From IMG/VR virus record IMGVR_UViG_3300045282_000174, positions 1 to 32,385 of that record: 32,385 bases of DNA; one strand, 5' to 3'. The notes below the pieces were generated by a model. The model saw nothing but the letters and a program-made list of their open reading frames with translations, was not told where the DNA came from and made no database searches. The first letter of the stretch is position 1, and the number at the start of each line of letters is the position of its first letter. The translations under genes were made by a program, and so were the position numbers. This stretch comes from a virus. Of the stretch, positions 1 to 32,385 are shown one piece after another.

Positions 1-525
1 GCCGGAACCTTGCCGCCAGAGATGGCCGAATTGGAAGGGGCCACGCCATACCCGGACAGGCAGGCTATGGAGAAGTGGCGTAACTGGCGCAACCTCATCA
101 TTGACGTGGAAGGCATCGCCAAACTCTCCGGGGCTCTGGATGAGATGATCGTTTGGCCGGACGGCCTGCACAGTCCCTACGACTACAAGACGCGGGGAGC
201 CGCGCCGGTCCCAGGGGCCTCGGAGCAATACTACGGCTCGCAGCTCGACATCTACCATTTGCTTATCGAGCAAGGATGCGGGCTCAAGTGCAACGGCGAC
301 GCCTACCTGGGCTACTACTGGCCCGACACGGTGAGCGGTCACGGGGATTTTAAATTCCATACCTCGGTCGTGAAATTGGCCAGCGACCCAGGCCGCGCGG
401 TCCAGCTCGTAAAGGACGCGGTGGAATGCCTGGCCAAGGACACCCCGCCCCCCTCCTCAGAGGCGTGCGAATACTGCGCCTACGTCAACGCCAGCCGCCC
501 CCATGAGGATAAAGTCGCGGCATGA
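1..525 (+). CDS. PD-(D/E)XK (RecB/Cas4-like) nuclease, 5' partial
   Basis: The frame is open from the first base, so the true start lies upstream and only the C-terminal ~175 residues are visible. An acidic residue followed by DYKT (roughly D52...DYKT) matches the D...(D/E)XK core. QLDIYHLLIE follows, like the QxxxY helix of RecB-family nucleases, and the C-terminal SSEACEYCAY recalls the Cys pair that closes the metal-cluster region of Cas4/AddB-type members, although only two of its usual cysteines are clear here. The family cuts or resects DNA and occurs in many phage replication modules. The stop overlaps the next start (ATGA at 522). The assignment to the superfamily is fairly sure; the exact role (recombination exonuclease or other) is inference. 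Confidence 0.7.
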   Translation, partial: AGTLPPEMAELEGATPYPDRQAMEKWRNWRNLIIDVEGIAKLSGALDEMIVWPDGLHSPYDYKTRGAAPVPGASEQYYGSQLDIYHLLIEQGCGLKCNGDAYLGYYWPDTVSGHGDFKFHTSVVKLASDPGRAVQLVKDAVECLAKDTPPPSSEACEYCAYVNASRPHEDKVAA

Positions 526-641
526 TGAAGGCCAAAGAGGAATTGAGATTTTGGGGCGGCTTGTTTCTTTTCTTCGCTATGTTCGGGGCGATGCTGGTCG
601 GGATATATTGGTGGAGCTGCCACGCCGGGCCATTCAATTGA
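522..641 (+). CDS. Small single-TM membrane peptide, 39 aa
   Basis: Starts ATG-ATG, overlapping the nuclease stop as ATGA, which supports real translation. A charged N-terminus (MMKAKEELRF) is followed by one hydrophobic segment at about residues 11-30, ending IYWW. The function is unknown. Position and size would fit a holin-like or superinfection-related inner-membrane peptide, but no endolysin is nearby. It is translationally coupled at both ends: its TGA overlaps a TTG start of the following lipoprotein. Confidence 0.55.
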   Translation: MMKAKEELRFWGGLFLFFAMFGAMLVGIYWWSCHAGPFN

Positions 642-769
642 GCGTCTTGATATCTTTTTTCTTGATACTTTTTTTCCTGGCCGGGTGCTGCACCTATCAA
701 GGTAAGGCGGTATCCAAGCGCGACGCTGAGGCGATGAAGGCTCTCGGCATGGAGGTTCAATGCCACTAA
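638..769 (+). CDS. Small lipoprotein-like peptide, 43 aa
   Basis: TTG start at 638 overlaps the upstream TGA (TTGA). The product has a hydrophobic stretch of about 14 residues ending in FFLAGCC, a good lipobox (L-A-G-C), so a mature peptide of about 27 residues could be lipid-anchored. An open frame extends further 5' (to 503), but the extension makes little sense before the signal peptide. Phage lipoproteins of this size often act in superinfection exclusion or as outer-membrane spanins. It lacks the Pro-rich character of Rz1, so no function is assigned. The gene overlaps the next start (ATG at 760). Confidence 0.5.
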   Translation: MSVLISFFLILFFLAGCCTYQGKAVSKRDAEAMKALGMEVQCH

Positions 770-912
770 ACACCGATGAGATAAAGGAAAATTTCAGGCG
801 CGCGCTCTTGGACTACCGTGATCGGTTTGGCCTGGTCCAGACTCAGGCGCTCTTGTTACACTTGTTCGCTGAGTGCGAGGAATTGAAGAAAAATTCAGTC
901 GCACGGAACTAA
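760..912 (+). CDS. Hypothetical 50-aa protein
   Basis: ATG at 760 with GGAGG at 751-755, an excellent ribosome site located inside the end of the previous gene. The product (MPLNTDEIKENF...) is charged and predicted helical with a Leu-rich middle (QALLLHLFAECEEL). No family is recognised. It is the last gene before a 430-bp stretch without coding sequence that carries a tRNA. Confidence 0.55.
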   Translation: MPLNTDEIKENFRRALLDYRDRFGLVQTQALLLHLFAECEELKKNSVARN

Positions 913-984
913 AACATTTGGTCTTGGTCGGGGAGATTGCATCCCCACGGGGAGTTTCGTTGAACCGATCAGGGCCGGTCCCTT

Positions 985-1056
985 CGCAGGAGGGCGGTAA
1001 GGTATCGCGCGAGACTCATAACCTCGCCTAAGCCGGTTCGATTCTGGCTCCTGCAA
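985..1056 (+). tRNA. tRNA with CAT anticodon (Met-type), 72 nt, no encoded CCA
   Basis: A full cloverleaf can be drawn. Acceptor CGCAGGA (985-991) pairs with TCCTGCA (1049-1055) except for a C1xA72 mismatch. The D stem is GCGG/TCGC with GG in the loop. The anticodon stem CGAGA/CCTCG has an A.C closing mismatch and loop CTCATAA, giving anticodon CAT. The variable loop is 5 nt. The T stem GCCGG/CTGGC has loop TTCGATT, and the discriminator is A1056. C1xA72 is the mark of bacterial initiator tRNAs, but the anticodon stem lacks the three G:C pairs and position 11:24 is C:G as in elongators. It could therefore be Met or a lysidine-modified Ile2 tRNA. Confidence 0.8.
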
Positions 1057-1264
1057 ATTTCACGAACGTCCGCATGGTGGTGGTTCCCCATGATCGTTGC
1101 TGGCAGAGTCGGGCGGTATGATCCAGCCCCAAAGTGCGAATGGAGTAAATGCGCCATGAGAAAGCCGGGAGGCAAAGGCGAGAAAGCGGGACGAGGATAG
1201 CCGGGGGTTAACCGCCCGGAAGGATATTGTCTCTGCTAGGTGATCGCACCCGCACGGACCAGGC

Positions 1265-1296
1265 TTGACAGGCCGGAGAGACGGTCAGTTTTTAAT
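1265..1296 (+). promoter_or_regulatory. Weak promoter candidate upstream of the ParB-like gene
   Basis: A perfect -35 box TTGACA (1265-1270) is followed by AT-rich TTTAAT (1291-1296), but the spacer is 20 nt, longer than the usual 16-18. It is the only -35 consensus match in the gap and lies 50-80 bases before the gene. Confidence 0.25.
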
Positions 1297-1321
1297 TTAC
1301 AAGAGCTGAACTTTTTTGCAC

Positions 1322-1340
1322 AATAGCGCCGGAGGCTATC
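1322..1340 (+). promoter_or_regulatory. 19-bp inverted repeat enclosing the ribosome site of the ParB-like gene
   Basis: AATAGC-GCCGGAG-GCTATC has the same 6-7-6 layout as the operator-like repeats at 4581, 4725, 10417 and 11673. The SD (GGAG) lies in the 7-base centre, so as RNA it would be the loop of a short ATAGC/GCTAT hairpin just 5' of the ATG at 1344. It could be a DNA operator or a translation control site. Confidence 0.4.
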
Positions 1341-1343
1341 AGA

Positions 1344-1964
1344 ATGTCCAAAGCTCCGGCCAAACCGCCGAACGCTACACTCAATTCGTCTCAAGAAAAA
1401 CCACAAACCTTTGTGCGTCCGACTGTGCGCGTCATGCGCCTGGCCGATCTAAAACCCGCCCCGTACAACCCCCGCACCATTTCTAAAGAAGCTCAGGACG
1501 CCCTCACCGAATCCTTGCGCGAGTTCGGCATCCTTGACGATATCGTGATGAATAAAAGGACCGGGCATATCGTGGCCGGGCATCAACGCTGGAAATCCCT
1601 CATGGACTCCGGCATCATAGAGGCCCCGGTAAAAGTGGTGGATTGGGACTTGGCCAAAGAAAAAGCCGCCAATCTTACCCTGAATAATCCCCACGCGCAA
1701 GGCCAGTTTACAGACGGCCTCCAAGCCATCATTGACGAGCTCAAAGAATCCATGCCCCTCGTTACCCATTCGACCGGGCTTGATCTCCTCTCGCAGGACG
1801 GCGATGACACGCCGCTCTCCACGCGCGGGATCACGCGCCCACCGGCGATGACCTGGGTCTTGTGCGGAATCCCTACGGTTAAATTTGGCGAAGTGGTAGA
1901 CCTGGTGGAAGGCTTGAAAAAAGCGACCGGCGCGCAAGTCCACATCAGCGTATCGGACCAATGA
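1344..1964 (+). CDS. ParB/Srx-like nuclease-fold protein
   Basis: 206 aa. Residues about 30-125 show the ParB-N/sulfiredoxin fold signature: LADLKPAPYNPR (about 33-44), a SLREFG helix, then GHIVAGHQR (74-82), the conserved GxxxxGHxR motif, and NLTLNN further on. Phage members are single-domain proteins often beside DNA methyltransferases; some have nuclease or CTPase activity. The C-terminal 70 residues have no recognised domain, and no HTH as in chromosomal ParB is seen, so it is unlikely to be the centromere-binding partner of the ParA at 9.7-10.3 kb. ATG is chosen from GGAGGCTATC at 1331-1340. Its end overlaps the following methyltransferase-like gene by 4 bases. Confidence 0.8.
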   Translation: MSKAPAKPPNATLNSSQEKPQTFVRPTVRVMRLADLKPAPYNPRTISKEAQDALTESLREFGILDDIVMNKRTGHIVAGHQRWKSLMDSGIIEAPVKVVDWDLAKEKAANLTLNNPHAQGQFTDGLQAIIDELKESMPLVTHSTGLDLLSQDGDDTPLSTRGITRPPAMTWVLCGIPTVKFGEVVDLVEGLKKATGAQVHISVSDQ

Positions 1965-2536
1965 GCGGCACGCAGACCAAGCGGAACAATTCAAACCTCG
2001 GAATTAAATTACGGCTGCGCGAACACTTCCTTGACCGCTACCACGCCGACAAGAGCCCCATAATTTTTGATGCGTGCTGCGCCGATTCTGTGCTTTGGAA
2101 TACGCTCAAAAAAAGATATAAATTCAAATACTGGGGCGTTGATAAACGGAGGCTATCGTCGGACATTCTCAAGATCGACTCGACCCGCATCCTGTCTATG
2201 GATGGTTGGGATTTCGATATCATCGACATCGACACTTGGGGAAGTCCGTTCTCACAGTGGTTTCAAATCCTCCCGCGCATCACAAAACCCATCACGGTAT
2301 TTTTAACCATCGGCTCGACCATGCACCACGGTTGCGCTACCAAAGAGATGATGCCGGCCGCTGGCCTGGGCGAGCTCACGCGCTACATGCCGGAGAGCTT
2401 TGGCCTGTCGCTCTCTCCTCACCTTATTGATGTGGCCCTTGGCCGCATCTATAGCCACGGCCTCAAAGCCGTGGAGTGTCTGCAAGGCAAAAGCGGAAAC
2501 ATGACCTACGTCGGAATACGAATGGAGAAAAACTAA
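1961..2536 (+). CDS. Class I SAM methyltransferase-like protein
   Basis: 191 aa. FDACCADSVLW (36-46) resembles a modified motif I of Rossmann methyltransferases. GVDKR (59-63) could be the acidic end of strand 2. DIIDIDTWGSPF (86-97) matches the D-x-D-x-[YWF]-G-[ST]-P motif IV seen in Trm1-type and some phage methyltransferases. Substrate is unknown (DNA, tRNA or other). The gene is coupled by 4-bp overlap to the ParB-like gene and by 1 bp to the Gp37/Gp68 gene, so the three form one translational unit. The Gly-rich loop of motif I is replaced by Cys-Ala residues, so activity is not certain. Confidence 0.55.
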   Translation: MSGTQTKRNNSNLGIKLRLREHFLDRYHADKSPIIFDACCADSVLWNTLKKRYKFKYWGVDKRRLSSDILKIDSTRILSMDGWDFDIIDIDTWGSPFSQWFQILPRITKPITVFLTIGSTMHHGCATKEMMPAAGLGELTRYMPESFGLSLSPHLIDVALGRIYSHGLKAVECLQGKSGNMTYVGIRMEKN

Positions 2537-3300
2537 TGTCTGAGAAAACGGCTATCGCCTGGACGGATCACACGTTCAATCCCTGGATGGGATGTGTGAA
2601 GGTAAGCGACGGATGTAAAAACTGCTACGCGGAAACGCTGACAAAAAATCGCATGGGCTTAGACGTGTGGGGCCTCACGAAAAAGCGCCAGCGCACCAGC
2701 CAAGACAATTGGAAAAACCCGCACGCCTGGAATGCTCAGGCCATCAAAGACCAAAGGCAGCACCGGGTTTTCTCTGGATCACTCTGCGATATTTTTGAGG
2801 ATCACAAAGATTTGAAGGCGATTCGCACGGACCTGTGGGCCACGATCCGGGCGACGCCCTATTTAGACTGGCAGCTCCTCACCAAACGCCCGGAGAACAT
2901 CCCCCTATTCCTGCCCCTGGATTGGGAGGACGGCTTTGCAAACGTGTGGCTCGGAACCTCCATTGAGGACATGCGCGTGGCCTGGCGCGCCGACGCCTTG
3001 CGGAAAATCCCGGCCCGCATTCGGTTCATCTCCTATGAACCGGCCCTAGGCCCCTTGGACAAGCTCAACCTCACGGGCATCCAATGGATCATCTATGGCG
3101 GGGAATCCGGCCCCGGCTACAGGGGTCATGACCTGGCCTGGCCGCGCGCGATGCGCGACCGCTGCAAAAAAGAAGGGATCGCCTTTTTCTACAAGCAATC
3201 CCCCGCCTGGCGTACCGAGATGGGTATCACGCTCGACGGTGAAACGGTTCGGCAGTATCCAAAGTCCGACGCCATCCAGTCGGAATTACAATTCGTCTGA
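2536..3300 (+). CDS. Phage Gp37/Gp68 (DUF5131) family, three-Cys motif protein
   Basis: 254 aa. NPWMGCVKVSDGCKNCYAE (15-33) carries C20, C27 and C30, the three-Cys motif of this family, which is related to radical-SAM enzymes. Later blocks (FSGSLCDIFEDH, LLTKRPENI, WLGTSIE, FISYEPALGPL, IIYGGESGPG, FFYKQ) are typical in order. Length is usual for the family. The reaction is not established; members commonly sit beside methyltransferase-like 'three-Cys-motif partner' genes, which fits the upstream neighbour. The start is the ATG at 2536, overlapping the previous TAA by one base. Confidence 0.85.
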   Translation: MSEKTAIAWTDHTFNPWMGCVKVSDGCKNCYAETLTKNRMGLDVWGLTKKRQRTSQDNWKNPHAWNAQAIKDQRQHRVFSGSLCDIFEDHKDLKAIRTDLWATIRATPYLDWQLLTKRPENIPLFLPLDWEDGFANVWLGTSIEDMRVAWRADALRKIPARIRFISYEPALGPLDKLNLTGIQWIIYGGESGPGYRGHDLAWPRAMRDRCKKEGIAFFYKQSPAWRTEMGITLDGETVRQYPKSDAIQSELQFV

Positions 3301-3330
3301 GTTCTCTAATTCGAAAGGAGGGTACACACA

Positions 3331-4167
3331 ATGTCATGGTTTAAAGTAGACGGAGATTTACCCGGCCATCCCAAAGTGCTGCGCTTGGCAGCTCTGACAG
3401 GCATGGAGCCGGACCTGGTGGTAGGCAAGCTCAATCGGCTATGGGGATGGGCTCAAAAGTATGCGGAAGATGGCGACCTAAGCCGGTTCGATCCAACCGA
3501 AATTAGCCTGGCCCTGGGCATCCCCCCAGGGATTGATTTTCTCAAAAATCTAATCGCGTGCGGCTTTGTAGATTCCTATCCGTACACCAGAATTCATGAT
3601 TGGTGGGACTACATCGGGCCATGGCTAAATGCCAAGTATAAACGCTCACCGGCAAAATGGAAACGTATAAGACGCCTCTATAATACGCCAGTTTCTCAAC
3701 ACCGCCATGTAACTGTTACAGCACCAGTGACAGAACAGTTACCTAACAGCGACGTAACTGGAAAGATAAGAGGAGATGTGATAAGAAAAGACGTTGAACT
3801 ACAAGACCCCCTTACCCCCACAAGTGGGGGCCTTGCTTCGCAGGAAAATCACCAGCCGGAAGGAGACACCGGCCAACCCCCAAACGCAGAAACCCCAAGG
3901 CCCGCAAAAAGAAGTCTTAGAGCCTTGGGGTTAAACCCCAGGGCCATTGCCAAGGCGCATCAAAAAGCCTTGGAGATGGAGGCCAAACGGCAGGCGGCTA
4001 TAGCCAAGGCTGAGGAACGCCAGCAGGAAACAGTCAGCGACATGACCGACGAGGAGCGCGACGAAATTATGCGGCAGAATGCCCCGCATCTCTGGATGAT
4101 GCGCCAAATCCGAAAAGGCAGGATCGTTGATATTAAAGTCATCACGCCCGACGTGGTAGCCGCGTGA
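3331..4167 (+). CDS. Phage replication-type protein with N-terminal winged helix
   Basis: 278 aa behind a good SD (AAAGGAGGG at 3315-3323). Residues 1-95 (MSWFKVDGDLPGHPKVLRLA..., LWGWAQKYAEDGDL, FVDS...IHDWW) match the first domain of phage replisome-organiser/DnaD-like proteins, which bind origin DNA. The middle (about 120-190) is Pro/Gly/Thr-rich linker, encoding a C5-G5 inverted repeat near 3824-3839. The C-terminus is Ala/Glu/Arg-rich and helical. By position, upstream of the regulatory region, an origin-binding initiator role is plausible but not shown. Confidence 0.55.
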   Translation: MSWFKVDGDLPGHPKVLRLAALTGMEPDLVVGKLNRLWGWAQKYAEDGDLSRFDPTEISLALGIPPGIDFLKNLIACGFVDSYPYTRIHDWWDYIGPWLNAKYKRSPAKWKRIRRLYNTPVSQHRHVTVTAPVTEQLPNSDVTGKIRGDVIRKDVELQDPLTPTSGGLASQENHQPEGDTGQPPNAETPRPAKRSLRALGLNPRAIAKAHQKALEMEAKRQAAIAKAEERQQETVSDMTDEERDEIMRQNAPHLWMMRQIRKGRIVDIKVITPDVVAA

Positions 4168-4334
4168 CGGATCGCCAGAAAAAGCTCGTTGATGAAATCG
4201 TGGCCCGCTGGCATGTGCGGAGTTACCGCCATATCTCCGTGCAGCAGGCCGCTTTAGACATCGGCGTGCTTTGCGGAATTATTTACGCCATGGAGCCGGA
4301 CCCCAAAGTGACCGGCAGCGCAAAACCGGCTTGA
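4164..4334 (+). CDS. Hypothetical 56-aa protein, HTH-like
   Basis: GTG start overlaps the previous TGA (GTGA at 4164-4167). The product MTDRQKKLVDEIVARWHVR... is basic and helical. SVQQAALDIGVLCGIIYAME could be a helix-turn-helix, but it is too short to be sure. It is preferred over the frame at 4271-4498, which starts at a TTG without a ribosome site and is Arg/Lys-biased. Confidence 0.5.
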   Translation: MTDRQKKLVDEIVARWHVRSYRHISVQQAALDIGVLCGIIYAMEPDPKVTGSAKPA

Positions 4335-4488
4335 GCTCCGCTTATGGAATCGCGCCAAACGAACGGAACCTGGCCGGGATTAAACGAACGCAGGCCAAAC
4401 ACATAAAGCCCCGGTCTGGAAAAAAGACACGGCTAAAAAACGAAGCTAGGCCCATAGAATCGCGTCGATTGACGGAAAGGCTCTCTAT

Positions 4489-4507
4489 AGTAGCCTAAAC
4501 AGCTATC
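4489..4507. promoter_or_regulatory. Degenerate operator-like inverted repeat
   Basis: AGTAGC-CTAAACA-GCTATC: the right half is exact and the left half matches GATAGC at 4 of 6, with the same 7-base centre length as the better sites. Confidence 0.3.
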
Positions 4508-4534
4508 ATCCAGCGTCCTACCTATCGACGGAAA

Positions 4535-4554
4535 GATTTTACCCCCCTAAAATC
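4535..4554 (+). repeat. Perfect 7-bp hairpin with six-C loop
   Basis: GATTTTA (4535-4541), CCCCCC, TAAAATC (4548-4554). There is no following T-run, so an intrinsic terminator is unlikely. It could be a cruciform or protein site. Confidence 0.45.
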
Positions 4555-4580
4555 GAATCCTAGGCCCTTGTACCTACTGG

Positions 4581-4599
4581 CATAGCCGTTTAAGCTATC
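4581..4599. promoter_or_regulatory. Operator-like inverted repeat
   Basis: CATAGC-CGTTTAA-GCTATC: 5-bp arms, AT-rich 7-base centre. Its centre is 144 bp upstream of the centre of the 4725-4743 site. Confidence 0.45.
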
Positions 4600-4624
4600 A
4601 CCAGGCCCGCCCCGGCATACCCTT

Positions 4625-4656
4625 ACATGTTCAAATGTACATGTTCATTTATACAT
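4625..4656 (+). repeat. 14-bp direct repeats shared with the parA upstream region
   Basis: Two tandem units, ACATGTTCAAATGT and ACATGTTCATTTAT, then ACAT. The reverse complement of 10361-10396 contains nearly the same sequence (ATGTTCAAATAT then ACATGTTCATTTGA). Repeats like this next to a ParA/RHH cassette are typical partition-complex binding sites; this second copy is about 5.7 kb from the cassette. Confidence 0.6.
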
Positions 4657-4682
4657 CCCTACCCCATTAAACCCATCGGTTG

Positions 4683-4711
4683 TTAACTCATGTTAAGCCT
4701 GAGACGATAAT
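4683..4711 (+). promoter_or_regulatory. Possible upstream promoter
   Basis: TTAACT (4683-4688), 17-bp spacer, GATAAT (4706-4711). It matches sigma70 at 4/6 and 5/6 and ends just before the better promoter at 4717. Confidence 0.3.
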
Positions 4712-4716
4712 ATCCC

Positions 4717-4745
4717 TTGTAAGCGATAGCATTTAATGCTATCAT
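4717..4745 (+). promoter_or_regulatory. Promoter with embedded 19-bp operator (site A)
   Basis: -35 TTGTAA (4717-4722), 17-bp spacer, -10 TATCAT (4740-4745). A perfect inverted repeat GATAGCAT-TTA-ATGCTATC (4725-4743) fills the spacer and overlaps the -10, so binding there should block polymerase. Predicted start near 4752, about 30 bases before the ATG at 4781. Almost the same block occurs at 10409-10437. Confidence 0.65.
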
Positions 4746-4780
4746 TAAGTAGAAGGAAGAAGAAGAAACAGGAGGCTATC

Positions 4781-5098
4781 ATGACCTACCAGGAAGCCAA
4801 AGAGAAACTAGGAAATCGGACCAGCCGGAAACTCGCGAATAATACATACCTTATACTGGACGGCCAAAACATCGCCGTTCGGCTCCATGCCACAAACGTC
4901 CTAACCTTCACGCCCCAGGGAACCGTGATTTATAACTCTGGCGGCTGGCAGACACGAACCACGAAAGAACGGATGAACGCTTACGGGCAGGCTTTTATTT
5001 GCCAGCGCAGCGGGTCGTGGTTGATCGGCGGCAATCCCTACCAAGACGGCATCGAATTAAACGCCGCAACCGGCGCGCCAATTCAGGCGGTGGCGTAA
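4781..5098 (+). CDS. Conserved phage hypothetical protein, 105 aa
   Basis: ATG 4781 directly after GGAGGCTATC (4771-4780). The sequence runs KEKLGNRTSRKLANNTYL, IAVRLHATNVLTF, NSGGWQTRTTKERMN, a pattern I recognise from uncharacterised phage proteins, probably a small beta-rich fold, without a known function. First gene of a long coupled operon driven by the operator-bearing promoter at 4717-4745, hence probably early. Confidence 0.65.
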   Translation: MTYQEAKEKLGNRTSRKLANNTYLILDGQNIAVRLHATNVLTFTPQGTVIYNSGGWQTRTTKERMNAYGQAFICQRSGSWLIGGNPYQDGIELNAATGAPIQAVA

Positions 5099-5256
5099 TG
5101 TTTACCTACCGCCTTGAAGTTCTCATTGACGGGGAGTGGGTCATAGCCGCCTCTGGCCTATCCAGCATCGAAGCTCAAGCCGAGGCCCTGGCGTTTACGC
5201 GCTTCAAAATTATTCCCGACGTAGCAGAAAATACTATCATTAGGGAGGTCCGCTAA
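5098..5256 (+). CDS. Hypothetical 52-aa protein
   Basis: TAATG overlap with the gene before it (ATG 5098). The product MFTYRLEVLIDGEWVIAASG... is predicted beta-alpha-beta and resembles small single-domain phage proteins. No family is assigned. The next gene starts on its stop codon (TAATG at 5254-5258). Confidence 0.5.
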   Translation: MFTYRLEVLIDGEWVIAASGLSSIEAQAEALAFTRFKIIPDVAENTIIREVR

Positions 5257-5429
5257 TGGAATCCCTATGGGAAGTCAAAGAATTCATTGCTTGGTTGGAA
5301 AAAAACAAGGACCATTTTCTGACCTACTCCGTCGAGGAGATAGCGAACCTCGCAAAGATGGCCGGGTTCAATCCGATGGTCGTCAATCAATGGCAGACGC
5401 GCGAAAAATTCCGACGGGTGCAGCCGTGA
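5256..5429 (+). CDS. Hypothetical 57-aa protein
   Basis: ATG 5256 overlaps the preceding TAA. GGGAGG at about 5243-5248 serves as SD. The product (MESLWEVKEFIAWLEKNKDH...) is helical and acidic, then basic at the end (REKFRRVQP). SVEEIANLAKMAGFNPMVVNQW could be a small helix-turn-helix. No function is assigned. Confidence 0.5.
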   Translation: MESLWEVKEFIAWLEKNKDHFLTYSVEEIANLAKMAGFNPMVVNQWQTREKFRRVQP

Positions 5430-5815
5430 ACGTCCTACCCTTTAATGTCCCGGTCATCACCTTGACGCCGGAGGAAGTGGAAATCCGGGCATGGCTCAAG
5501 GCGAACCGGGACACGCTGGCCGGGCGGGACGCGACTGAGGTGGCAAGCCTGGCGGTCCTTTGCGGGTTTCATATCGCTGATGTTTGTTTTGCCCTATCGA
5601 ATTTTCAGGACGCCATGCAGGGCTCGCATCTGGAAAACCGGCTGGCCTTCCAAGCCTGGCGGCAGGAGATGGCGATGGCCGAATTTTTTAAGCTCAGGAA
5701 AAAATTGGAGGAGCCGGAGGAGTTGAACCTTTTACCGCAATGGCGCGAGCTCGTCGCGTACTCAATCACAGGCGAAGAAACAACCTTTAAAGGAGGCTAT
5801 CAAAATGTCCCATGA
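5426..5815 (+). CDS. Hypothetical 129-aa helical protein
   Basis: The GTG at 5426 overlaps the upstream TGA and is preferred over the 5267 start, which would overlap the whole preceding gene. The product VNVLPFNVPVITLTPEEVE... has a helical core (EVASLAVLCGFHIADVCFAL) and a charged coiled-coil-like segment (AMAEFFKLRKKLEEPEE). The C-terminus overlaps the next start (5805) by 11 bases. No family is recognised. Confidence 0.5.
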   Translation: MNVLPFNVPVITLTPEEVEIRAWLKANRDTLAGRDATEVASLAVLCGFHIADVCFALSNFQDAMQGSHLENRLAFQAWRQEMAMAEFFKLRKKLEEPEELNLLPQWRELVAYSITGEETTFKGGYQNVP

Positions 5816-6794
5816 AATCGACAGCATGATGTACGTCGGAGAAAAGCCCTGGCACAAGCTAGGGAAGGAATTAGGGAAAATCGCGACGGCAGCGGAGGCC
5901 CTGGCCGCGTCGGGCTTGGATTGGACGGTCAGTAAACGCCCGGTGTTTTTGGAGGGCGGCGTAAAGATCGAGGACCATCTGGCGGTCGTTCGGGATGACA
6001 CGAACGCGCCCCTGGGCATCGTGGGCCACATGTACAAGCCGCTACAGAATAAGGAAGCCTTTTCCTTTTTTGATGCGGTCGTAGGCGAGAAAGCCGCCAT
6101 CTACCACACAGCCGGATCACTCCGGGGCGGGCAGCTCACCTGGATACTGGCGAAATTGCCGGGCTCCATTCGGGTCGTCAAAGATGACCTGGTAGATAAA
6201 TTCCTACTCCTCACGAACGCCCACAATGGCCTGCGCGCGGCCCGGATGATGTTCACGCCGATTCGCGTGGTCTGTGCGAACACGTTGAACATGTCCATGA
6301 GCCTCAAGAATTCGGAAATGGCTCAGGCCCGCAAAGACGGCGAGGAGGTTTTGGGCAATGCCTGGATACCTCACTTTGGCGACATCGGGGCCAAGGTCGC
6401 AGAGGTTCGGAATTCGATGGGGATCATCTCCGCTCAGTACACGATGTTTGCGGAAGCCGCCAAGCGTCTCGCGGCCACGCAGCTCACGAGAGACGCCTGG
6501 AAAAAGTACACGGAGAACATCGGCATCCGGCCCAGGGGCTTGAAGGATACCGAGCTCGCCCCGGTCACTCGCGGGCTCTTGGAAAAGGTGTCCTTCCTAT
6601 TCGAGAAGGGGAAGGGCAACGACATGGCAGGCGTCAAGGGAACCGCCTGGGCAGCTTACAACGGCGTGGTGGAATACGTGGACTACCGCGCGACCAAAGA
6701 CCAGGACGCCCGCAGCCGCTCCATTCTATTCGGCTCTGGCGCGGCCCTCAAGCAGAAAGCCTGGGACCAGGCTCTACTCATCGCCAAGAAGTAA
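5805..6794 (+). CDS. DUF932 phage/plasmid-like protein
   Basis: 329 aa with SD AAAGGAGGCTATC just before the ATG. N-terminal MSHEIDSMMYVGEKPWHKLG and later PLGIVGHMYKPLQNKEAFSFFD, LLLTNAHNG, FTPIRVVCANTLNMSM and the C-terminal NGVVEYVDY...RSRSILFGSG are hallmarks of DUF932 (the phage/plasmid TIGR03299-like group). These proteins are common on phages and plasmids and their biochemical role is not settled; links to DNA recombination or anti-restriction have been suggested. Length is normal. A strong hairpin follows the stop. Confidence 0.85.
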   Translation: MSHEIDSMMYVGEKPWHKLGKELGKIATAAEALAASGLDWTVSKRPVFLEGGVKIEDHLAVVRDDTNAPLGIVGHMYKPLQNKEAFSFFDAVVGEKAAIYHTAGSLRGGQLTWILAKLPGSIRVVKDDLVDKFLLLTNAHNGLRAARMMFTPIRVVCANTLNMSMSLKNSEMAQARKDGEEVLGNAWIPHFGDIGAKVAEVRNSMGIISAQYTMFAEAAKRLAATQLTRDAWKKYTENIGIRPRGLKDTELAPVTRGLLEKVSFLFEKGKGNDMAGVKGTAWAAYNGVVEYVDYRATKDQDARSRSILFGSGAALKQKAWDQALLIAKK

Positions 6795-6796
6795 AC

Positions 6797-6849
6797 GACC
6801 TTCCCCTTGCCCGTCGCTCACGGAAGGACGGCGGGCGGGGATGAAGGTC
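6797..6849 (+). terminator. Long imperfect hairpin after the DUF932 gene
   Basis: GACCTTC (6797-6803) pairs with GAAGGTC (6843-6849), and inside it GCCCGTCG (about 6809-6816) pairs with CGGCGGGC (about 6829-6836) with one wobble or mismatch. No poly-T follows, so it may slow transcription, protect the 3' end or serve as an RNA-processing site rather than terminate fully. Downstream genes lack an obvious new promoter. Confidence 0.4.
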
Positions 6850-6883
6850 TTAACGTCGGATGATTCTAAGGGAGGCTACCACA

Positions 6884-7069
6884 ATGGCAGAGAAAACCGT
6901 GATGTTCGAATACCTGGACGGGCTCAGGGAATCAGGCGTCTGCAATATGTTCGGAGCACGTCCCTACCTACAGGAAGCCTTTAACCTTCCCAAAAACGAA
7001 GCCAGCGCGATCCTCAGCGAATGGATGGCGACGTTCGGACAGCGACATCATAAGGAGGCCAAGTCATGA
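6884..7069 (+). CDS. Conserved phage hypothetical protein, 61 aa
   Basis: ATG 6884 after GGGAGGCTACC (6870-6880), preferred over 6860, which would place the SD inside the gene. The product MAEKTVMFEYLDGLRESGVCNMFGA... carries the FEYLDxLRESGVxNMFGA pattern frequent in short phage proteins of unknown role. Helical. Its end overlaps the next ATG (7066). Confidence 0.65.
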   Translation: MAEKTVMFEYLDGLRESGVCNMFGARPYLQEAFNLPKNEASAILSEWMATFGQRHHKEAKS

Positions 7070-7455
7070 AACGAGGGAAACGAAAAACAGACGAGGAGCG
7101 AGTGCTGGCAATCATGGAGAGGGGCGACGGCAGCGCATACCACAAGCCAGTCCCTCCGCGCGGCCCATCGTTCAAGACAACCGATAAGGATTATTTGCTC
7201 ATCGCGGAAATCGCAAAGCGCGCCGTGATCTTGGCTCATAAGTTAGGCAAGGATTACGATTGCACGACGGTAAGCATGGACGTGACCGCCTGCCACGCCA
7301 ACGGAAACCCGCTCAGGCTGGACGATCTACTCAAGGCCGATGACGGGAATTTTGGCCATGACGTGTTCGGCATCAATAGATTCATCGACAGGAGCACCGG
7401 CAAGCTGACGGACTTTTTCAGACCACGGTATTCCATACCAAAGGGGCGGTCATGA
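7066..7455 (+). CDS. Conserved phage hypothetical protein (DUF6874-like), 129 aa
   Basis: ATG at 7066 overlaps the preceding stop. SD GGAGG sits at 7053-7057. The central and C-terminal parts (IAKRAVILA, TTVSMDVTACHANGNPLRL, LLKADDGNFGHDVFGINRFID, FRPRY) match a family of phage proteins that I associate with DUF6874. Function unknown. The basic N-terminus (MKRGKRKTDEER) suggests nucleic-acid contact. Confidence 0.55.
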   Translation: MKRGKRKTDEERVLAIMERGDGSAYHKPVPPRGPSFKTTDKDYLLIAEIAKRAVILAHKLGKDYDCTTVSMDVTACHANGNPLRLDDLLKADDGNFGHDVFGINRFIDRSTGKLTDFFRPRYSIPKGRS

Positions 7456-7784
7456 AACTCAGCGAATGGATGACAGAGGAGCTGGACGGGCACGGGATGT
7501 TTGACGTTGCCTACGTCGAAGGTAAATTGTTGGAGCTCACGGGGAAGCACTTCAAGCTCCCGACATTCTCCGCAGGCGCGGCGCGGTCGGAAGTCGGCAA
7601 ACATCCCAAAGGGCCGGAGTGGGTCAATCCTAAATTGCCCGATCACTTGAAGATGTGCGCGGGCTACCAGGTGGCGAATATCGTGGTGGGAGAGCTCTTA
7701 GGCAAAGACCCCGCTCCTTATATAAGCGGGCGCGGCTCACACTTCCGGGCCTGCGTCGCAGCCCTCAAGGAGGCCGGGCTATGA
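7452..7784 (+). CDS. Hypothetical 110-aa protein
   Basis: ATG overlaps the previous stop by 4 bases. The product (MKLSEWMTEELDGHGMFDV...) is mixed alpha/beta, ends GSHFRACVAALKEAGL, and has no recognised motif. The SD of the next gene (AAGGAGG) lies inside its 3' end. Confidence 0.5.
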   Translation: MKLSEWMTEELDGHGMFDVAYVEGKLLELTGKHFKLPTFSAGAARSEVGKHPKGPEWVNPKLPDHLKMCAGYQVANIVVGELLGKDPAPYISGRGSHFRACVAALKEAGL

Positions 7785-8041
7785 AAAAACACAAAGATTA
7801 TTTGTGCTGGTGCGGTAGGGATTCCCATAGAAAATCTCAGCTCAACCTAACCCATGACGGCGGCAGGACATGGAGCAAGGCGACTATCGCGCACGCCCTG
7901 GTACGGCTCACAGATCAAACCTCGACGTGTACGTGTCGCGGGTGGGATATGGCTCAGGTCATTCCAGACCTGGCCAGAATCAAAGAGGAATGGAAGCGGC
8001 ACGTCGATTGGGCGAAAACAATTAAGGAGGCCCACGCATGA
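7781..8041 (+). CDS. Hypothetical 86-aa protein with Cys pairs
   Basis: ATG 7781 in an ATGA overlap, SD AAGGAGG upstream. CWCGRDSH near the N-terminus (C9, C11, H16) and CTC near residue 50 could form a small metal site, fitting a trend for Cys/His modules in this genome. The C-terminus is helical and basic (IKEEWKRHVDWAKTIKEA). No family is recognised. Confidence 0.5.
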   Translation: MKKHKDYLCWCGRDSHRKSQLNLTHDGGRTWSKATIAHALVRLTDQTSTCTCRGWDMAQVIPDLARIKEEWKRHVDWAKTIKEAHA

Positions 8042-8364
8042 GCTACCAATGGACCTACGATAAGATGAACCCGCCCGGCCCTATCCAATACTCCAAGACG
8101 GTCAAGGCTCTCAGGGCCATCACGTCGGAGTCATCGCGGCACGACGAAATCAATAGGTCGGGGATGCGCTTTACGGTCAGCACCCTCCACCTGGACGGCA
8201 AGCCGGGCCGGGCTGATTGCACAATCGCCTACCAAACCATCGGGACGCGGTTCGGCTGGATGATCTCAAAGACAAACCATAAGGAGATCATCGCCCACGC
8301 CGCGCGCGAGCTGGCCGTCCTGGTAGCAGCGAGGCCGGTCGTGCAGCGGGAGCTCATCCCATGA
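8038..8364 (+). CDS. Hypothetical 108-aa protein
   Basis: ATG overlaps the previous stop; SD AAGGAGG at about 8023-8029. The product MSYQWTYDKMNPPGPIQYSK... is alpha/beta; FGWMISKTNHKEIIAHAARELAVL is a plausible C-terminal helix pair. No function is assigned. Confidence 0.5.
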   Translation: MSYQWTYDKMNPPGPIQYSKTVKALRAITSESSRHDEINRSGMRFTVSTLHLDGKPGRADCTIAYQTIGTRFGWMISKTNHKEIIAHAARELAVLVAARPVVQRELIP

Positions 8365-8525
8365 TGAAAGCCAGATTCCTAGTCGAAATCGAATGGAGCA
8401 AAAAATCAGGTTGGAATGAAAAAGAGCTTGGCCTGGAAATCGGCACGACGCTTAACGCCCACCTATTCAGCGTCACGCCAGAGAATGAATACAAGATCGT
8501 TGTTCGAAAAGCGGAGGGAAAATAA
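8361..8525 (+). CDS. Hypothetical 54-aa protein
   Basis: ATG-ATG start in an ATGA overlap with the preceding gene. The product MMKARFLVEIEWSKKSGWNE... is probably a small beta-sheet protein. No family is recognised. Support comes only from coupling and compact spacing. Confidence 0.4.
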   Translation: MMKARFLVEIEWSKKSGWNEKELGLEIGTTLNAHLFSVTPENEYKIVVRKAEGK

Positions 8526-8527
8526 AA

Positions 8528-8701
8528 ATGGAAACCAAAACGAGTTGGCCGTTCCTCTGTAGGGTCTGCGGGCAGGCAGGAGGATTCTACTGTCGGATGT
8601 GCAAGAGCCATTTCTGCACAGCCAATGGATGCGCGAACGAGCCGGAAGGCGAAAAGCATCCCTGCACGGCGGCGCAGCCGGTGGAGGCCAATCATGTTTA
8701 A
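8528..8701 (+). CDS. Small Cys-rich zinc-ribbon-like protein, 57 aa
   Basis: Begins 2 bases after the previous stop. C11-x2-C14, C22-x2-C25, C30, C35 and C46 give two or more CxxC knuckles (FLCRVCGQAGGFYCRMCKSH). Probably zinc-binding, acting as a DNA-, RNA- or protein-binding adaptor; no specific family. Its stop overlaps the next gene's start by 8 bases. Confidence 0.5.
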   Translation: METKTSWPFLCRVCGQAGGFYCRMCKSHFCTANGCANEPEGEKHPCTAAQPVEANHV

Positions 8702-9041
8702 GGACGATCAGCAGCGGGCCTACGTCTGCAAGGTTCTACTCGGCTCGCTTGGGATGGGACGTTACTGGACTGAGCACGGGCCAACCGAGGAGGCCAAGGA
8801 CATTTGGATGAAGTGGAAGTCAGGGCCATGGTCCCACGGCGAGAAAATTATATGGGGCCTGGCCTGGTCACTCTGGACGGGCGATGATGACCCGGCTATC
8901 CCGTTTGGAGAGATCATCTACACCCTCGACGGCGATAGGTTGAAGCTCGTAGGTTCACTGGTGGTAGCCCTCCACAGCAGCTCTGCACTCCAAAAGTGGA
9001 TCAACCTTTATGGGCCACAGGCCCCGGTAGGTTCGCTATGA
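8694..9041 (+). CDS. Hypothetical 115-aa protein
   Basis: ATG 8694 with SD GGAGG (8682-8686) inside the previous gene; preferred over a longer frame from 8625. The product (MFKDDQQRAYVCKVLLGSLGMGRYW...) is Trp-rich in the middle (IIWGLAWSLWTG), probably helical. No family recognised. Confidence 0.5.
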   Translation: MFKDDQQRAYVCKVLLGSLGMGRYWTEHGPTEEAKDIWMKWKSGPWSHGEKIIWGLAWSLWTGDDDPAIPFGEIIYTLDGDRLKLVGSLVVALHSSSALQKWINLYGPQAPVGSL

Positions 9042-9454
9042 GCCGGGAAATGTACCAAGGCCGTCGGAAGTCTGACGGCTCTTTTGAGATTCTGGCCGAC
9101 GGCGACGCTCTGGATATCAAGCCCTCTCTCAAGATATCCAATCACTCGCCCACGGGTTTCGAGTGCGCCTACGGGGGCTCTGGCCCGGCTCAATCGGCCT
9201 TGGCGATCCTCTTGGACTACACCGGGAAGCGGTACTTTGCCGAACGCTACCACCAGGATTTCAAATGGAAGTACATCGCCACGTCTGAAAAAAATGGGTT
9301 CCTTATTACGTCCGTCCAGGTGGACGGCTTTATTGAGGACGTGCGGGACCAGGAGGCCAAAGCCGGTAGGCCCCTGTGCGGCGTCTGCCTATGCCCGGCG
9401 CACATCCATACGGACGACGGTGTGTGCCTGGACTGTAAGAGGGGCTGCGGGTGA
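9038..9454 (+). CDS. DUF6166-like protein with C-terminal Cys/His knuckle
   Basis: 138 aa, ATG in an ATGA overlap. Residues about 35-95 (FECAYGGSGPAQSALAILLDYTG, YHQDFKWKYIA) match the DUF6166 pattern common in phages and plasmids; function unknown. The last 30 residues add CGVCLCPAHIHTDDGVCLDC, a CxxC-x-C...H...CxxC module found in several other proteins here. It is the last + strand gene of the early run and ends 2 bases from the end of the convergent partition cassette. Confidence 0.6.
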   Translation: MSREMYQGRRKSDGSFEILADGDALDIKPSLKISNHSPTGFECAYGGSGPAQSALAILLDYTGKRYFAERYHQDFKWKYIATSEKNGFLITSVQVDGFIEDVRDQEAKAGRPLCGVCLCPAHIHTDDGVCLDCKRGCG

Positions 9455-9456
9455 AA

Positions 9457-9711
9457 CTACGGAGCTGGCGGGAATCGTTTCTCAAAGAGCTCGCGCGCGA
9501 CCTCCGCGATCCAGCGGCCCTCTTTGGCACATTGGATTTTCATGCGGCGGTGCAGCTCTGCCGGGATTTCCAGCATAAGCCGCTTGGTCGGCGTCTTGCC
9601 CTGGACGAACTGCGTAGGCGTCAAGGGTGCAGCCGGGGCCTCCGGCTCAAGGGTGACGGTGCTCTCCTCATTTCCGAATATGGTGGTTTGAACCGGCTGT
9701 CTCTTTTTCAT
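9457..9711 (-). CDS. Ribbon-helix-helix partner of ParA (centromere-binding, ParG-like)
   Basis: 84 aa. The C-terminal half [20 protein letters not shown] then [17 protein letters not shown] is a clear ribbon-helix-helix: a short strand, helix A and helix B. The N-terminal 40 residues are flexible (Thr/Pro/Glu-rich), as in ParG-type proteins whose unstructured tail stimulates the ParA ATPase. ATG at 9711 lies inside the end of parA (overlap about 44 bp), so the two are co-translated. Expected to bind the 14-bp repeats at 10361-10396 as parS and operator. ParG homology is inferred from architecture and position. Confidence 0.7.
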
Positions 9712-10339
9712 GGATAAATTTCTCCTCAAGTTCGTTGACCAGGCTCCTGATATCTTTGGAGGCAAGCCCGGCAGCGTCATCCTCAATCACGGTCGAGCCC
9801 ACGCCAATAGTCGCGGCGAATACCGTCCGCGCGGCGATGTGCGTGTCCAGTACCGGCACTCCATAGCGGCTCATCGCCCCGGCGACCTCTCGCCCCAGGA
9901 TCGTGTTGTTTTGTTTTCGATTGATGACGAAGGCCGTTTTCATGGCGGGGTTGTAGTAGAGCGCGGACTTAATCAGCTTGACGGTATCCTCCGCACTCCA
10001 AATCCCCACGCCGGACGGCTCGACCGGGATCAGGCAGAGCTCGCTCACCATGAGCGCGGACCTGGAAATGTCCGTCAAGTTCGGCGGGCCGTCTATAATC
10101 AAATGGTCGTAGGGCTTGACCAGGCCCGGCGCATCTTCGTGAAGGTTCTCTTTGTCCAGGCCGATGACCGGGAACCGCTGCGGCTCTTTCCTTTTCTCGG
10201 ACCAGCGGCGCGCGGATTTCTGAGGATCGGCGTCGGCTACCAGGACGCGCCTGCCCCGGATGGCCAGCTCCATCGCTATGTGAATGGCCAGCGTGGTTTT
10301 CCCAACGCCGCCCTTTTGATTCAGGATCGAGATAATCAA
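9668..10339 (-). CDS. parA: ParA-family partition ATPase
   Basis: 223 aa, short type Ib (ParF-like) without an N-terminal HTH. Deviant Walker A KGGVGKTT (9-16) with its signature Lys, DADPQ (36-40), and IIDGPP (81-86) as Walker B. It is a cytoplasmic ATPase that forms dynamic gradients on the nucleoid to segregate low-copy DNA. The start is TTG at 10339, chosen for AAGGAGG five bases upstream and because [16 protein letters not shown] is the standard beginning. Together with the downstream RHH gene and upstream repeats this is a complete partition cassette, implying a plasmid-like prophage. Confidence 0.88.
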
Positions 10340-10360
10340 GGGGCCTCCTTATACATAGCT

Positions 10361-10396
10361 TCAAATGAACATGTATATTTGAACATATATACATGG
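10361..10396 (-). repeat. Partition-site/operator-like repeats upstream of parA
   Basis: Read on the minus strand: ATGTTCAAATAT and ACATGTTCATTTGA in tandem, flanked by TATGTAT-like sequence. Only 20-55 bases before the parA start, and nearly identical to 4625-4656. Probable binding sites for the RHH protein, serving as parS and for autoregulation. Confidence 0.6.
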
Positions 10397-10408
10397 CCTA
10401 TTCAACCC

Positions 10409-10437
10409 TTGTAAATGATAGCCTTTAATGCTATCTT
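10409..10437 (+). promoter_or_regulatory. Promoter with embedded operator (site B)
   Basis: TTGTAA (10409-10414), 17-bp spacer, TATCTT (10432-10437). The inverted repeat GATAGC-CTTTAAT-GCTATC (10417-10435) overlaps spacer and -10. It differs at only a few positions from the promoter at 4717-4745, so the same regulator should act on both. Drives the secreted-protein gene at 10470. Confidence 0.65.
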
Positions 10438-10469
10438 TATAGTAGGATAAAGGAACACTAGGAGGCGTT

Positions 10470-10847
10470 ATGAAAGTGATGATGATTTTACTGGCCTTGC
10501 CGCTGGCAGCTCTGGCGGCTCCCATGACGGAATGCAAAAACGCTCAGATGATTGGCTTTACGGAAGGCTACCCCGCTGGCATGACAAACCGGCTCAAGCC
10601 GGAGACGGGCTGCTACTACGACCTGGCCGGGACCACGCCATTTCAGAAAACGGCCAGCGGCTATCTCCTCGCGCCCGTGCCCGGCCTCTACATGAAGCAC
10701 GGCTACGTCCCGGTATGGCTCCAAACAACCCAGGACATCCCGCAGGATTCGCTCATCCAAGGCCACGCCGTCTATACCGGCCCACACACCTACCAGGGAT
10801 TGAACGGGTTTACCCAAACGGTCCACGGGTTCAAACTGGCGCAATAA
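10470..10847 (+). CDS. Secreted/periplasmic protein of unknown function, 125 aa
   Basis: SD AGGAGG (10460-10465) and ATG 10470. A Sec signal peptide is clear: MKVMMILLALPLAALAAPM, with probable cleavage after ALA or LAA. The mature part has two Cys (ECKNAQ, TGCYYDL) that could form a disulfide, followed by a beta-rich stretch (GYLLAPVPGLYMKHGYVPVWL). No family is recognised. It stands alone between divergent parA and the next gene with its own promoter, like a moron or lysogenic-conversion gene, so it may be made from the prophage state; this is inference. Confidence 0.6.
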   Translation: MKVMMILLALPLAALAAPMTECKNAQMIGFTEGYPAGMTNRLKPETGCYYDLAGTTPFQKTASGYLLAPVPGLYMKHGYVPVWLQTTQDIPQDSLIQGHAVYTGPHTYQGLNGFTQTVHGFKLAQ

Positions 10848-10895
10848 TCGACTCCTAAAAGCCCGTACCCTCCGATTGAAAATAAGAGGTTTGTT

Positions 10896-10914
10896 GATAG
10901 CAATTTATGATATG
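10896..10914. promoter_or_regulatory. Operator-like inverted repeat upstream of the 10932 gene
   Basis: GATAGC-AATTTAT-GATATG: left half exact, right half 4 of 6, same 7-base centre. A possible -10 TATGCT (10911-10916) lies at the same offset as in sites A and B, though no good -35 accompanies it. Confidence 0.4.
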
Positions 10915-10931
10915 CTCTGCGCCGGTCTGAT

Positions 10932-11543
10932 ATGGCATACACTCACTTTTTCCGACGGGACGCGATTCTGGACCCCGCCTCATTCTCATTGGCGGTTCAG
11001 GATATAAGCCTCCTACGGTCCAATTTGGCCCCTCTAGGCGTGATCCTCTCAGGGCCTACCGGCGACGGCAAGCCGGAAATCAACGATTTCACGATAGCTT
11101 TTAACGGCCCCCGGAACTGCGGTCATCCCTATATGGACCTGGGCAAACCCTACCCATCGCCTCAAGCCTCTGGCGTCATGACCATGGAAAACCCCATCGC
11201 GGACGGCCCGCCCTACATCTCTGGCCCGTACCTCAATACCAGGGCGTGCGGCGGGAACTGCGCGGCAGACCCGCTCGTAGTCGATCAGAAATACATGCAG
11301 CGGGTTTGGGAGAGGCCGGACGATCAAGGCCGGTTCCTGGTTATTGTGCAAACCTACTTTAAGCCCTATGATCTCATGGTGACGGCATCGTTGGTCCGTC
11401 TCAAAGAACGGTTAGGTGAGCAAATTCAAATCACGTCCGACGGCAACGAAAAAGGATTCGAGGACGCCAAACGAATCTGCCGAGAGCTCTTTGGGTTCCC
11501 CGCCCGCTTCGAACTCCTGCCAGCCGACAGCCCGAACGTCTGA
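10932..11543 (+). CDS. Conserved phage hypothetical protein, 203 aa
   Basis: ATG 10932 with little SD; the predicted leader would be only about 10 bases. Sequence blocks such as INDFTIAFNGPRNCGHPYMDLGKPYP, NTRACGGNCAADPL and LVIVQTYFKPYDLMVTASLVRLKERLG...ITSDG resemble a class of uncharacterised phage proteins found in early regions. CGGNC plus upstream Cys could bind metal. Function unknown. Confidence 0.6.
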   Translation: MAYTHFFRRDAILDPASFSLAVQDISLLRSNLAPLGVILSGPTGDGKPEINDFTIAFNGPRNCGHPYMDLGKPYPSPQASGVMTMENPIADGPPYISGPYLNTRACGGNCAADPLVVDQKYMQRVWERPDDQGRFLVIVQTYFKPYDLMVTASLVRLKERLGEQIQITSDGNEKGFEDAKRICRELFGFPARFELLPADSPNV

Positions 11544-11661
11544 ACATCCCCACGCTTGCCCGGAGTGTCATCAACCCTGGACCTGTCACGCGCCCCACGA
11601 CCGGGTATTTAATTCCCTGAGTTGCGAGCCGTGCCGGGCCATCCGGCAGGAAGGTTCATAG
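11416..11661 (+). CDS. Doubtful 81-aa frame with C-terminal Cys pairs
   Basis: The GTG start at 11416 overlaps the preceding gene by 128 bases and has no strong SD. The non-overlapping C-terminus HACPECHQPWTCH...SCEPC contains two CxxC pairs typical of a zinc knuckle, which is why it is listed. The Ser/Thr-rich N-terminal part looks like a shadow of the other frame. It could be the end of a longer protein joined by frameshift, or a remnant. Confidence 0.3.
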   Translation: MSKFKSRPTATKKDSRTPNESAESSLGSPPASNSCQPTARTSEHPHACPECHQPWTCHAPHDRVFNSLSCEPCRAIRQEGS

Positions 11662-11672
11662 TAGGCAAAAAT

Positions 11673-11691
11673 GATAGTATTAACTGCTATG
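11673..11691. promoter_or_regulatory. Operator-like inverted repeat upstream of the RHH gene at 11729
   Basis: GATAGT-ATTAACT-GCTATG, 5 of 6 in each half. It is followed by GCTATGCTATAAA (11693-11705), where TATAAA is a possible -10. This places a member of the operator family immediately before a gene for a probable ribbon-helix-helix protein, suggesting autoregulation. Confidence 0.45.
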
Positions 11692-11728
11692 CGCTATGCT
11701 ATAAATTCAAAATCAGGGAGGAAGCGGA

Positions 11729-11941
11729 ATGCCGAAACGATATTGGGCCAAGGGTTTGAAGCGGGATAAACAATTCCAGGTTCGCATGAGCGCCGAGGAG
11801 TATAAAGATTTTCAGCGTGCCGCGAAAGAGGCCAAGCTGTCCCTGGTGGTTTACGCCCGGCATCGCATCTTAGGTATTCCGATCCGCGCGGCCCGGCAGG
11901 AGCGGAATCATAAGCCCGCACTCTCGACTTCCTCCGTCTAA
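11729..11941 (+). CDS. Ribbon-helix-helix (CopG/MobC-like) protein, 70 aa
   Basis: SD GGGAGG at about 11716-11721. KQFQVRMSAEEYKDFQRAAKEAKLS then LVVYARHRILGIPI matches an RHH: strand FQVRM, helix A, turn, helix B. Members bind DNA as dimers, as repressors or plasmid relaxosome accessory proteins. It resembles the minus-strand protein at 13408-13581 (both end helix B with R(x)RxxGIPI). As it lies just downstream of an operator copy it is a good candidate for the regulator of the 19-bp sites; that link is inference. Confidence 0.6.
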   Translation: MPKRYWAKGLKRDKQFQVRMSAEEYKDFQRAAKEAKLSLVVYARHRILGIPIRAARQERNHKPALSTSSV

Positions 11942-11963
11942 CCCTCCGCACGCCTCACCCGTT

Positions 11964-12350
11964 TTGACCGCTCTTGAACTCGTAAAATCGCGGCTGAAAA
12001 GCTATGAAGCACTCTACCTCATCATGGACGATGTGCAGGCCAAAAAGGTCATGGTGGGATGGATGCAGTATTTTCCTACGTGCCGCGACTTCCCTGTTAA
12101 AGAGGCCGACGATCCTCATGGTGCTCTCGCCCGGTTATGGGAAAGCCTTGGACCGCTCGATTGGGAAAAACTGGCGGCGCGCGCCAAGGCTCCGGCATCC
12201 CGCGTGAAGCGCGAATTTGAACGGCTGCGCGCGGTCCACCTGGTTTGGCCGGACGGTACAATAGACTCGAATGCCCTGGTGCTCATCCAAACGGAAGTCG
12301 GGATATCGCTGTCCGGGGTTGTGAAAAATGCCAAGGCGGTGAAGCGATGA
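11964..12350 (+). CDS. Hypothetical 128-aa protein, possible wHTH
   Basis: The first available start is TTG 11964 with a poor SD; ATG 12024 (MDDVQAKKV) is an alternative. The C-terminal half WEKLAARAKAPASRVKREFERLRAVHLVWPDGTI reads like a winged helix-turn-helix, with recognition helix RVKREFERLR followed by a wing. Function unknown; it could be a regulator or replication accessory protein. Confidence 0.45.
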   Translation: MTALELVKSRLKSYEALYLIMDDVQAKKVMVGWMQYFPTCRDFPVKEADDPHGALARLWESLGPLDWEKLAARAKAPASRVKREFERLRAVHLVWPDGTIDSNALVLIQTEVGISLSGVVKNAKAVKR

Positions 12351-12505
12351 AATTACTCTGGATAACCTTGCAATGCCGAACGATCATGCGGCTGCATTTT
12401 GCGATTGTGCGGCTGAATAGGTGGAGTCTGGATTTTGACAATTGCCTCCTCCCGTATATGAATCGGCTCAAAGATGAAGCGGAGAAGGAGGCGGTGAAGC
12501 CATGA
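12347..12505 (+). CDS. Hypothetical 52-aa protein
   Basis: ATG 12347 in an ATGA overlap. The product MKLLWITLQCRTIMRLHFAI... has a moderately hydrophobic N-terminus and a charged C-terminus (RLKDEAEKEAVKP). SD GGAGG just before the next gene lies in its end. No family recognised. Confidence 0.4.
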   Translation: MKLLWITLQCRTIMRLHFAIVRLNRWSLDFDNCLLPYMNRLKDEAEKEAVKP

Positions 12506-12651
12506 CCGATAAAGACAATAAAGCCAAGCGGCTCTTAGAGGCTCTTGAAGCCGTGCGCCTGGCCTGCGCGCAAGCGGCCCTGAGAGTCGGAGAATATGAG
12601 CAAGCCATCATCCACGAAGTTACCCGCGACCCAAGCGGACCTGAGCGATGA
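12502..12651 (+). CDS. Hypothetical 49-aa helical protein
   Basis: ATGA overlap with the previous gene and SD AAGGAGG at 12486-12492. The product is an Ala/Leu/Glu-rich helix (KAKRLLEALEAVRLACAQAALRV). Its last 56 bases overlap the next gene in another frame. Confidence 0.4.
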   Translation: MTDKDNKAKRLLEALEAVRLACAQAALRVGEYEQAIIHEVTRDPSGPER

Positions 12652-12829
12652 GCTAGACGCAACGTGCCCGGCCTGCGGCGGCGACGGTTGGCTCTCCGCT
12701 CAGGAAGCCGAATGCGATTGGGTCAATTACGGTCCCGATGATACGGTGCTCTGCGAGGAGTGCCACGGCGAGGGCGTTTTGACATCCCCAAACTTTTTAG
12801 AACGCGCCCGATCCGCTGGCGCTCTATAG
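12596..12829 (+). CDS. Zinc-finger protein with DnaJ-type CxxCxGxG repeats, 77 aa
   Basis: CPACGGDG (residues 24-31) and CEECHGEG (53-60) are two DnaJ-like Cys-rich motifs that together can hold one zinc. Free-standing proteins of this type are frequent in phages and plasmids. ATG 12596 with GGAG nearby; it ends in TAG within a TATAGTAG repeat. The role is probably protein or nucleic-acid binding. Confidence 0.6.
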   Translation: MSKPSSTKLPATQADLSDELDATCPACGGDGWLSAQEAECDWVNYGPDDTVLCEECHGEGVLTSPNFLERARSAGAL

Positions 12830-12906
12830 TAGGCAAACACCACTCACGCCTTCCCGCCCCAGGCTAGTACACTCCTGATGACACAATCTTTTGATGGAGG
12901 CGCGCC

Positions 12907-13143
12907 ATGTCCAAAGAAAAAATTAAATTGAGTCTTGAGCAAATGCCCAACGACAGCACAGCCGTCTTGACCGTTCCAGAGCTCGGTGATTTGCTAGGAG
13001 CCCTTGAGCAGGCCCACAAGGAAGCGGAAAAACTCACGGACGAAAAGCGCGAGGGCCGCGTGGAAATTACATTCGATGAGGACCGTATCACCGTGGCGGT
13101 CAAGAAAGCCAAGATCGAAAAAGAAGAGGATGACGGCTCCTAA
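12907..13143 (+). CDS. Hypothetical acidic 78-aa protein
   Basis: Clear SD (TGGAGGC at 12895-12901) and ATG 12907. Composition is highly charged: LSLEQMPNDSTAVLTVPELGDLLGALEQ, then a Lys/Glu-rich tail ending EKEEDDGS. Predicted alpha/beta. No family recognised. Seventy-seven bases of spacing before it may hold a promoter, but no convincing -35/-10 pair is seen. Confidence 0.5.
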   Translation: MSKEKIKLSLEQMPNDSTAVLTVPELGDLLGALEQAHKEAEKLTDEKREGRVEITFDEDRITVAVKKAKIEKEEDDGS

Positions 13144-13377
13144 TTGTTTGATCTAACCGCCTCGGATATTGAGCAGCTTGAAGCCAAACTCTACAGCGCC
13201 ATCCCTGTAATAGCCCCCGACGATATTATGAAGCTCATCAACGACTGGCGCAAACAGCGGTGGGCCATCGCGCATCTGATTAGCAGTTTTCACCTGAGCG
13301 ACGATGGTCGGTATTGGTCGGTTGACGAGATGCGCCTGGACACCTTCGAGAAAATCAAAAAGGCCGTAGGGCTTTAA
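13144..13377 (+). CDS. Hypothetical 77-aa protein
   Basis: The TTG start follows the previous TAA directly. The product (FDLTASDIEQLEAKLYSAIP...) is helical with a C-terminal DEMRLDTFEKIKKAVGL. Convergent with the minus-strand operon that ends at 13408. No family recognised. Confidence 0.4.
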   Translation: MFDLTASDIEQLEAKLYSAIPVIAPDDIMKLINDWRKQRWAIAHLISSFHLSDDGRYWSVDEMRLDTFEKIKKAVGL

Positions 13378-13407
13378 AATGCCTCTCCACCATGAGCCCT
13401 GTGCTGC

Positions 13408-13581
13408 CTACCCCATCCGTGATCCTGCTATGGCTTTTTTTATTGGAATGCCGAAAGCCCGGCAGCGCACGTAATCGCTCCGCGACAGACCCGCCAGCTT
13501 CGCCCGCCTCTTGAGCTCATCGCGCTCTGCCTGGTTGAGTTTGAACATGAACGGCACGGGGCGGCGCGGGCGTCGGCTCAT
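13408..13581 (-). CDS. RHH/MobC-like small DNA-binding protein, 57 aa
   Basis: ATGA overlap with the preceding minus-strand gene. After an Arg/Pro-rich start (MSRRPRRPVP), FMFKLNQAERDELKRRAKLA then GLSRSDYVRCRAFG is the pattern of plasmid relaxosome MobC-like and CopG-type RHH proteins. The GIPI that follows is shared with the protein at 11729-11941. Last gene of the HNH-recombinase operon; no relaxase is visible, so a regulatory or accessory recombination role is more likely. Confidence 0.55.
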   Translation of the reverse strand: MSRRPRRPVPFMFKLNQAERDELKRRAKLAGLSRSDYVRCRAFGIPIKKAIAGSRMG

Positions 13582-13790
13582 CGCTTGGGCTCTAAGTAAC
13601 CGCCATCCGGCCAGAAGCTCGCGCGGACGTGAAACTCTCCGGCAGCGTTTGGCCCGGTGCTCTTGAGGACCGTATCAATCGCGCGCTCTGCCAGAAACAT
13701 CAAAGCATCCTTTGAACCCCGTATGTCGGCAAAGACGCACTCTGCCCGGATGATGCGCCCCGCGCTGGTGATCTTTGGGCGGCGTCTCAT
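13578..13790 (-). CDS. Hypothetical 70-aa protein
   Basis: Minus strand, coupled at both ends (overlaps at 13787-13790 and 13578-13581). The product MRRRPKITSAGRIIRAECVFADIRGSK... could be a small beta-alpha protein; the basic N-terminus suggests nucleic-acid contact. No family recognised. Confidence 0.4.
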   Translation of the reverse strand: MRRRPKITSAGRIIRAECVFADIRGSKDALMFLAERAIDTVLKSTGPNAAGEFHVRASFWPDGGYLEPKR

Positions 13791-13969
13791 CTCGCGAGCT
13801 CGAAGTGGCTGGAATAGAAAACGTACCGCTGGCCTGGCTTGGCCGTCGCCTCTATTTTCTTGAATTCCTTTTTGTATTGGAGCATGTCATCGAGGAGGAA
13901 CGGGCTCCTGAACTCGAACATCGGCACGCCTTTTTCATTGATGACGACATCGAAGATGGGTTGGTCCAC
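13787..13969 (-). CDS. Hypothetical 60-aa protein
   Basis: GTG start at 13969 with AGGCGG upstream. The product (MDQPIFDVVINEKGVPMFEFRSPFLLDD...) looks alpha/beta with a Lys-rich middle (YKKEFKKIEATAKPG). It lies 81 bases after the recombinase stop, same strand, and overlaps the next small gene. No function assigned. Confidence 0.4.
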   Translation of the reverse strand: MDQPIFDVVINEKGVPMFEFRSPFLLDDMLQYKKEFKKIEATAKPGQRYVFYSSHFELAR

Positions 13970-14050
13970 GCTTACCGCCTATTGATTCTCAAACATCCTT
14001 TTAACATTCACCTACAAAAGCCACGTTTCTCAGAGGGTCAAAGTGCCGTT

Positions 14051-14755
14051 TCAGGAAGGGGGTTTGAAATTCAGCACTTTGCACACCGTCCCTTGGCTCA
14101 CCCCTACGGCCCTGGCGATTTCGCGCTGCGACTGGCCTTGAGAACCGGCCAGACGGATCAAATCGCGGACCTCCTGGGCGATGACACCCGGCCCGCGCTT
14201 AGAGCTCGCCTTTTTCCAGCCGGATCGCCCCGTGTATTTCAGCGGCTCGTACTCCTCACAGCCGCAGGCGCACGCCGCGTCCCGGTGCTTGGCGTGGTCG
14301 CAGTTCTTACAGGACTGAGCCCGGCGTATCCCGGCGTTCACCCGCTCTTTGATTTGGGTCAGCTCAAGCTCTGCGAAAATGGCCGAGATGCCGTACATCG
14401 CCTTGCCTATCGGCGTGGTGGTATCAATCCCCTGCTGCTGCGAAACGAAGTTGATCCCCAGGAGGTTCAGTTCGTGCATGGTCATGATGGCATGGATGGT
14501 CCCGCGCGCGAAACGGTCAAAGTGCCAAACCAGGAGGCAATCATAGCGGTGACGCTTGAGGAGGGCCATCATCTTGTCGAGTTGTTCCCGCGAGTCCGAG
14601 CTGCCGGTTATCACGTCCGTATAAATGGAATCCGCTTCCGGCTCCGGCCACTTGCGCGCGCGGCAATACGCCAGCAAATCGCGGAGCTGGTTATCCGTGT
14701 GCTGTTTATCGGTAGAGACTCGGATGTAGAAGCAGATGCGCCGGGGAGTATCCAT
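14051..14755 (-). CDS. Small serine recombinase (resolvase/invertase) with Cys/His insertion
   Basis: 234 aa from ATG 14755, two bases after the HNH stop; a longer start at 14800 would overlap the HNH gene. YIRVSTDKQ gives R12 and catalytic S14; VWHFDRFARG (77-85) carries the conserved Arg pair; the long E helix reaches about 145. Residues 149-166 (CKNCDHAKHRDAACACGC) form a Cys/His knuckle not usual in Hin/Gin or Tn3 resolvases. A HTH (QREIARAVGVSQGTVCKVL, 210-228) ends the protein. Small serine recombinases invert or resolve DNA; next to a partition cassette, multimer resolution of a plasmid prophage is plausible, tail-gene inversion is the alternative. Confidence 0.85.
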   Translation of the reverse strand: MDTPRRICFYIRVSTDKQHTDNQLRDLLAYCRARKWPEPEADSIYTDVITGSSDSREQLDKMMALLKRHRYDCLLVWHFDRFARGTIHAIMTMHELNLLGINFVSQQQGIDTTTPIGKAMYGISAIFAELELTQIKERVNAGIRRAQSCKNCDHAKHRDAACACGCEEYEPLKYTGRSGWKKASSKRGPGVIAQEVRDLIRLAGSQGQSQREIARAVGVSQGTVCKVLNFKPPS

Positions 14756-14757
14756 TC

Positions 14758-15159
14758 CTAATTCAAGGCGGGGTATCCCTGGCGTTGCAGCCATAGGCAA
14801 ATTGCACGCCTGCCCTCATGGATCAGCATCATGGTAGACATAATCCCTGCCATCGCGGTGCGTTTGTGAAACCAATTCCAATAGGCTTTACCCTCAAGGA
14901 ATTCTGAATCCAAGTGGCACGCCTTACAGAGCACATGAAGATTGTCCAGCGTCGGAGGCCCGCCAGAGCACTTGGCCATGATGTGCGCCTTGTGCGTAGG
15001 GCCGGTGTAATCCGAATTATCCATGGCGCAGGCAAAGCACACATCGCCTTCGAACAATTCATCCGGCGAAAGGAATTTGCCTTCCAAGACCAGCCGATGC
15101 GACCAATACGTTCTGATTTCATTCTTCGACGGTAGACCAACTTTTTGCTTTGTTGCCAT
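14758..15159 (-). CDS. HNH endonuclease
   Basis: 133 aa. CFAC (41-44), HKAHI (56-60), TLDNLHVLCKACH (70-82) give the zinc-stabilised HNH core: two CxxC pairs, catalytic His, Asn73 and H82. The ATG follows GGGAGG on the minus strand. Phage HNH proteins of this size act as terminase-associated nickases or homing endonucleases. Here it is first in an operon with a serine recombinase, not beside the terminase on the same strand, so a role in recombination or as a free-standing mobile gene is equally possible. Confidence 0.8.
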   Translation of the reverse strand: MATKQKVGLPSKNEIRTYWSHRLVLEGKFLSPDELFEGDVCFACAMDNSDYTGPTHKAHIMAKCSGGPPTLDNLHVLCKACHLDSEFLEGKAYWNWFHKRTAMAGIMSTMMLIHEGRRAICLWLQRQGYPALN

Positions 15160-15247
15160 CCTCGAACCTCCCGCGATAGCACCTTATAGTAGCATTCCAA
15201 TTCAAGGAAAGGTTTTGTTAAAATCAAAAATTTCCCGAAAAATTTCC

Positions 15248-15277
15248 TTGGCAAAGTGTTCATTCACGGCGCATAAT
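15248..15277 (+). promoter_or_regulatory. Promoter candidate for the HTH gene and the virion operon
   Basis: TTGGCA (15248-15253), 18-bp spacer, CATAAT (15272-15277), each 5 of 6 to consensus. Transcription would start near 15284, leaving only about 5 bases before ATG 15289. This favours a leaderless start or the in-frame TTG at 15307 with SD GAGGGGG. Confidence 0.45.
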
Positions 15278-15288
15278 AGTCAGCGTTC

Positions 15289-15540
15289 ATGTCTGAGGGG
15301 GCATCTTTGCCGGGTCACATCAAAGCGCCAGTTCAATCCGTATTGCGACATCTCCGTGCAGGAGACTCACCGAAGGAAATCGCAGGAGCTCTCCACGTAA
15401 GCGTCAAGTGCATCCAAAAAATCCTCCATACAAACCTCGAAGCCCGCGCCTGCTACATCGGAACCTACAGCCTCCGCTACCCGCACAAAGATCACCCGCC
15501 AAATAAGATCATCAACGTTTTAAAACTGATAGTAGGCTAA
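15289..15540 (+). CDS. LuxR/GerE-like HTH protein, 83 aa
   Basis: SVLRHLRAGDSPKEIAGALHVSVKCIQKIL is a LuxR-type (GerE) helix-turn-helix: 'L..G.S.KEIA..L..S...V...' pattern. There is no receiver or ligand domain, so it is a DNA-binding protein alone. The start may be TTG 15307, which has a better ribosome site. First gene before the terminase region; it could be the late-gene activator or a packaging-site binding protein. Its last codons lie in a GATAGTAGG repeat. Confidence 0.6.
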   Translation: MSEGASLPGHIKAPVQSVLRHLRAGDSPKEIAGALHVSVKCIQKILHTNLEARACYIGTYSLRYPHKDHPPNKIINVLKLIVG

Positions 15541-15568
15541 AACTCCTAGCAGATTCGGTGGTCCTGGG

Positions 15569-15590
15569 GCCATGATGCTACCAGCATGGC
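15569..15590 (+). promoter_or_regulatory. Hairpin covering the start codon of the 15586 gene
   Basis: GCC (15569) and ATGCT (15575-15579) pair with AGCAT and GGC (15583-15590), with a 3-base bulge and an ACC loop. ATG 15586 is in the 3' arm. As there is no SD, initiation may depend on opening this stem. Confidence 0.3.
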
Positions 15591-15918
15591 TGAATCCCCG
15601 CAGCCGTATAAGCAAGCCAAGAAAGCGCCGTTCCTAAACGCCTTCGCTCGGATCGGGTATATCTCCCACGCAGCAAGAGCCGTCCGCATATCCAGAGACG
15701 CCGTACACGACTGGCGTCACAATGATCCCATCTTCGCGGTTGCCTTCGCCCAGGCCAAGCAAGCCTTCCAACTCTTTAGAGCAAGCGGTTATGTGAAATT
15801 CTCTACCCGCTTGCATTCGCGAACGCAGGCGGAATCTCCACCATCGACACAATGGCCTCATCAGCAGGCTATCTCCGGCCCCGATGGTGGGGATTCTCGC
15901 GCTTGCGCCACAGGATGA
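15586..15918 (+). CDS. HTH protein, small-terminase-like, 110 aa
   Basis: Residues about 16-60 (FLNAFARIGYISHAARAVRISRDAVHDWRHNDPIFAVAF) match the HTH of phBC6A51-type small terminase/phage DNA-binding proteins (xxGxxxxAAxxxGIsRxTvyxWRxxDpxFaxA). After residue 70 the sequence no longer fits the family and is Ser/Thr/Gln-rich, as if truncated or frame-altered. Its stop overlaps the next start (ATGA, 15915-15918). It may be a second small-terminase-like protein or a regulator. Confidence 0.5.
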   Translation: MAESPQPYKQAKKAPFLNAFARIGYISHAARAVRISRDAVHDWRHNDPIFAVAFAQAKQAFQLFRASGYVKFSTRLHSRTQAESPPSTQWPHQQAISGPDGGDSRACATG

Positions 15919-16469
15919 AAATCACTCCTAAGCAGCGGCGGTTCGTAGCCGAATTCCTTCAAGACCACAACGCCACCAAAGCGATAGTTCGCGCCGGTTA
16001 TTCAGCCAAAAACGCCGACGTGACCGGCCCCCGTATGTTGGGAAATGTTGGGGTTGCCGCTGCCATCGAAGCAGCCGACGCCAAGGTGATCGACAAATTG
16101 GAGATCACCGCTGAGATGATCGTGGCAGAGCTGGCCAAGGTGGGGTTCTCCGATATCCGCGAGGCCATGCGCCAAGACGGGACTTTCAAATCCGTGCATG
16201 AGCTCAACCCCTCTGCCTCTGCCTGCGTCAAGCGCGTGCGCGTCAATGCGGACGGCGACATTGAAGAAATCGAATTCTGGCCCAAACCCCAGGCTCTTGA
16301 TCTCCTGGGGAACCACCTGGGGATGTGGAAGCAGACCCATGAGCTCACCGGCAAGGGCGGCAAGCCCATTAACCTGAAACCCTTCACTATAGATTTCTCT
16401 CGCATCGACGATGAAAAAATTAAACGACTGGCAAACAAATCCAACGGATCGCACAGCCGGGTCGAATGA
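15915..16469 (+). CDS. terS: Terminase small subunit
   Basis: 184 aa. KITPKQRRFVAEFLQDHNATKAIVRAGYS, then a Pro-Arg-Met-Leu-Gly-Asn block, matches terminase_2 (PF03592) N-terminal HTH; a coiled helix (KVIDKLEITAEMIVAELAKVGFSDIREAM) and C-terminal LDLLGNHLGMW follow. It recognises the packaging site and regulates the large subunit. Start 15915 is chosen for its ATGA overlap; the frame continues open upstream to 15852. The C-terminus overlaps the large subunit gene by 59 bp in another frame. Confidence 0.85.
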   Translation: MKITPKQRRFVAEFLQDHNATKAIVRAGYSAKNADVTGPRMLGNVGVAAAIEAADAKVIDKLEITAEMIVAELAKVGFSDIREAMRQDGTFKSVHELNPSASACVKRVRVNADGDIEEIEFWPKPQALDLLGNHLGMWKQTHELTGKGGKPINLKPFTIDFSRIDDEKIKRLANKSNGSHSRVE

Positions 16470-17910
16470 TGATGAGGTCTACGACGGTGAAATCATACGG
16501 CAGGCGCGAGTCGAATGGGCGCGCCGCTGCGCCAAGCGGAAGGACATTTTAGAATGGGGCAAGGCACTCTTTCCAGAGAAGTTTTACCTTCCCTTCTGCC
16601 AGAAGCTCCATGGGTATTTTATCCAGATACGCGCCGAGCCCTTCACGAACACGGAGGCCCCGCGCAATCACGCCAAGACCCTCATCAAATGCGTCTTGAT
16701 CCCGATGTTTCAGGCATTGGAGGAGCCGGACCTATTTCGTCACTACCTCAACGTGCAGGCGACCAAGGTCAAGGCGCTGGCCGTCAACACGTCGATCAAA
16801 GCGGAATTCGAAGGCAACACGGAACTGCGCGAGCTCTATGGCGACATGATGGGCGAGCGTTGGACGGACCAGCAATTTGTTCTCTCGAACGGGGTCATCT
16901 TCACGTCTATCGGAGCGGGCGAAAGCATCCGGGGAATCAATTATCACAGCATCCGGCCCGACTACGAAATTGTGGACGATCTCTATGACGAATCTGAAAT
17001 CAATAACGCCGAGGCCACAGAGAAAAAGAACGCCTGGTTTTGGGGCTCTCTCTACCCCGCGCGCGCCAAGAGCCGCCGCTGCTCGGTCCATGTGCAGGGC
17101 ACGGCCATCAACCCCTATGACTTATTGGAGAAGCTAAAAAAGCAAAAGCGATGGAAAAGCGCATCCTTTCAGTCGTGCGAAGATTGGGACCAAAAAATCG
17201 TCCTGTGGCCGGAGCTCAATACCTTCGAGAGCTTGCAGGCAGACAAGATCGACATGGGCTCTCTCATCTTTGGCCGCGAGATGCAGAACGAGCGCCTGGA
17301 CGAAACCACCAGCCGCATCAAGCGGAGCTGGTTAACGTCCTGGGAATACGACCCCGCAGAGCTCCGGCTGCGCCTGGTCAAAGAGTATGGCCACTTCTTT
17401 ATCGTGGCCAAGATCATCGGCAACGACCCTTCTATTGGGAAGGACTCCGAGGACGATCCTACTGGCACGGCCTTAGTTATCAAGACGGGGTATGACGATG
17501 GGACTGGCAATGACTATTGGATTGATGGACTATGGAACGAACAGCTCTCTCTTGAGAAGCGCGTCCAGCAGCTTGAGTCCATCGCCGCAGGCCAGCCCGC
17601 CGACTCTCCCGTTACCCACGTCGAAATTGAAGCCATCTCAGGATTCGACGACTACGCCTCCACCGTCATCCGTCGGACCAACCTGCCGGTCCACCGTGTT
17701 GAATGGGTTAAAGACAAACTCACCAACCTGGAAAACAAATCCCACTATTTTGAAAATGGCAAGGTTCATCTCAACAAGAATATCGACCCTGATCTCAAAG
17801 ACAAGCTGGTGCATCAGCTCACGAATAATCACCCCAAACACGATGACCTTCGCGATGGCGTGCTCCTCACCCTCGACGATACAAGCGGCCTGTGGAATTT
17901 CGTTAAGTGA
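16411..17910 (+). CDS. terL: Terminase large subunit
   Basis: 499 aa, cytoplasmic packaging motor and nuclease. Walker A-like APRNHAKT (83-90), Walker B IVDD with Asp189/190 (187-190), and RNase H-fold nuclease with D339 in IIGNDPSIG. A later acidic site is probably in NHPKHDDLRDGVLLTLD near the C-terminus. The APRxHAKT form is typical of a branch with divergent P-loop. No other in-frame start lies close to the end of terS, so the 59-bp overlap seems real. Length is normal. Confidence 0.9.
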   Translation: MKKLNDWQTNPTDRTAGSNDDEVYDGEIIRQARVEWARRCAKRKDILEWGKALFPEKFYLPFCQKLHGYFIQIRAEPFTNTEAPRNHAKTLIKCVLIPMFQALEEPDLFRHYLNVQATKVKALAVNTSIKAEFEGNTELRELYGDMMGERWTDQQFVLSNGVIFTSIGAGESIRGINYHSIRPDYEIVDDLYDESEINNAEATEKKNAWFWGSLYPARAKSRRCSVHVQGTAINPYDLLEKLKKQKRWKSASFQSCEDWDQKIVLWPELNTFESLQADKIDMGSLIFGREMQNERLDETTSRIKRSWLTSWEYDPAELRLRLVKEYGHFFIVAKIIGNDPSIGKDSEDDPTGTALVIKTGYDDGTGNDYWIDGLWNEQLSLEKRVQQLESIAAGQPADSPVTHVEIEAISGFDDYASTVIRRTNLPVHRVEWVKDKLTNLENKSHYFENGKVHLNKNIDPDLKDKLVHQLTNNHPKHDDLRDGVLLTLDDTSGLWNFVK

Positions 17911-18086
17911 ACCAGCGCGATGATGAGGCGAGCGAGGTCTTTGACCGGCGAAAGACCAAGCCGAATTTCACCCACTATCCGGGGAACTGCCTTCATTGTT
18001 ACTGCGGAGACATGCCAGTGAACGGCATCCCCCATCGGACGTGCTGCATGTGCGGGACGCGCTGTAAGGTCGAGGCCAAGATATGA
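17907..18086 (+). CDS. Small Cys-rich protein, 59 aa
   Basis: GTG in a GTGA overlap with terL. CLHCYC (28-33) and CCMCGTRC (46-53) with H43 suggest a zinc ribbon. No family recognised. It is coupled to a TM peptide gene (ATGA at 18083). Confidence 0.55.
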   Translation: MNQRDDEASEVFDRRKTKPNFTHYPGNCLHCYCGDMPVNGIPHRTCCMCGTRCKVEAKI

Positions 18087-18187
18087 AGGACATGGTGACG
18101 GATAAACTCGCGCTGCTAGTGGTCTTGCCCGTGGCCTTTGTGTTTGCCCTGGTGCAGGGATTGGCCCGGCTCTTGAGGCTCCTATGA
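18083..18187 (+). CDS. Single-TM peptide, 34 aa
   Basis: ATGA overlaps at both ends (18083 and 18184). The product MKDMVTDKLALLVVLPVAFVF... is one hydrophobic helix with a basic end (ARLLRLL). Role unknown; coupling supports real translation. Confidence 0.5.
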   Translation: MKDMVTDKLALLVVLPVAFVFALVQGLARLLRLL

Positions 18188-19701
18188 AAATCCCCGCCCA
18201 CCTGAAACGCCAGAACGAACGCCTGGCCAGCCAAAACGCGGAGCTCAAAAACTCCATCGACCATAAGAACGACCAGCTCAATAATTCCCTCTTTGGCCTG
18301 GTGCAGAGCGCCTTTTCTCAGACGGCCTTGGCGTCCTTTGACCCCATCGCCTATAACAATATTTATTCCCCCCTCACGATCAATCACACGATGCTCACCT
18401 ATATGTACAAGACCCACGGCATTATCCAGACGGCCATCGACATGCCGGTGCTGGACGCCTTGCGCGGGGGTCTGGAAATCCAATCAAGCGAGCTCTCGCA
18501 GGACGAGATTAAGGAACTGAGCGCGGCCCTGGACGCCGGACCCCTGGACGTGATCGGGCAGGCGATGGTATGGGCGCGGCTCTATGGCGGCGGGGGCATC
18601 ATTATCAACGCGCCTGGGGAAGCCTCTACCCCTCTCAAATTGGAAGGTTTTGAATCGGAGTCAATGCAGCCCTGGGAAATCATCTCTCCGATCCTGGGCC
18701 GGACCCGCTTGAACTACTCCGAGGCACGGCCCCAGGCCATCTTGAAAGACGTGGAGATATACCCCGTCAACCGATGGGAGCTCAATTCCACGAATCGGTT
18801 CAGCGAGTTTTACGACTTTTACGGCAAGCGCATCCACTCAAGCCGGGTGCTCACCATGGCGGGCAAGGCCGCTCCGTACCTGATTCGCTGGACTCTCCAA
18901 AATTGGGGGATGTCGGAAGTCGAGAAGATGGTAGAGGACTTCAACGCCTACATCCGAACCAAGAACGTCGTCTATGAACTCTTGAAAGAAGCCAAGATCG
19001 ACGTTTACCAATTCGAAAATTTCACCACGCAGCTCGCGACCAACCGGGGCACGGACCTGACGATTGCCCGCGTGGAGCTCATGAACCGGGTCAAGAATTT
19101 CCAGAATGCGGTTGTGCTCGACGCCAAGGATAAATTCGAGCAGAAGCAAATCACCTTTGGCGGGCTCGCGGAAGTCATGAAGCAGAACATGATCGGCATC
19201 GCCTCAGCCCTCCGCATCCCCATGACAAAGCTCTTTGGTCTTTCCTCCACCGGCTTTAACTCAGGCGAGGACGATATTGAAAATTACAACGCCATGGTGG
19301 AATCCGAGGTACGCCAGCCCTTGCGCGCGGTCATCCAGAAAGTCATCCAGCTCTACTGCCTGAAACTCTTTGGCGCGGAGTTTGAAGTCACGTTCAATTT
19401 TAAAGCCCTGCGCGTCATGTCCTCTCTCGACGAAGAAACAATCAAAACCCAAAAGCACGCGCGCTACGTAAGCCTCTACCAGCAGGGGCTACTCACCCCC
19501 CAGGAAACCATGGAGCTCATGCAAAACGAAAAGCTCATCCCCATGGAAACCGAAGTCGGGCGCGGGGCTGACCCCCTGGAATCCCCCGGCCATGAGGACC
19601 AGGGCGAAGGCGAAGGTGACTTTGGAGAGGACGCCCCTGAACCGGGCAAGGAGGAGAGCCATGGAAACCCCAAACCCAAATCCGCTGCCGCTGCTGAATA
19701 G
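18184..19701 (+). CDS. Portal protein, DUF1073 family
   Basis: 505 aa. Motifs typical of DUF1073 portals: SPLTINHTMLTYMYKTHGIIQTAIDMPVLDALRGGLEI, WARLYGGGGIIIN, NRWELN, IHSSRVLTMAGKAAPY, and TKLFGLSSTGFNSGEDDIENYNAMVES. It forms the dodecameric DNA gate at one capsid vertex. The N-terminus is a short coiled coil (NERLASQNAELKNSIDHKN). The last 45 residues are acidic, Gly/Pro-rich. The family is related in sequence to proteins named after anti-CBASS Acb1, but this is a full portal. Confidence 0.9.
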   Translation: MKIPAHLKRQNERLASQNAELKNSIDHKNDQLNNSLFGLVQSAFSQTALASFDPIAYNNIYSPLTINHTMLTYMYKTHGIIQTAIDMPVLDALRGGLEIQSSELSQDEIKELSAALDAGPLDVIGQAMVWARLYGGGGIIINAPGEASTPLKLEGFESESMQPWEIISPILGRTRLNYSEARPQAILKDVEIYPVNRWELNSTNRFSEFYDFYGKRIHSSRVLTMAGKAAPYLIRWTLQNWGMSEVEKMVEDFNAYIRTKNVVYELLKEAKIDVYQFENFTTQLATNRGTDLTIARVELMNRVKNFQNAVVLDAKDKFEQKQITFGGLAEVMKQNMIGIASALRIPMTKLFGLSSTGFNSGEDDIENYNAMVESEVRQPLRAVIQKVIQLYCLKLFGAEFEVTFNFKALRVMSSLDEETIKTQKHARYVSLYQQGLLTPQETMELMQNEKLIPMETEVGRGADPLESPGHEDQGEGEGDFGEDAPEPGKEESHGNPKPKSAAAAE

Positions 19702-19867
19702 AGATTTCGAGATCAAGGTGACGTTCAACCCATCGAACGGCAAGGTGACAATCACCGCGCCGATGGAGATGAAAGGCGATTGCATCAAGGCTCTGACCAC
19801 GGCCATTCAGATCGTGGTGGACTATAACCCCGCCCTCGTAACCAAGGGCAACGGGAACGGGAACTGA
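19661..19867 (+). CDS. Hypothetical 68-aa protein
   Basis: ATG 19661 with SD AAGGAGG upstream, inside the 3' end of the portal gene. FEIKVTFNPSNGKVTITAPMEMKGDCIKALTTAIQIVVDYN suggests a two-strand-plus-helix fold. Stop and next start overlap (TGATG). No family is assigned; a small virion or assembly protein is likely by position. Confidence 0.55.
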   Translation: METPNPNPLPLLNRDFEIKVTFNPSNGKVTITAPMEMKGDCIKALTTAIQIVVDYNPALVTKGNGNGN

Positions 19868-20856
19868 TGAAAACACTTCCGGCGCAGCCGATCCGTCCGG
19901 CCTATTGGACCGACATCGAGCGCCAATTGAAAGAGATTTTCTGGCTGATTGTATTCAAGCCAGTCGTCGATATGCTCAAGGAAGCCAACCCACAGGTCAC
20001 AGATCGAACGATCCGGCTTGCGAACGCGGGTGAGGAGGACTTACGCCTGGCATTAAGGACGGGCCAAATCCAGTATGCCGATGGCGTATTCAGCGGCAAA
20101 TTCTCCTCCGCGACCAGCCGAGCGTTGAGGGCCATGGGCGCAAAGCTGCAATCGCGGAGGGTTGTTTTTACCCTCTCGCCGTCCGATGTACCGGCCTGGG
20201 TACGCGCGGAGGCCGGGGCCTATACGGTGAGAGCCAAGGAACTCCATGACGCCACTCTCAGGAAATTGGATCAAGTTAAAGCGGATTTGGCCAGCGCGGT
20301 CCAGGCCCACCGGGTCAACCCCGCTGCCTCTGTAGACGCCTTCCAAAAAGGATTTAAACATCTTGCCACACGCCTTGAGATCACCCCTGAGCTCGCCAGC
20401 CATTCGCGTGCGGCCCTCTTAGAGGACTACACAAAGAACATGGACCTCTGGATTCAGAAATTCTCGGAGGGCATGATAGGCGGCTTGCGCGAGGCCGTAG
20501 AGGATAATGCGATGCAGGGCTACCGTTTTGACAAGCTCATCGGCGGCATCAAATCCCGCTATGGCGTCACCACTTCAAAGGCCCGCTTCCTGGCACGACA
20601 GGAGACGGGCCTTTTTATGTCGAAGTTCCGGCGCGAGAGATTCAGCGAGGCCGGGGTGACTCACTACAAATGGAGCACGTCGAACGATGAGCGGGTAAGA
20701 AACTCTCATCGCGCCTTGGACGGAAAGATATTCGCCTACGCAGACCCCCCCACCGTGGCGACCATTCCAAAACTCCGTAAGGCGAACCCCGGAGAAGATT
20801 TCAATTGCCGTTGCGTCGATATTCCAATCCTGTCACCCCTATCGGAGGCCGCATGA
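19867..20856 (+). CDS. Mu gpF-like head morphogenesis protein
   Basis: 329 aa. The C-terminal domain (about 225-325) contains ARFLARQETGLFMSKFRRER, HYKWSTSNDERVRNSHRALDG and NPGEDFNCRCVDIP, the signature of Phage_Mu_F (PF04233) minor head proteins with the late NCRC motif. The N-terminal half is helical. Such proteins join the portal vertex inside the prohead, and may be injected. TGATG coupled to the gene before; the end overlaps the Acb2-like gene by 4 bases. Confidence 0.88.
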   Translation: MKTLPAQPIRPAYWTDIERQLKEIFWLIVFKPVVDMLKEANPQVTDRTIRLANAGEEDLRLALRTGQIQYADGVFSGKFSSATSRALRAMGAKLQSRRVVFTLSPSDVPAWVRAEAGAYTVRAKELHDATLRKLDQVKADLASAVQAHRVNPAASVDAFQKGFKHLATRLEITPELASHSRAALLEDYTKNMDLWIQKFSEGMIGGLREAVEDNAMQGYRFDKLIGGIKSRYGVTTSKARFLARQETGLFMSKFRRERFSEAGVTHYKWSTSNDERVRNSHRALDGKIFAYADPPTVATIPKLRKANPGEDFNCRCVDIPILSPLSEAA

Positions 20857-21074
20857 CCCCTCAAGAAATTGAACGGATTTTTACCTATCACTCGCCGGTC
20901 GGAGATCAGCCGGAACGCTACACTCGCCTGCGAGACAAGGCCAAGGAGCTCGCCCTGCTCATCCTAGAGGTAACGCCTGCCAGCGCGGATCAATCGGACG
21001 CCATCCGTAAGCTGCGTGAATGCGTGATGACGGCCAACGCTTCGATTGCCCTTGAACATAAGGAGGCCGCATGA
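20853..21074 (+). CDS. Acb2-like anti-CBASS cyclic-nucleotide sponge
   Basis: 73 aa. FTYHSPVGDQPERYTRLRDK (10-29), KELALLILEVTPAS (31-44), AIRKLRECVM (50-59) and ANASIA (61-66) match the Acb2/Tad1 hairpin family: FTYHxPxxxQxxRYxxLRxxAKxxAxxI...P.S...xxAxxKLxExVMxANAxIA. Acb2 proteins form hexamers that sequester cyclic di- and trinucleotides and so block CBASS (and in related forms Thoeris) signalling; Y12 and the Lys around 29-31 are in the region where the ligand is held. ATG 20853 overlaps the gpF-like gene. Location in the head operon would give expression with virion genes. Confidence 0.8.
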   Translation: MTPQEIERIFTYHSPVGDQPERYTRLRDKAKELALLILEVTPASADQSDAIRKLRECVMTANASIALEHKEAA

Positions 21075-21223
21075 ACCCCCTGGTAATTTTGCTCATTGTT
21101 TTGCTTTTGATGTCCGTCGGCACGTTACCCCATTGGCCCTACGCGCAGACGTGGGGCTACTACCCATCGGGCGGGGCAGGGCTCATAGTCCTGATTCTAA
21201 TTTTGGTTTTGCTTTTCAGATGA
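21071..21223 (+). CDS. DUF3309-type small membrane protein, 50 aa
   Basis: SD AAGGAGG (21060-21066), ATGA overlap at 21071. Two hydrophobic segments (about 3-19 and 36-49) flank HWPYAQTWGYYPSGGAG, the near-invariant core of DUF3309 (LPxWPxSxxWGYxPSGGxG). DUF3309 is a short proteobacterial membrane protein of unknown role, often chromosomal. Its presence in a phage head operon suggests acquisition from a proteobacterial host; it could modify the envelope. Confidence 0.82.
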   Translation: MNPLVILLIVLLLMSVGTLPHWPYAQTWGYYPSGGAGLIVLILILVLLFR

Positions 21224-21242
21224 CAGCGTAAAAGGAGGCCGT

Positions 21243-21386
21243 ATGCCCATGCCACCTATCGGACCCGTCACATACGTAAGACTCATCGGAGTTGTTTTGG
21301 GAGTCGTGTTTCTCTCTCACTTCGTCCATGAATTGCCATGGCTTGTGATTGGCGCGGCGTCCCTGGCCCTCTTATTTTTACCGTGA
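21243..21386 (+). CDS. Two-TM membrane peptide, 47 aa
   Basis: Strong SD AAAGGAGG (21231-21238) and ATG 21243. Hydrophobic stretches at about 13-26 and 32-46 are separated by HFVHELP. No known family. Next to the DUF3309-type gene; they may work together in the membrane or be a holin-like pair, but no lysin is in the window. Confidence 0.5.
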   Translation: MPMPPIGPVTYVRLIGVVLGVVFLSHFVHELPWLVIGAASLALLFLP

Positions 21387-21733
21387 TTAACCGCGAAGGC
21401 TTAGAGGAAGGGCAGCGGCGCTATGGCGCGAAGAACGCCGGGGAGAAATGCGCGGCCTGCGGTCACGGTCACGATGGGGATGTCTGCGACGATTGCGAGT
21501 GCCGGGTATTCTCCAAGGCCCGCGCGAACGACTCCTCTGAGCTCGGATACGGCTACCCCAAAGGAACCACCACATCCCCCTCTCAGGCAGGCGGGGGCCA
21601 GAAATTCTATGAGCCCACGCGCGACCGGGGCGAATACGCCATGTGCGCTTGCGGCCACGAAAAGGCCATGCACAAGGGACCAGGGGGAGCCTGCTATGGC
21701 TGTCTCTGTAAAGGAATAACCAATGCCCACTAA
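21383..21733 (+). CDS. Double Cys/His-knuckle protein, 116 aa
   Basis: GTG 21383 in a GTGA overlap is preferred to ATG 21338. Two copies of one module: CAACGHGHDGDVCDDCEC and CACGHEKAMHKGPGGACYGC, i.e. C-x(1-2)-C-G-H-x(1-4)-H-x(4-7)-C-x2-C-x-C. A Ser/Thr/Gly-rich linker lies between. Probably two zinc knuckles; target unknown. Its end overlaps the next gene by 11 bases. Confidence 0.55.
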   Translation: MINREGLEEGQRRYGAKNAGEKCAACGHGHDGDVCDDCECRVFSKARANDSSELGYGYPKGTTTSPSQAGGGQKFYEPTRDRGEYAMCACGHEKAMHKGPGGACYGCLCKGITNAH

Positions 21734-22937
21734 CGCCAGCCATCGCCATGAACTGACAGAGGAAAACAATTTTGCGGTCTGCAAAATTTGCGGGGATCGG
21801 TGGGCTCTCACGAACCTCGAAAACCAATCCGGGGAGCGCGGGCGCAAGGTCCGGGTGCGGTTCATTGAGCCCGGCCTGGTCCGCTATAACGACGTGGGCA
21901 CGGTCCTGGTATCCAAGAAAGCCCTTGACCTATTCGCCCAAACCATCGAAGGCCGTCCCATCTTCAACGAAACCCATAAGGAAACCTCGCACGACGATTT
22001 CTCATCCGGCAAGGCCGACGGCATCATGGGCGGCAATATCCGATTTGAAAACGACGGATGGTATTGGGCTGACGCCTACGTTTGGAATTCCGCGACTCTG
22101 GATAACATCGTGCAGAACGGCTACAAGGTGTCCTGCGCTTACGACGTGAAAAAGTGGTCGGATGGCGGGGGCCTGCACAATAATATCCCCTACGACCGGG
22201 AAGTTCTCGACGGAGAATACACGCACATGGCCATCGTTAATAACCCTCGCTATGAGGGGGCGACGATCATCTACAACAACAAAGGAGGCGCTATGAAACT
22301 CAAGTGGTTCACGCGCAGCAAGGAGAAGCCGGAGGAGCAAGTGTCCTCCGAAGTGGAATTAGCCAATGCCGTCGTGCCGCTGGATGGCAAGGACATTCCG
22401 CTGGAAGATGTCATTAAAGGATTCACGGCCAACGCCAAACGGGAACAGGAACTCACTAACGCCAAGCTCGGTGACGATGACCTGATTCAGGTAGGCGAAA
22501 GCAAAATCAGCGTCAAGGAACTCAAGGCCGGATATCTGGCCAGCCTCAGAAACGCCGACGATGACGAGACTGAGGAAGAAAAGAAAAAGCGCAAAGCCAA
22601 AGAAGCCGCTGACAAAAAGGAAAACGCCGACGACACTAAAAAGTGTCCGAAGTGCGGCGGGGAAGGCGAGATCGGTCCCGACGACAAGGAATGCCCCAAG
22701 TGCAAAGGTGAAGGGGAAGTATCCAACGCCGATGACGACTCCGACGAGGAAAAAGAAAAAAAGAAAAAGGCGAAGGAAGCGGCTGAGAAAAAGGAGCGCG
22801 AGAACGCTCTACAGATGGAGGAGTTGCGGACACTGGCGAATTCGAGGCCCGGTAAGTTCGAGCAGCCAAAGGTCATGACCCCCTCTGAAAAAGAGGCCGA
22901 AGGCTACAAGCGGTACGGGCCAATTCAAACTCACTAA
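21723..22937 (+). CDS. DUF2213 protein: prohead protease-like domain fused to scaffold
   Basis: 404 aa. N-terminal finger H7/H9/C20/C23. Residues 43-188 are DUF2213 (VRVRFIEPGLVRYNDVGTVLV, ...GRPIFNETHKE, NGYKVSCAYDV, YTHMAIVNNPRYEGA). The arrangement H85 or H90, then S137 in VSCAY, then 'HMAIVNNPR' resembles phage S78-type prohead proteases, so a head protease role is plausible but inferred. Residues 191-404 are acidic, Lys/Glu-rich coiled coil (scaffold-like) with CPKCGGEGEIG and CPKCKGEGE, a DnaJ-like zinc pair. An internal start with perfect SD (see the nested entry) would make the scaffold alone. Confidence 0.82.
   Translation: MPTNASHRHELTEENNFAVCKICGDRWALTNLENQSGERGRKVRVRFIEPGLVRYNDVGTVLVSKKALDLFAQTIEGRPIFNETHKETSHDDFSSGKADGIMGGNIRFENDGWYWADAYVWNSATLDNIVQNGYKVSCAYDVKKWSDGGGLHNNIPYDREVLDGEYTHMAIVNNPRYEGATIIYNNKGGAMKLKWFTRSKEKPEEQVSSEVELANAVVPLDGKDIPLEDVIKGFTANAKREQELTNAKLGDDDLIQVGESKISVKELKAGYLASLRNADDDETEEEKKKRKAKEAADKKENADDTKKCPKCGGEGEIGPDDKECPKCKGEGEVSNADDDSDEEKEKKKKAKEAAEKKERENALQMEELRTLANSRPGKFEQPKVMTPSEKEAEGYKRYGPIQTH
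22281..22295 (+). promoter_or_regulatory. Internal ribosome site and start codon within the DUF2213 gene
   Basis: AAAGGAGG (22281-22288), four bases, ATG (22293). Same frame as the long gene. It is as strong as any ribosome site in the window. Confidence 0.7.
22293..22937 (+). CDS. Nested in-frame scaffold protein, 214 aa
   Basis: Starts at codon 191 of the DUF2213 gene behind the SD at 22281-22288 and shares its C-terminus. The product MKLKWFTRSKEKPEEQ... is a charged helical protein with the two CPKC-type zinc motifs and a C-terminal ELRTLANSRPGKF, as expected for an internal scaffold that copolymerises with capsid protein. The parallel is lambda C/Nu3 and Mu I/Z, where the scaffold is made from a start inside the protease gene. 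That this start is used here is inferred from the ribosome site and the domain border. Confidence 0.65.
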   Translation: MKLKWFTRSKEKPEEQVSSEVELANAVVPLDGKDIPLEDVIKGFTANAKREQELTNAKLGDDDLIQVGESKISVKELKAGYLASLRNADDDETEEEKKKRKAKEAADKKENADDTKKCPKCGGEGEIGPDDKECPKCKGEGEVSNADDDSDEEKEKKKKAKEAAEKKERENALQMEELRTLANSRPGKFEQPKVMTPSEKEAEGYKRYGPIQTH

Positions 22938-22951
22938 AGGAGGACACAGCA

Positions 22952-23419
22952 ATGGTAACACTCAATCCAAATCAATTCGCCCAGACCGCGATGCAGGGCG
23001 ACATTGATCTAGGCATCATGCAGACCGGGGCGATTTCAGGACGGATCAGCCCTAACCAGGCGACCCCGCTCCTCGCGGGAACCCCGGTGAAACTCGATAC
23101 TGCCGTGACCAGCGGGAAGCTCCCGATGTTCATCGCGGCAGCGGTAGGAGATGTCGCATTCGGATATCTCAAGCGGACGCTCAAGCAATCCATCTTTGCC
23201 CTGGGAGACGATTGCGAAGTCATTTGTAACCCTGCGCCCGTCATGTGGTTGACCGCCAAGAACACGGTGGCCATGGGCGCATCGGTAGAAAGCGGGACAG
23301 ACCCCCTCACGGTACAGACCACCTCCGCACAAAAAGCCAGAGGGATCGCCCTTGAACCAGCGACGGACGGCCAGCTAGTCCGCGTGTACCTGTTAGCACC
23401 GTTCGCCATCGGAGCATAA
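22952..23419 (+). CDS. Capsid decoration/cement-like protein
   Basis: 155 aa, SD AAGGAGG at 22938-22944. GAISGRISPNQATPLLAGTPVKLD and AVGDVAFGYLKRTLKQSIFALGDDCEV resemble the DUF2190-like or phage structural-cement beta proteins usually placed just before a DUF2184 capsid gene; later GIALEPATDGQLVRVYL supports the same fold. It would bind the outside of the capsid. The family name is not certain. Confidence 0.65.
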   Translation: MVTLNPNQFAQTAMQGDIDLGIMQTGAISGRISPNQATPLLAGTPVKLDTAVTSGKLPMFIAAAVGDVAFGYLKRTLKQSIFALGDDCEVICNPAPVMWLTAKNTVAMGASVESGTDPLTVQTTSAQKARGIALEPATDGQLVRVYLLAPFAIGA

Positions 23420-23457
23420 CCCGGTAGATCGGAAATTCATGCAAAGGAGATATCAAA

Positions 23458-24483
23458 ATGCCAACACAGCAAAGAGCCGACATCCCCTGGCAGCCGGGGC
23501 TGTCGCTTCGTAATTCAAACGGGGATATTGATTCCTCGACGCTCGGCTACCAATACGCCAAGCAAACCACGAACCTTGTACGTCCTCAAGTCGTGGCGCA
23601 GAAGTATTACACCGTCCCACTCGCGGAGTTTGTGCCGGTCATTATCGGCAGCGGGGCCTGGATGGAAGGGATTATCACCAACCTCACCTATGACGCAGCG
23701 GGTGATTTTGAATCGGGGATCATCTCAGTAGCAGACCCGTCACGGATCGCACAGGTAAGCGCCGGTCTTGCGCCGAAGCTGGCCAAGATCACCACTTGGG
23801 CTAAGGGCTACACCTATTCCACGCCGGAAGTCGAGAAGGCCATGGCGTCGAATAATTGGGATGTCGTAGCCGCCAAGCTCTCCGCTCTCAAGCGGAATTG
23901 GGATTTGGGAATCCAGAAAATCGGGTTCCTGGGCTCGAAGGTGGACCCGGTAGGAATCCCCGGCTTGCTCTCAAGCCCGGATGTCAACGTGGACACGGCC
24001 ATCATAACCAAGGCCATCAGCGCGATGAGCGCCGATGAGCTGACGACATTTATCAGCTTGATCTTGGGTGATGCCTTCGCCAATTCCAATTCGACTGTGA
24101 AGCCGAATCGGTGGGTGATGCCCATGAAAGACTTCCTGGGCCTTGGCGTGCCGTATTCCTCAGCCTATCCAAACGTCTCGAAGCTCTCATACCTCACGCA
24201 GATGTTGCGCGAGCTCAGTGAGGATGCCAGCTTCAAGATTTCGGGATTGGCCTATTGCGACCAGGCGAACAACGCCGGGTATTGGGCGGTCAACGGAACT
24301 AATCGGCACATCCTCTACCGAAAAGACCCGGAGACGCTCAAGATGGATATTCCCGTGGACTTCCAGCTCGGAGCCCCTGGGACAGGCAATAACTTCAATT
24401 GGGAAGGCGTGGGAGTCGGCCAATTCACCGGCGCGATTTTCTACCGGCCCCGTGAAGCCAAGTATTACGACTGGGCGGCGTAA
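23458..24483 (+). CDS. Major capsid protein, DUF2184 family
   Basis: 341 aa behind AAAGGAGATATC (23442-23453), very like the T7 capsid-gene ribosome site, consistent with very high expression. Sequence blocks: YAKQTTNLVRPQVVAQKYYTVPLAEFVPV, GAWMEGI, ITTWAKGYTYSTPEVEKA, WDLGIQKIGFLG, and PVDFQLGAPGTGNNF...GQFTGAIFYRP near the end. These match DUF2184, an HK97-fold capsid group of myo- and siphophages. Flanked by cement-like protein and connector genes as usual. Confidence 0.88.
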   Translation: MPTQQRADIPWQPGLSLRNSNGDIDSSTLGYQYAKQTTNLVRPQVVAQKYYTVPLAEFVPVIIGSGAWMEGIITNLTYDAAGDFESGIISVADPSRIAQVSAGLAPKLAKITTWAKGYTYSTPEVEKAMASNNWDVVAAKLSALKRNWDLGIQKIGFLGSKVDPVGIPGLLSSPDVNVDTAIITKAISAMSADELTTFISLILGDAFANSNSTVKPNRWVMPMKDFLGLGVPYSSAYPNVSKLSYLTQMLRELSEDASFKISGLAYCDQANNAGYWAVNGTNRHILYRKDPETLKMDIPVDFQLGAPGTGNNFNWEGVGVGQFTGAIFYRPREAKYYDWAA

Positions 24484-24529
24484 AGCAACTGAGGCAACTG
24501 CCTCCGAACCCTAAAAGGAGATCACTACC

Positions 24530-24904
24530 ATGGCTGTGATTATTAACAGGGGCCAGCGGGCGTACTCATTGACTGATGGCCCAAATGGATTAAAGCGGAC
24601 GTTGGAGCCCGGCGCGTCTCTCGAAGTTTCGGCAGAGGAAGCAAAACGAATGCTGCAATACAACGACATCGTTGATGCCTCCGATGCTGTCCCTCAGAAT
24701 GCTCAGGAAATTGAGCGTCTGAAAAAGGAAAATGCCCGGCTTGTAGCCGAGCAGGAAAAACTTCGAGAGACAGCGCCCGCTCCAAAGACCGTCGAAAAAC
24801 CACCAGCGAAAGCGCCAGCGCCGCCTCCGGCACGGGTTGAAAAGCCTGAGCCAAAGACGGCGAAAAAGTTCGAACCGATGAATAAGAAAAAGGCCAAACG
24901 GTGA
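24530..24904 (+). CDS. Hypothetical 124-aa protein with coiled coil and Pro/Lys tail
   Basis: SD AAAAGGAGATC and ATG 24530. Residues 1-55 may form a small beta domain (SLTDGPNGLKRTLEPGASLEVSAEEAKRML), 60-82 a coiled coil (EIERLKKENARLVAEQEKLRE), then a repetitive AP/KP-rich basic tail ending NKKKAKR. Similar proteins lie between capsid and connector genes in many phages, with unknown role. Its stop overlaps the next GTG. Confidence 0.55.
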   Translation: MAVIINRGQRAYSLTDGPNGLKRTLEPGASLEVSAEEAKRMLQYNDIVDASDAVPQNAQEIERLKKENARLVAEQEKLRETAPAPKTVEKPPAKAPAPPPARVEKPEPKTAKKFEPMNKKKAKR

Positions 24905-25371
24905 GCTACCCGCCGAGCATAGCCGACTTCAAAGCGCAGTTTGACCGCGACTTTGTTTATGGCTCCGGCACGGACACGGTGCGCGATGCGGACATCACAC
25001 GCGCCCTAGCAGACGCGAACATGCTGTTTAACCCTGGCCTATGGAGCACGGAGGAAAAGCCCACGGTGTATGGGCTCCTGGCCGCTCACTTCCTGGTGAC
25101 GAATATCCAGGCGGCAGGAGGGGCCTCACCAGGGAACCAAGGGAAGGGGCTCGCCTCGCACGGGGGCGGGACCGTTGAATCAAAATCCGTAGGAGGGGTA
25201 AGCGTCGGGTTTGCCGTCCCTGATTTCGTTCGGCAGAACCCTATCCTCTCGCAGCTCATGCGGACGGACTACGGGCAGAAATTCCTGATGCTCATCTACC
25301 CACGGCTTGTAGGCAACGTGGCGGTGATATCGGGCTCGCCCGATGGAGGCATAAGTGCGCCCGGCATTTAA
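24901..25371 (+). CDS. Head-tail connector, DUF4054 family
   Basis: 156 aa, GTG in a GTGA overlap. PPSIADFKAQFDRDF, VRDADITRALADANMLFNPGLWS, LLAAHFLVTNIQAAGG and C-terminal TDYGQKFLMLIYPRL are the DUF4054 pattern; the family is the adaptor ring below the portal. Its 3' end overlaps the next gene by 17 bases. Confidence 0.85.
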   Translation: MSYPPSIADFKAQFDRDFVYGSGTDTVRDADITRALADANMLFNPGLWSTEEKPTVYGLLAAHFLVTNIQAAGGASPGNQGKGLASHGGGTVESKSVGGVSVGFAVPDFVRQNPILSQLMRTDYGQKFLMLIYPRLVGNVAVISGSPDGGISAPGI

Positions 25372-25837
25372 GATGGACTTCGAACCCCTGTCCAAATTCG
25401 TGCGCGGGATGACGGATAAATACGTCGTGCGCGTGGGGATTTTCGGCAATAAGAATTCCCGTGGGGTCCAGCCTAAGAGCAAAAGCAGAGACGTTCCGAC
25501 CAACGCGGAGGTTGGGTTTTTACACGAATTCGGTTCCCCTGGCCGAGTACCCCCCCGCTCCTTTTTGCGTATGCCGCTCCGCATCATGTCGAAGCACATC
25601 ATGGAGGAAACGGCTGAGGGGGCTGACAAGCTCCTGCGCGATGGCAACGTCAAGATGGTTTTGACGCGCATGGGGATAGCCTGCGAGAAGGCCATCCAAG
25701 AGGCGTTCAGGTCCAGCGGGTTCGGCACATGGCGGGAGAATGCCCCCTCTACGATCCAGCGCAAGGGGTCCAGCGCGCCCTTGATTGACACCGGGCAGCT
25801 CAGGCGGTCCATAACCTCAAAGGTGGTCGAACTATGA
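25355..25837 (+). CDS. Tail completion/neck protein, gp10/gpG-like
   Basis: 160 aa from GTG 25355 with GGAGG at 25345-25349; ATG 25373 (M7) is possible. GFLHEFGSPGRVPPRSFLR in the middle and LIDTGQLRRSITSKV near the end are the classic motifs of HK97 gp10/Mu gpG-type virion morphogenesis proteins, which sit at the head-tail junction. ATGA overlap with the following small gene. Confidence 0.78.
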   Translation: MRPAFKMDFEPLSKFVRGMTDKYVVRVGIFGNKNSRGVQPKSKSRDVPTNAEVGFLHEFGSPGRVPPRSFLRMPLRIMSKHIMEETAEGADKLLRDGNVKMVLTRMGIACEKAIQEAFRSSGFGTWRENAPSTIQRKGSSAPLIDTGQLRRSITSKVVEL

Positions 25838-26013
25838 CGGATACCCCCAAAAGCGAGCGTTGTAAGGTCTGCCCGCACGCGACAGACCAGCACGACGAGG
25901 ACGGCTTTTGCACGGTAGAGGACGGCGTGCTCGGATTCTGTAAATGCACGGCAGGGTCCATGAAGGGCACGGAGGCCGAGGACCCCCCGGAGGGCACGGT
26001 AGATGATTCCTGA
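25834..26013 (+). CDS. Small Cys/His protein, 59 aa
   Basis: ATGA start. CKVCPHATDQHDEDGFC (10-26) and CKC (36-38) follow the same CxxCxH...H...C...CxC layout as the modules at 14.2 and 21.5 kb. The C-terminus is acidic (TEAEDPPEGTVDDS). Probably binds zinc. Overlaps the next gene by 11 bases. Confidence 0.5.
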   Translation: MTDTPKSERCKVCPHATDQHDEDGFCTVEDGVLGFCKCTAGSMKGTEAEDPPEGTVDDS

Positions 26014-26338
26014 TGTCTCGGAAGCCTTATGGGATTGGACCGACGCCATTGAATTGCGGCTCCTCCAAAAAGGAACCACCGATTATCAGGCGTCCAAGAC
26101 GCTCTTGGACTTGCCCTCTTTCCAGGGGCACTTGCAGCCGACGCCTCCGACAAAGCTATGGGTGAAGCCGGAAGGTCAAAGGACCTGGCAATGGTGGATG
26201 CTTTACACGACAGAGGATTTACCGGGAGGCTCGGAATTGGTCACACGCGACGGAAAACAATTTAAGGTCATGAGCAAAACGGCCTGGCCGAACGTGAAGA
26301 TGTACGAGCTGGTGCAGATGCCGATACCTAAAACATGA
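26003..26338 (+). CDS. Probable neck/stopper protein, 111 aa
   Basis: ATG 26003 with GGAGGG about 10 bases before. LWVKPEGQRTWQWWMLYTTEDL and TRDGKQFKVMSKTAWPNVKMYELVQ resemble the beta-barrel head-closure (stopper) proteins that precede tail terminators. Assignment is by motif feel and position, between gp10-like and terminator genes. Overlaps the next gene by 4 bases. Confidence 0.5.
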   Translation: MIPDVSEALWDWTDAIELRLLQKGTTDYQASKTLLDLPSFQGHLQPTPPTKLWVKPEGQRTWQWWMLYTTEDLPGGSELVTRDGKQFKVMSKTAWPNVKMYELVQMPIPKT

Positions 26339-26838
26339 GAGAGCCGATCAAAGTCATCGCGGATATTCTGGCCTCGGAGCTGGCCCTGCCAGCGGGCCAG
26401 ATCATGCTCGCCTATGAGGAGTGGGACATCGAATCCACCCCCGGCCTCTTTATTTCTCTGGCCTACATCGGTGAGAAGGTCCTGGCCAATAACAATTACG
26501 CCGAGGCCGATAACGTAGGCGGGTTCATTGAGACGCAGGAAGTGGTCATGCGCCATGAAATCCAGATCGACATGATGAGCTTTGACGATTCGGCCCGGCT
26601 CAAAAAAGAACAGGTCGTGGCGGCTCTCCATAGCGTCGCCGCGCAGCAGGCCATGGACGAAAACAAGATCAGCATCGCGCGCATCCCGTCGGGGTTTGTG
26701 AACACTTCAAACCTCGAAGAATCCAGAATGCTTAACCGTTTCACGATCACGATCAGCGTGAGCGCGCTGCATTCCTTCACAAAGACGCCGCCCTATTACA
26801 ACACGTTCAATCCCCCGGAGGTACATGCCAATGCCTAA
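26335..26838 (+). CDS. Probable tail terminator protein, 167 aa
   Basis: ATGA start. N-terminal IKVIADILASELALPAGQIMLAYEEWDIE and a repeated beta pattern (QEVVMRHEIQIDMMSFDDSARLKKEQVVAALHS, RFTITISVSALHSF) fit the terminator proteins found before DUF3383 sheath genes. It caps the tail tube and sheath at the neck. Overlaps the sheath gene by 14 bases. Confidence 0.65.
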   Translation: MREPIKVIADILASELALPAGQIMLAYEEWDIESTPGLFISLAYIGEKVLANNNYAEADNVGGFIETQEVVMRHEIQIDMMSFDDSARLKKEQVVAALHSVAAQQAMDENKISIARIPSGFVNTSNLEESRMLNRFTITISVSALHSFTKTPPYYNTFNPPEVHANA

Positions 26839-27988
26839 TCCAGCGACGCAAGAACTCAGTTTATCCAACGTCATTTCGATCACGATCCTGCCCACGCCTC
26901 AGAATTTGGGCGTGCCAAACATCAACACGGCGGCGTTGATTACTCAGGATCAACCCTCCTGGGCAGAGGACCAGGAATTCAAAATCTATACCAATGCCTC
27001 GGATGTGGCGGCTGATTTTTCCTTTGGGTCAAACGCGGCGGCTATTGCTGCTGCCTTCTTTGCTCAGATGCCGAATCCCCTCTCAACCGCAGGCTACCTC
27101 ACGATTATCCCGCGCCTGATTGCGACCTCGGAAACCGTGCAGGAGGCCATCGTGCGGACCCTCTCGAAGGTCTATTACTTTGGCGTCCTGGTGGATACCG
27201 AATACAACGCGGACGCCTCGACCTTTGAAACCCTGGCGACCTACATCCAAACGCTCGATAAGATTTTCTTTTATGCGAGCTCGCACGCGGAGGACTACGC
27301 GCCCGCTGGCCTCTTGGATAACGTGCGCCTGGCGAGCGAAACCCATACCCGCGCCCTCTACTACAACAAAGGAGAGGACGCCATTGATACCCCGGCATTC
27401 GCCGCAGCCTACGCGGGCCGGGCTCTCTCCACAGACTTTTCAGGGTCGAACACGACAACGACCCTCCACTTGAAGCAGCTCGCCGGGGTCACGCCCGATC
27501 AGACCATGGATCAAACGGCTCTTGTTGCCTGCCAAGCCGCAGGCGTGGACGTTTACGTATCCGTGGCGGGCGTCCCTGGCCTATTCACATCCGGGGAAAA
27601 TAGTTTCTTTGACCTCATCTACAACGAGTTTTGGTTTAAATTCGCGTTGCAGGCGGCGGGCTTTAACTACCTCGCCGGGACAGGAACCAAGGTCCCGCAG
27701 ACAGAGACGGGGATGGAAGGCTTGAAAAACATCTACCGGGCCGTCTGCGAGCAAGCCAAATCCAACGCCTTTATCGGCCCCGGATCGTGGACCAGCCCGG
27801 ACACCTTTGGCGATCCGGCCTCATTGGTACGGAGCGTGAAGGATCACGGCTACTACGTCTATTCGGCTCCGATCACCGCACAGCTTCAAGCCGACCGTGC
27901 CGCGCGCATCGCGCCGTTGGTTCAAATCGCCGTCAAGACGCAAGGGGCCATCCACCGCTCAAGCGTCATCGTGAACGTGAATCTTTAA
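26825..27988 (+). CDS. Tail sheath protein, DUF3383 family
   Basis: 387 aa; GGAGG at 26817-26821 serves ATG 26825 or ATG 26831. N-terminal LSNVISITILPTPQNLGVPNINTAALI, FKIYTNASDVAADFSFGS and C-terminal VKTQGAIHRSSVIVNVNL match DUF3383, short contractile-sheath proteins of small myophages. Shows that the tail contracts. It is shorter than T4 or Mu sheaths, as expected for this group. TAATG-coupled to the next gene. Confidence 0.88.
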   Translation: MPMPNPATQELSLSNVISITILPTPQNLGVPNINTAALITQDQPSWAEDQEFKIYTNASDVAADFSFGSNAAAIAAAFFAQMPNPLSTAGYLTIIPRLIATSETVQEAIVRTLSKVYYFGVLVDTEYNADASTFETLATYIQTLDKIFFYASSHAEDYAPAGLLDNVRLASETHTRALYYNKGEDAIDTPAFAAAYAGRALSTDFSGSNTTTTLHLKQLAGVTPDQTMDQTALVACQAAGVDVYVSVAGVPGLFTSGENSFFDLIYNEFWFKFALQAAGFNYLAGTGTKVPQTETGMEGLKNIYRAVCEQAKSNAFIGPGSWTSPDTFGDPASLVRSVKDHGYYVYSAPITAQLQADRAARIAPLVQIAVKTQGAIHRSSVIVNVNL

Positions 27989-28134
27989 TGGCCCTCTTAG
28001 AAGATACGACGGTCAAGGTCACGATTGACGCCAAGCAAGCGGTCAAGGAACTGCGCGAGCTGCTGGTGGAATTCCGGGCGTTGGTCAAACGCGGTGAGAA
28101 GGTTGCCGCGAAATTGAAAAAGAAAAAGCTCTAA
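27988..28134 (+). CDS. Small basic protein, 48 aa
   Basis: ATG 27988 on the sheath stop (TAATG). The product MALLEDTTVKVTIDAKQAVK... ends in KVAAKLKKKKL; one long amphipathic basic helix (KELRELLVEFRALVKRGEKV). No family. It lies between sheath and tube genes and may be an assembly factor. Confidence 0.5.
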   Translation: MALLEDTTVKVTIDAKQAVKELRELLVEFRALVKRGEKVAAKLKKKKL

Positions 28135-28144
28135 GGAGGCTCCG

Positions 28145-28600
28145 ATGGGATCAGTATCGTTAACCGGCTCAGACGTTATCCAAATCGACGGACGCATTTT
28201 AAATGACCTGGCCGACCAGGATGCCGTCGTGCTCACGTTCCCAGAGGAGTTAGCCAAAGTCAAAGCCGCCAAGAACGGGAACACGATTTACGCCTTCAAT
28301 AACATGGGGCGCTTAACCGAATGCACGATCCGCGTCCTGGTAGGTTCCGACGATGACAAGTATTTAAACAGCCGAATGCAGGGAATGATAAACGATTTTT
28401 CCGCGTTCGGGCTTATCACGGGATCGTTCTCAAAGCGCGTCGGGGATGGGGCCGGGAAGCTGGCCTCCTCCATTTACCAAATGACGGGAGGGATTTTTAA
28501 AAAGCAGATCGAAGGCAAATCCTCCTCGGAAGGCGACACGGAGCAGAGCGTCGCCATCTATACGATCTCATTCGGTAACAGCTCGAAGTCGATTCAATAG
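28145..28600 (+). CDS. Tail tube protein, DUF3277 family
   Basis: 151 aa with SD AAGGAGG. SLTGSDVIQIDGRILNDLADQDAVVLTFPEELAKVKAAKNGNTIYAFN and VRVLVGSDDDKYLN-like IRVLVGSDDDKYLNSRM, then AIYTISFGNSSKSIQ, are typical of DUF3277 inner tube proteins paired with DUF3383 sheaths. It forms the rigid tube through which DNA passes. Confidence 0.88.
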   Translation: MGSVSLTGSDVIQIDGRILNDLADQDAVVLTFPEELAKVKAAKNGNTIYAFNNMGRLTECTIRVLVGSDDDKYLNSRMQGMINDFSAFGLITGSFSKRVGDGAGKLASSIYQMTGGIFKKQIEGKSSSEGDTEQSVAIYTISFGNSSKSIQ

Positions 28601-28610
28601 GGGGGTCTGA

Positions 28611-29045
28611 GTGGATGCTCAAGAATTCAAAATGCCAAGCGGGGCCAAGCTCGTTGTCTCCGTCTGCCCATTTCAGGACGCCAACGCCCTGCTGAAAGCC
28701 CTGCTGAAATCAGCCAAGGGCCTGCCCCTTCCTAAAGACCTTATGGAAGCGGACCTCTCCGTGATGAAAGACGGGCTGATAGCGGCTGCGACTTCGGATG
28801 ACGTAGAGGCGGCGCTTTTCAAATGCGGCGAGCGGTGCGCCTATCAGAACGTCAAGGTCACGCCGGAACTCTTTGACGATAAGAACCTGGGGGAGCTGGC
28901 GCGAAAAGATTATTACGCCATCTGGACAAAGGTGGTGGAAGTCAATTGCACCCCTTTTTTCGCTCAGACCTTTTCCATGTTGAAGGCGCGCCTACAGACG
29001 AACGGAGATACCCCAAAATCTCCGTTAGCGCCGACGACTCCTTAG
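28611..29045 (+). CDS. Tail assembly chaperone (G-like), 144 aa
   Basis: GTG start after GGGGGT. MDAQEFKMPSGAKLVV..., ALLKALLKSAKGLPLP, VEAALFKCGERCAYQNVKVTPELFDD and ARKDYYAIWTKVVEVNCTPFF match the short chaperones found between tube and tape-measure genes. The last 60 codons overlap another open frame that runs to 29203, and canonical slippery heptamers lie in the overlap. It should bind the tape measure and tube subunits during assembly and is not in the virion. Confidence 0.75.
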   Translation: MDAQEFKMPSGAKLVVSVCPFQDANALLKALLKSAKGLPLPKDLMEADLSVMKDGLIAAATSDDVEAALFKCGERCAYQNVKVTPELFDDKNLGELARKDYYAIWTKVVEVNCTPFFAQTFSMLKARLQTNGDTPKSPLAPTTP

Positions 29046-29203
29046 CCGTTGCCCTGCGCCTGGCCCGCGCGGGATATTGCGGAGGCGACCCGGAAAAGGT
29101 CATGCAGATGAAGGCCGATACCGTCATGGCGATGCTGGCCTACGAAAAGTTTCGCGACGATTATGAGCGGGCTTATATCGAGATGAACAAGGAGAGGCAT
29201 TGA
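28611..29203 (+). CDS. Probable -1 frameshift product of the tail chaperone (GT-like), 197 aa
   Basis: Slippage at C-CCA-AAA (29012-29018, in the X-XXY-YYZ frame) joins 136 residues of the G-like protein to 61 residues: ISVSADDSLAVALRLARAGY..., ending YERAYIEMNKERH. Two other in-frame heptamers occur earlier, C-CCT-TTT (28952-28958) and T-TTT-TTC (28955-28961). The downstream frame has no good independent start (TTG 28946 only, without SD). In lambda and most long-tailed phages the equivalent GT protein is made by -1 frameshifting. Confidence 0.7.
29012..29018 (+). promoter_or_regulatory. -1 frameshift slippery heptamer CCCAAAA
   Basis: Codons CCA (29013) and AAA (29016) in frame 0 re-pair as CCC and AAA after a one-base backward slip. 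It lies 25 bases before the zero-frame stop. Confidence 0.65.
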
Positions 29204-30159
29204 ACATCGGAGAACTATTTGTGCAGTTGGGCGTGAAGGCCGATACCTTCACCGTCAAGGATTTTAGCCGCGCCATCGGCAATCTGCCCCTCTCCATAGC
29301 GTCGGCCCTCACCGCGCTAACGGGCATGAACCTGGGCTTTATTGCGCTGACCTCGCACACCTTGGACATGGCGAACAACCTGAGTTTGTTCCGTTCGGAA
29401 ACCGGCCTATCGACAGACACCCTCCAAAGATGGCAGCAGACGGCGGCGAAAGTCGGAGTGTCGGGCGACGCCGTGACCAATTCCATTTTGGGAATCTCGA
29501 ATGCCATCGTGCAGATAACTCGCTTTGGCGCGGCGGGGCCTGCCATTGCGTTCGGCAGATTAGGGATCAGCGATTGGGCGACCAAAGACCCCTTCCAGCT
29601 TTTGACGGAACTCCGCAGCCGCTACAAGACCATGGACCCTAACGAGTTTCGCGCCTACGCGCAGCAGATCGGCGTCGGCCCTGAGTTGACCCGTGTCTTT
29701 GATATGTCTCCGGGGAAATTCAATGCGTCCATGTCCTCCGGCCCGGCCATGTCGAACCGCGACTTGCAGACGATGGCTGATTTTCAAGTCGCCCTGGCCG
29801 CCTTTACCCTGGAAGTCCAGAAAGATTTTGTGCCGGTCCTGATCCAGCTCACCCCGGTCATGGCTGACCTGGCCAAGGCCCTCGGATGGGTCATTCAAAA
29901 CTTTGGCGGTTTTGCGGTATCGGAAATCCAAGGGGCGAAGGTCATGGTCAACGACCCCAAACAATACGCGCAGAACCTTGGGACTGTCTTTGGATTTTTG
30001 GTGGATGAGATGAAGCGTGTCAATCCGAATGCGCTCACCGTGGCCATTACGCAGCATCTCGTAGGCACGGGGAACTCCGCTGAGGACCACCGTAAAGGCG
30101 CGGAACATCTCACGCGGGAGCTTACCAGGGCTGTCAAGCACATGAGCACGGAGAACTAA
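29200..30159 (+). CDS. Tape measure protein, unusually short, 319 aa
   Basis: TTG start 29200 with AAGGAGAGG and TTGA overlap. MNIGELFVQLGVKADTFTVKDFSRAIGNLP is a standard tape-measure beginning; a hydrophobic segment follows (SIASALTALTGMNLGFIALTS), then ETGLSTDTLQRWQQTAAKVGVSGDAVTNSILGI, a common block. The rest is mostly helical. At about 1.5 angstrom per residue the tail would be near 50 nm, so this is one of the shorter contractile tails. It fixes tail length and is ejected at infection. Confidence 0.8.
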   Translation: MNIGELFVQLGVKADTFTVKDFSRAIGNLPLSIASALTALTGMNLGFIALTSHTLDMANNLSLFRSETGLSTDTLQRWQQTAAKVGVSGDAVTNSILGISNAIVQITRFGAAGPAIAFGRLGISDWATKDPFQLLTELRSRYKTMDPNEFRAYAQQIGVGPELTRVFDMSPGKFNASMSSGPAMSNRDLQTMADFQVALAAFTLEVQKDFVPVLIQLTPVMADLAKALGWVIQNFGGFAVSEIQGAKVMVNDPKQYAQNLGTVFGFLVDEMKRVNPNALTVAITQHLVGTGNSAEDHRKGAEHLTRELTRAVKHMSTEN

Positions 30160-31055
30160 TGGCTCTGACCGATATCCTCCCAGGCGGCGCGGGCTCCGTC
30201 ATCAACCAGGCGGCGAGCTCCAAATGGAATCCCGTGAACATGGCGCTCAACGGGCGCGCGGCCTTGGACGAGATGGCCAATAACTATTTGGTTAAACCCG
30301 CCTCCGCTCAAGGCATCTCCGGGTTCCTATTCGACTACGACGGCGAGACGCAGATTGTGGTGGACGACGATATCACGGACCACTACACGGAATCGAACCG
30401 CTTCTTTCAGGACCATGACGCGCATAAGCCCATTGAGATCACGATGCGGGGCTTTGTGGCAGAGCTGGCGCAGAAAGCCCCTCAAGGAATCACCGGCGCG
30501 CTCTCGATCCTTCAAAACAAACTGACCACGCTGCCCTCTCTCCTGGGGAAGTACACCCCCGGCGCGCTCTCCAAAGTCCAGGGCGTCGTGAACTCGGCCA
30601 CGAACACCGTCAATAAATTAGACAACCTGATTAGCCGGGCCAAGAATATCGTGGGCCTGATTGCGGGCGGCAGCGCGGCCCCTACCAAGCAGGCGCAAGC
30701 CTTCGGGAAGCTCATGGCGCTCAGGGATACCAGCCAAGTCTTTAATCTCGTAACCCCCTTTGGCCTCATGGCCGCGCGCGACCCTATCACCGGCAAGGCA
30801 GGCCCGCGCACCTTCGTCATCAAACACCTGGTTTTCATTCAGACGGACGAGACAAAGGATTGGGCCGATATCGCCGTCACCCTGAAAGAGGTTCGCTTTG
30901 CGGAAGTGAACTCCTCAGCCAAGGGGCAATCCCCCGCAGCCGCCCTCCAAAACAACGCCGGGCGCGCGGCCTTTCAGCGCATGTCTCAGACCATCAAAGG
31001 AAAAACCCAGGGGCTCGCCACGTCCTTTTCGAAACTCTCCGGGGCCTTCGGATGA
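30159..31055 (+). CDS. Dit-like baseplate/tail protein, 298 aa
   Basis: TAATG-coupled start. FLFDYDGETQIVVDDDITDHYTESNRFFQDHDAHKPIEITMRGFVAEL is the N-terminal motif of Dit-like tail proteins; an Ala/Leu/Asn-rich helical hairpin insert follows (about 110-170), then FVIKHLVFIQTDETKDWADIAVTLKEVRFAEV of the beta core. It forms the ring at the distal tube. Ends ATGA with the plug protein gene. Confidence 0.75.
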   Translation: MALTDILPGGAGSVINQAASSKWNPVNMALNGRAALDEMANNYLVKPASAQGISGFLFDYDGETQIVVDDDITDHYTESNRFFQDHDAHKPIEITMRGFVAELAQKAPQGITGALSILQNKLTTLPSLLGKYTPGALSKVQGVVNSATNTVNKLDNLISRAKNIVGLIAGGSAAPTKQAQAFGKLMALRDTSQVFNLVTPFGLMAARDPITGKAGPRTFVIKHLVFIQTDETKDWADIAVTLKEVRFAEVNSSAKGQSPAAALQNNAGRAAFQRMSQTIKGKTQGLATSFSKLSGAFG

Positions 31056-31399
31056 ACCTCATAACGACGATCACGGAGGACGCAGCTCAGAAGGTGAGCG
31101 TGGTCTTAGAGGACGGCACGCTCATGACCTTGGAGCTCCTATACCGTCCAGGCGTCCAGCGATGGTTTTTCAGCATCGCTCACCCCCTCCTCACCCTCTC
31201 AGGAATGATGCTGGCCGAGCATCCAAACCTCTTGCGGCCCTGGCGTAACCTGATTTCCTTTGGCCTGGCCTGCATGTCCTCCGACGGCTTAGACCCGGTA
31301 GACATCGCGGATTTTGCCAACGGGCGCATCCAGCTTTTTACTTTGAACGCCTCGGAGATCGGCCTGGTGGAGTCGGACATCTTGGAGGCCGTCGCATGA
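31052..31399 (+). CDS. Baseplate plug protein, Pam3 gp18-like, 115 aa
   Basis: ATGA start at 31052; longer frames starting at 30860 overlap the whole preceding 3' end and are rejected. KVSVVLEDGTLMTLELLYRPGVQRWFFSIAH, GMMLAEHPNLLRPWRNLISFGLACMSSDGLDPV and C-terminal ANGRIQLFTLNASEI match the family named after the plug of cyanophage Pam3. Small beta protein of the central baseplate. Confidence 0.75.
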   Translation: MNLITTITEDAAQKVSVVLEDGTLMTLELLYRPGVQRWFFSIAHPLLTLSGMMLAEHPNLLRPWRNLISFGLACMSSDGLDPVDIADFANGRIQLFTLNASEIGLVESDILEAVA

Positions 31400-32289
31400 A
31401 ATGGGGCCGGACCTATCAGATGATTATTCAAGGTGAGCTCCAAGAGTGGCGCGTGGGGTTCCCGTTCTCTTGCCGCTTCCAGGTGTCGGCTACCGGCACG
31501 CCGACCGCCAACGTGGGGCATTTCTACCTCTATAACATCCCTGAGAAAATGCGGAACGACATCTTGAAGGACATCTTCGATGACCCGCAATACCGGCAGA
31601 TCAGTTTCATGGCGGGCTACGAATCCGAACCGCAGCTCCCCGTGGTATTCGTGGGCAACGTCTTTTGGGCCTACAGCTACCGGCAGGGGCCGGATTGGAT
31701 CACGGAGATAAACGCCCTGGACGGCGGCTATGGGATTGAGGCCGGATCGGTTCACTACGTCGCGCCAGCCGGGACAGACTACCGCCAGATTTTGCGCGTC
31801 CTGGTCCAGGCCATGCCGAACCTCACCCCCGGAATCATCAGCCAGAATCTACCCCTGCCTGAAAACGCCAGAGGGATTTCCTTGGCAGGCCAGCCCTGGG
31901 CCGAGCTCATCAAGCGCATCCTACCCATCAACGCGCAGCTTTTTATATCGGATGAAGTGGTGTACATCCTGGCCCAAAACGAATACATCCCGAACGCGGG
32001 CGGGCTCACGGAAATCTCTGATGACACCGGCATGATCGGTTCCCCGCGCAGGCAAAACAATATGACCATCGCCACGCTCATCTTTGAGCCGCGTATCAAG
32101 TGCGGCCAGAAGATCACGCTGGTTAGCCGCCAGCCATACGCGGGCGACCATAAGGTGATGATGGTGGATCACCACGGCACGATCAGCCCGACCGTCTGCG
32201 ATGACGCCGTAACCGTGGCGACCTTTTTCCGCAGCCCGACCGCTTTGGTCCAGGCGCAGGCCGAATCTACCTTTGGAGTGGCCGCATGA
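31396..32289 (+). CDS. Baseplate hub protein, 297 aa
   Basis: ATGA start. MKWGRTYQMIIQGELQEWRVGFPFSCRFQVSATGTPTANVGHFYLYNI is the usual beginning of gp27/gpD-like hubs in this group, and VFVGNVFWAYSYRQGPDWITEINALDGG and the closing IKCGQKITLVSRQPYAGDHKVMMVDHHGTIS agree. It forms a trimer joining tube and spike. The end overlaps the next start by 4 bases. Confidence 0.8.
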   Translation: MKWGRTYQMIIQGELQEWRVGFPFSCRFQVSATGTPTANVGHFYLYNIPEKMRNDILKDIFDDPQYRQISFMAGYESEPQLPVVFVGNVFWAYSYRQGPDWITEINALDGGYGIEAGSVHYVAPAGTDYRQILRVLVQAMPNLTPGIISQNLPLPENARGISLAGQPWAELIKRILPINAQLFISDEVVYILAQNEYIPNAGGLTEISDDTGMIGSPRRQNNMTIATLIFEPRIKCGQKITLVSRQPYAGDHKVMMVDHHGTISPTVCDDAVTVATFFRSPTALVQAQAESTFGVAA

Positions 32290-32385
32290 GCACGCTGACC
32301 CCCCCCACTCTCCACGACGCCATGCAGCTCTTGAAGCGGGACATCCTGACAACCTTGAACTGTATGAAGATCGGACAAATCGAAA
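32286..32385 (+). CDS. Baseplate spike protein (Gp138/gpV-like), 3' cut by window end
   Basis: Only 33 residues are present. TLHDAMQLLKRDILTTLNCMK followed by IGQIE matches the N-terminal OB-domain start of Gp138/gp5-type spike proteins (LNCxKIGxIxSF). It would puncture the outer membrane. Expected directly after the hub gene. Confidence 0.65.
   Translation, partial: MSTLTPPTLHDAMQLLKRDILTTLNCMKIGQIE

What the first reader, a model, noticed from the sequence alone, without database searches (positions are those of the whole stretch)
1322..11691. Family of up to seven 19-bp inverted repeats (GATAGC-N7-GCTATC) over 10 kb
Sites at 1322, 4489, 4581, 4725, 10417, 10896 and 11673 all have 6-bp halves separated by exactly 7 bases, with AT-rich centres in most. 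Four are close to consensus. At 4725 and 10417 the repeat fills the spacer and -10 of near-identical promoters (TTGTAA-17-TATCWT). This looks like one regulon controlling the early operon, the secreted-protein gene, and the RHH gene at 11729, i.e. a prophage maintenance or immunity circuit. No CI-type repressor is seen; the RHH proteins at 11729 or 13408 are the candidates.
Basis: partly seen in the sequence, partly recalled or inferred. Interest (0 to 1): 0.75.

Follow-up and report, generated by a model that had tools for sequence, protein, structure and literature searches.

The report
Phage early-promoter operators that switch sequence
The repeated GATAGC…GCTATC sites are real and several sit in promoters of a phage's early genes, and a related phage has a different repeated site before some of the same genes, which suggests one repressor system whose DNA code changes from phage to phage.

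Summary
In this 32,385-base phage record GATAGC is the top-ranked of 4,096 six-base arms at 6-7-6 spacing, and 7 of the 8 sites with up to 2 mismatches are intergenic. The 4725 and 10417 sites fill near-identical promoters. The main evidence is comparative: a 44.7-kb relative (G042) has no GATAGC family but its own palindrome, GTGNCATNATGNCAC, 8 times with up to 2 mismatches (backwards control 0), before the same two genes (homologues of 10932 and RHH 11729) and in two further matching regions. Best reading: one phage repressor controls early promoters through dispersed operators, and its specificity has diverged between relatives, as in heteroimmune Cluster A mycobacteriophages. The repressor is unproven: candidates are the NikA-like RHH 11729 (operator before its own gene in both lineages), the winged-helix-like 11964, the HTH 15289, or a protein outside the fragment. 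Symmetric, mostly intergenic operators and no CI-type gene found make this a new variant of a known kind.

The parts
1322..1340 (.). Operator-like palindrome AATAGC-N7-GCTATC (1 mismatch), just upstream of the ParB_N-domain gene 1344-1964; right arm overlaps its ribosome-binding site; weakest by context
4489..4507 (.). Palindrome, 2 mismatches, in the 4334-4780 intergenic region after the rep-like gene
4581..4599 (.). Palindrome, 1 mismatch, same intergenic region; CCCTTGTA precedes it as at 4725 and 10417, but 5 bp further away
4628..4655 (+). Four contiguous heptads TGTWCAW in alternating orientation (1 mismatch in all); candidate second binding site of the ParG-like protein
4717..4745 (+). 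Promoter TTGTAA-17-TATCAT for the operon starting at 4781
4725..4743 (.). Exact palindrome GATAGCATTTAATGCTATC filling the spacer and overlapping the -10
9457..9711 (-). ParG-like ribbon-helix-helix protein, start overlapping the end of parA
9668..10339 (-). parA (type Ib-like), TTG start with an AGGAGG ribosome-binding site (by eye)
10358..10385 (.). Four heptads TGTWCAW (3 mismatches in all) in the parA promoter region; candidate parA operator and centromere
10386..10415 (-). Predicted parA promoter TTTACA-18-TATATA, running up to the heptads
10409..10437 (+). Promoter TTGTAA-17-TATCTT for the 10470 gene
10417..10435 (.). Exact palindrome GATAGCCTTTAATGCTATC over the rightward promoter and 1 bp from the -35 of the predicted leftward parA promoter
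10470..10847 (+). Short protein with signal-peptide-like start (by eye); 32% over 81 residues to L007
10896..10914 (.). Palindrome, 2 mismatches, 36 bp upstream of the start of gene 10932; the relatives' own palindrome starts 48 bp upstream of the homologue
10932..11543 (+). Conserved gene of unknown function (about 50% identical in the relatives)
11673..11691 (.). Palindrome, 2 mismatches, 56 bp upstream of the start of RHH gene 11729; the relatives' own palindrome starts 62 bp upstream of the homologue, after the shared flank GTAGGSAAAAATGA
11729..11941 (+). NikA-like RHH protein; first candidate for the operator-binding repressor
11964..12350 (+). Winged-helix-like protein (weak evidence), next gene in the same direction; second candidate
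13408..13581 (-). Second NikA-like RHH protein, 38% identical to 11729 over 45 residues; tblastn found no separate counterpart in the relatives held
15175..15193 (.). Possible eighth, degenerate site (3 mismatches) beside the leftward HNH/resolvase genes; the relatives have an exact site of their own family in the corresponding region
15289..15540 (+). Small HTH protein before the terminase genes, conserved in the relatives; third candidate

Best explanation
The palindromes are operators of one phage-encoded repressor that sits on and next to early promoters. Bound at 4725 and 10417 it covers the spacer and -10 and would block RNA polymerase; at 11673 it would control the RHH gene and probably the winged-helix-like gene behind it, i.e. 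autogenous control. It therefore shuts early genes, either to keep a prophage silent (immunity) or as an early-to-late switch. Related phages have operators before some of the same genes but with another sequence, so the repressor's specificity has diverged with them. The parA-parG-like pair is a separate but adjoining circuit: its RHH protein probably binds the two TGTWCAW heptad arrays, one in its own promoter and one above the early operon. Shown: sites, promoter overlap at 4725 and 10417, gene neighbourhood, second palindrome family before matching genes, heptads. Inferred: repression, a single binder, its identity (RHH 11729 about 0.4, 11964 about 0.2, HTH 15289 about 0.15, other or outside the fragment about 0.25), immunity, heptad binding.
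For: Family above chance and mostly intergenic. Promoter overlap at 4725 and 10417. Relatives G006, G013 and G042 carry a different palindrome upstream of the homologues of 10932 and RHH 11729; GTGNCATNATGNCAC with up to 2 mismatches gives 8 sites in G042, 8 in G013, 4 in G006 and 1 in G043 against 0 in the backwards control in all four. In G042 three of the 8 (1398, 11372, 16634) overlap a predicted promoter above the 90% background. Further matching regions: the DNA after the rep-position gene (8709, 8883 with 4489, 4581, 4725) and the region before the HTH/terminase genes (16634 with 15175). The motifs are exclusive: the relatives' motif gives 0/0/1 hits at up to 0/1/2 mismatches in the window and the window's motif 0/0/2 in G042. 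RHH 11729 is NikA-like in both and changes 2 of 3 predicted DNA-facing strand residues (QFQVR against RITVR; register recalled from Arc). An RHH protein, MobC of RA3, represses itself from an imperfect palindrome between -35 and -10 (PMC4175270, passages). Heptad arrays occur at two places only (next best stretch elsewhere 9 mismatches).
Against: No binding or expression data. The 2-mismatch sites in G042 are not exceptional one by one: 102 of 4,096 arms have more sites at that level. Site 2698 in G042 lies inside a gene, and 6 of the other 7 overlap open frames that I judge spurious. On the strand of the gene behind them, G042 2698, 7192, 8709, 8883 and 12288 and window 4581 and 10896 have no predicted promoter above the 90% background level. 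Geometry differs (19-bp 6-7-6 against a 15-bp palindrome), odd for orthologous repressors. In 6-7-6 the half-site centres are 13 bp apart, unlike Arc, which rather suits a winged-helix or HTH dimer (recalled). The relatives are few and close to one another (RHH 97-100% identical), so they count as about one event. 15175 is a poor match (3 mismatches). The 10932 and RHH promoters were used to find the relatives' motif, so they are not independent evidence for it.
Confidence: 0.68

Rival explanations
1. The palindromes are dispersed centromere (parS-like) sites bound by the ParG-like RHH protein, as the dispersed partition sites of phage-plasmid N15 are (N15 recalled).
For: A type Ib-like parA with an RHH-like partner starts beside the 10417 site, and the palindromes are dispersed.
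Against: The parA promoter holds a separate heptad array that fits the ParG/omega type better, present once more at 4628. The relatives have a palindrome family, and no ParA was found in them (the records may be incomplete). Centromeres need not fill the -10 of unrelated promoters.
Confidence: 0.1
2. The sites are iterons bound by the replication protein at 3331, with the 4334-4780 region as origin.
For: Three sites lie right after the rep-like gene, as two do in the relative.
Against: Spacings of 92 and 144 bp are not iteron-like; the others lie up to 7 kb away before other genes; two fill near-identical promoters.
Confidence: 0.06
3. The sites are operators of a host regulator borrowed by the phage.
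For: The binder is not identified in the fragment; hosts of window and relatives may differ.
Against: Matching phage genes carry different operators in related phages, and a phage gene for a DNA-binding protein (11729) carries the site itself. The host is unknown, so this was not tested directly.
Confidence: 0.08
4. The palindromes act as RNA hairpins (terminators or attenuators).
For: 4725 folds better than its shuffles (z -3.4; 1 of 200 shuffles as good).
Against: No terminator-like site in 4300-4800; of six stretches folded the other five have z between -1.7 and +2.1; no Rfam match at gathering threshold; at 4725 and 10417 the sequence lies over the predicted -10, upstream of transcription.
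Confidence: 0.04
5. Chance or duplicated promoter copies: only 4725 and 10417 are related, by duplication, and the rest are chance.
For: Similarity of the two promoters extends beyond the palindrome.
Against: 7 of 8 sites intergenic, first arm of 4,096; the genes behind 10896 and 11673 carry another palindrome family in the relatives.
Confidence: 0.04

Closest known systems
Cluster A mycobacteriophage immunity (L5, Bxb1; stoperators)
   Same: Many copies of one binding site over the genome; heteroimmune relatives with distinct site consensus sequences (PMC6550527, passages seen).
   Different: Stoperators are 13-bp, asymmetric, mostly away from promoters, and the repressor blocks elongation there; here the sites are symmetric, mostly intergenic, and some lie on promoters. 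No CI-type repressor was found among the ORFs scanned; that repressor family itself was not searched for.
Phage P1 C1 operators
   Same: Plasmid prophage with a partition system (recalled) and dispersed operators of one repressor: 22 C1 operators (PMC8546580, passages seen).
   Different: P1 operators are asymmetric 17-mers; no CI/C1-type domain seen here in the ORFs scanned.
MobC of plasmid RA3 (RHH autorepressor)
   Same: Relaxosome-associated RHH protein repressing itself from an imperfect palindrome between -35 and -10 (PMC4175270, passages seen).
   Different: One operator on a conjugative plasmid; no phage regulon. No relaxase domain showed up in the 34 window ORFs scanned with Pfam.
pSM19035 delta/omega partition (heptads)
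   Same: RHH partition protein; 7-bp repeats overlapping promoters of partition and other genes; at least four contiguous heptads needed for full ParA ATPase activation (PMC9499535, passages seen). Both arrays here have four.
   Different: Heptad TGTWCAW instead of WATCACW; two arrays of four instead of six sites of 7-10. The ParA resembles those of enterobacterial and cyanobacterial plasmids.

Membership tests
Type Ib ParA-ParG partition module | Small ParA ATPase of the plasmid partition family | tested here: met
   NCBIfam NF041546, 239 bits against a cut-off of 180; 46-50% identical to the 30 plasmid ParA matches listed
Type Ib ParA-ParG partition module | RHH protein encoded directly downstream of parA | tested here: met
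   9457-9711 overlaps the end of parA. Each profile match is weak: Pfam RHH_10, ParG and Omega all below their cut-offs, PDB ParG E 0.2 and omega E 1.7; tblastn to two proteins behind other parA genes, 38-45% over 38-39 residues, E 8e-5 or better
Type Ib ParA-ParG partition module | Repeat array in the parA promoter | tested here: met
   Four heptads at 10358-10385; binding not shown
Type Ib ParA-ParG partition module | Plasmid stabilisation | not testable with these tools
   Needs a stability assay
P1 C1 / Cluster A type dispersed-operator immunity | Many copies of one operator over the early region | tested here: met
   Seven sites in 10 kb; eight with up to 2 mismatches in the relative
P1 C1 / Cluster A type dispersed-operator immunity | Asymmetric operators | tested here: not met
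   Sites are inverted repeats
P1 C1 / Cluster A type dispersed-operator immunity | Recognisable master repressor gene | tested here: inconclusive
   No CI-type domain in 34 window ORFs scanned with Pfam, but the window is a fragment and ORFs from terminase onward were not scanned; C1 and Cluster A repressors were not searched for by name
P1 C1 / Cluster A type dispersed-operator immunity | Confers superinfection immunity | not testable with these tools
   No isolate
Arc/NikA-type RHH regulators | RHH fold | tested here: met
   PF21983 above cut-off in window and relative; AlphaFold model of low confidence (mean pLDDT 63.7) with strand-helix-helix; four best Foldseek hits Arc, VapB, AtaR, NikA, all with E above 2
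Arc/NikA-type RHH regulators | Binds an operator in its own promoter | tested here: inconclusive
   Operator present upstream of the gene in window and relatives; binding not shown

The most novel reading that the evidence does not exclude
A small relaxosome-type (NikA-like) RHH protein has become the master repressor of a phage lineage. It reads a set of dispersed symmetric operators over the early promoters, including its own, and the whole operator set changes sequence together between relatives. In this phage one of the two exact operators lies over the divergent parA/10470 promoters, between heptad array and early gene, so the same repressor would tie immunity to plasmid partition.
Probability: 0.27. 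Interest if true: 0.75.

Novelty: new variant of a known kind. Interest (0 to 1): 0.56.

Why it matters
Phage immunity groups are known in detail from few lineages (my judgement). Here metagenomic DNA gives two related phage types with parallel operator sets before some of the same genes, so a repressor and its DNA code could be found by swapping operators between them. It would also show how a plasmid-type partition system is wired into phage early control.

Tried and rejected
Looking for the same palindrome elsewhere: the promoter-operator pattern had 0 hits in viral contigs. Of all 208 loci 8 carried a second site with up to 1 mismatch; I saw no family among them and read these hits as chance. 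Among 41 of the 80 portal relatives, 5 records had one site with up to 1 mismatch against 1 record in the control.

Searches without relatives: 6 kb of DNA around parA in the phage set; ParA in viral and genome contigs; DUF932 and RHH 11729 in viral contigs; RHH 11729 in the phage and plasmid sets. These pattern scans miss relatives: later found a DUF932 homologue in L007. ParA was not found in 41 of the 80 portal relatives (without a positive control) or in G006, G013, G042, G043 (controls rang in 14 of 14).

Upstream regions of eight plasmid or phage parA genes showed no GATAGC palindrome; they carry other repeats, e.g. TTTACAG, and Vibrio phage vB_VpaM_MAR has CAAATGTACATTTG, which resembles part of the heptads. 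The 28-base heptad block had no match better than 6 mismatches in the loci held. I first took the palindromes for partition sites; the heptads and the relatives without ParA argued against it.

L009 has another palindrome, TCATTCAA-N-TTGAATGA (1 exact, 3 with up to 1 mismatch), one copy upstream of an HTH gene before the terminase. It suggests a third specificity, but the contig holds little early DNA and the HTH protein did not align with 15289, so I did not use it as evidence. In the same test L007 and L015 showed only families without two exact copies (up to 4 near copies in L007), L014 none above my threshold, and L017 and L034 one GC-rich pair that I did not pursue.

The AlphaFold model of 11964 is poor (mean pLDDT 52.6) and settles nothing. 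A paper on type Ia partition promoters was looked at for N15 (passages) and not used.
Full report
WHAT THE WINDOW IS. The window is the whole of one IMG/VR virus record of 32,385 bases, classed linear, so probably a fragment. It holds an early half (about 1-15.5 kb) and a structural half from the terminase genes (15.9 kb) onward, whose proteins match portal relatives.

THE OBSERVATION. All seven sites are present. In 100 Markov resamples of the window there were on average 0.87 sites with 2 mismatches and none with 0 or 1; the window has 2 exact, 2 with one mismatch and 4 with two. Of all 4,096 six-base arms at 6-7-6 spacing, GATAGC has the most sites with up to one mismatch and is the only one with two exact sites. 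Over spacings 0 to 20 only spacing 7 has more than one intergenic hit (7). Seven of the 8 sites with up to 2 mismatches are intergenic although intergenic DNA is 11.3% of the window by my own gene map.

ANATOMY. At 4725 and 10417 the palindrome lies in the 17-bp spacer and reaches into the -10 of TTGTAA-17-TATCAT and TTGTAA-17-TATCTT. The first scores 11.2, above the maximum (10.7) of 600 random stretches of the window; the second 9.4, just under their 97.5% point of 9.5 (that background is mostly coding and GC-rich, which flatters intergenic sites). The best plus-strand scores at the other six window sites, 15175 included, run from 5.9 to 8.9, where the background 90% point is 6.8; 4581 (5.9) and 10896 (6.7) fall below it. 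Three sites lie in the intergenic region after a rep-like gene (3331-4167; PHROG replication initiation protein), before the operon that I start at 4781. Others precede genes 1344 (ParB_N domain), 10470, 10932 and RHH 11729.

On the minus strand, parA (9668-10339) meets the NCBIfam ParA_partition equivalog (239 bits, cut-off 180) and is 46-50% identical to plasmid ParA proteins that are followed by ParG. The next gene, overlapping its end, encodes an RHH-like protein; each profile match is weak, but its two best PDB sequences are ParG and omega (E 0.2 and 1.7). So 10340-10469 is a divergent promoter region, with a predicted leftward promoter TTTACA-18-TATATA whose -35 begins 1 bp from the palindrome. 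It also holds four heptads TGTWCAW in alternating orientation (10358-10385, 3 mismatches in all). A second such array is at 4628-4655 (1 mismatch), upstream of the 4725 promoter. I scored runs of four; the heptads flanking both arrays have 3 or more mismatches, and apart from overlapping registers of these two the next best stretch in the window has 9. The two regions match at 25 of 28 bases in opposite orientation; the best of 60 resamples was 19. In pSM19035 the RHH partition protein omega binds 7-bp repeats overlapping promoters, and four contiguous heptads are the minimum for full ParA activation (PMC9499535, passages). I infer that the ParG-like protein binds these arrays.

THE COMPARISON. 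Portal relatives were fetched (199 found, best 80 kept). A blast of window proteins against the fetched loci showed that L017 and L034 carry homologues of 10932 (50%), RHH 11729 (40-42% over 52 residues), 11964 (38-39%), the resolvase and the HTH 15289. Before the first two of these genes they have no GATAGC palindrome but share another motif, GTGKCAYAATG, in the RHH case after the conserved flank GTAGGSAAAAATGA. As a palindrome, GTGNCATNATGNCAC, it occurs with up to 2 mismatches 8 times in G042 (44,665 b), 8 in G013, 4 in G006 and 1 in G043; read backwards the pattern gives 0 in all four. In G042 this arm is alone in first place of 4,096 by exact sites (2) and shares first place by sites with up to one mismatch (4), but 102 arms have more sites with up to two, so the two-mismatch sites are not significant one by one. 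The discovery used the 10932 and RHH promoters, so these two are not independent evidence for the motif; the other six are.

MAPPING. On L320, reverse-complemented, the G042 sites are at 1398 (before a gene at 1456), 2698 (inside a gene), 7192, 8709 and 8883 (after the rep-position gene), 11372 (before the 10932 homologue), 12288 (before RHH) and 16634 (before the HTH/terminase genes). Seven of 8 lie outside genes as I annotate them, but six of these seven overlap open frames in the list that I judge spurious. Three of the 8 (1398, 11372, 16634) overlap a predicted promoter above the 90% background; the other five do not on the strand of the gene behind them. Window counterparts are 4489/4581/4725, 10896, 11673 and the degenerate 15175 (3 mismatches). 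Neither motif has a site with up to 1 mismatch in the other phage. No ParA was found in G042.

MECHANISM. The simplest reading is a single repressor with dispersed operators over early promoters, its specificity diverging between relatives. RHH 11729 is my first candidate: NikA-like in both lineages, with the operator before its own gene in both, at the syntenic place, and with two of three predicted DNA-facing residues different (QFQVR against RITVR; the register is by recalled analogy with Arc). MobC of RA3 is a precedent for a relaxosome-type RHH autorepressor acting from a palindrome between -35 and -10 (PMC4175270, passages). Against it: the two operators differ in geometry, and half-sites 13 bp apart are unlike Arc (recalled). 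The winged-helix-like 11964 follows in the same direction and the HTH 15289 is conserved too. The second RHH (13408-13581, minus) is a 38% paralogue over 45 residues. Immunity and early shut-off cannot be told apart here.

KNOWN SYSTEMS. Cluster A mycobacteriophages show distinct site consensus between heteroimmune relatives (PMC6550527, passages), and P1 has 22 dispersed C1 operators (PMC8546580, passages). Both use asymmetric sites. Seven searches of the paper library, most with capped lists, listed no paper that by title or start of abstract describes this motif or an RHH master repressor with dispersed symmetric operators; I saw listings only apart from the passages named, and the library lacks most subscription papers.

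LIMITS. Everything is sequence inference. The relatives used are close to one another. ORFs from the terminase onward were not scanned for regulators in the window, and only 11 ORFs of G042 were. The host is unknown.

Noticed in passing
window 984-1057: ARAGORN reports a tRNA-Met (CAT) gene, but the Rfam scan at gathering threshold gives no match in the window, so it is doubtful.
   Followed up: no
L009:3199-3254 and 4777-4793: Another portal relative carries three copies of TCATTCAA-N-TTGAATGA (one exact), one before an HTH gene next to the terminase: possibly a third operator specificity.
   Followed up: partly
window 2536-3300 and 5805-6794: A DUF5131 gene and a DUF932 phage/plasmid-like gene (TIGR03299), both above curated cut-offs.
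   Followed up: no
window 1344-1964; L320:12850-14181 (-): A 206-residue ParB_N-domain protein in the window, but a 443-residue one in the relative whose C-terminal part looks like a methyltransferase by eye.
   Followed up: partly
L320:11358-12524 (-): The protein at the rep position of the relative carries a MUG113/T5orf172 domain match.
   Followed up: no
window 13408-13581 (-) and 11729-11941 (+): Two NikA-like RHH paralogues in one phage, where only one was found in the relatives.
   Followed up: partly

Follow-up and report, generated by a model that had tools for sequence, protein, structure and literature searches.

The question raised by this locus is whether a single head gene gives rise to one protein or two, and what part its products would play in building the phage capsid. 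The stretch of DNA analysed here (the window) is a virus record of 32,385 bases, which profile searches of its genes identify as a contractile-tailed phage. The genes of interest run in the order terminase, portal (PF06381), Mu F-like protein, the gene at 21723-22937, a small head protein, capsid protein (PF09950) and sheath. An earlier note on this DNA had proposed that the gene at 21723-22937, which joins a DUF2213 domain to an acidic tail, contains a nested in-frame scaffold gene on the plan of lambda C/Nu3 and Mu I/Z, and that DUF2213 is a head protease. The features concerned are as follows.

21723-22937, + strand: full-length gene for a putative protease-scaffold protein of 404 amino acids, DUF2213 followed by an acidic helical tail (PF09979, E 2e-7; phrog_2229, E 2e-13)
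22952-23419, + strand: small head gene lying after the scaffold gene and before that of the capsid protein (weak matches to head-fibre and head-scaffolding profiles)
23458-24483, + strand: major capsid protein, PF09950, partner and putative substrate (profile matches)

The small head gene occupies the position of the decoration gene in pbunaviruses. Also within the head gene cluster, adjoining the Mu F-like gene, is a small open reading frame (20805-21074, + strand) that strongly matches the profile of the Acb2/Tad1 hairpin domain (PF24729, E 1e-13) and is likely, from this match, to encode an anti-CBASS or anti-Thoeris sponge protein. Elsewhere, the window carries a ParB-like nuclease/partition gene (1344-1964) and, beyond it, a gene for a replication initiation protein (3331-4167).

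22281-22288, + strand: internal Shine-Dalgarno (SD) sequence AAAGGAGG, read directly from the sequence, four bases (CGCT) before the ATG at 22293 and conserved in homologues
22293-22937, + strand: putative nested in-frame scaffold gene, 214 amino acids (MKLKWF...), with ATG, GTG or TTG at the start column in 74 of the 80 homologues that have a residue there

The signal that had been described, an SD with four-base spacing followed by an in-frame ATG at the border between DUF2213 and the tail, is present exactly so. The ATG at 22293 is 190 codons in frame from the ATG at 21723, both reading frames end at the same stop (22935-22937), and the nested start falls at the end of the DUF2213 domain, where the pLDDT of the model drops from around 95 (residues 40-180) to below 50 (residues 189-193 and 200-211). 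The calculated anti-SD duplex energy of the nested start is -11.8 kcal/mol, compared with -5.7 for the full-length start, and it represents the second strongest ribosome-binding site of the 28 gene starts scored in the window. Scored in the same way, the starts of Mu Z (-7.4) and lambda Nu3 (-6.4) are weaker. Judged from the sequence, the tail half is almost certainly also made alone, as a separate internal scaffold protein.

Direct searches of viral contigs with the DUF2213 protein or with the capsid protein returned no relatives; loci were fetched via the portal protein, then via alignments, giving 106 distinct DUF2213 homologues. An internal ATG after the domain with an SD energy of -8 or lower is found in 28 of 38 non-redundant full-length homologues, compared with 14.4 ± 2.6 in 300 within-gene shuffles of synonymous codons (maximum 22), and the summed SD energy is -344 as against -282 ± 12 after shuffling. 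Among other in-frame internal ATGs in the homologues, 4.5% reach -8. The p-values for single genes are weak (0.083 for the window gene) and the support comes from the family as a whole; because related sequences are not independent, we place more weight on the qualitative facts of start codon, SD and split gene than on the shuffle counts. In a peptide-only alignment, the codon at the column of M191 of the window gene is ATG in 62 genes, TTG in three and, wherever the residue is Val (nine genes), GTG; among the six cases with other codons, several are simply misaligned, the true start lying beside the column. GTG accounts for only 463 of the 2384 Val codons (19%) in the homologue genes, as against nine of nine here. 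Relative to the start, the SD core occupies each of the three frames (36/32/11), at a spacing of 3-11 nt, and encodes differing peptides; the peptide is therefore not what is conserved. The internal SD and start, whose conservation was the check proposed for the nested gene, are thus retained across the homologues.

The signal extends to cultured phages, including Listeria B054 (-11.2), psageK9 (-11.8), Yersinia 526-2 (-9.5) and CP-T1 (-8.9), and phi1422, a cultured phage of the wider family, has an internal start signal too. The cultured-phage records examined annotate a single coding sequence at the locus and no nested gene. A weak or absent border SD was seen in five relatives (L137, L143, L140, L165 and L167) and in phages Faunus and PVN02. 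These five relatives retain the border start codon despite having little or no SD; L165 and L167 are A/T-rich and may infect hosts that initiate translation without an SD. Two further relatives, L126 (2973-6393) and L171 (5844-6462), have DUF2213 joined to quite different C-terminal parts with no scaffold-like start or tail, the L126 protein being over 1000 residues long, and the domain is thus also used outside the scaffold plan.

One relative, L037, encodes the protease and scaffold as separate open reading frames, with the protease stop (TAA) at 5240 and the scaffold ATG at 5255 in another frame. Its GGAGGATAAC block is the same as in the fused relatives L036, L155 and L158, and in L159 in all but the last base; the stop codon precedes the ribosome-binding site, which is retained out of the protease frame. 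It is unlikely that one sequencing indel, between 5214 and 5238, has produced a false split here, since the extra stretch and stop in L037 speak against such an origin. L017 was considered as a second split gene and rejected, as it has no scaffold downstream.

The arrangement in L037 bears upon two other explanations of the border sequence. The purine-rich stretch could be a by-product of a conserved NSKGG-like linker peptide rather than an initiation site, and it is the case that a strong SD survives synonymous shuffling in 14.4 of the 38 genes, because Lys, Glu and Gly codons are themselves purine-rich. However, the real genes exceed this null, the SD occurs in all three frames (encoding KGG, KE, GEN and QGG), the start column is almost exclusively ATG, GTG or TTG, and L037 keeps the ribosome-binding site where it no longer lies in frame with the protease. 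We consider the linker explanation extremely improbable and, on these sequence comparisons, reject both chance and peptide constraint as the source of the internal start. It has been proposed more generally that ribosomes pause at SD-like sites, and an SD placed exactly at the domain border could hold translation there, giving the protease domain time to fold ahead of tail synthesis. A pause site needs no start codon, yet a start codon at 3-11 nt has been kept, GTG and TTG substitute for ATG, and in L037 a gene starts from the SD. Pausing alone is very unlikely indeed, and an internal initiation site is the reading we carry forward.

21840-22286, + strand: DUF2213 domain, residues 40-188, predicted assemblin-like fold (models with pLDDT of around 95 and 93; VIA-align)
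21975-21977, + strand: codon of H85, candidate catalytic His (invariant, 117/117)
22131-22133, + strand: codon of S137, candidate nucleophile (invariant, 116/116)
22224-22226, + strand: codon of H168, candidate third triad residue (invariant, 114/114)

The first half of the gene matches PF09979 (DUF2213) over residues 64-177 with 31.5 bits against a gathering score of 22, and 35 of 45 homologues match phrog_2229, a head maturation protease family. A domain model for residues 38-189, built with 45 aligned sequences, has a mean pLDDT of 93. With Foldseek alone, MCE domains ranked highest and no PDB match reached E ≤ 0.001; the likeness to assemblin rests on the re-alignment of Foldseek candidates with VIA-align, in which rows 1-21 for the domain model are all herpesvirus proteases or T4 gp21. 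These include the proteases of VZV (Z 10.4, 112 residues aligned, 3.0 Å) and pseudorabies virus (Z 9.9) as well as gp21 itself (Z 9.4, 122 residues aligned, 3.2 Å), with the first unrelated fold at Z 6.6. With the full-length model gp21 is the top match (Z 9.8), and matching viral predicted structures are often named prohead protease or DUF2213.

Conservation was counted over 117 aligned sequences, eleven cultured phages among them, and gaps are the sole exceptions to the invariance of H85, S137 and H168. Herpesvirus proteases use a Ser-His-His triad (PMC4498786), with which the three residues agree in type. Given the fold matches and the three invariant residues, the models suggest that DUF2213 is probably an assemblin-type protease with a Ser-His-His triad. 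The head-protease role put forward in the earlier note is thus supported, and the predicted fold is indeed protease-like, but the details are changed. Of the residues it had named, H85 and S137 are invariant, whereas H90 is His in just one of the 117 sequences, that of the window, and H168 had been missed. The S78 proteases had been suggested for comparison, but both fold and residues favour the assemblin/gp21 group, and at E 0.01 none of the Pfam families to which 45 members gave matches is an S78 model. Comparison by hhalign with the single sequences of HK97 gp4, Mu I and T4 gp21 detected no sequence similarity.

The C-terminal half of the protein is acidic, mostly helical or disordered in the model, and encoded directly upstream of the capsid gene. 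In phage Pa193, residues 286-326 of the DUF2213 protein gp24 remain bound inside the capsid as pentamers at the vertices, as seen by cryo-EM; that protein was named a putative scaffold, possibly cleaved, and a protease is unmentioned (PMC11042391). The scaffold tail in the window also carries two CPKC/CxGxG zinc-ribbon-like pairs (22644-22730, residues 308-335). A DnaJ or anti-TRAP function for this tail was rejected, as the weak profile matches stem from the CxxC pairs and are given by one of 45 members.

22359-22844, + strand: seven putative cleavage motifs of the form [LMIVRK]xN[AS] in the scaffold, with N at residues 215, 246, 277, 301, 335, 361 and 373 (shuffle test)
23506-23517, + strand: LRNS at residues 17-20 of the capsid protein, in its N-terminal arm, a putative cleavage motif (motif count in homologues)

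When all dipeptides are counted in 81 non-redundant scaffold halves, NS (215 vs 69) and NA (292 vs 109) stand furthest above expectation, with L, R, M, V or K preferred two residues before the Asn. The combined motif [LMIVRK]xN[AS] occurs 402 times in these halves against 63.7 expected; for the window scaffold the count is seven against 0.37, a number reached in none of 5000 shuffles. The motif is at or below expectation in the sheath, terminase and small head protein, while its enrichment is 1.2-fold in portals, 1.4-fold in Mu F-like proteins, 2.2-fold in the DUF2213 domain and 2.1-fold in capsid proteins. Within the capsid N-terminal zone, defined as the 40 residues preceding the first core motif, 36 of 48 homologous capsid proteins have it, compared with 6.0 expected. 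Counted in the same way, T4 gp22 yields an excess of LxE/IxE (16 vs 5.8), which is the known T4 cleavage code. Taken on sequence, [LMIVRK]-x-N-[A/S] is a probable cut site of the DUF2213 protease, and a putative scissile bond either before or after the A/S would fit.

In the branch containing Aaphi23 and the pbunaviruses, DA and DS are moderately enriched instead of NA and NS. The pbunavirus capsid protein has SAMDS at residues 61-65, identical in LBL3 and Pa193, and the capsid proteins of E217 and Pa193 are resolved from residue 66 only, with residues 1-65 absent from the maps. For E217, the authors suggested cleavage or disorder of the N-terminus (PMC10329688). The D-S motif coincides with the start of the resolved capsid protein.

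It may be argued that the N-[A/S] repeats are helix caps or scaffold binding motifs, an explanation which would touch only the substrate code. Asn is a common helix N-cap and D, P and E are enriched at the positions that follow N-[A/S] in scaffolds, as this would lead one to expect. Against it stand the excess of A or S after the Asn, far above expectation, the hydrophobic or basic residue two positions before, the recurrence of the same motif at one place in the capsid arm, and the agreement between the pbunavirus D-S and the first resolved capsid residue. We regard the helix-cap explanation as unlikely, although it deserves to be taken seriously. A further alternative accepts the nested gene as real and supposes that DUF2213 is no longer an enzyme and acts as an assemblin-like structural core protein. 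Its activity is only predicted, and biochemistry of DUF2213 is absent from the papers found by an open-literature search. Such a role sits poorly with three polar residues that are invariant in over 110 divergent sequences, with a cleavage-like motif in both scaffold and capsid arm, and with the lack of residues 1-65 in the E217 and Pa193 maps, and we judge it very improbable.

Returning to the motif as a putative cut site, in most relatives N-S-K directly precedes the internal start and could mark where the scaffold is released from the protease. Neither the window nor its two closest relatives, L004 and L007, have N-[A/S] at this point, and the window fusion may release its scaffold at LANA (213-216). 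The Mu F-like protein (19867-20856) has LANA at 51-54 and the portal (18184-19701) has LKNS and LNNS near its N-terminus; in Pa193, the first 93 residues of the portal are missing from the map. Both proteins may be further substrates.

Taken together, it is highly likely that this one gene provides both a protease-scaffold fusion and free scaffold, with an assemblin-fold protease and processing directed by the motif. Initiation at the weak SD of 21723 would give a small amount of the fusion, while initiation at the near-perfect SD of 22293 would give the 214-residue scaffold in excess. Through their common C-terminal half, the fusion would co-assemble with free scaffold in the prohead and bring the protease with it. 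There DUF2213 would act as a serine protease of assemblin fold, with S137, H85 and probably H168 as its catalytic residues, and after assembly would cut the scaffold, the fusion and the N-terminal arm of the capsid protein at hydrophobic/basic-x-N-[A/S] sites. This cleavage would clear the prohead before packaging and allow it to mature.

The comparison with lambda C/Nu3 and Mu I/Z drawn in the earlier note holds for gene layout and does not extend beyond it. Lambda has an in-frame, 3'-coterminal scaffold within its protease gene, but the annotation of lambda C is that of an S49 peptidase, whose fold class is not that of the DUF2213 model. Mu I/Z also lies upstream of the capsid gene and has an in-frame nested scaffold with an internal ribosome-binding site at a corresponding relative position (residue 179 of 361), but the likeness to Mu I is one of layout, with no sequence similarity by hhalign. 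The models place the window gene closer in fold to herpesvirus UL26/UL26.5, whilst in layout it is like lambda C/Nu3. Like the herpesvirus gene, the window gene has, to judge from its best structural matches, an assemblin fold, its invariant His, Ser and His are candidates for the Ser-His-His triad, and protease domain, linker and scaffold come in this order; the UL26.5 scaffold is also made alone, in frame and with a common 3' end (PMC4498786). The herpesvirus gene differs in having no detectable sequence similarity to the phage gene, in that the phage has an internal ribosome-binding site, in having about two cleavage sites in its scaffold compared with many putative sites, and in that the phage motif is present in the capsid arm too. 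T4 offers a fold match in gp21 (Z 9.4-9.8) and a scaffold, gp22, with many LxE/IxE cleavage-type motifs. However, gp22 is a separate gene, the motif differs, and the internal start lies early in gene 21, giving a shorter protease. Pa193 gp24 (PDB 9b40) is a DUF2213 homologue (E 5e-4 over 86 positions, with the Ser and second His motifs aligned) and the scaffold remnant seen inside the capsid comes from its C-terminal part; unlike the window gene it was published as scaffold only, it has D-[A/S] instead of N-[A/S], and the internal SD of its relative LBL3 is weak. We think it rather likely that DUF2213 modules are the phage counterpart of UL26/UL26.5, with an L-x-N-[A/S] code (D-[A/S] in the pbunavirus/Aaphi23 branch) that predicts the mature N-terminus of the capsid protein.

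Parts of this picture were known already, as PHROGs names related families head maturation protease and nested scaffolds occur elsewhere. In the open literature, with subscription papers outside the scope of the search, we found no prior report of DUF2213 as a protease or with a nested scaffold, and none of the third residue or a substrate code. A single DUF2213 protein matches 909 records of cultured phages; hundreds of cultured phages thus carry the gene, some of them used in therapy. Published structures show a scaffold remnant and lack the N-termini of the capsid protein; the proposed protease-scaffold gene would account for both, and would give DUF2213, a domain to which no function had been assigned, a testable role as a protease whose residues and cut sites can be named. 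The phage system would then parallel that of herpesviruses in fold, likely triad and gene plan and, if this is true, the substrate code could be read from genomes across a very large phage family.
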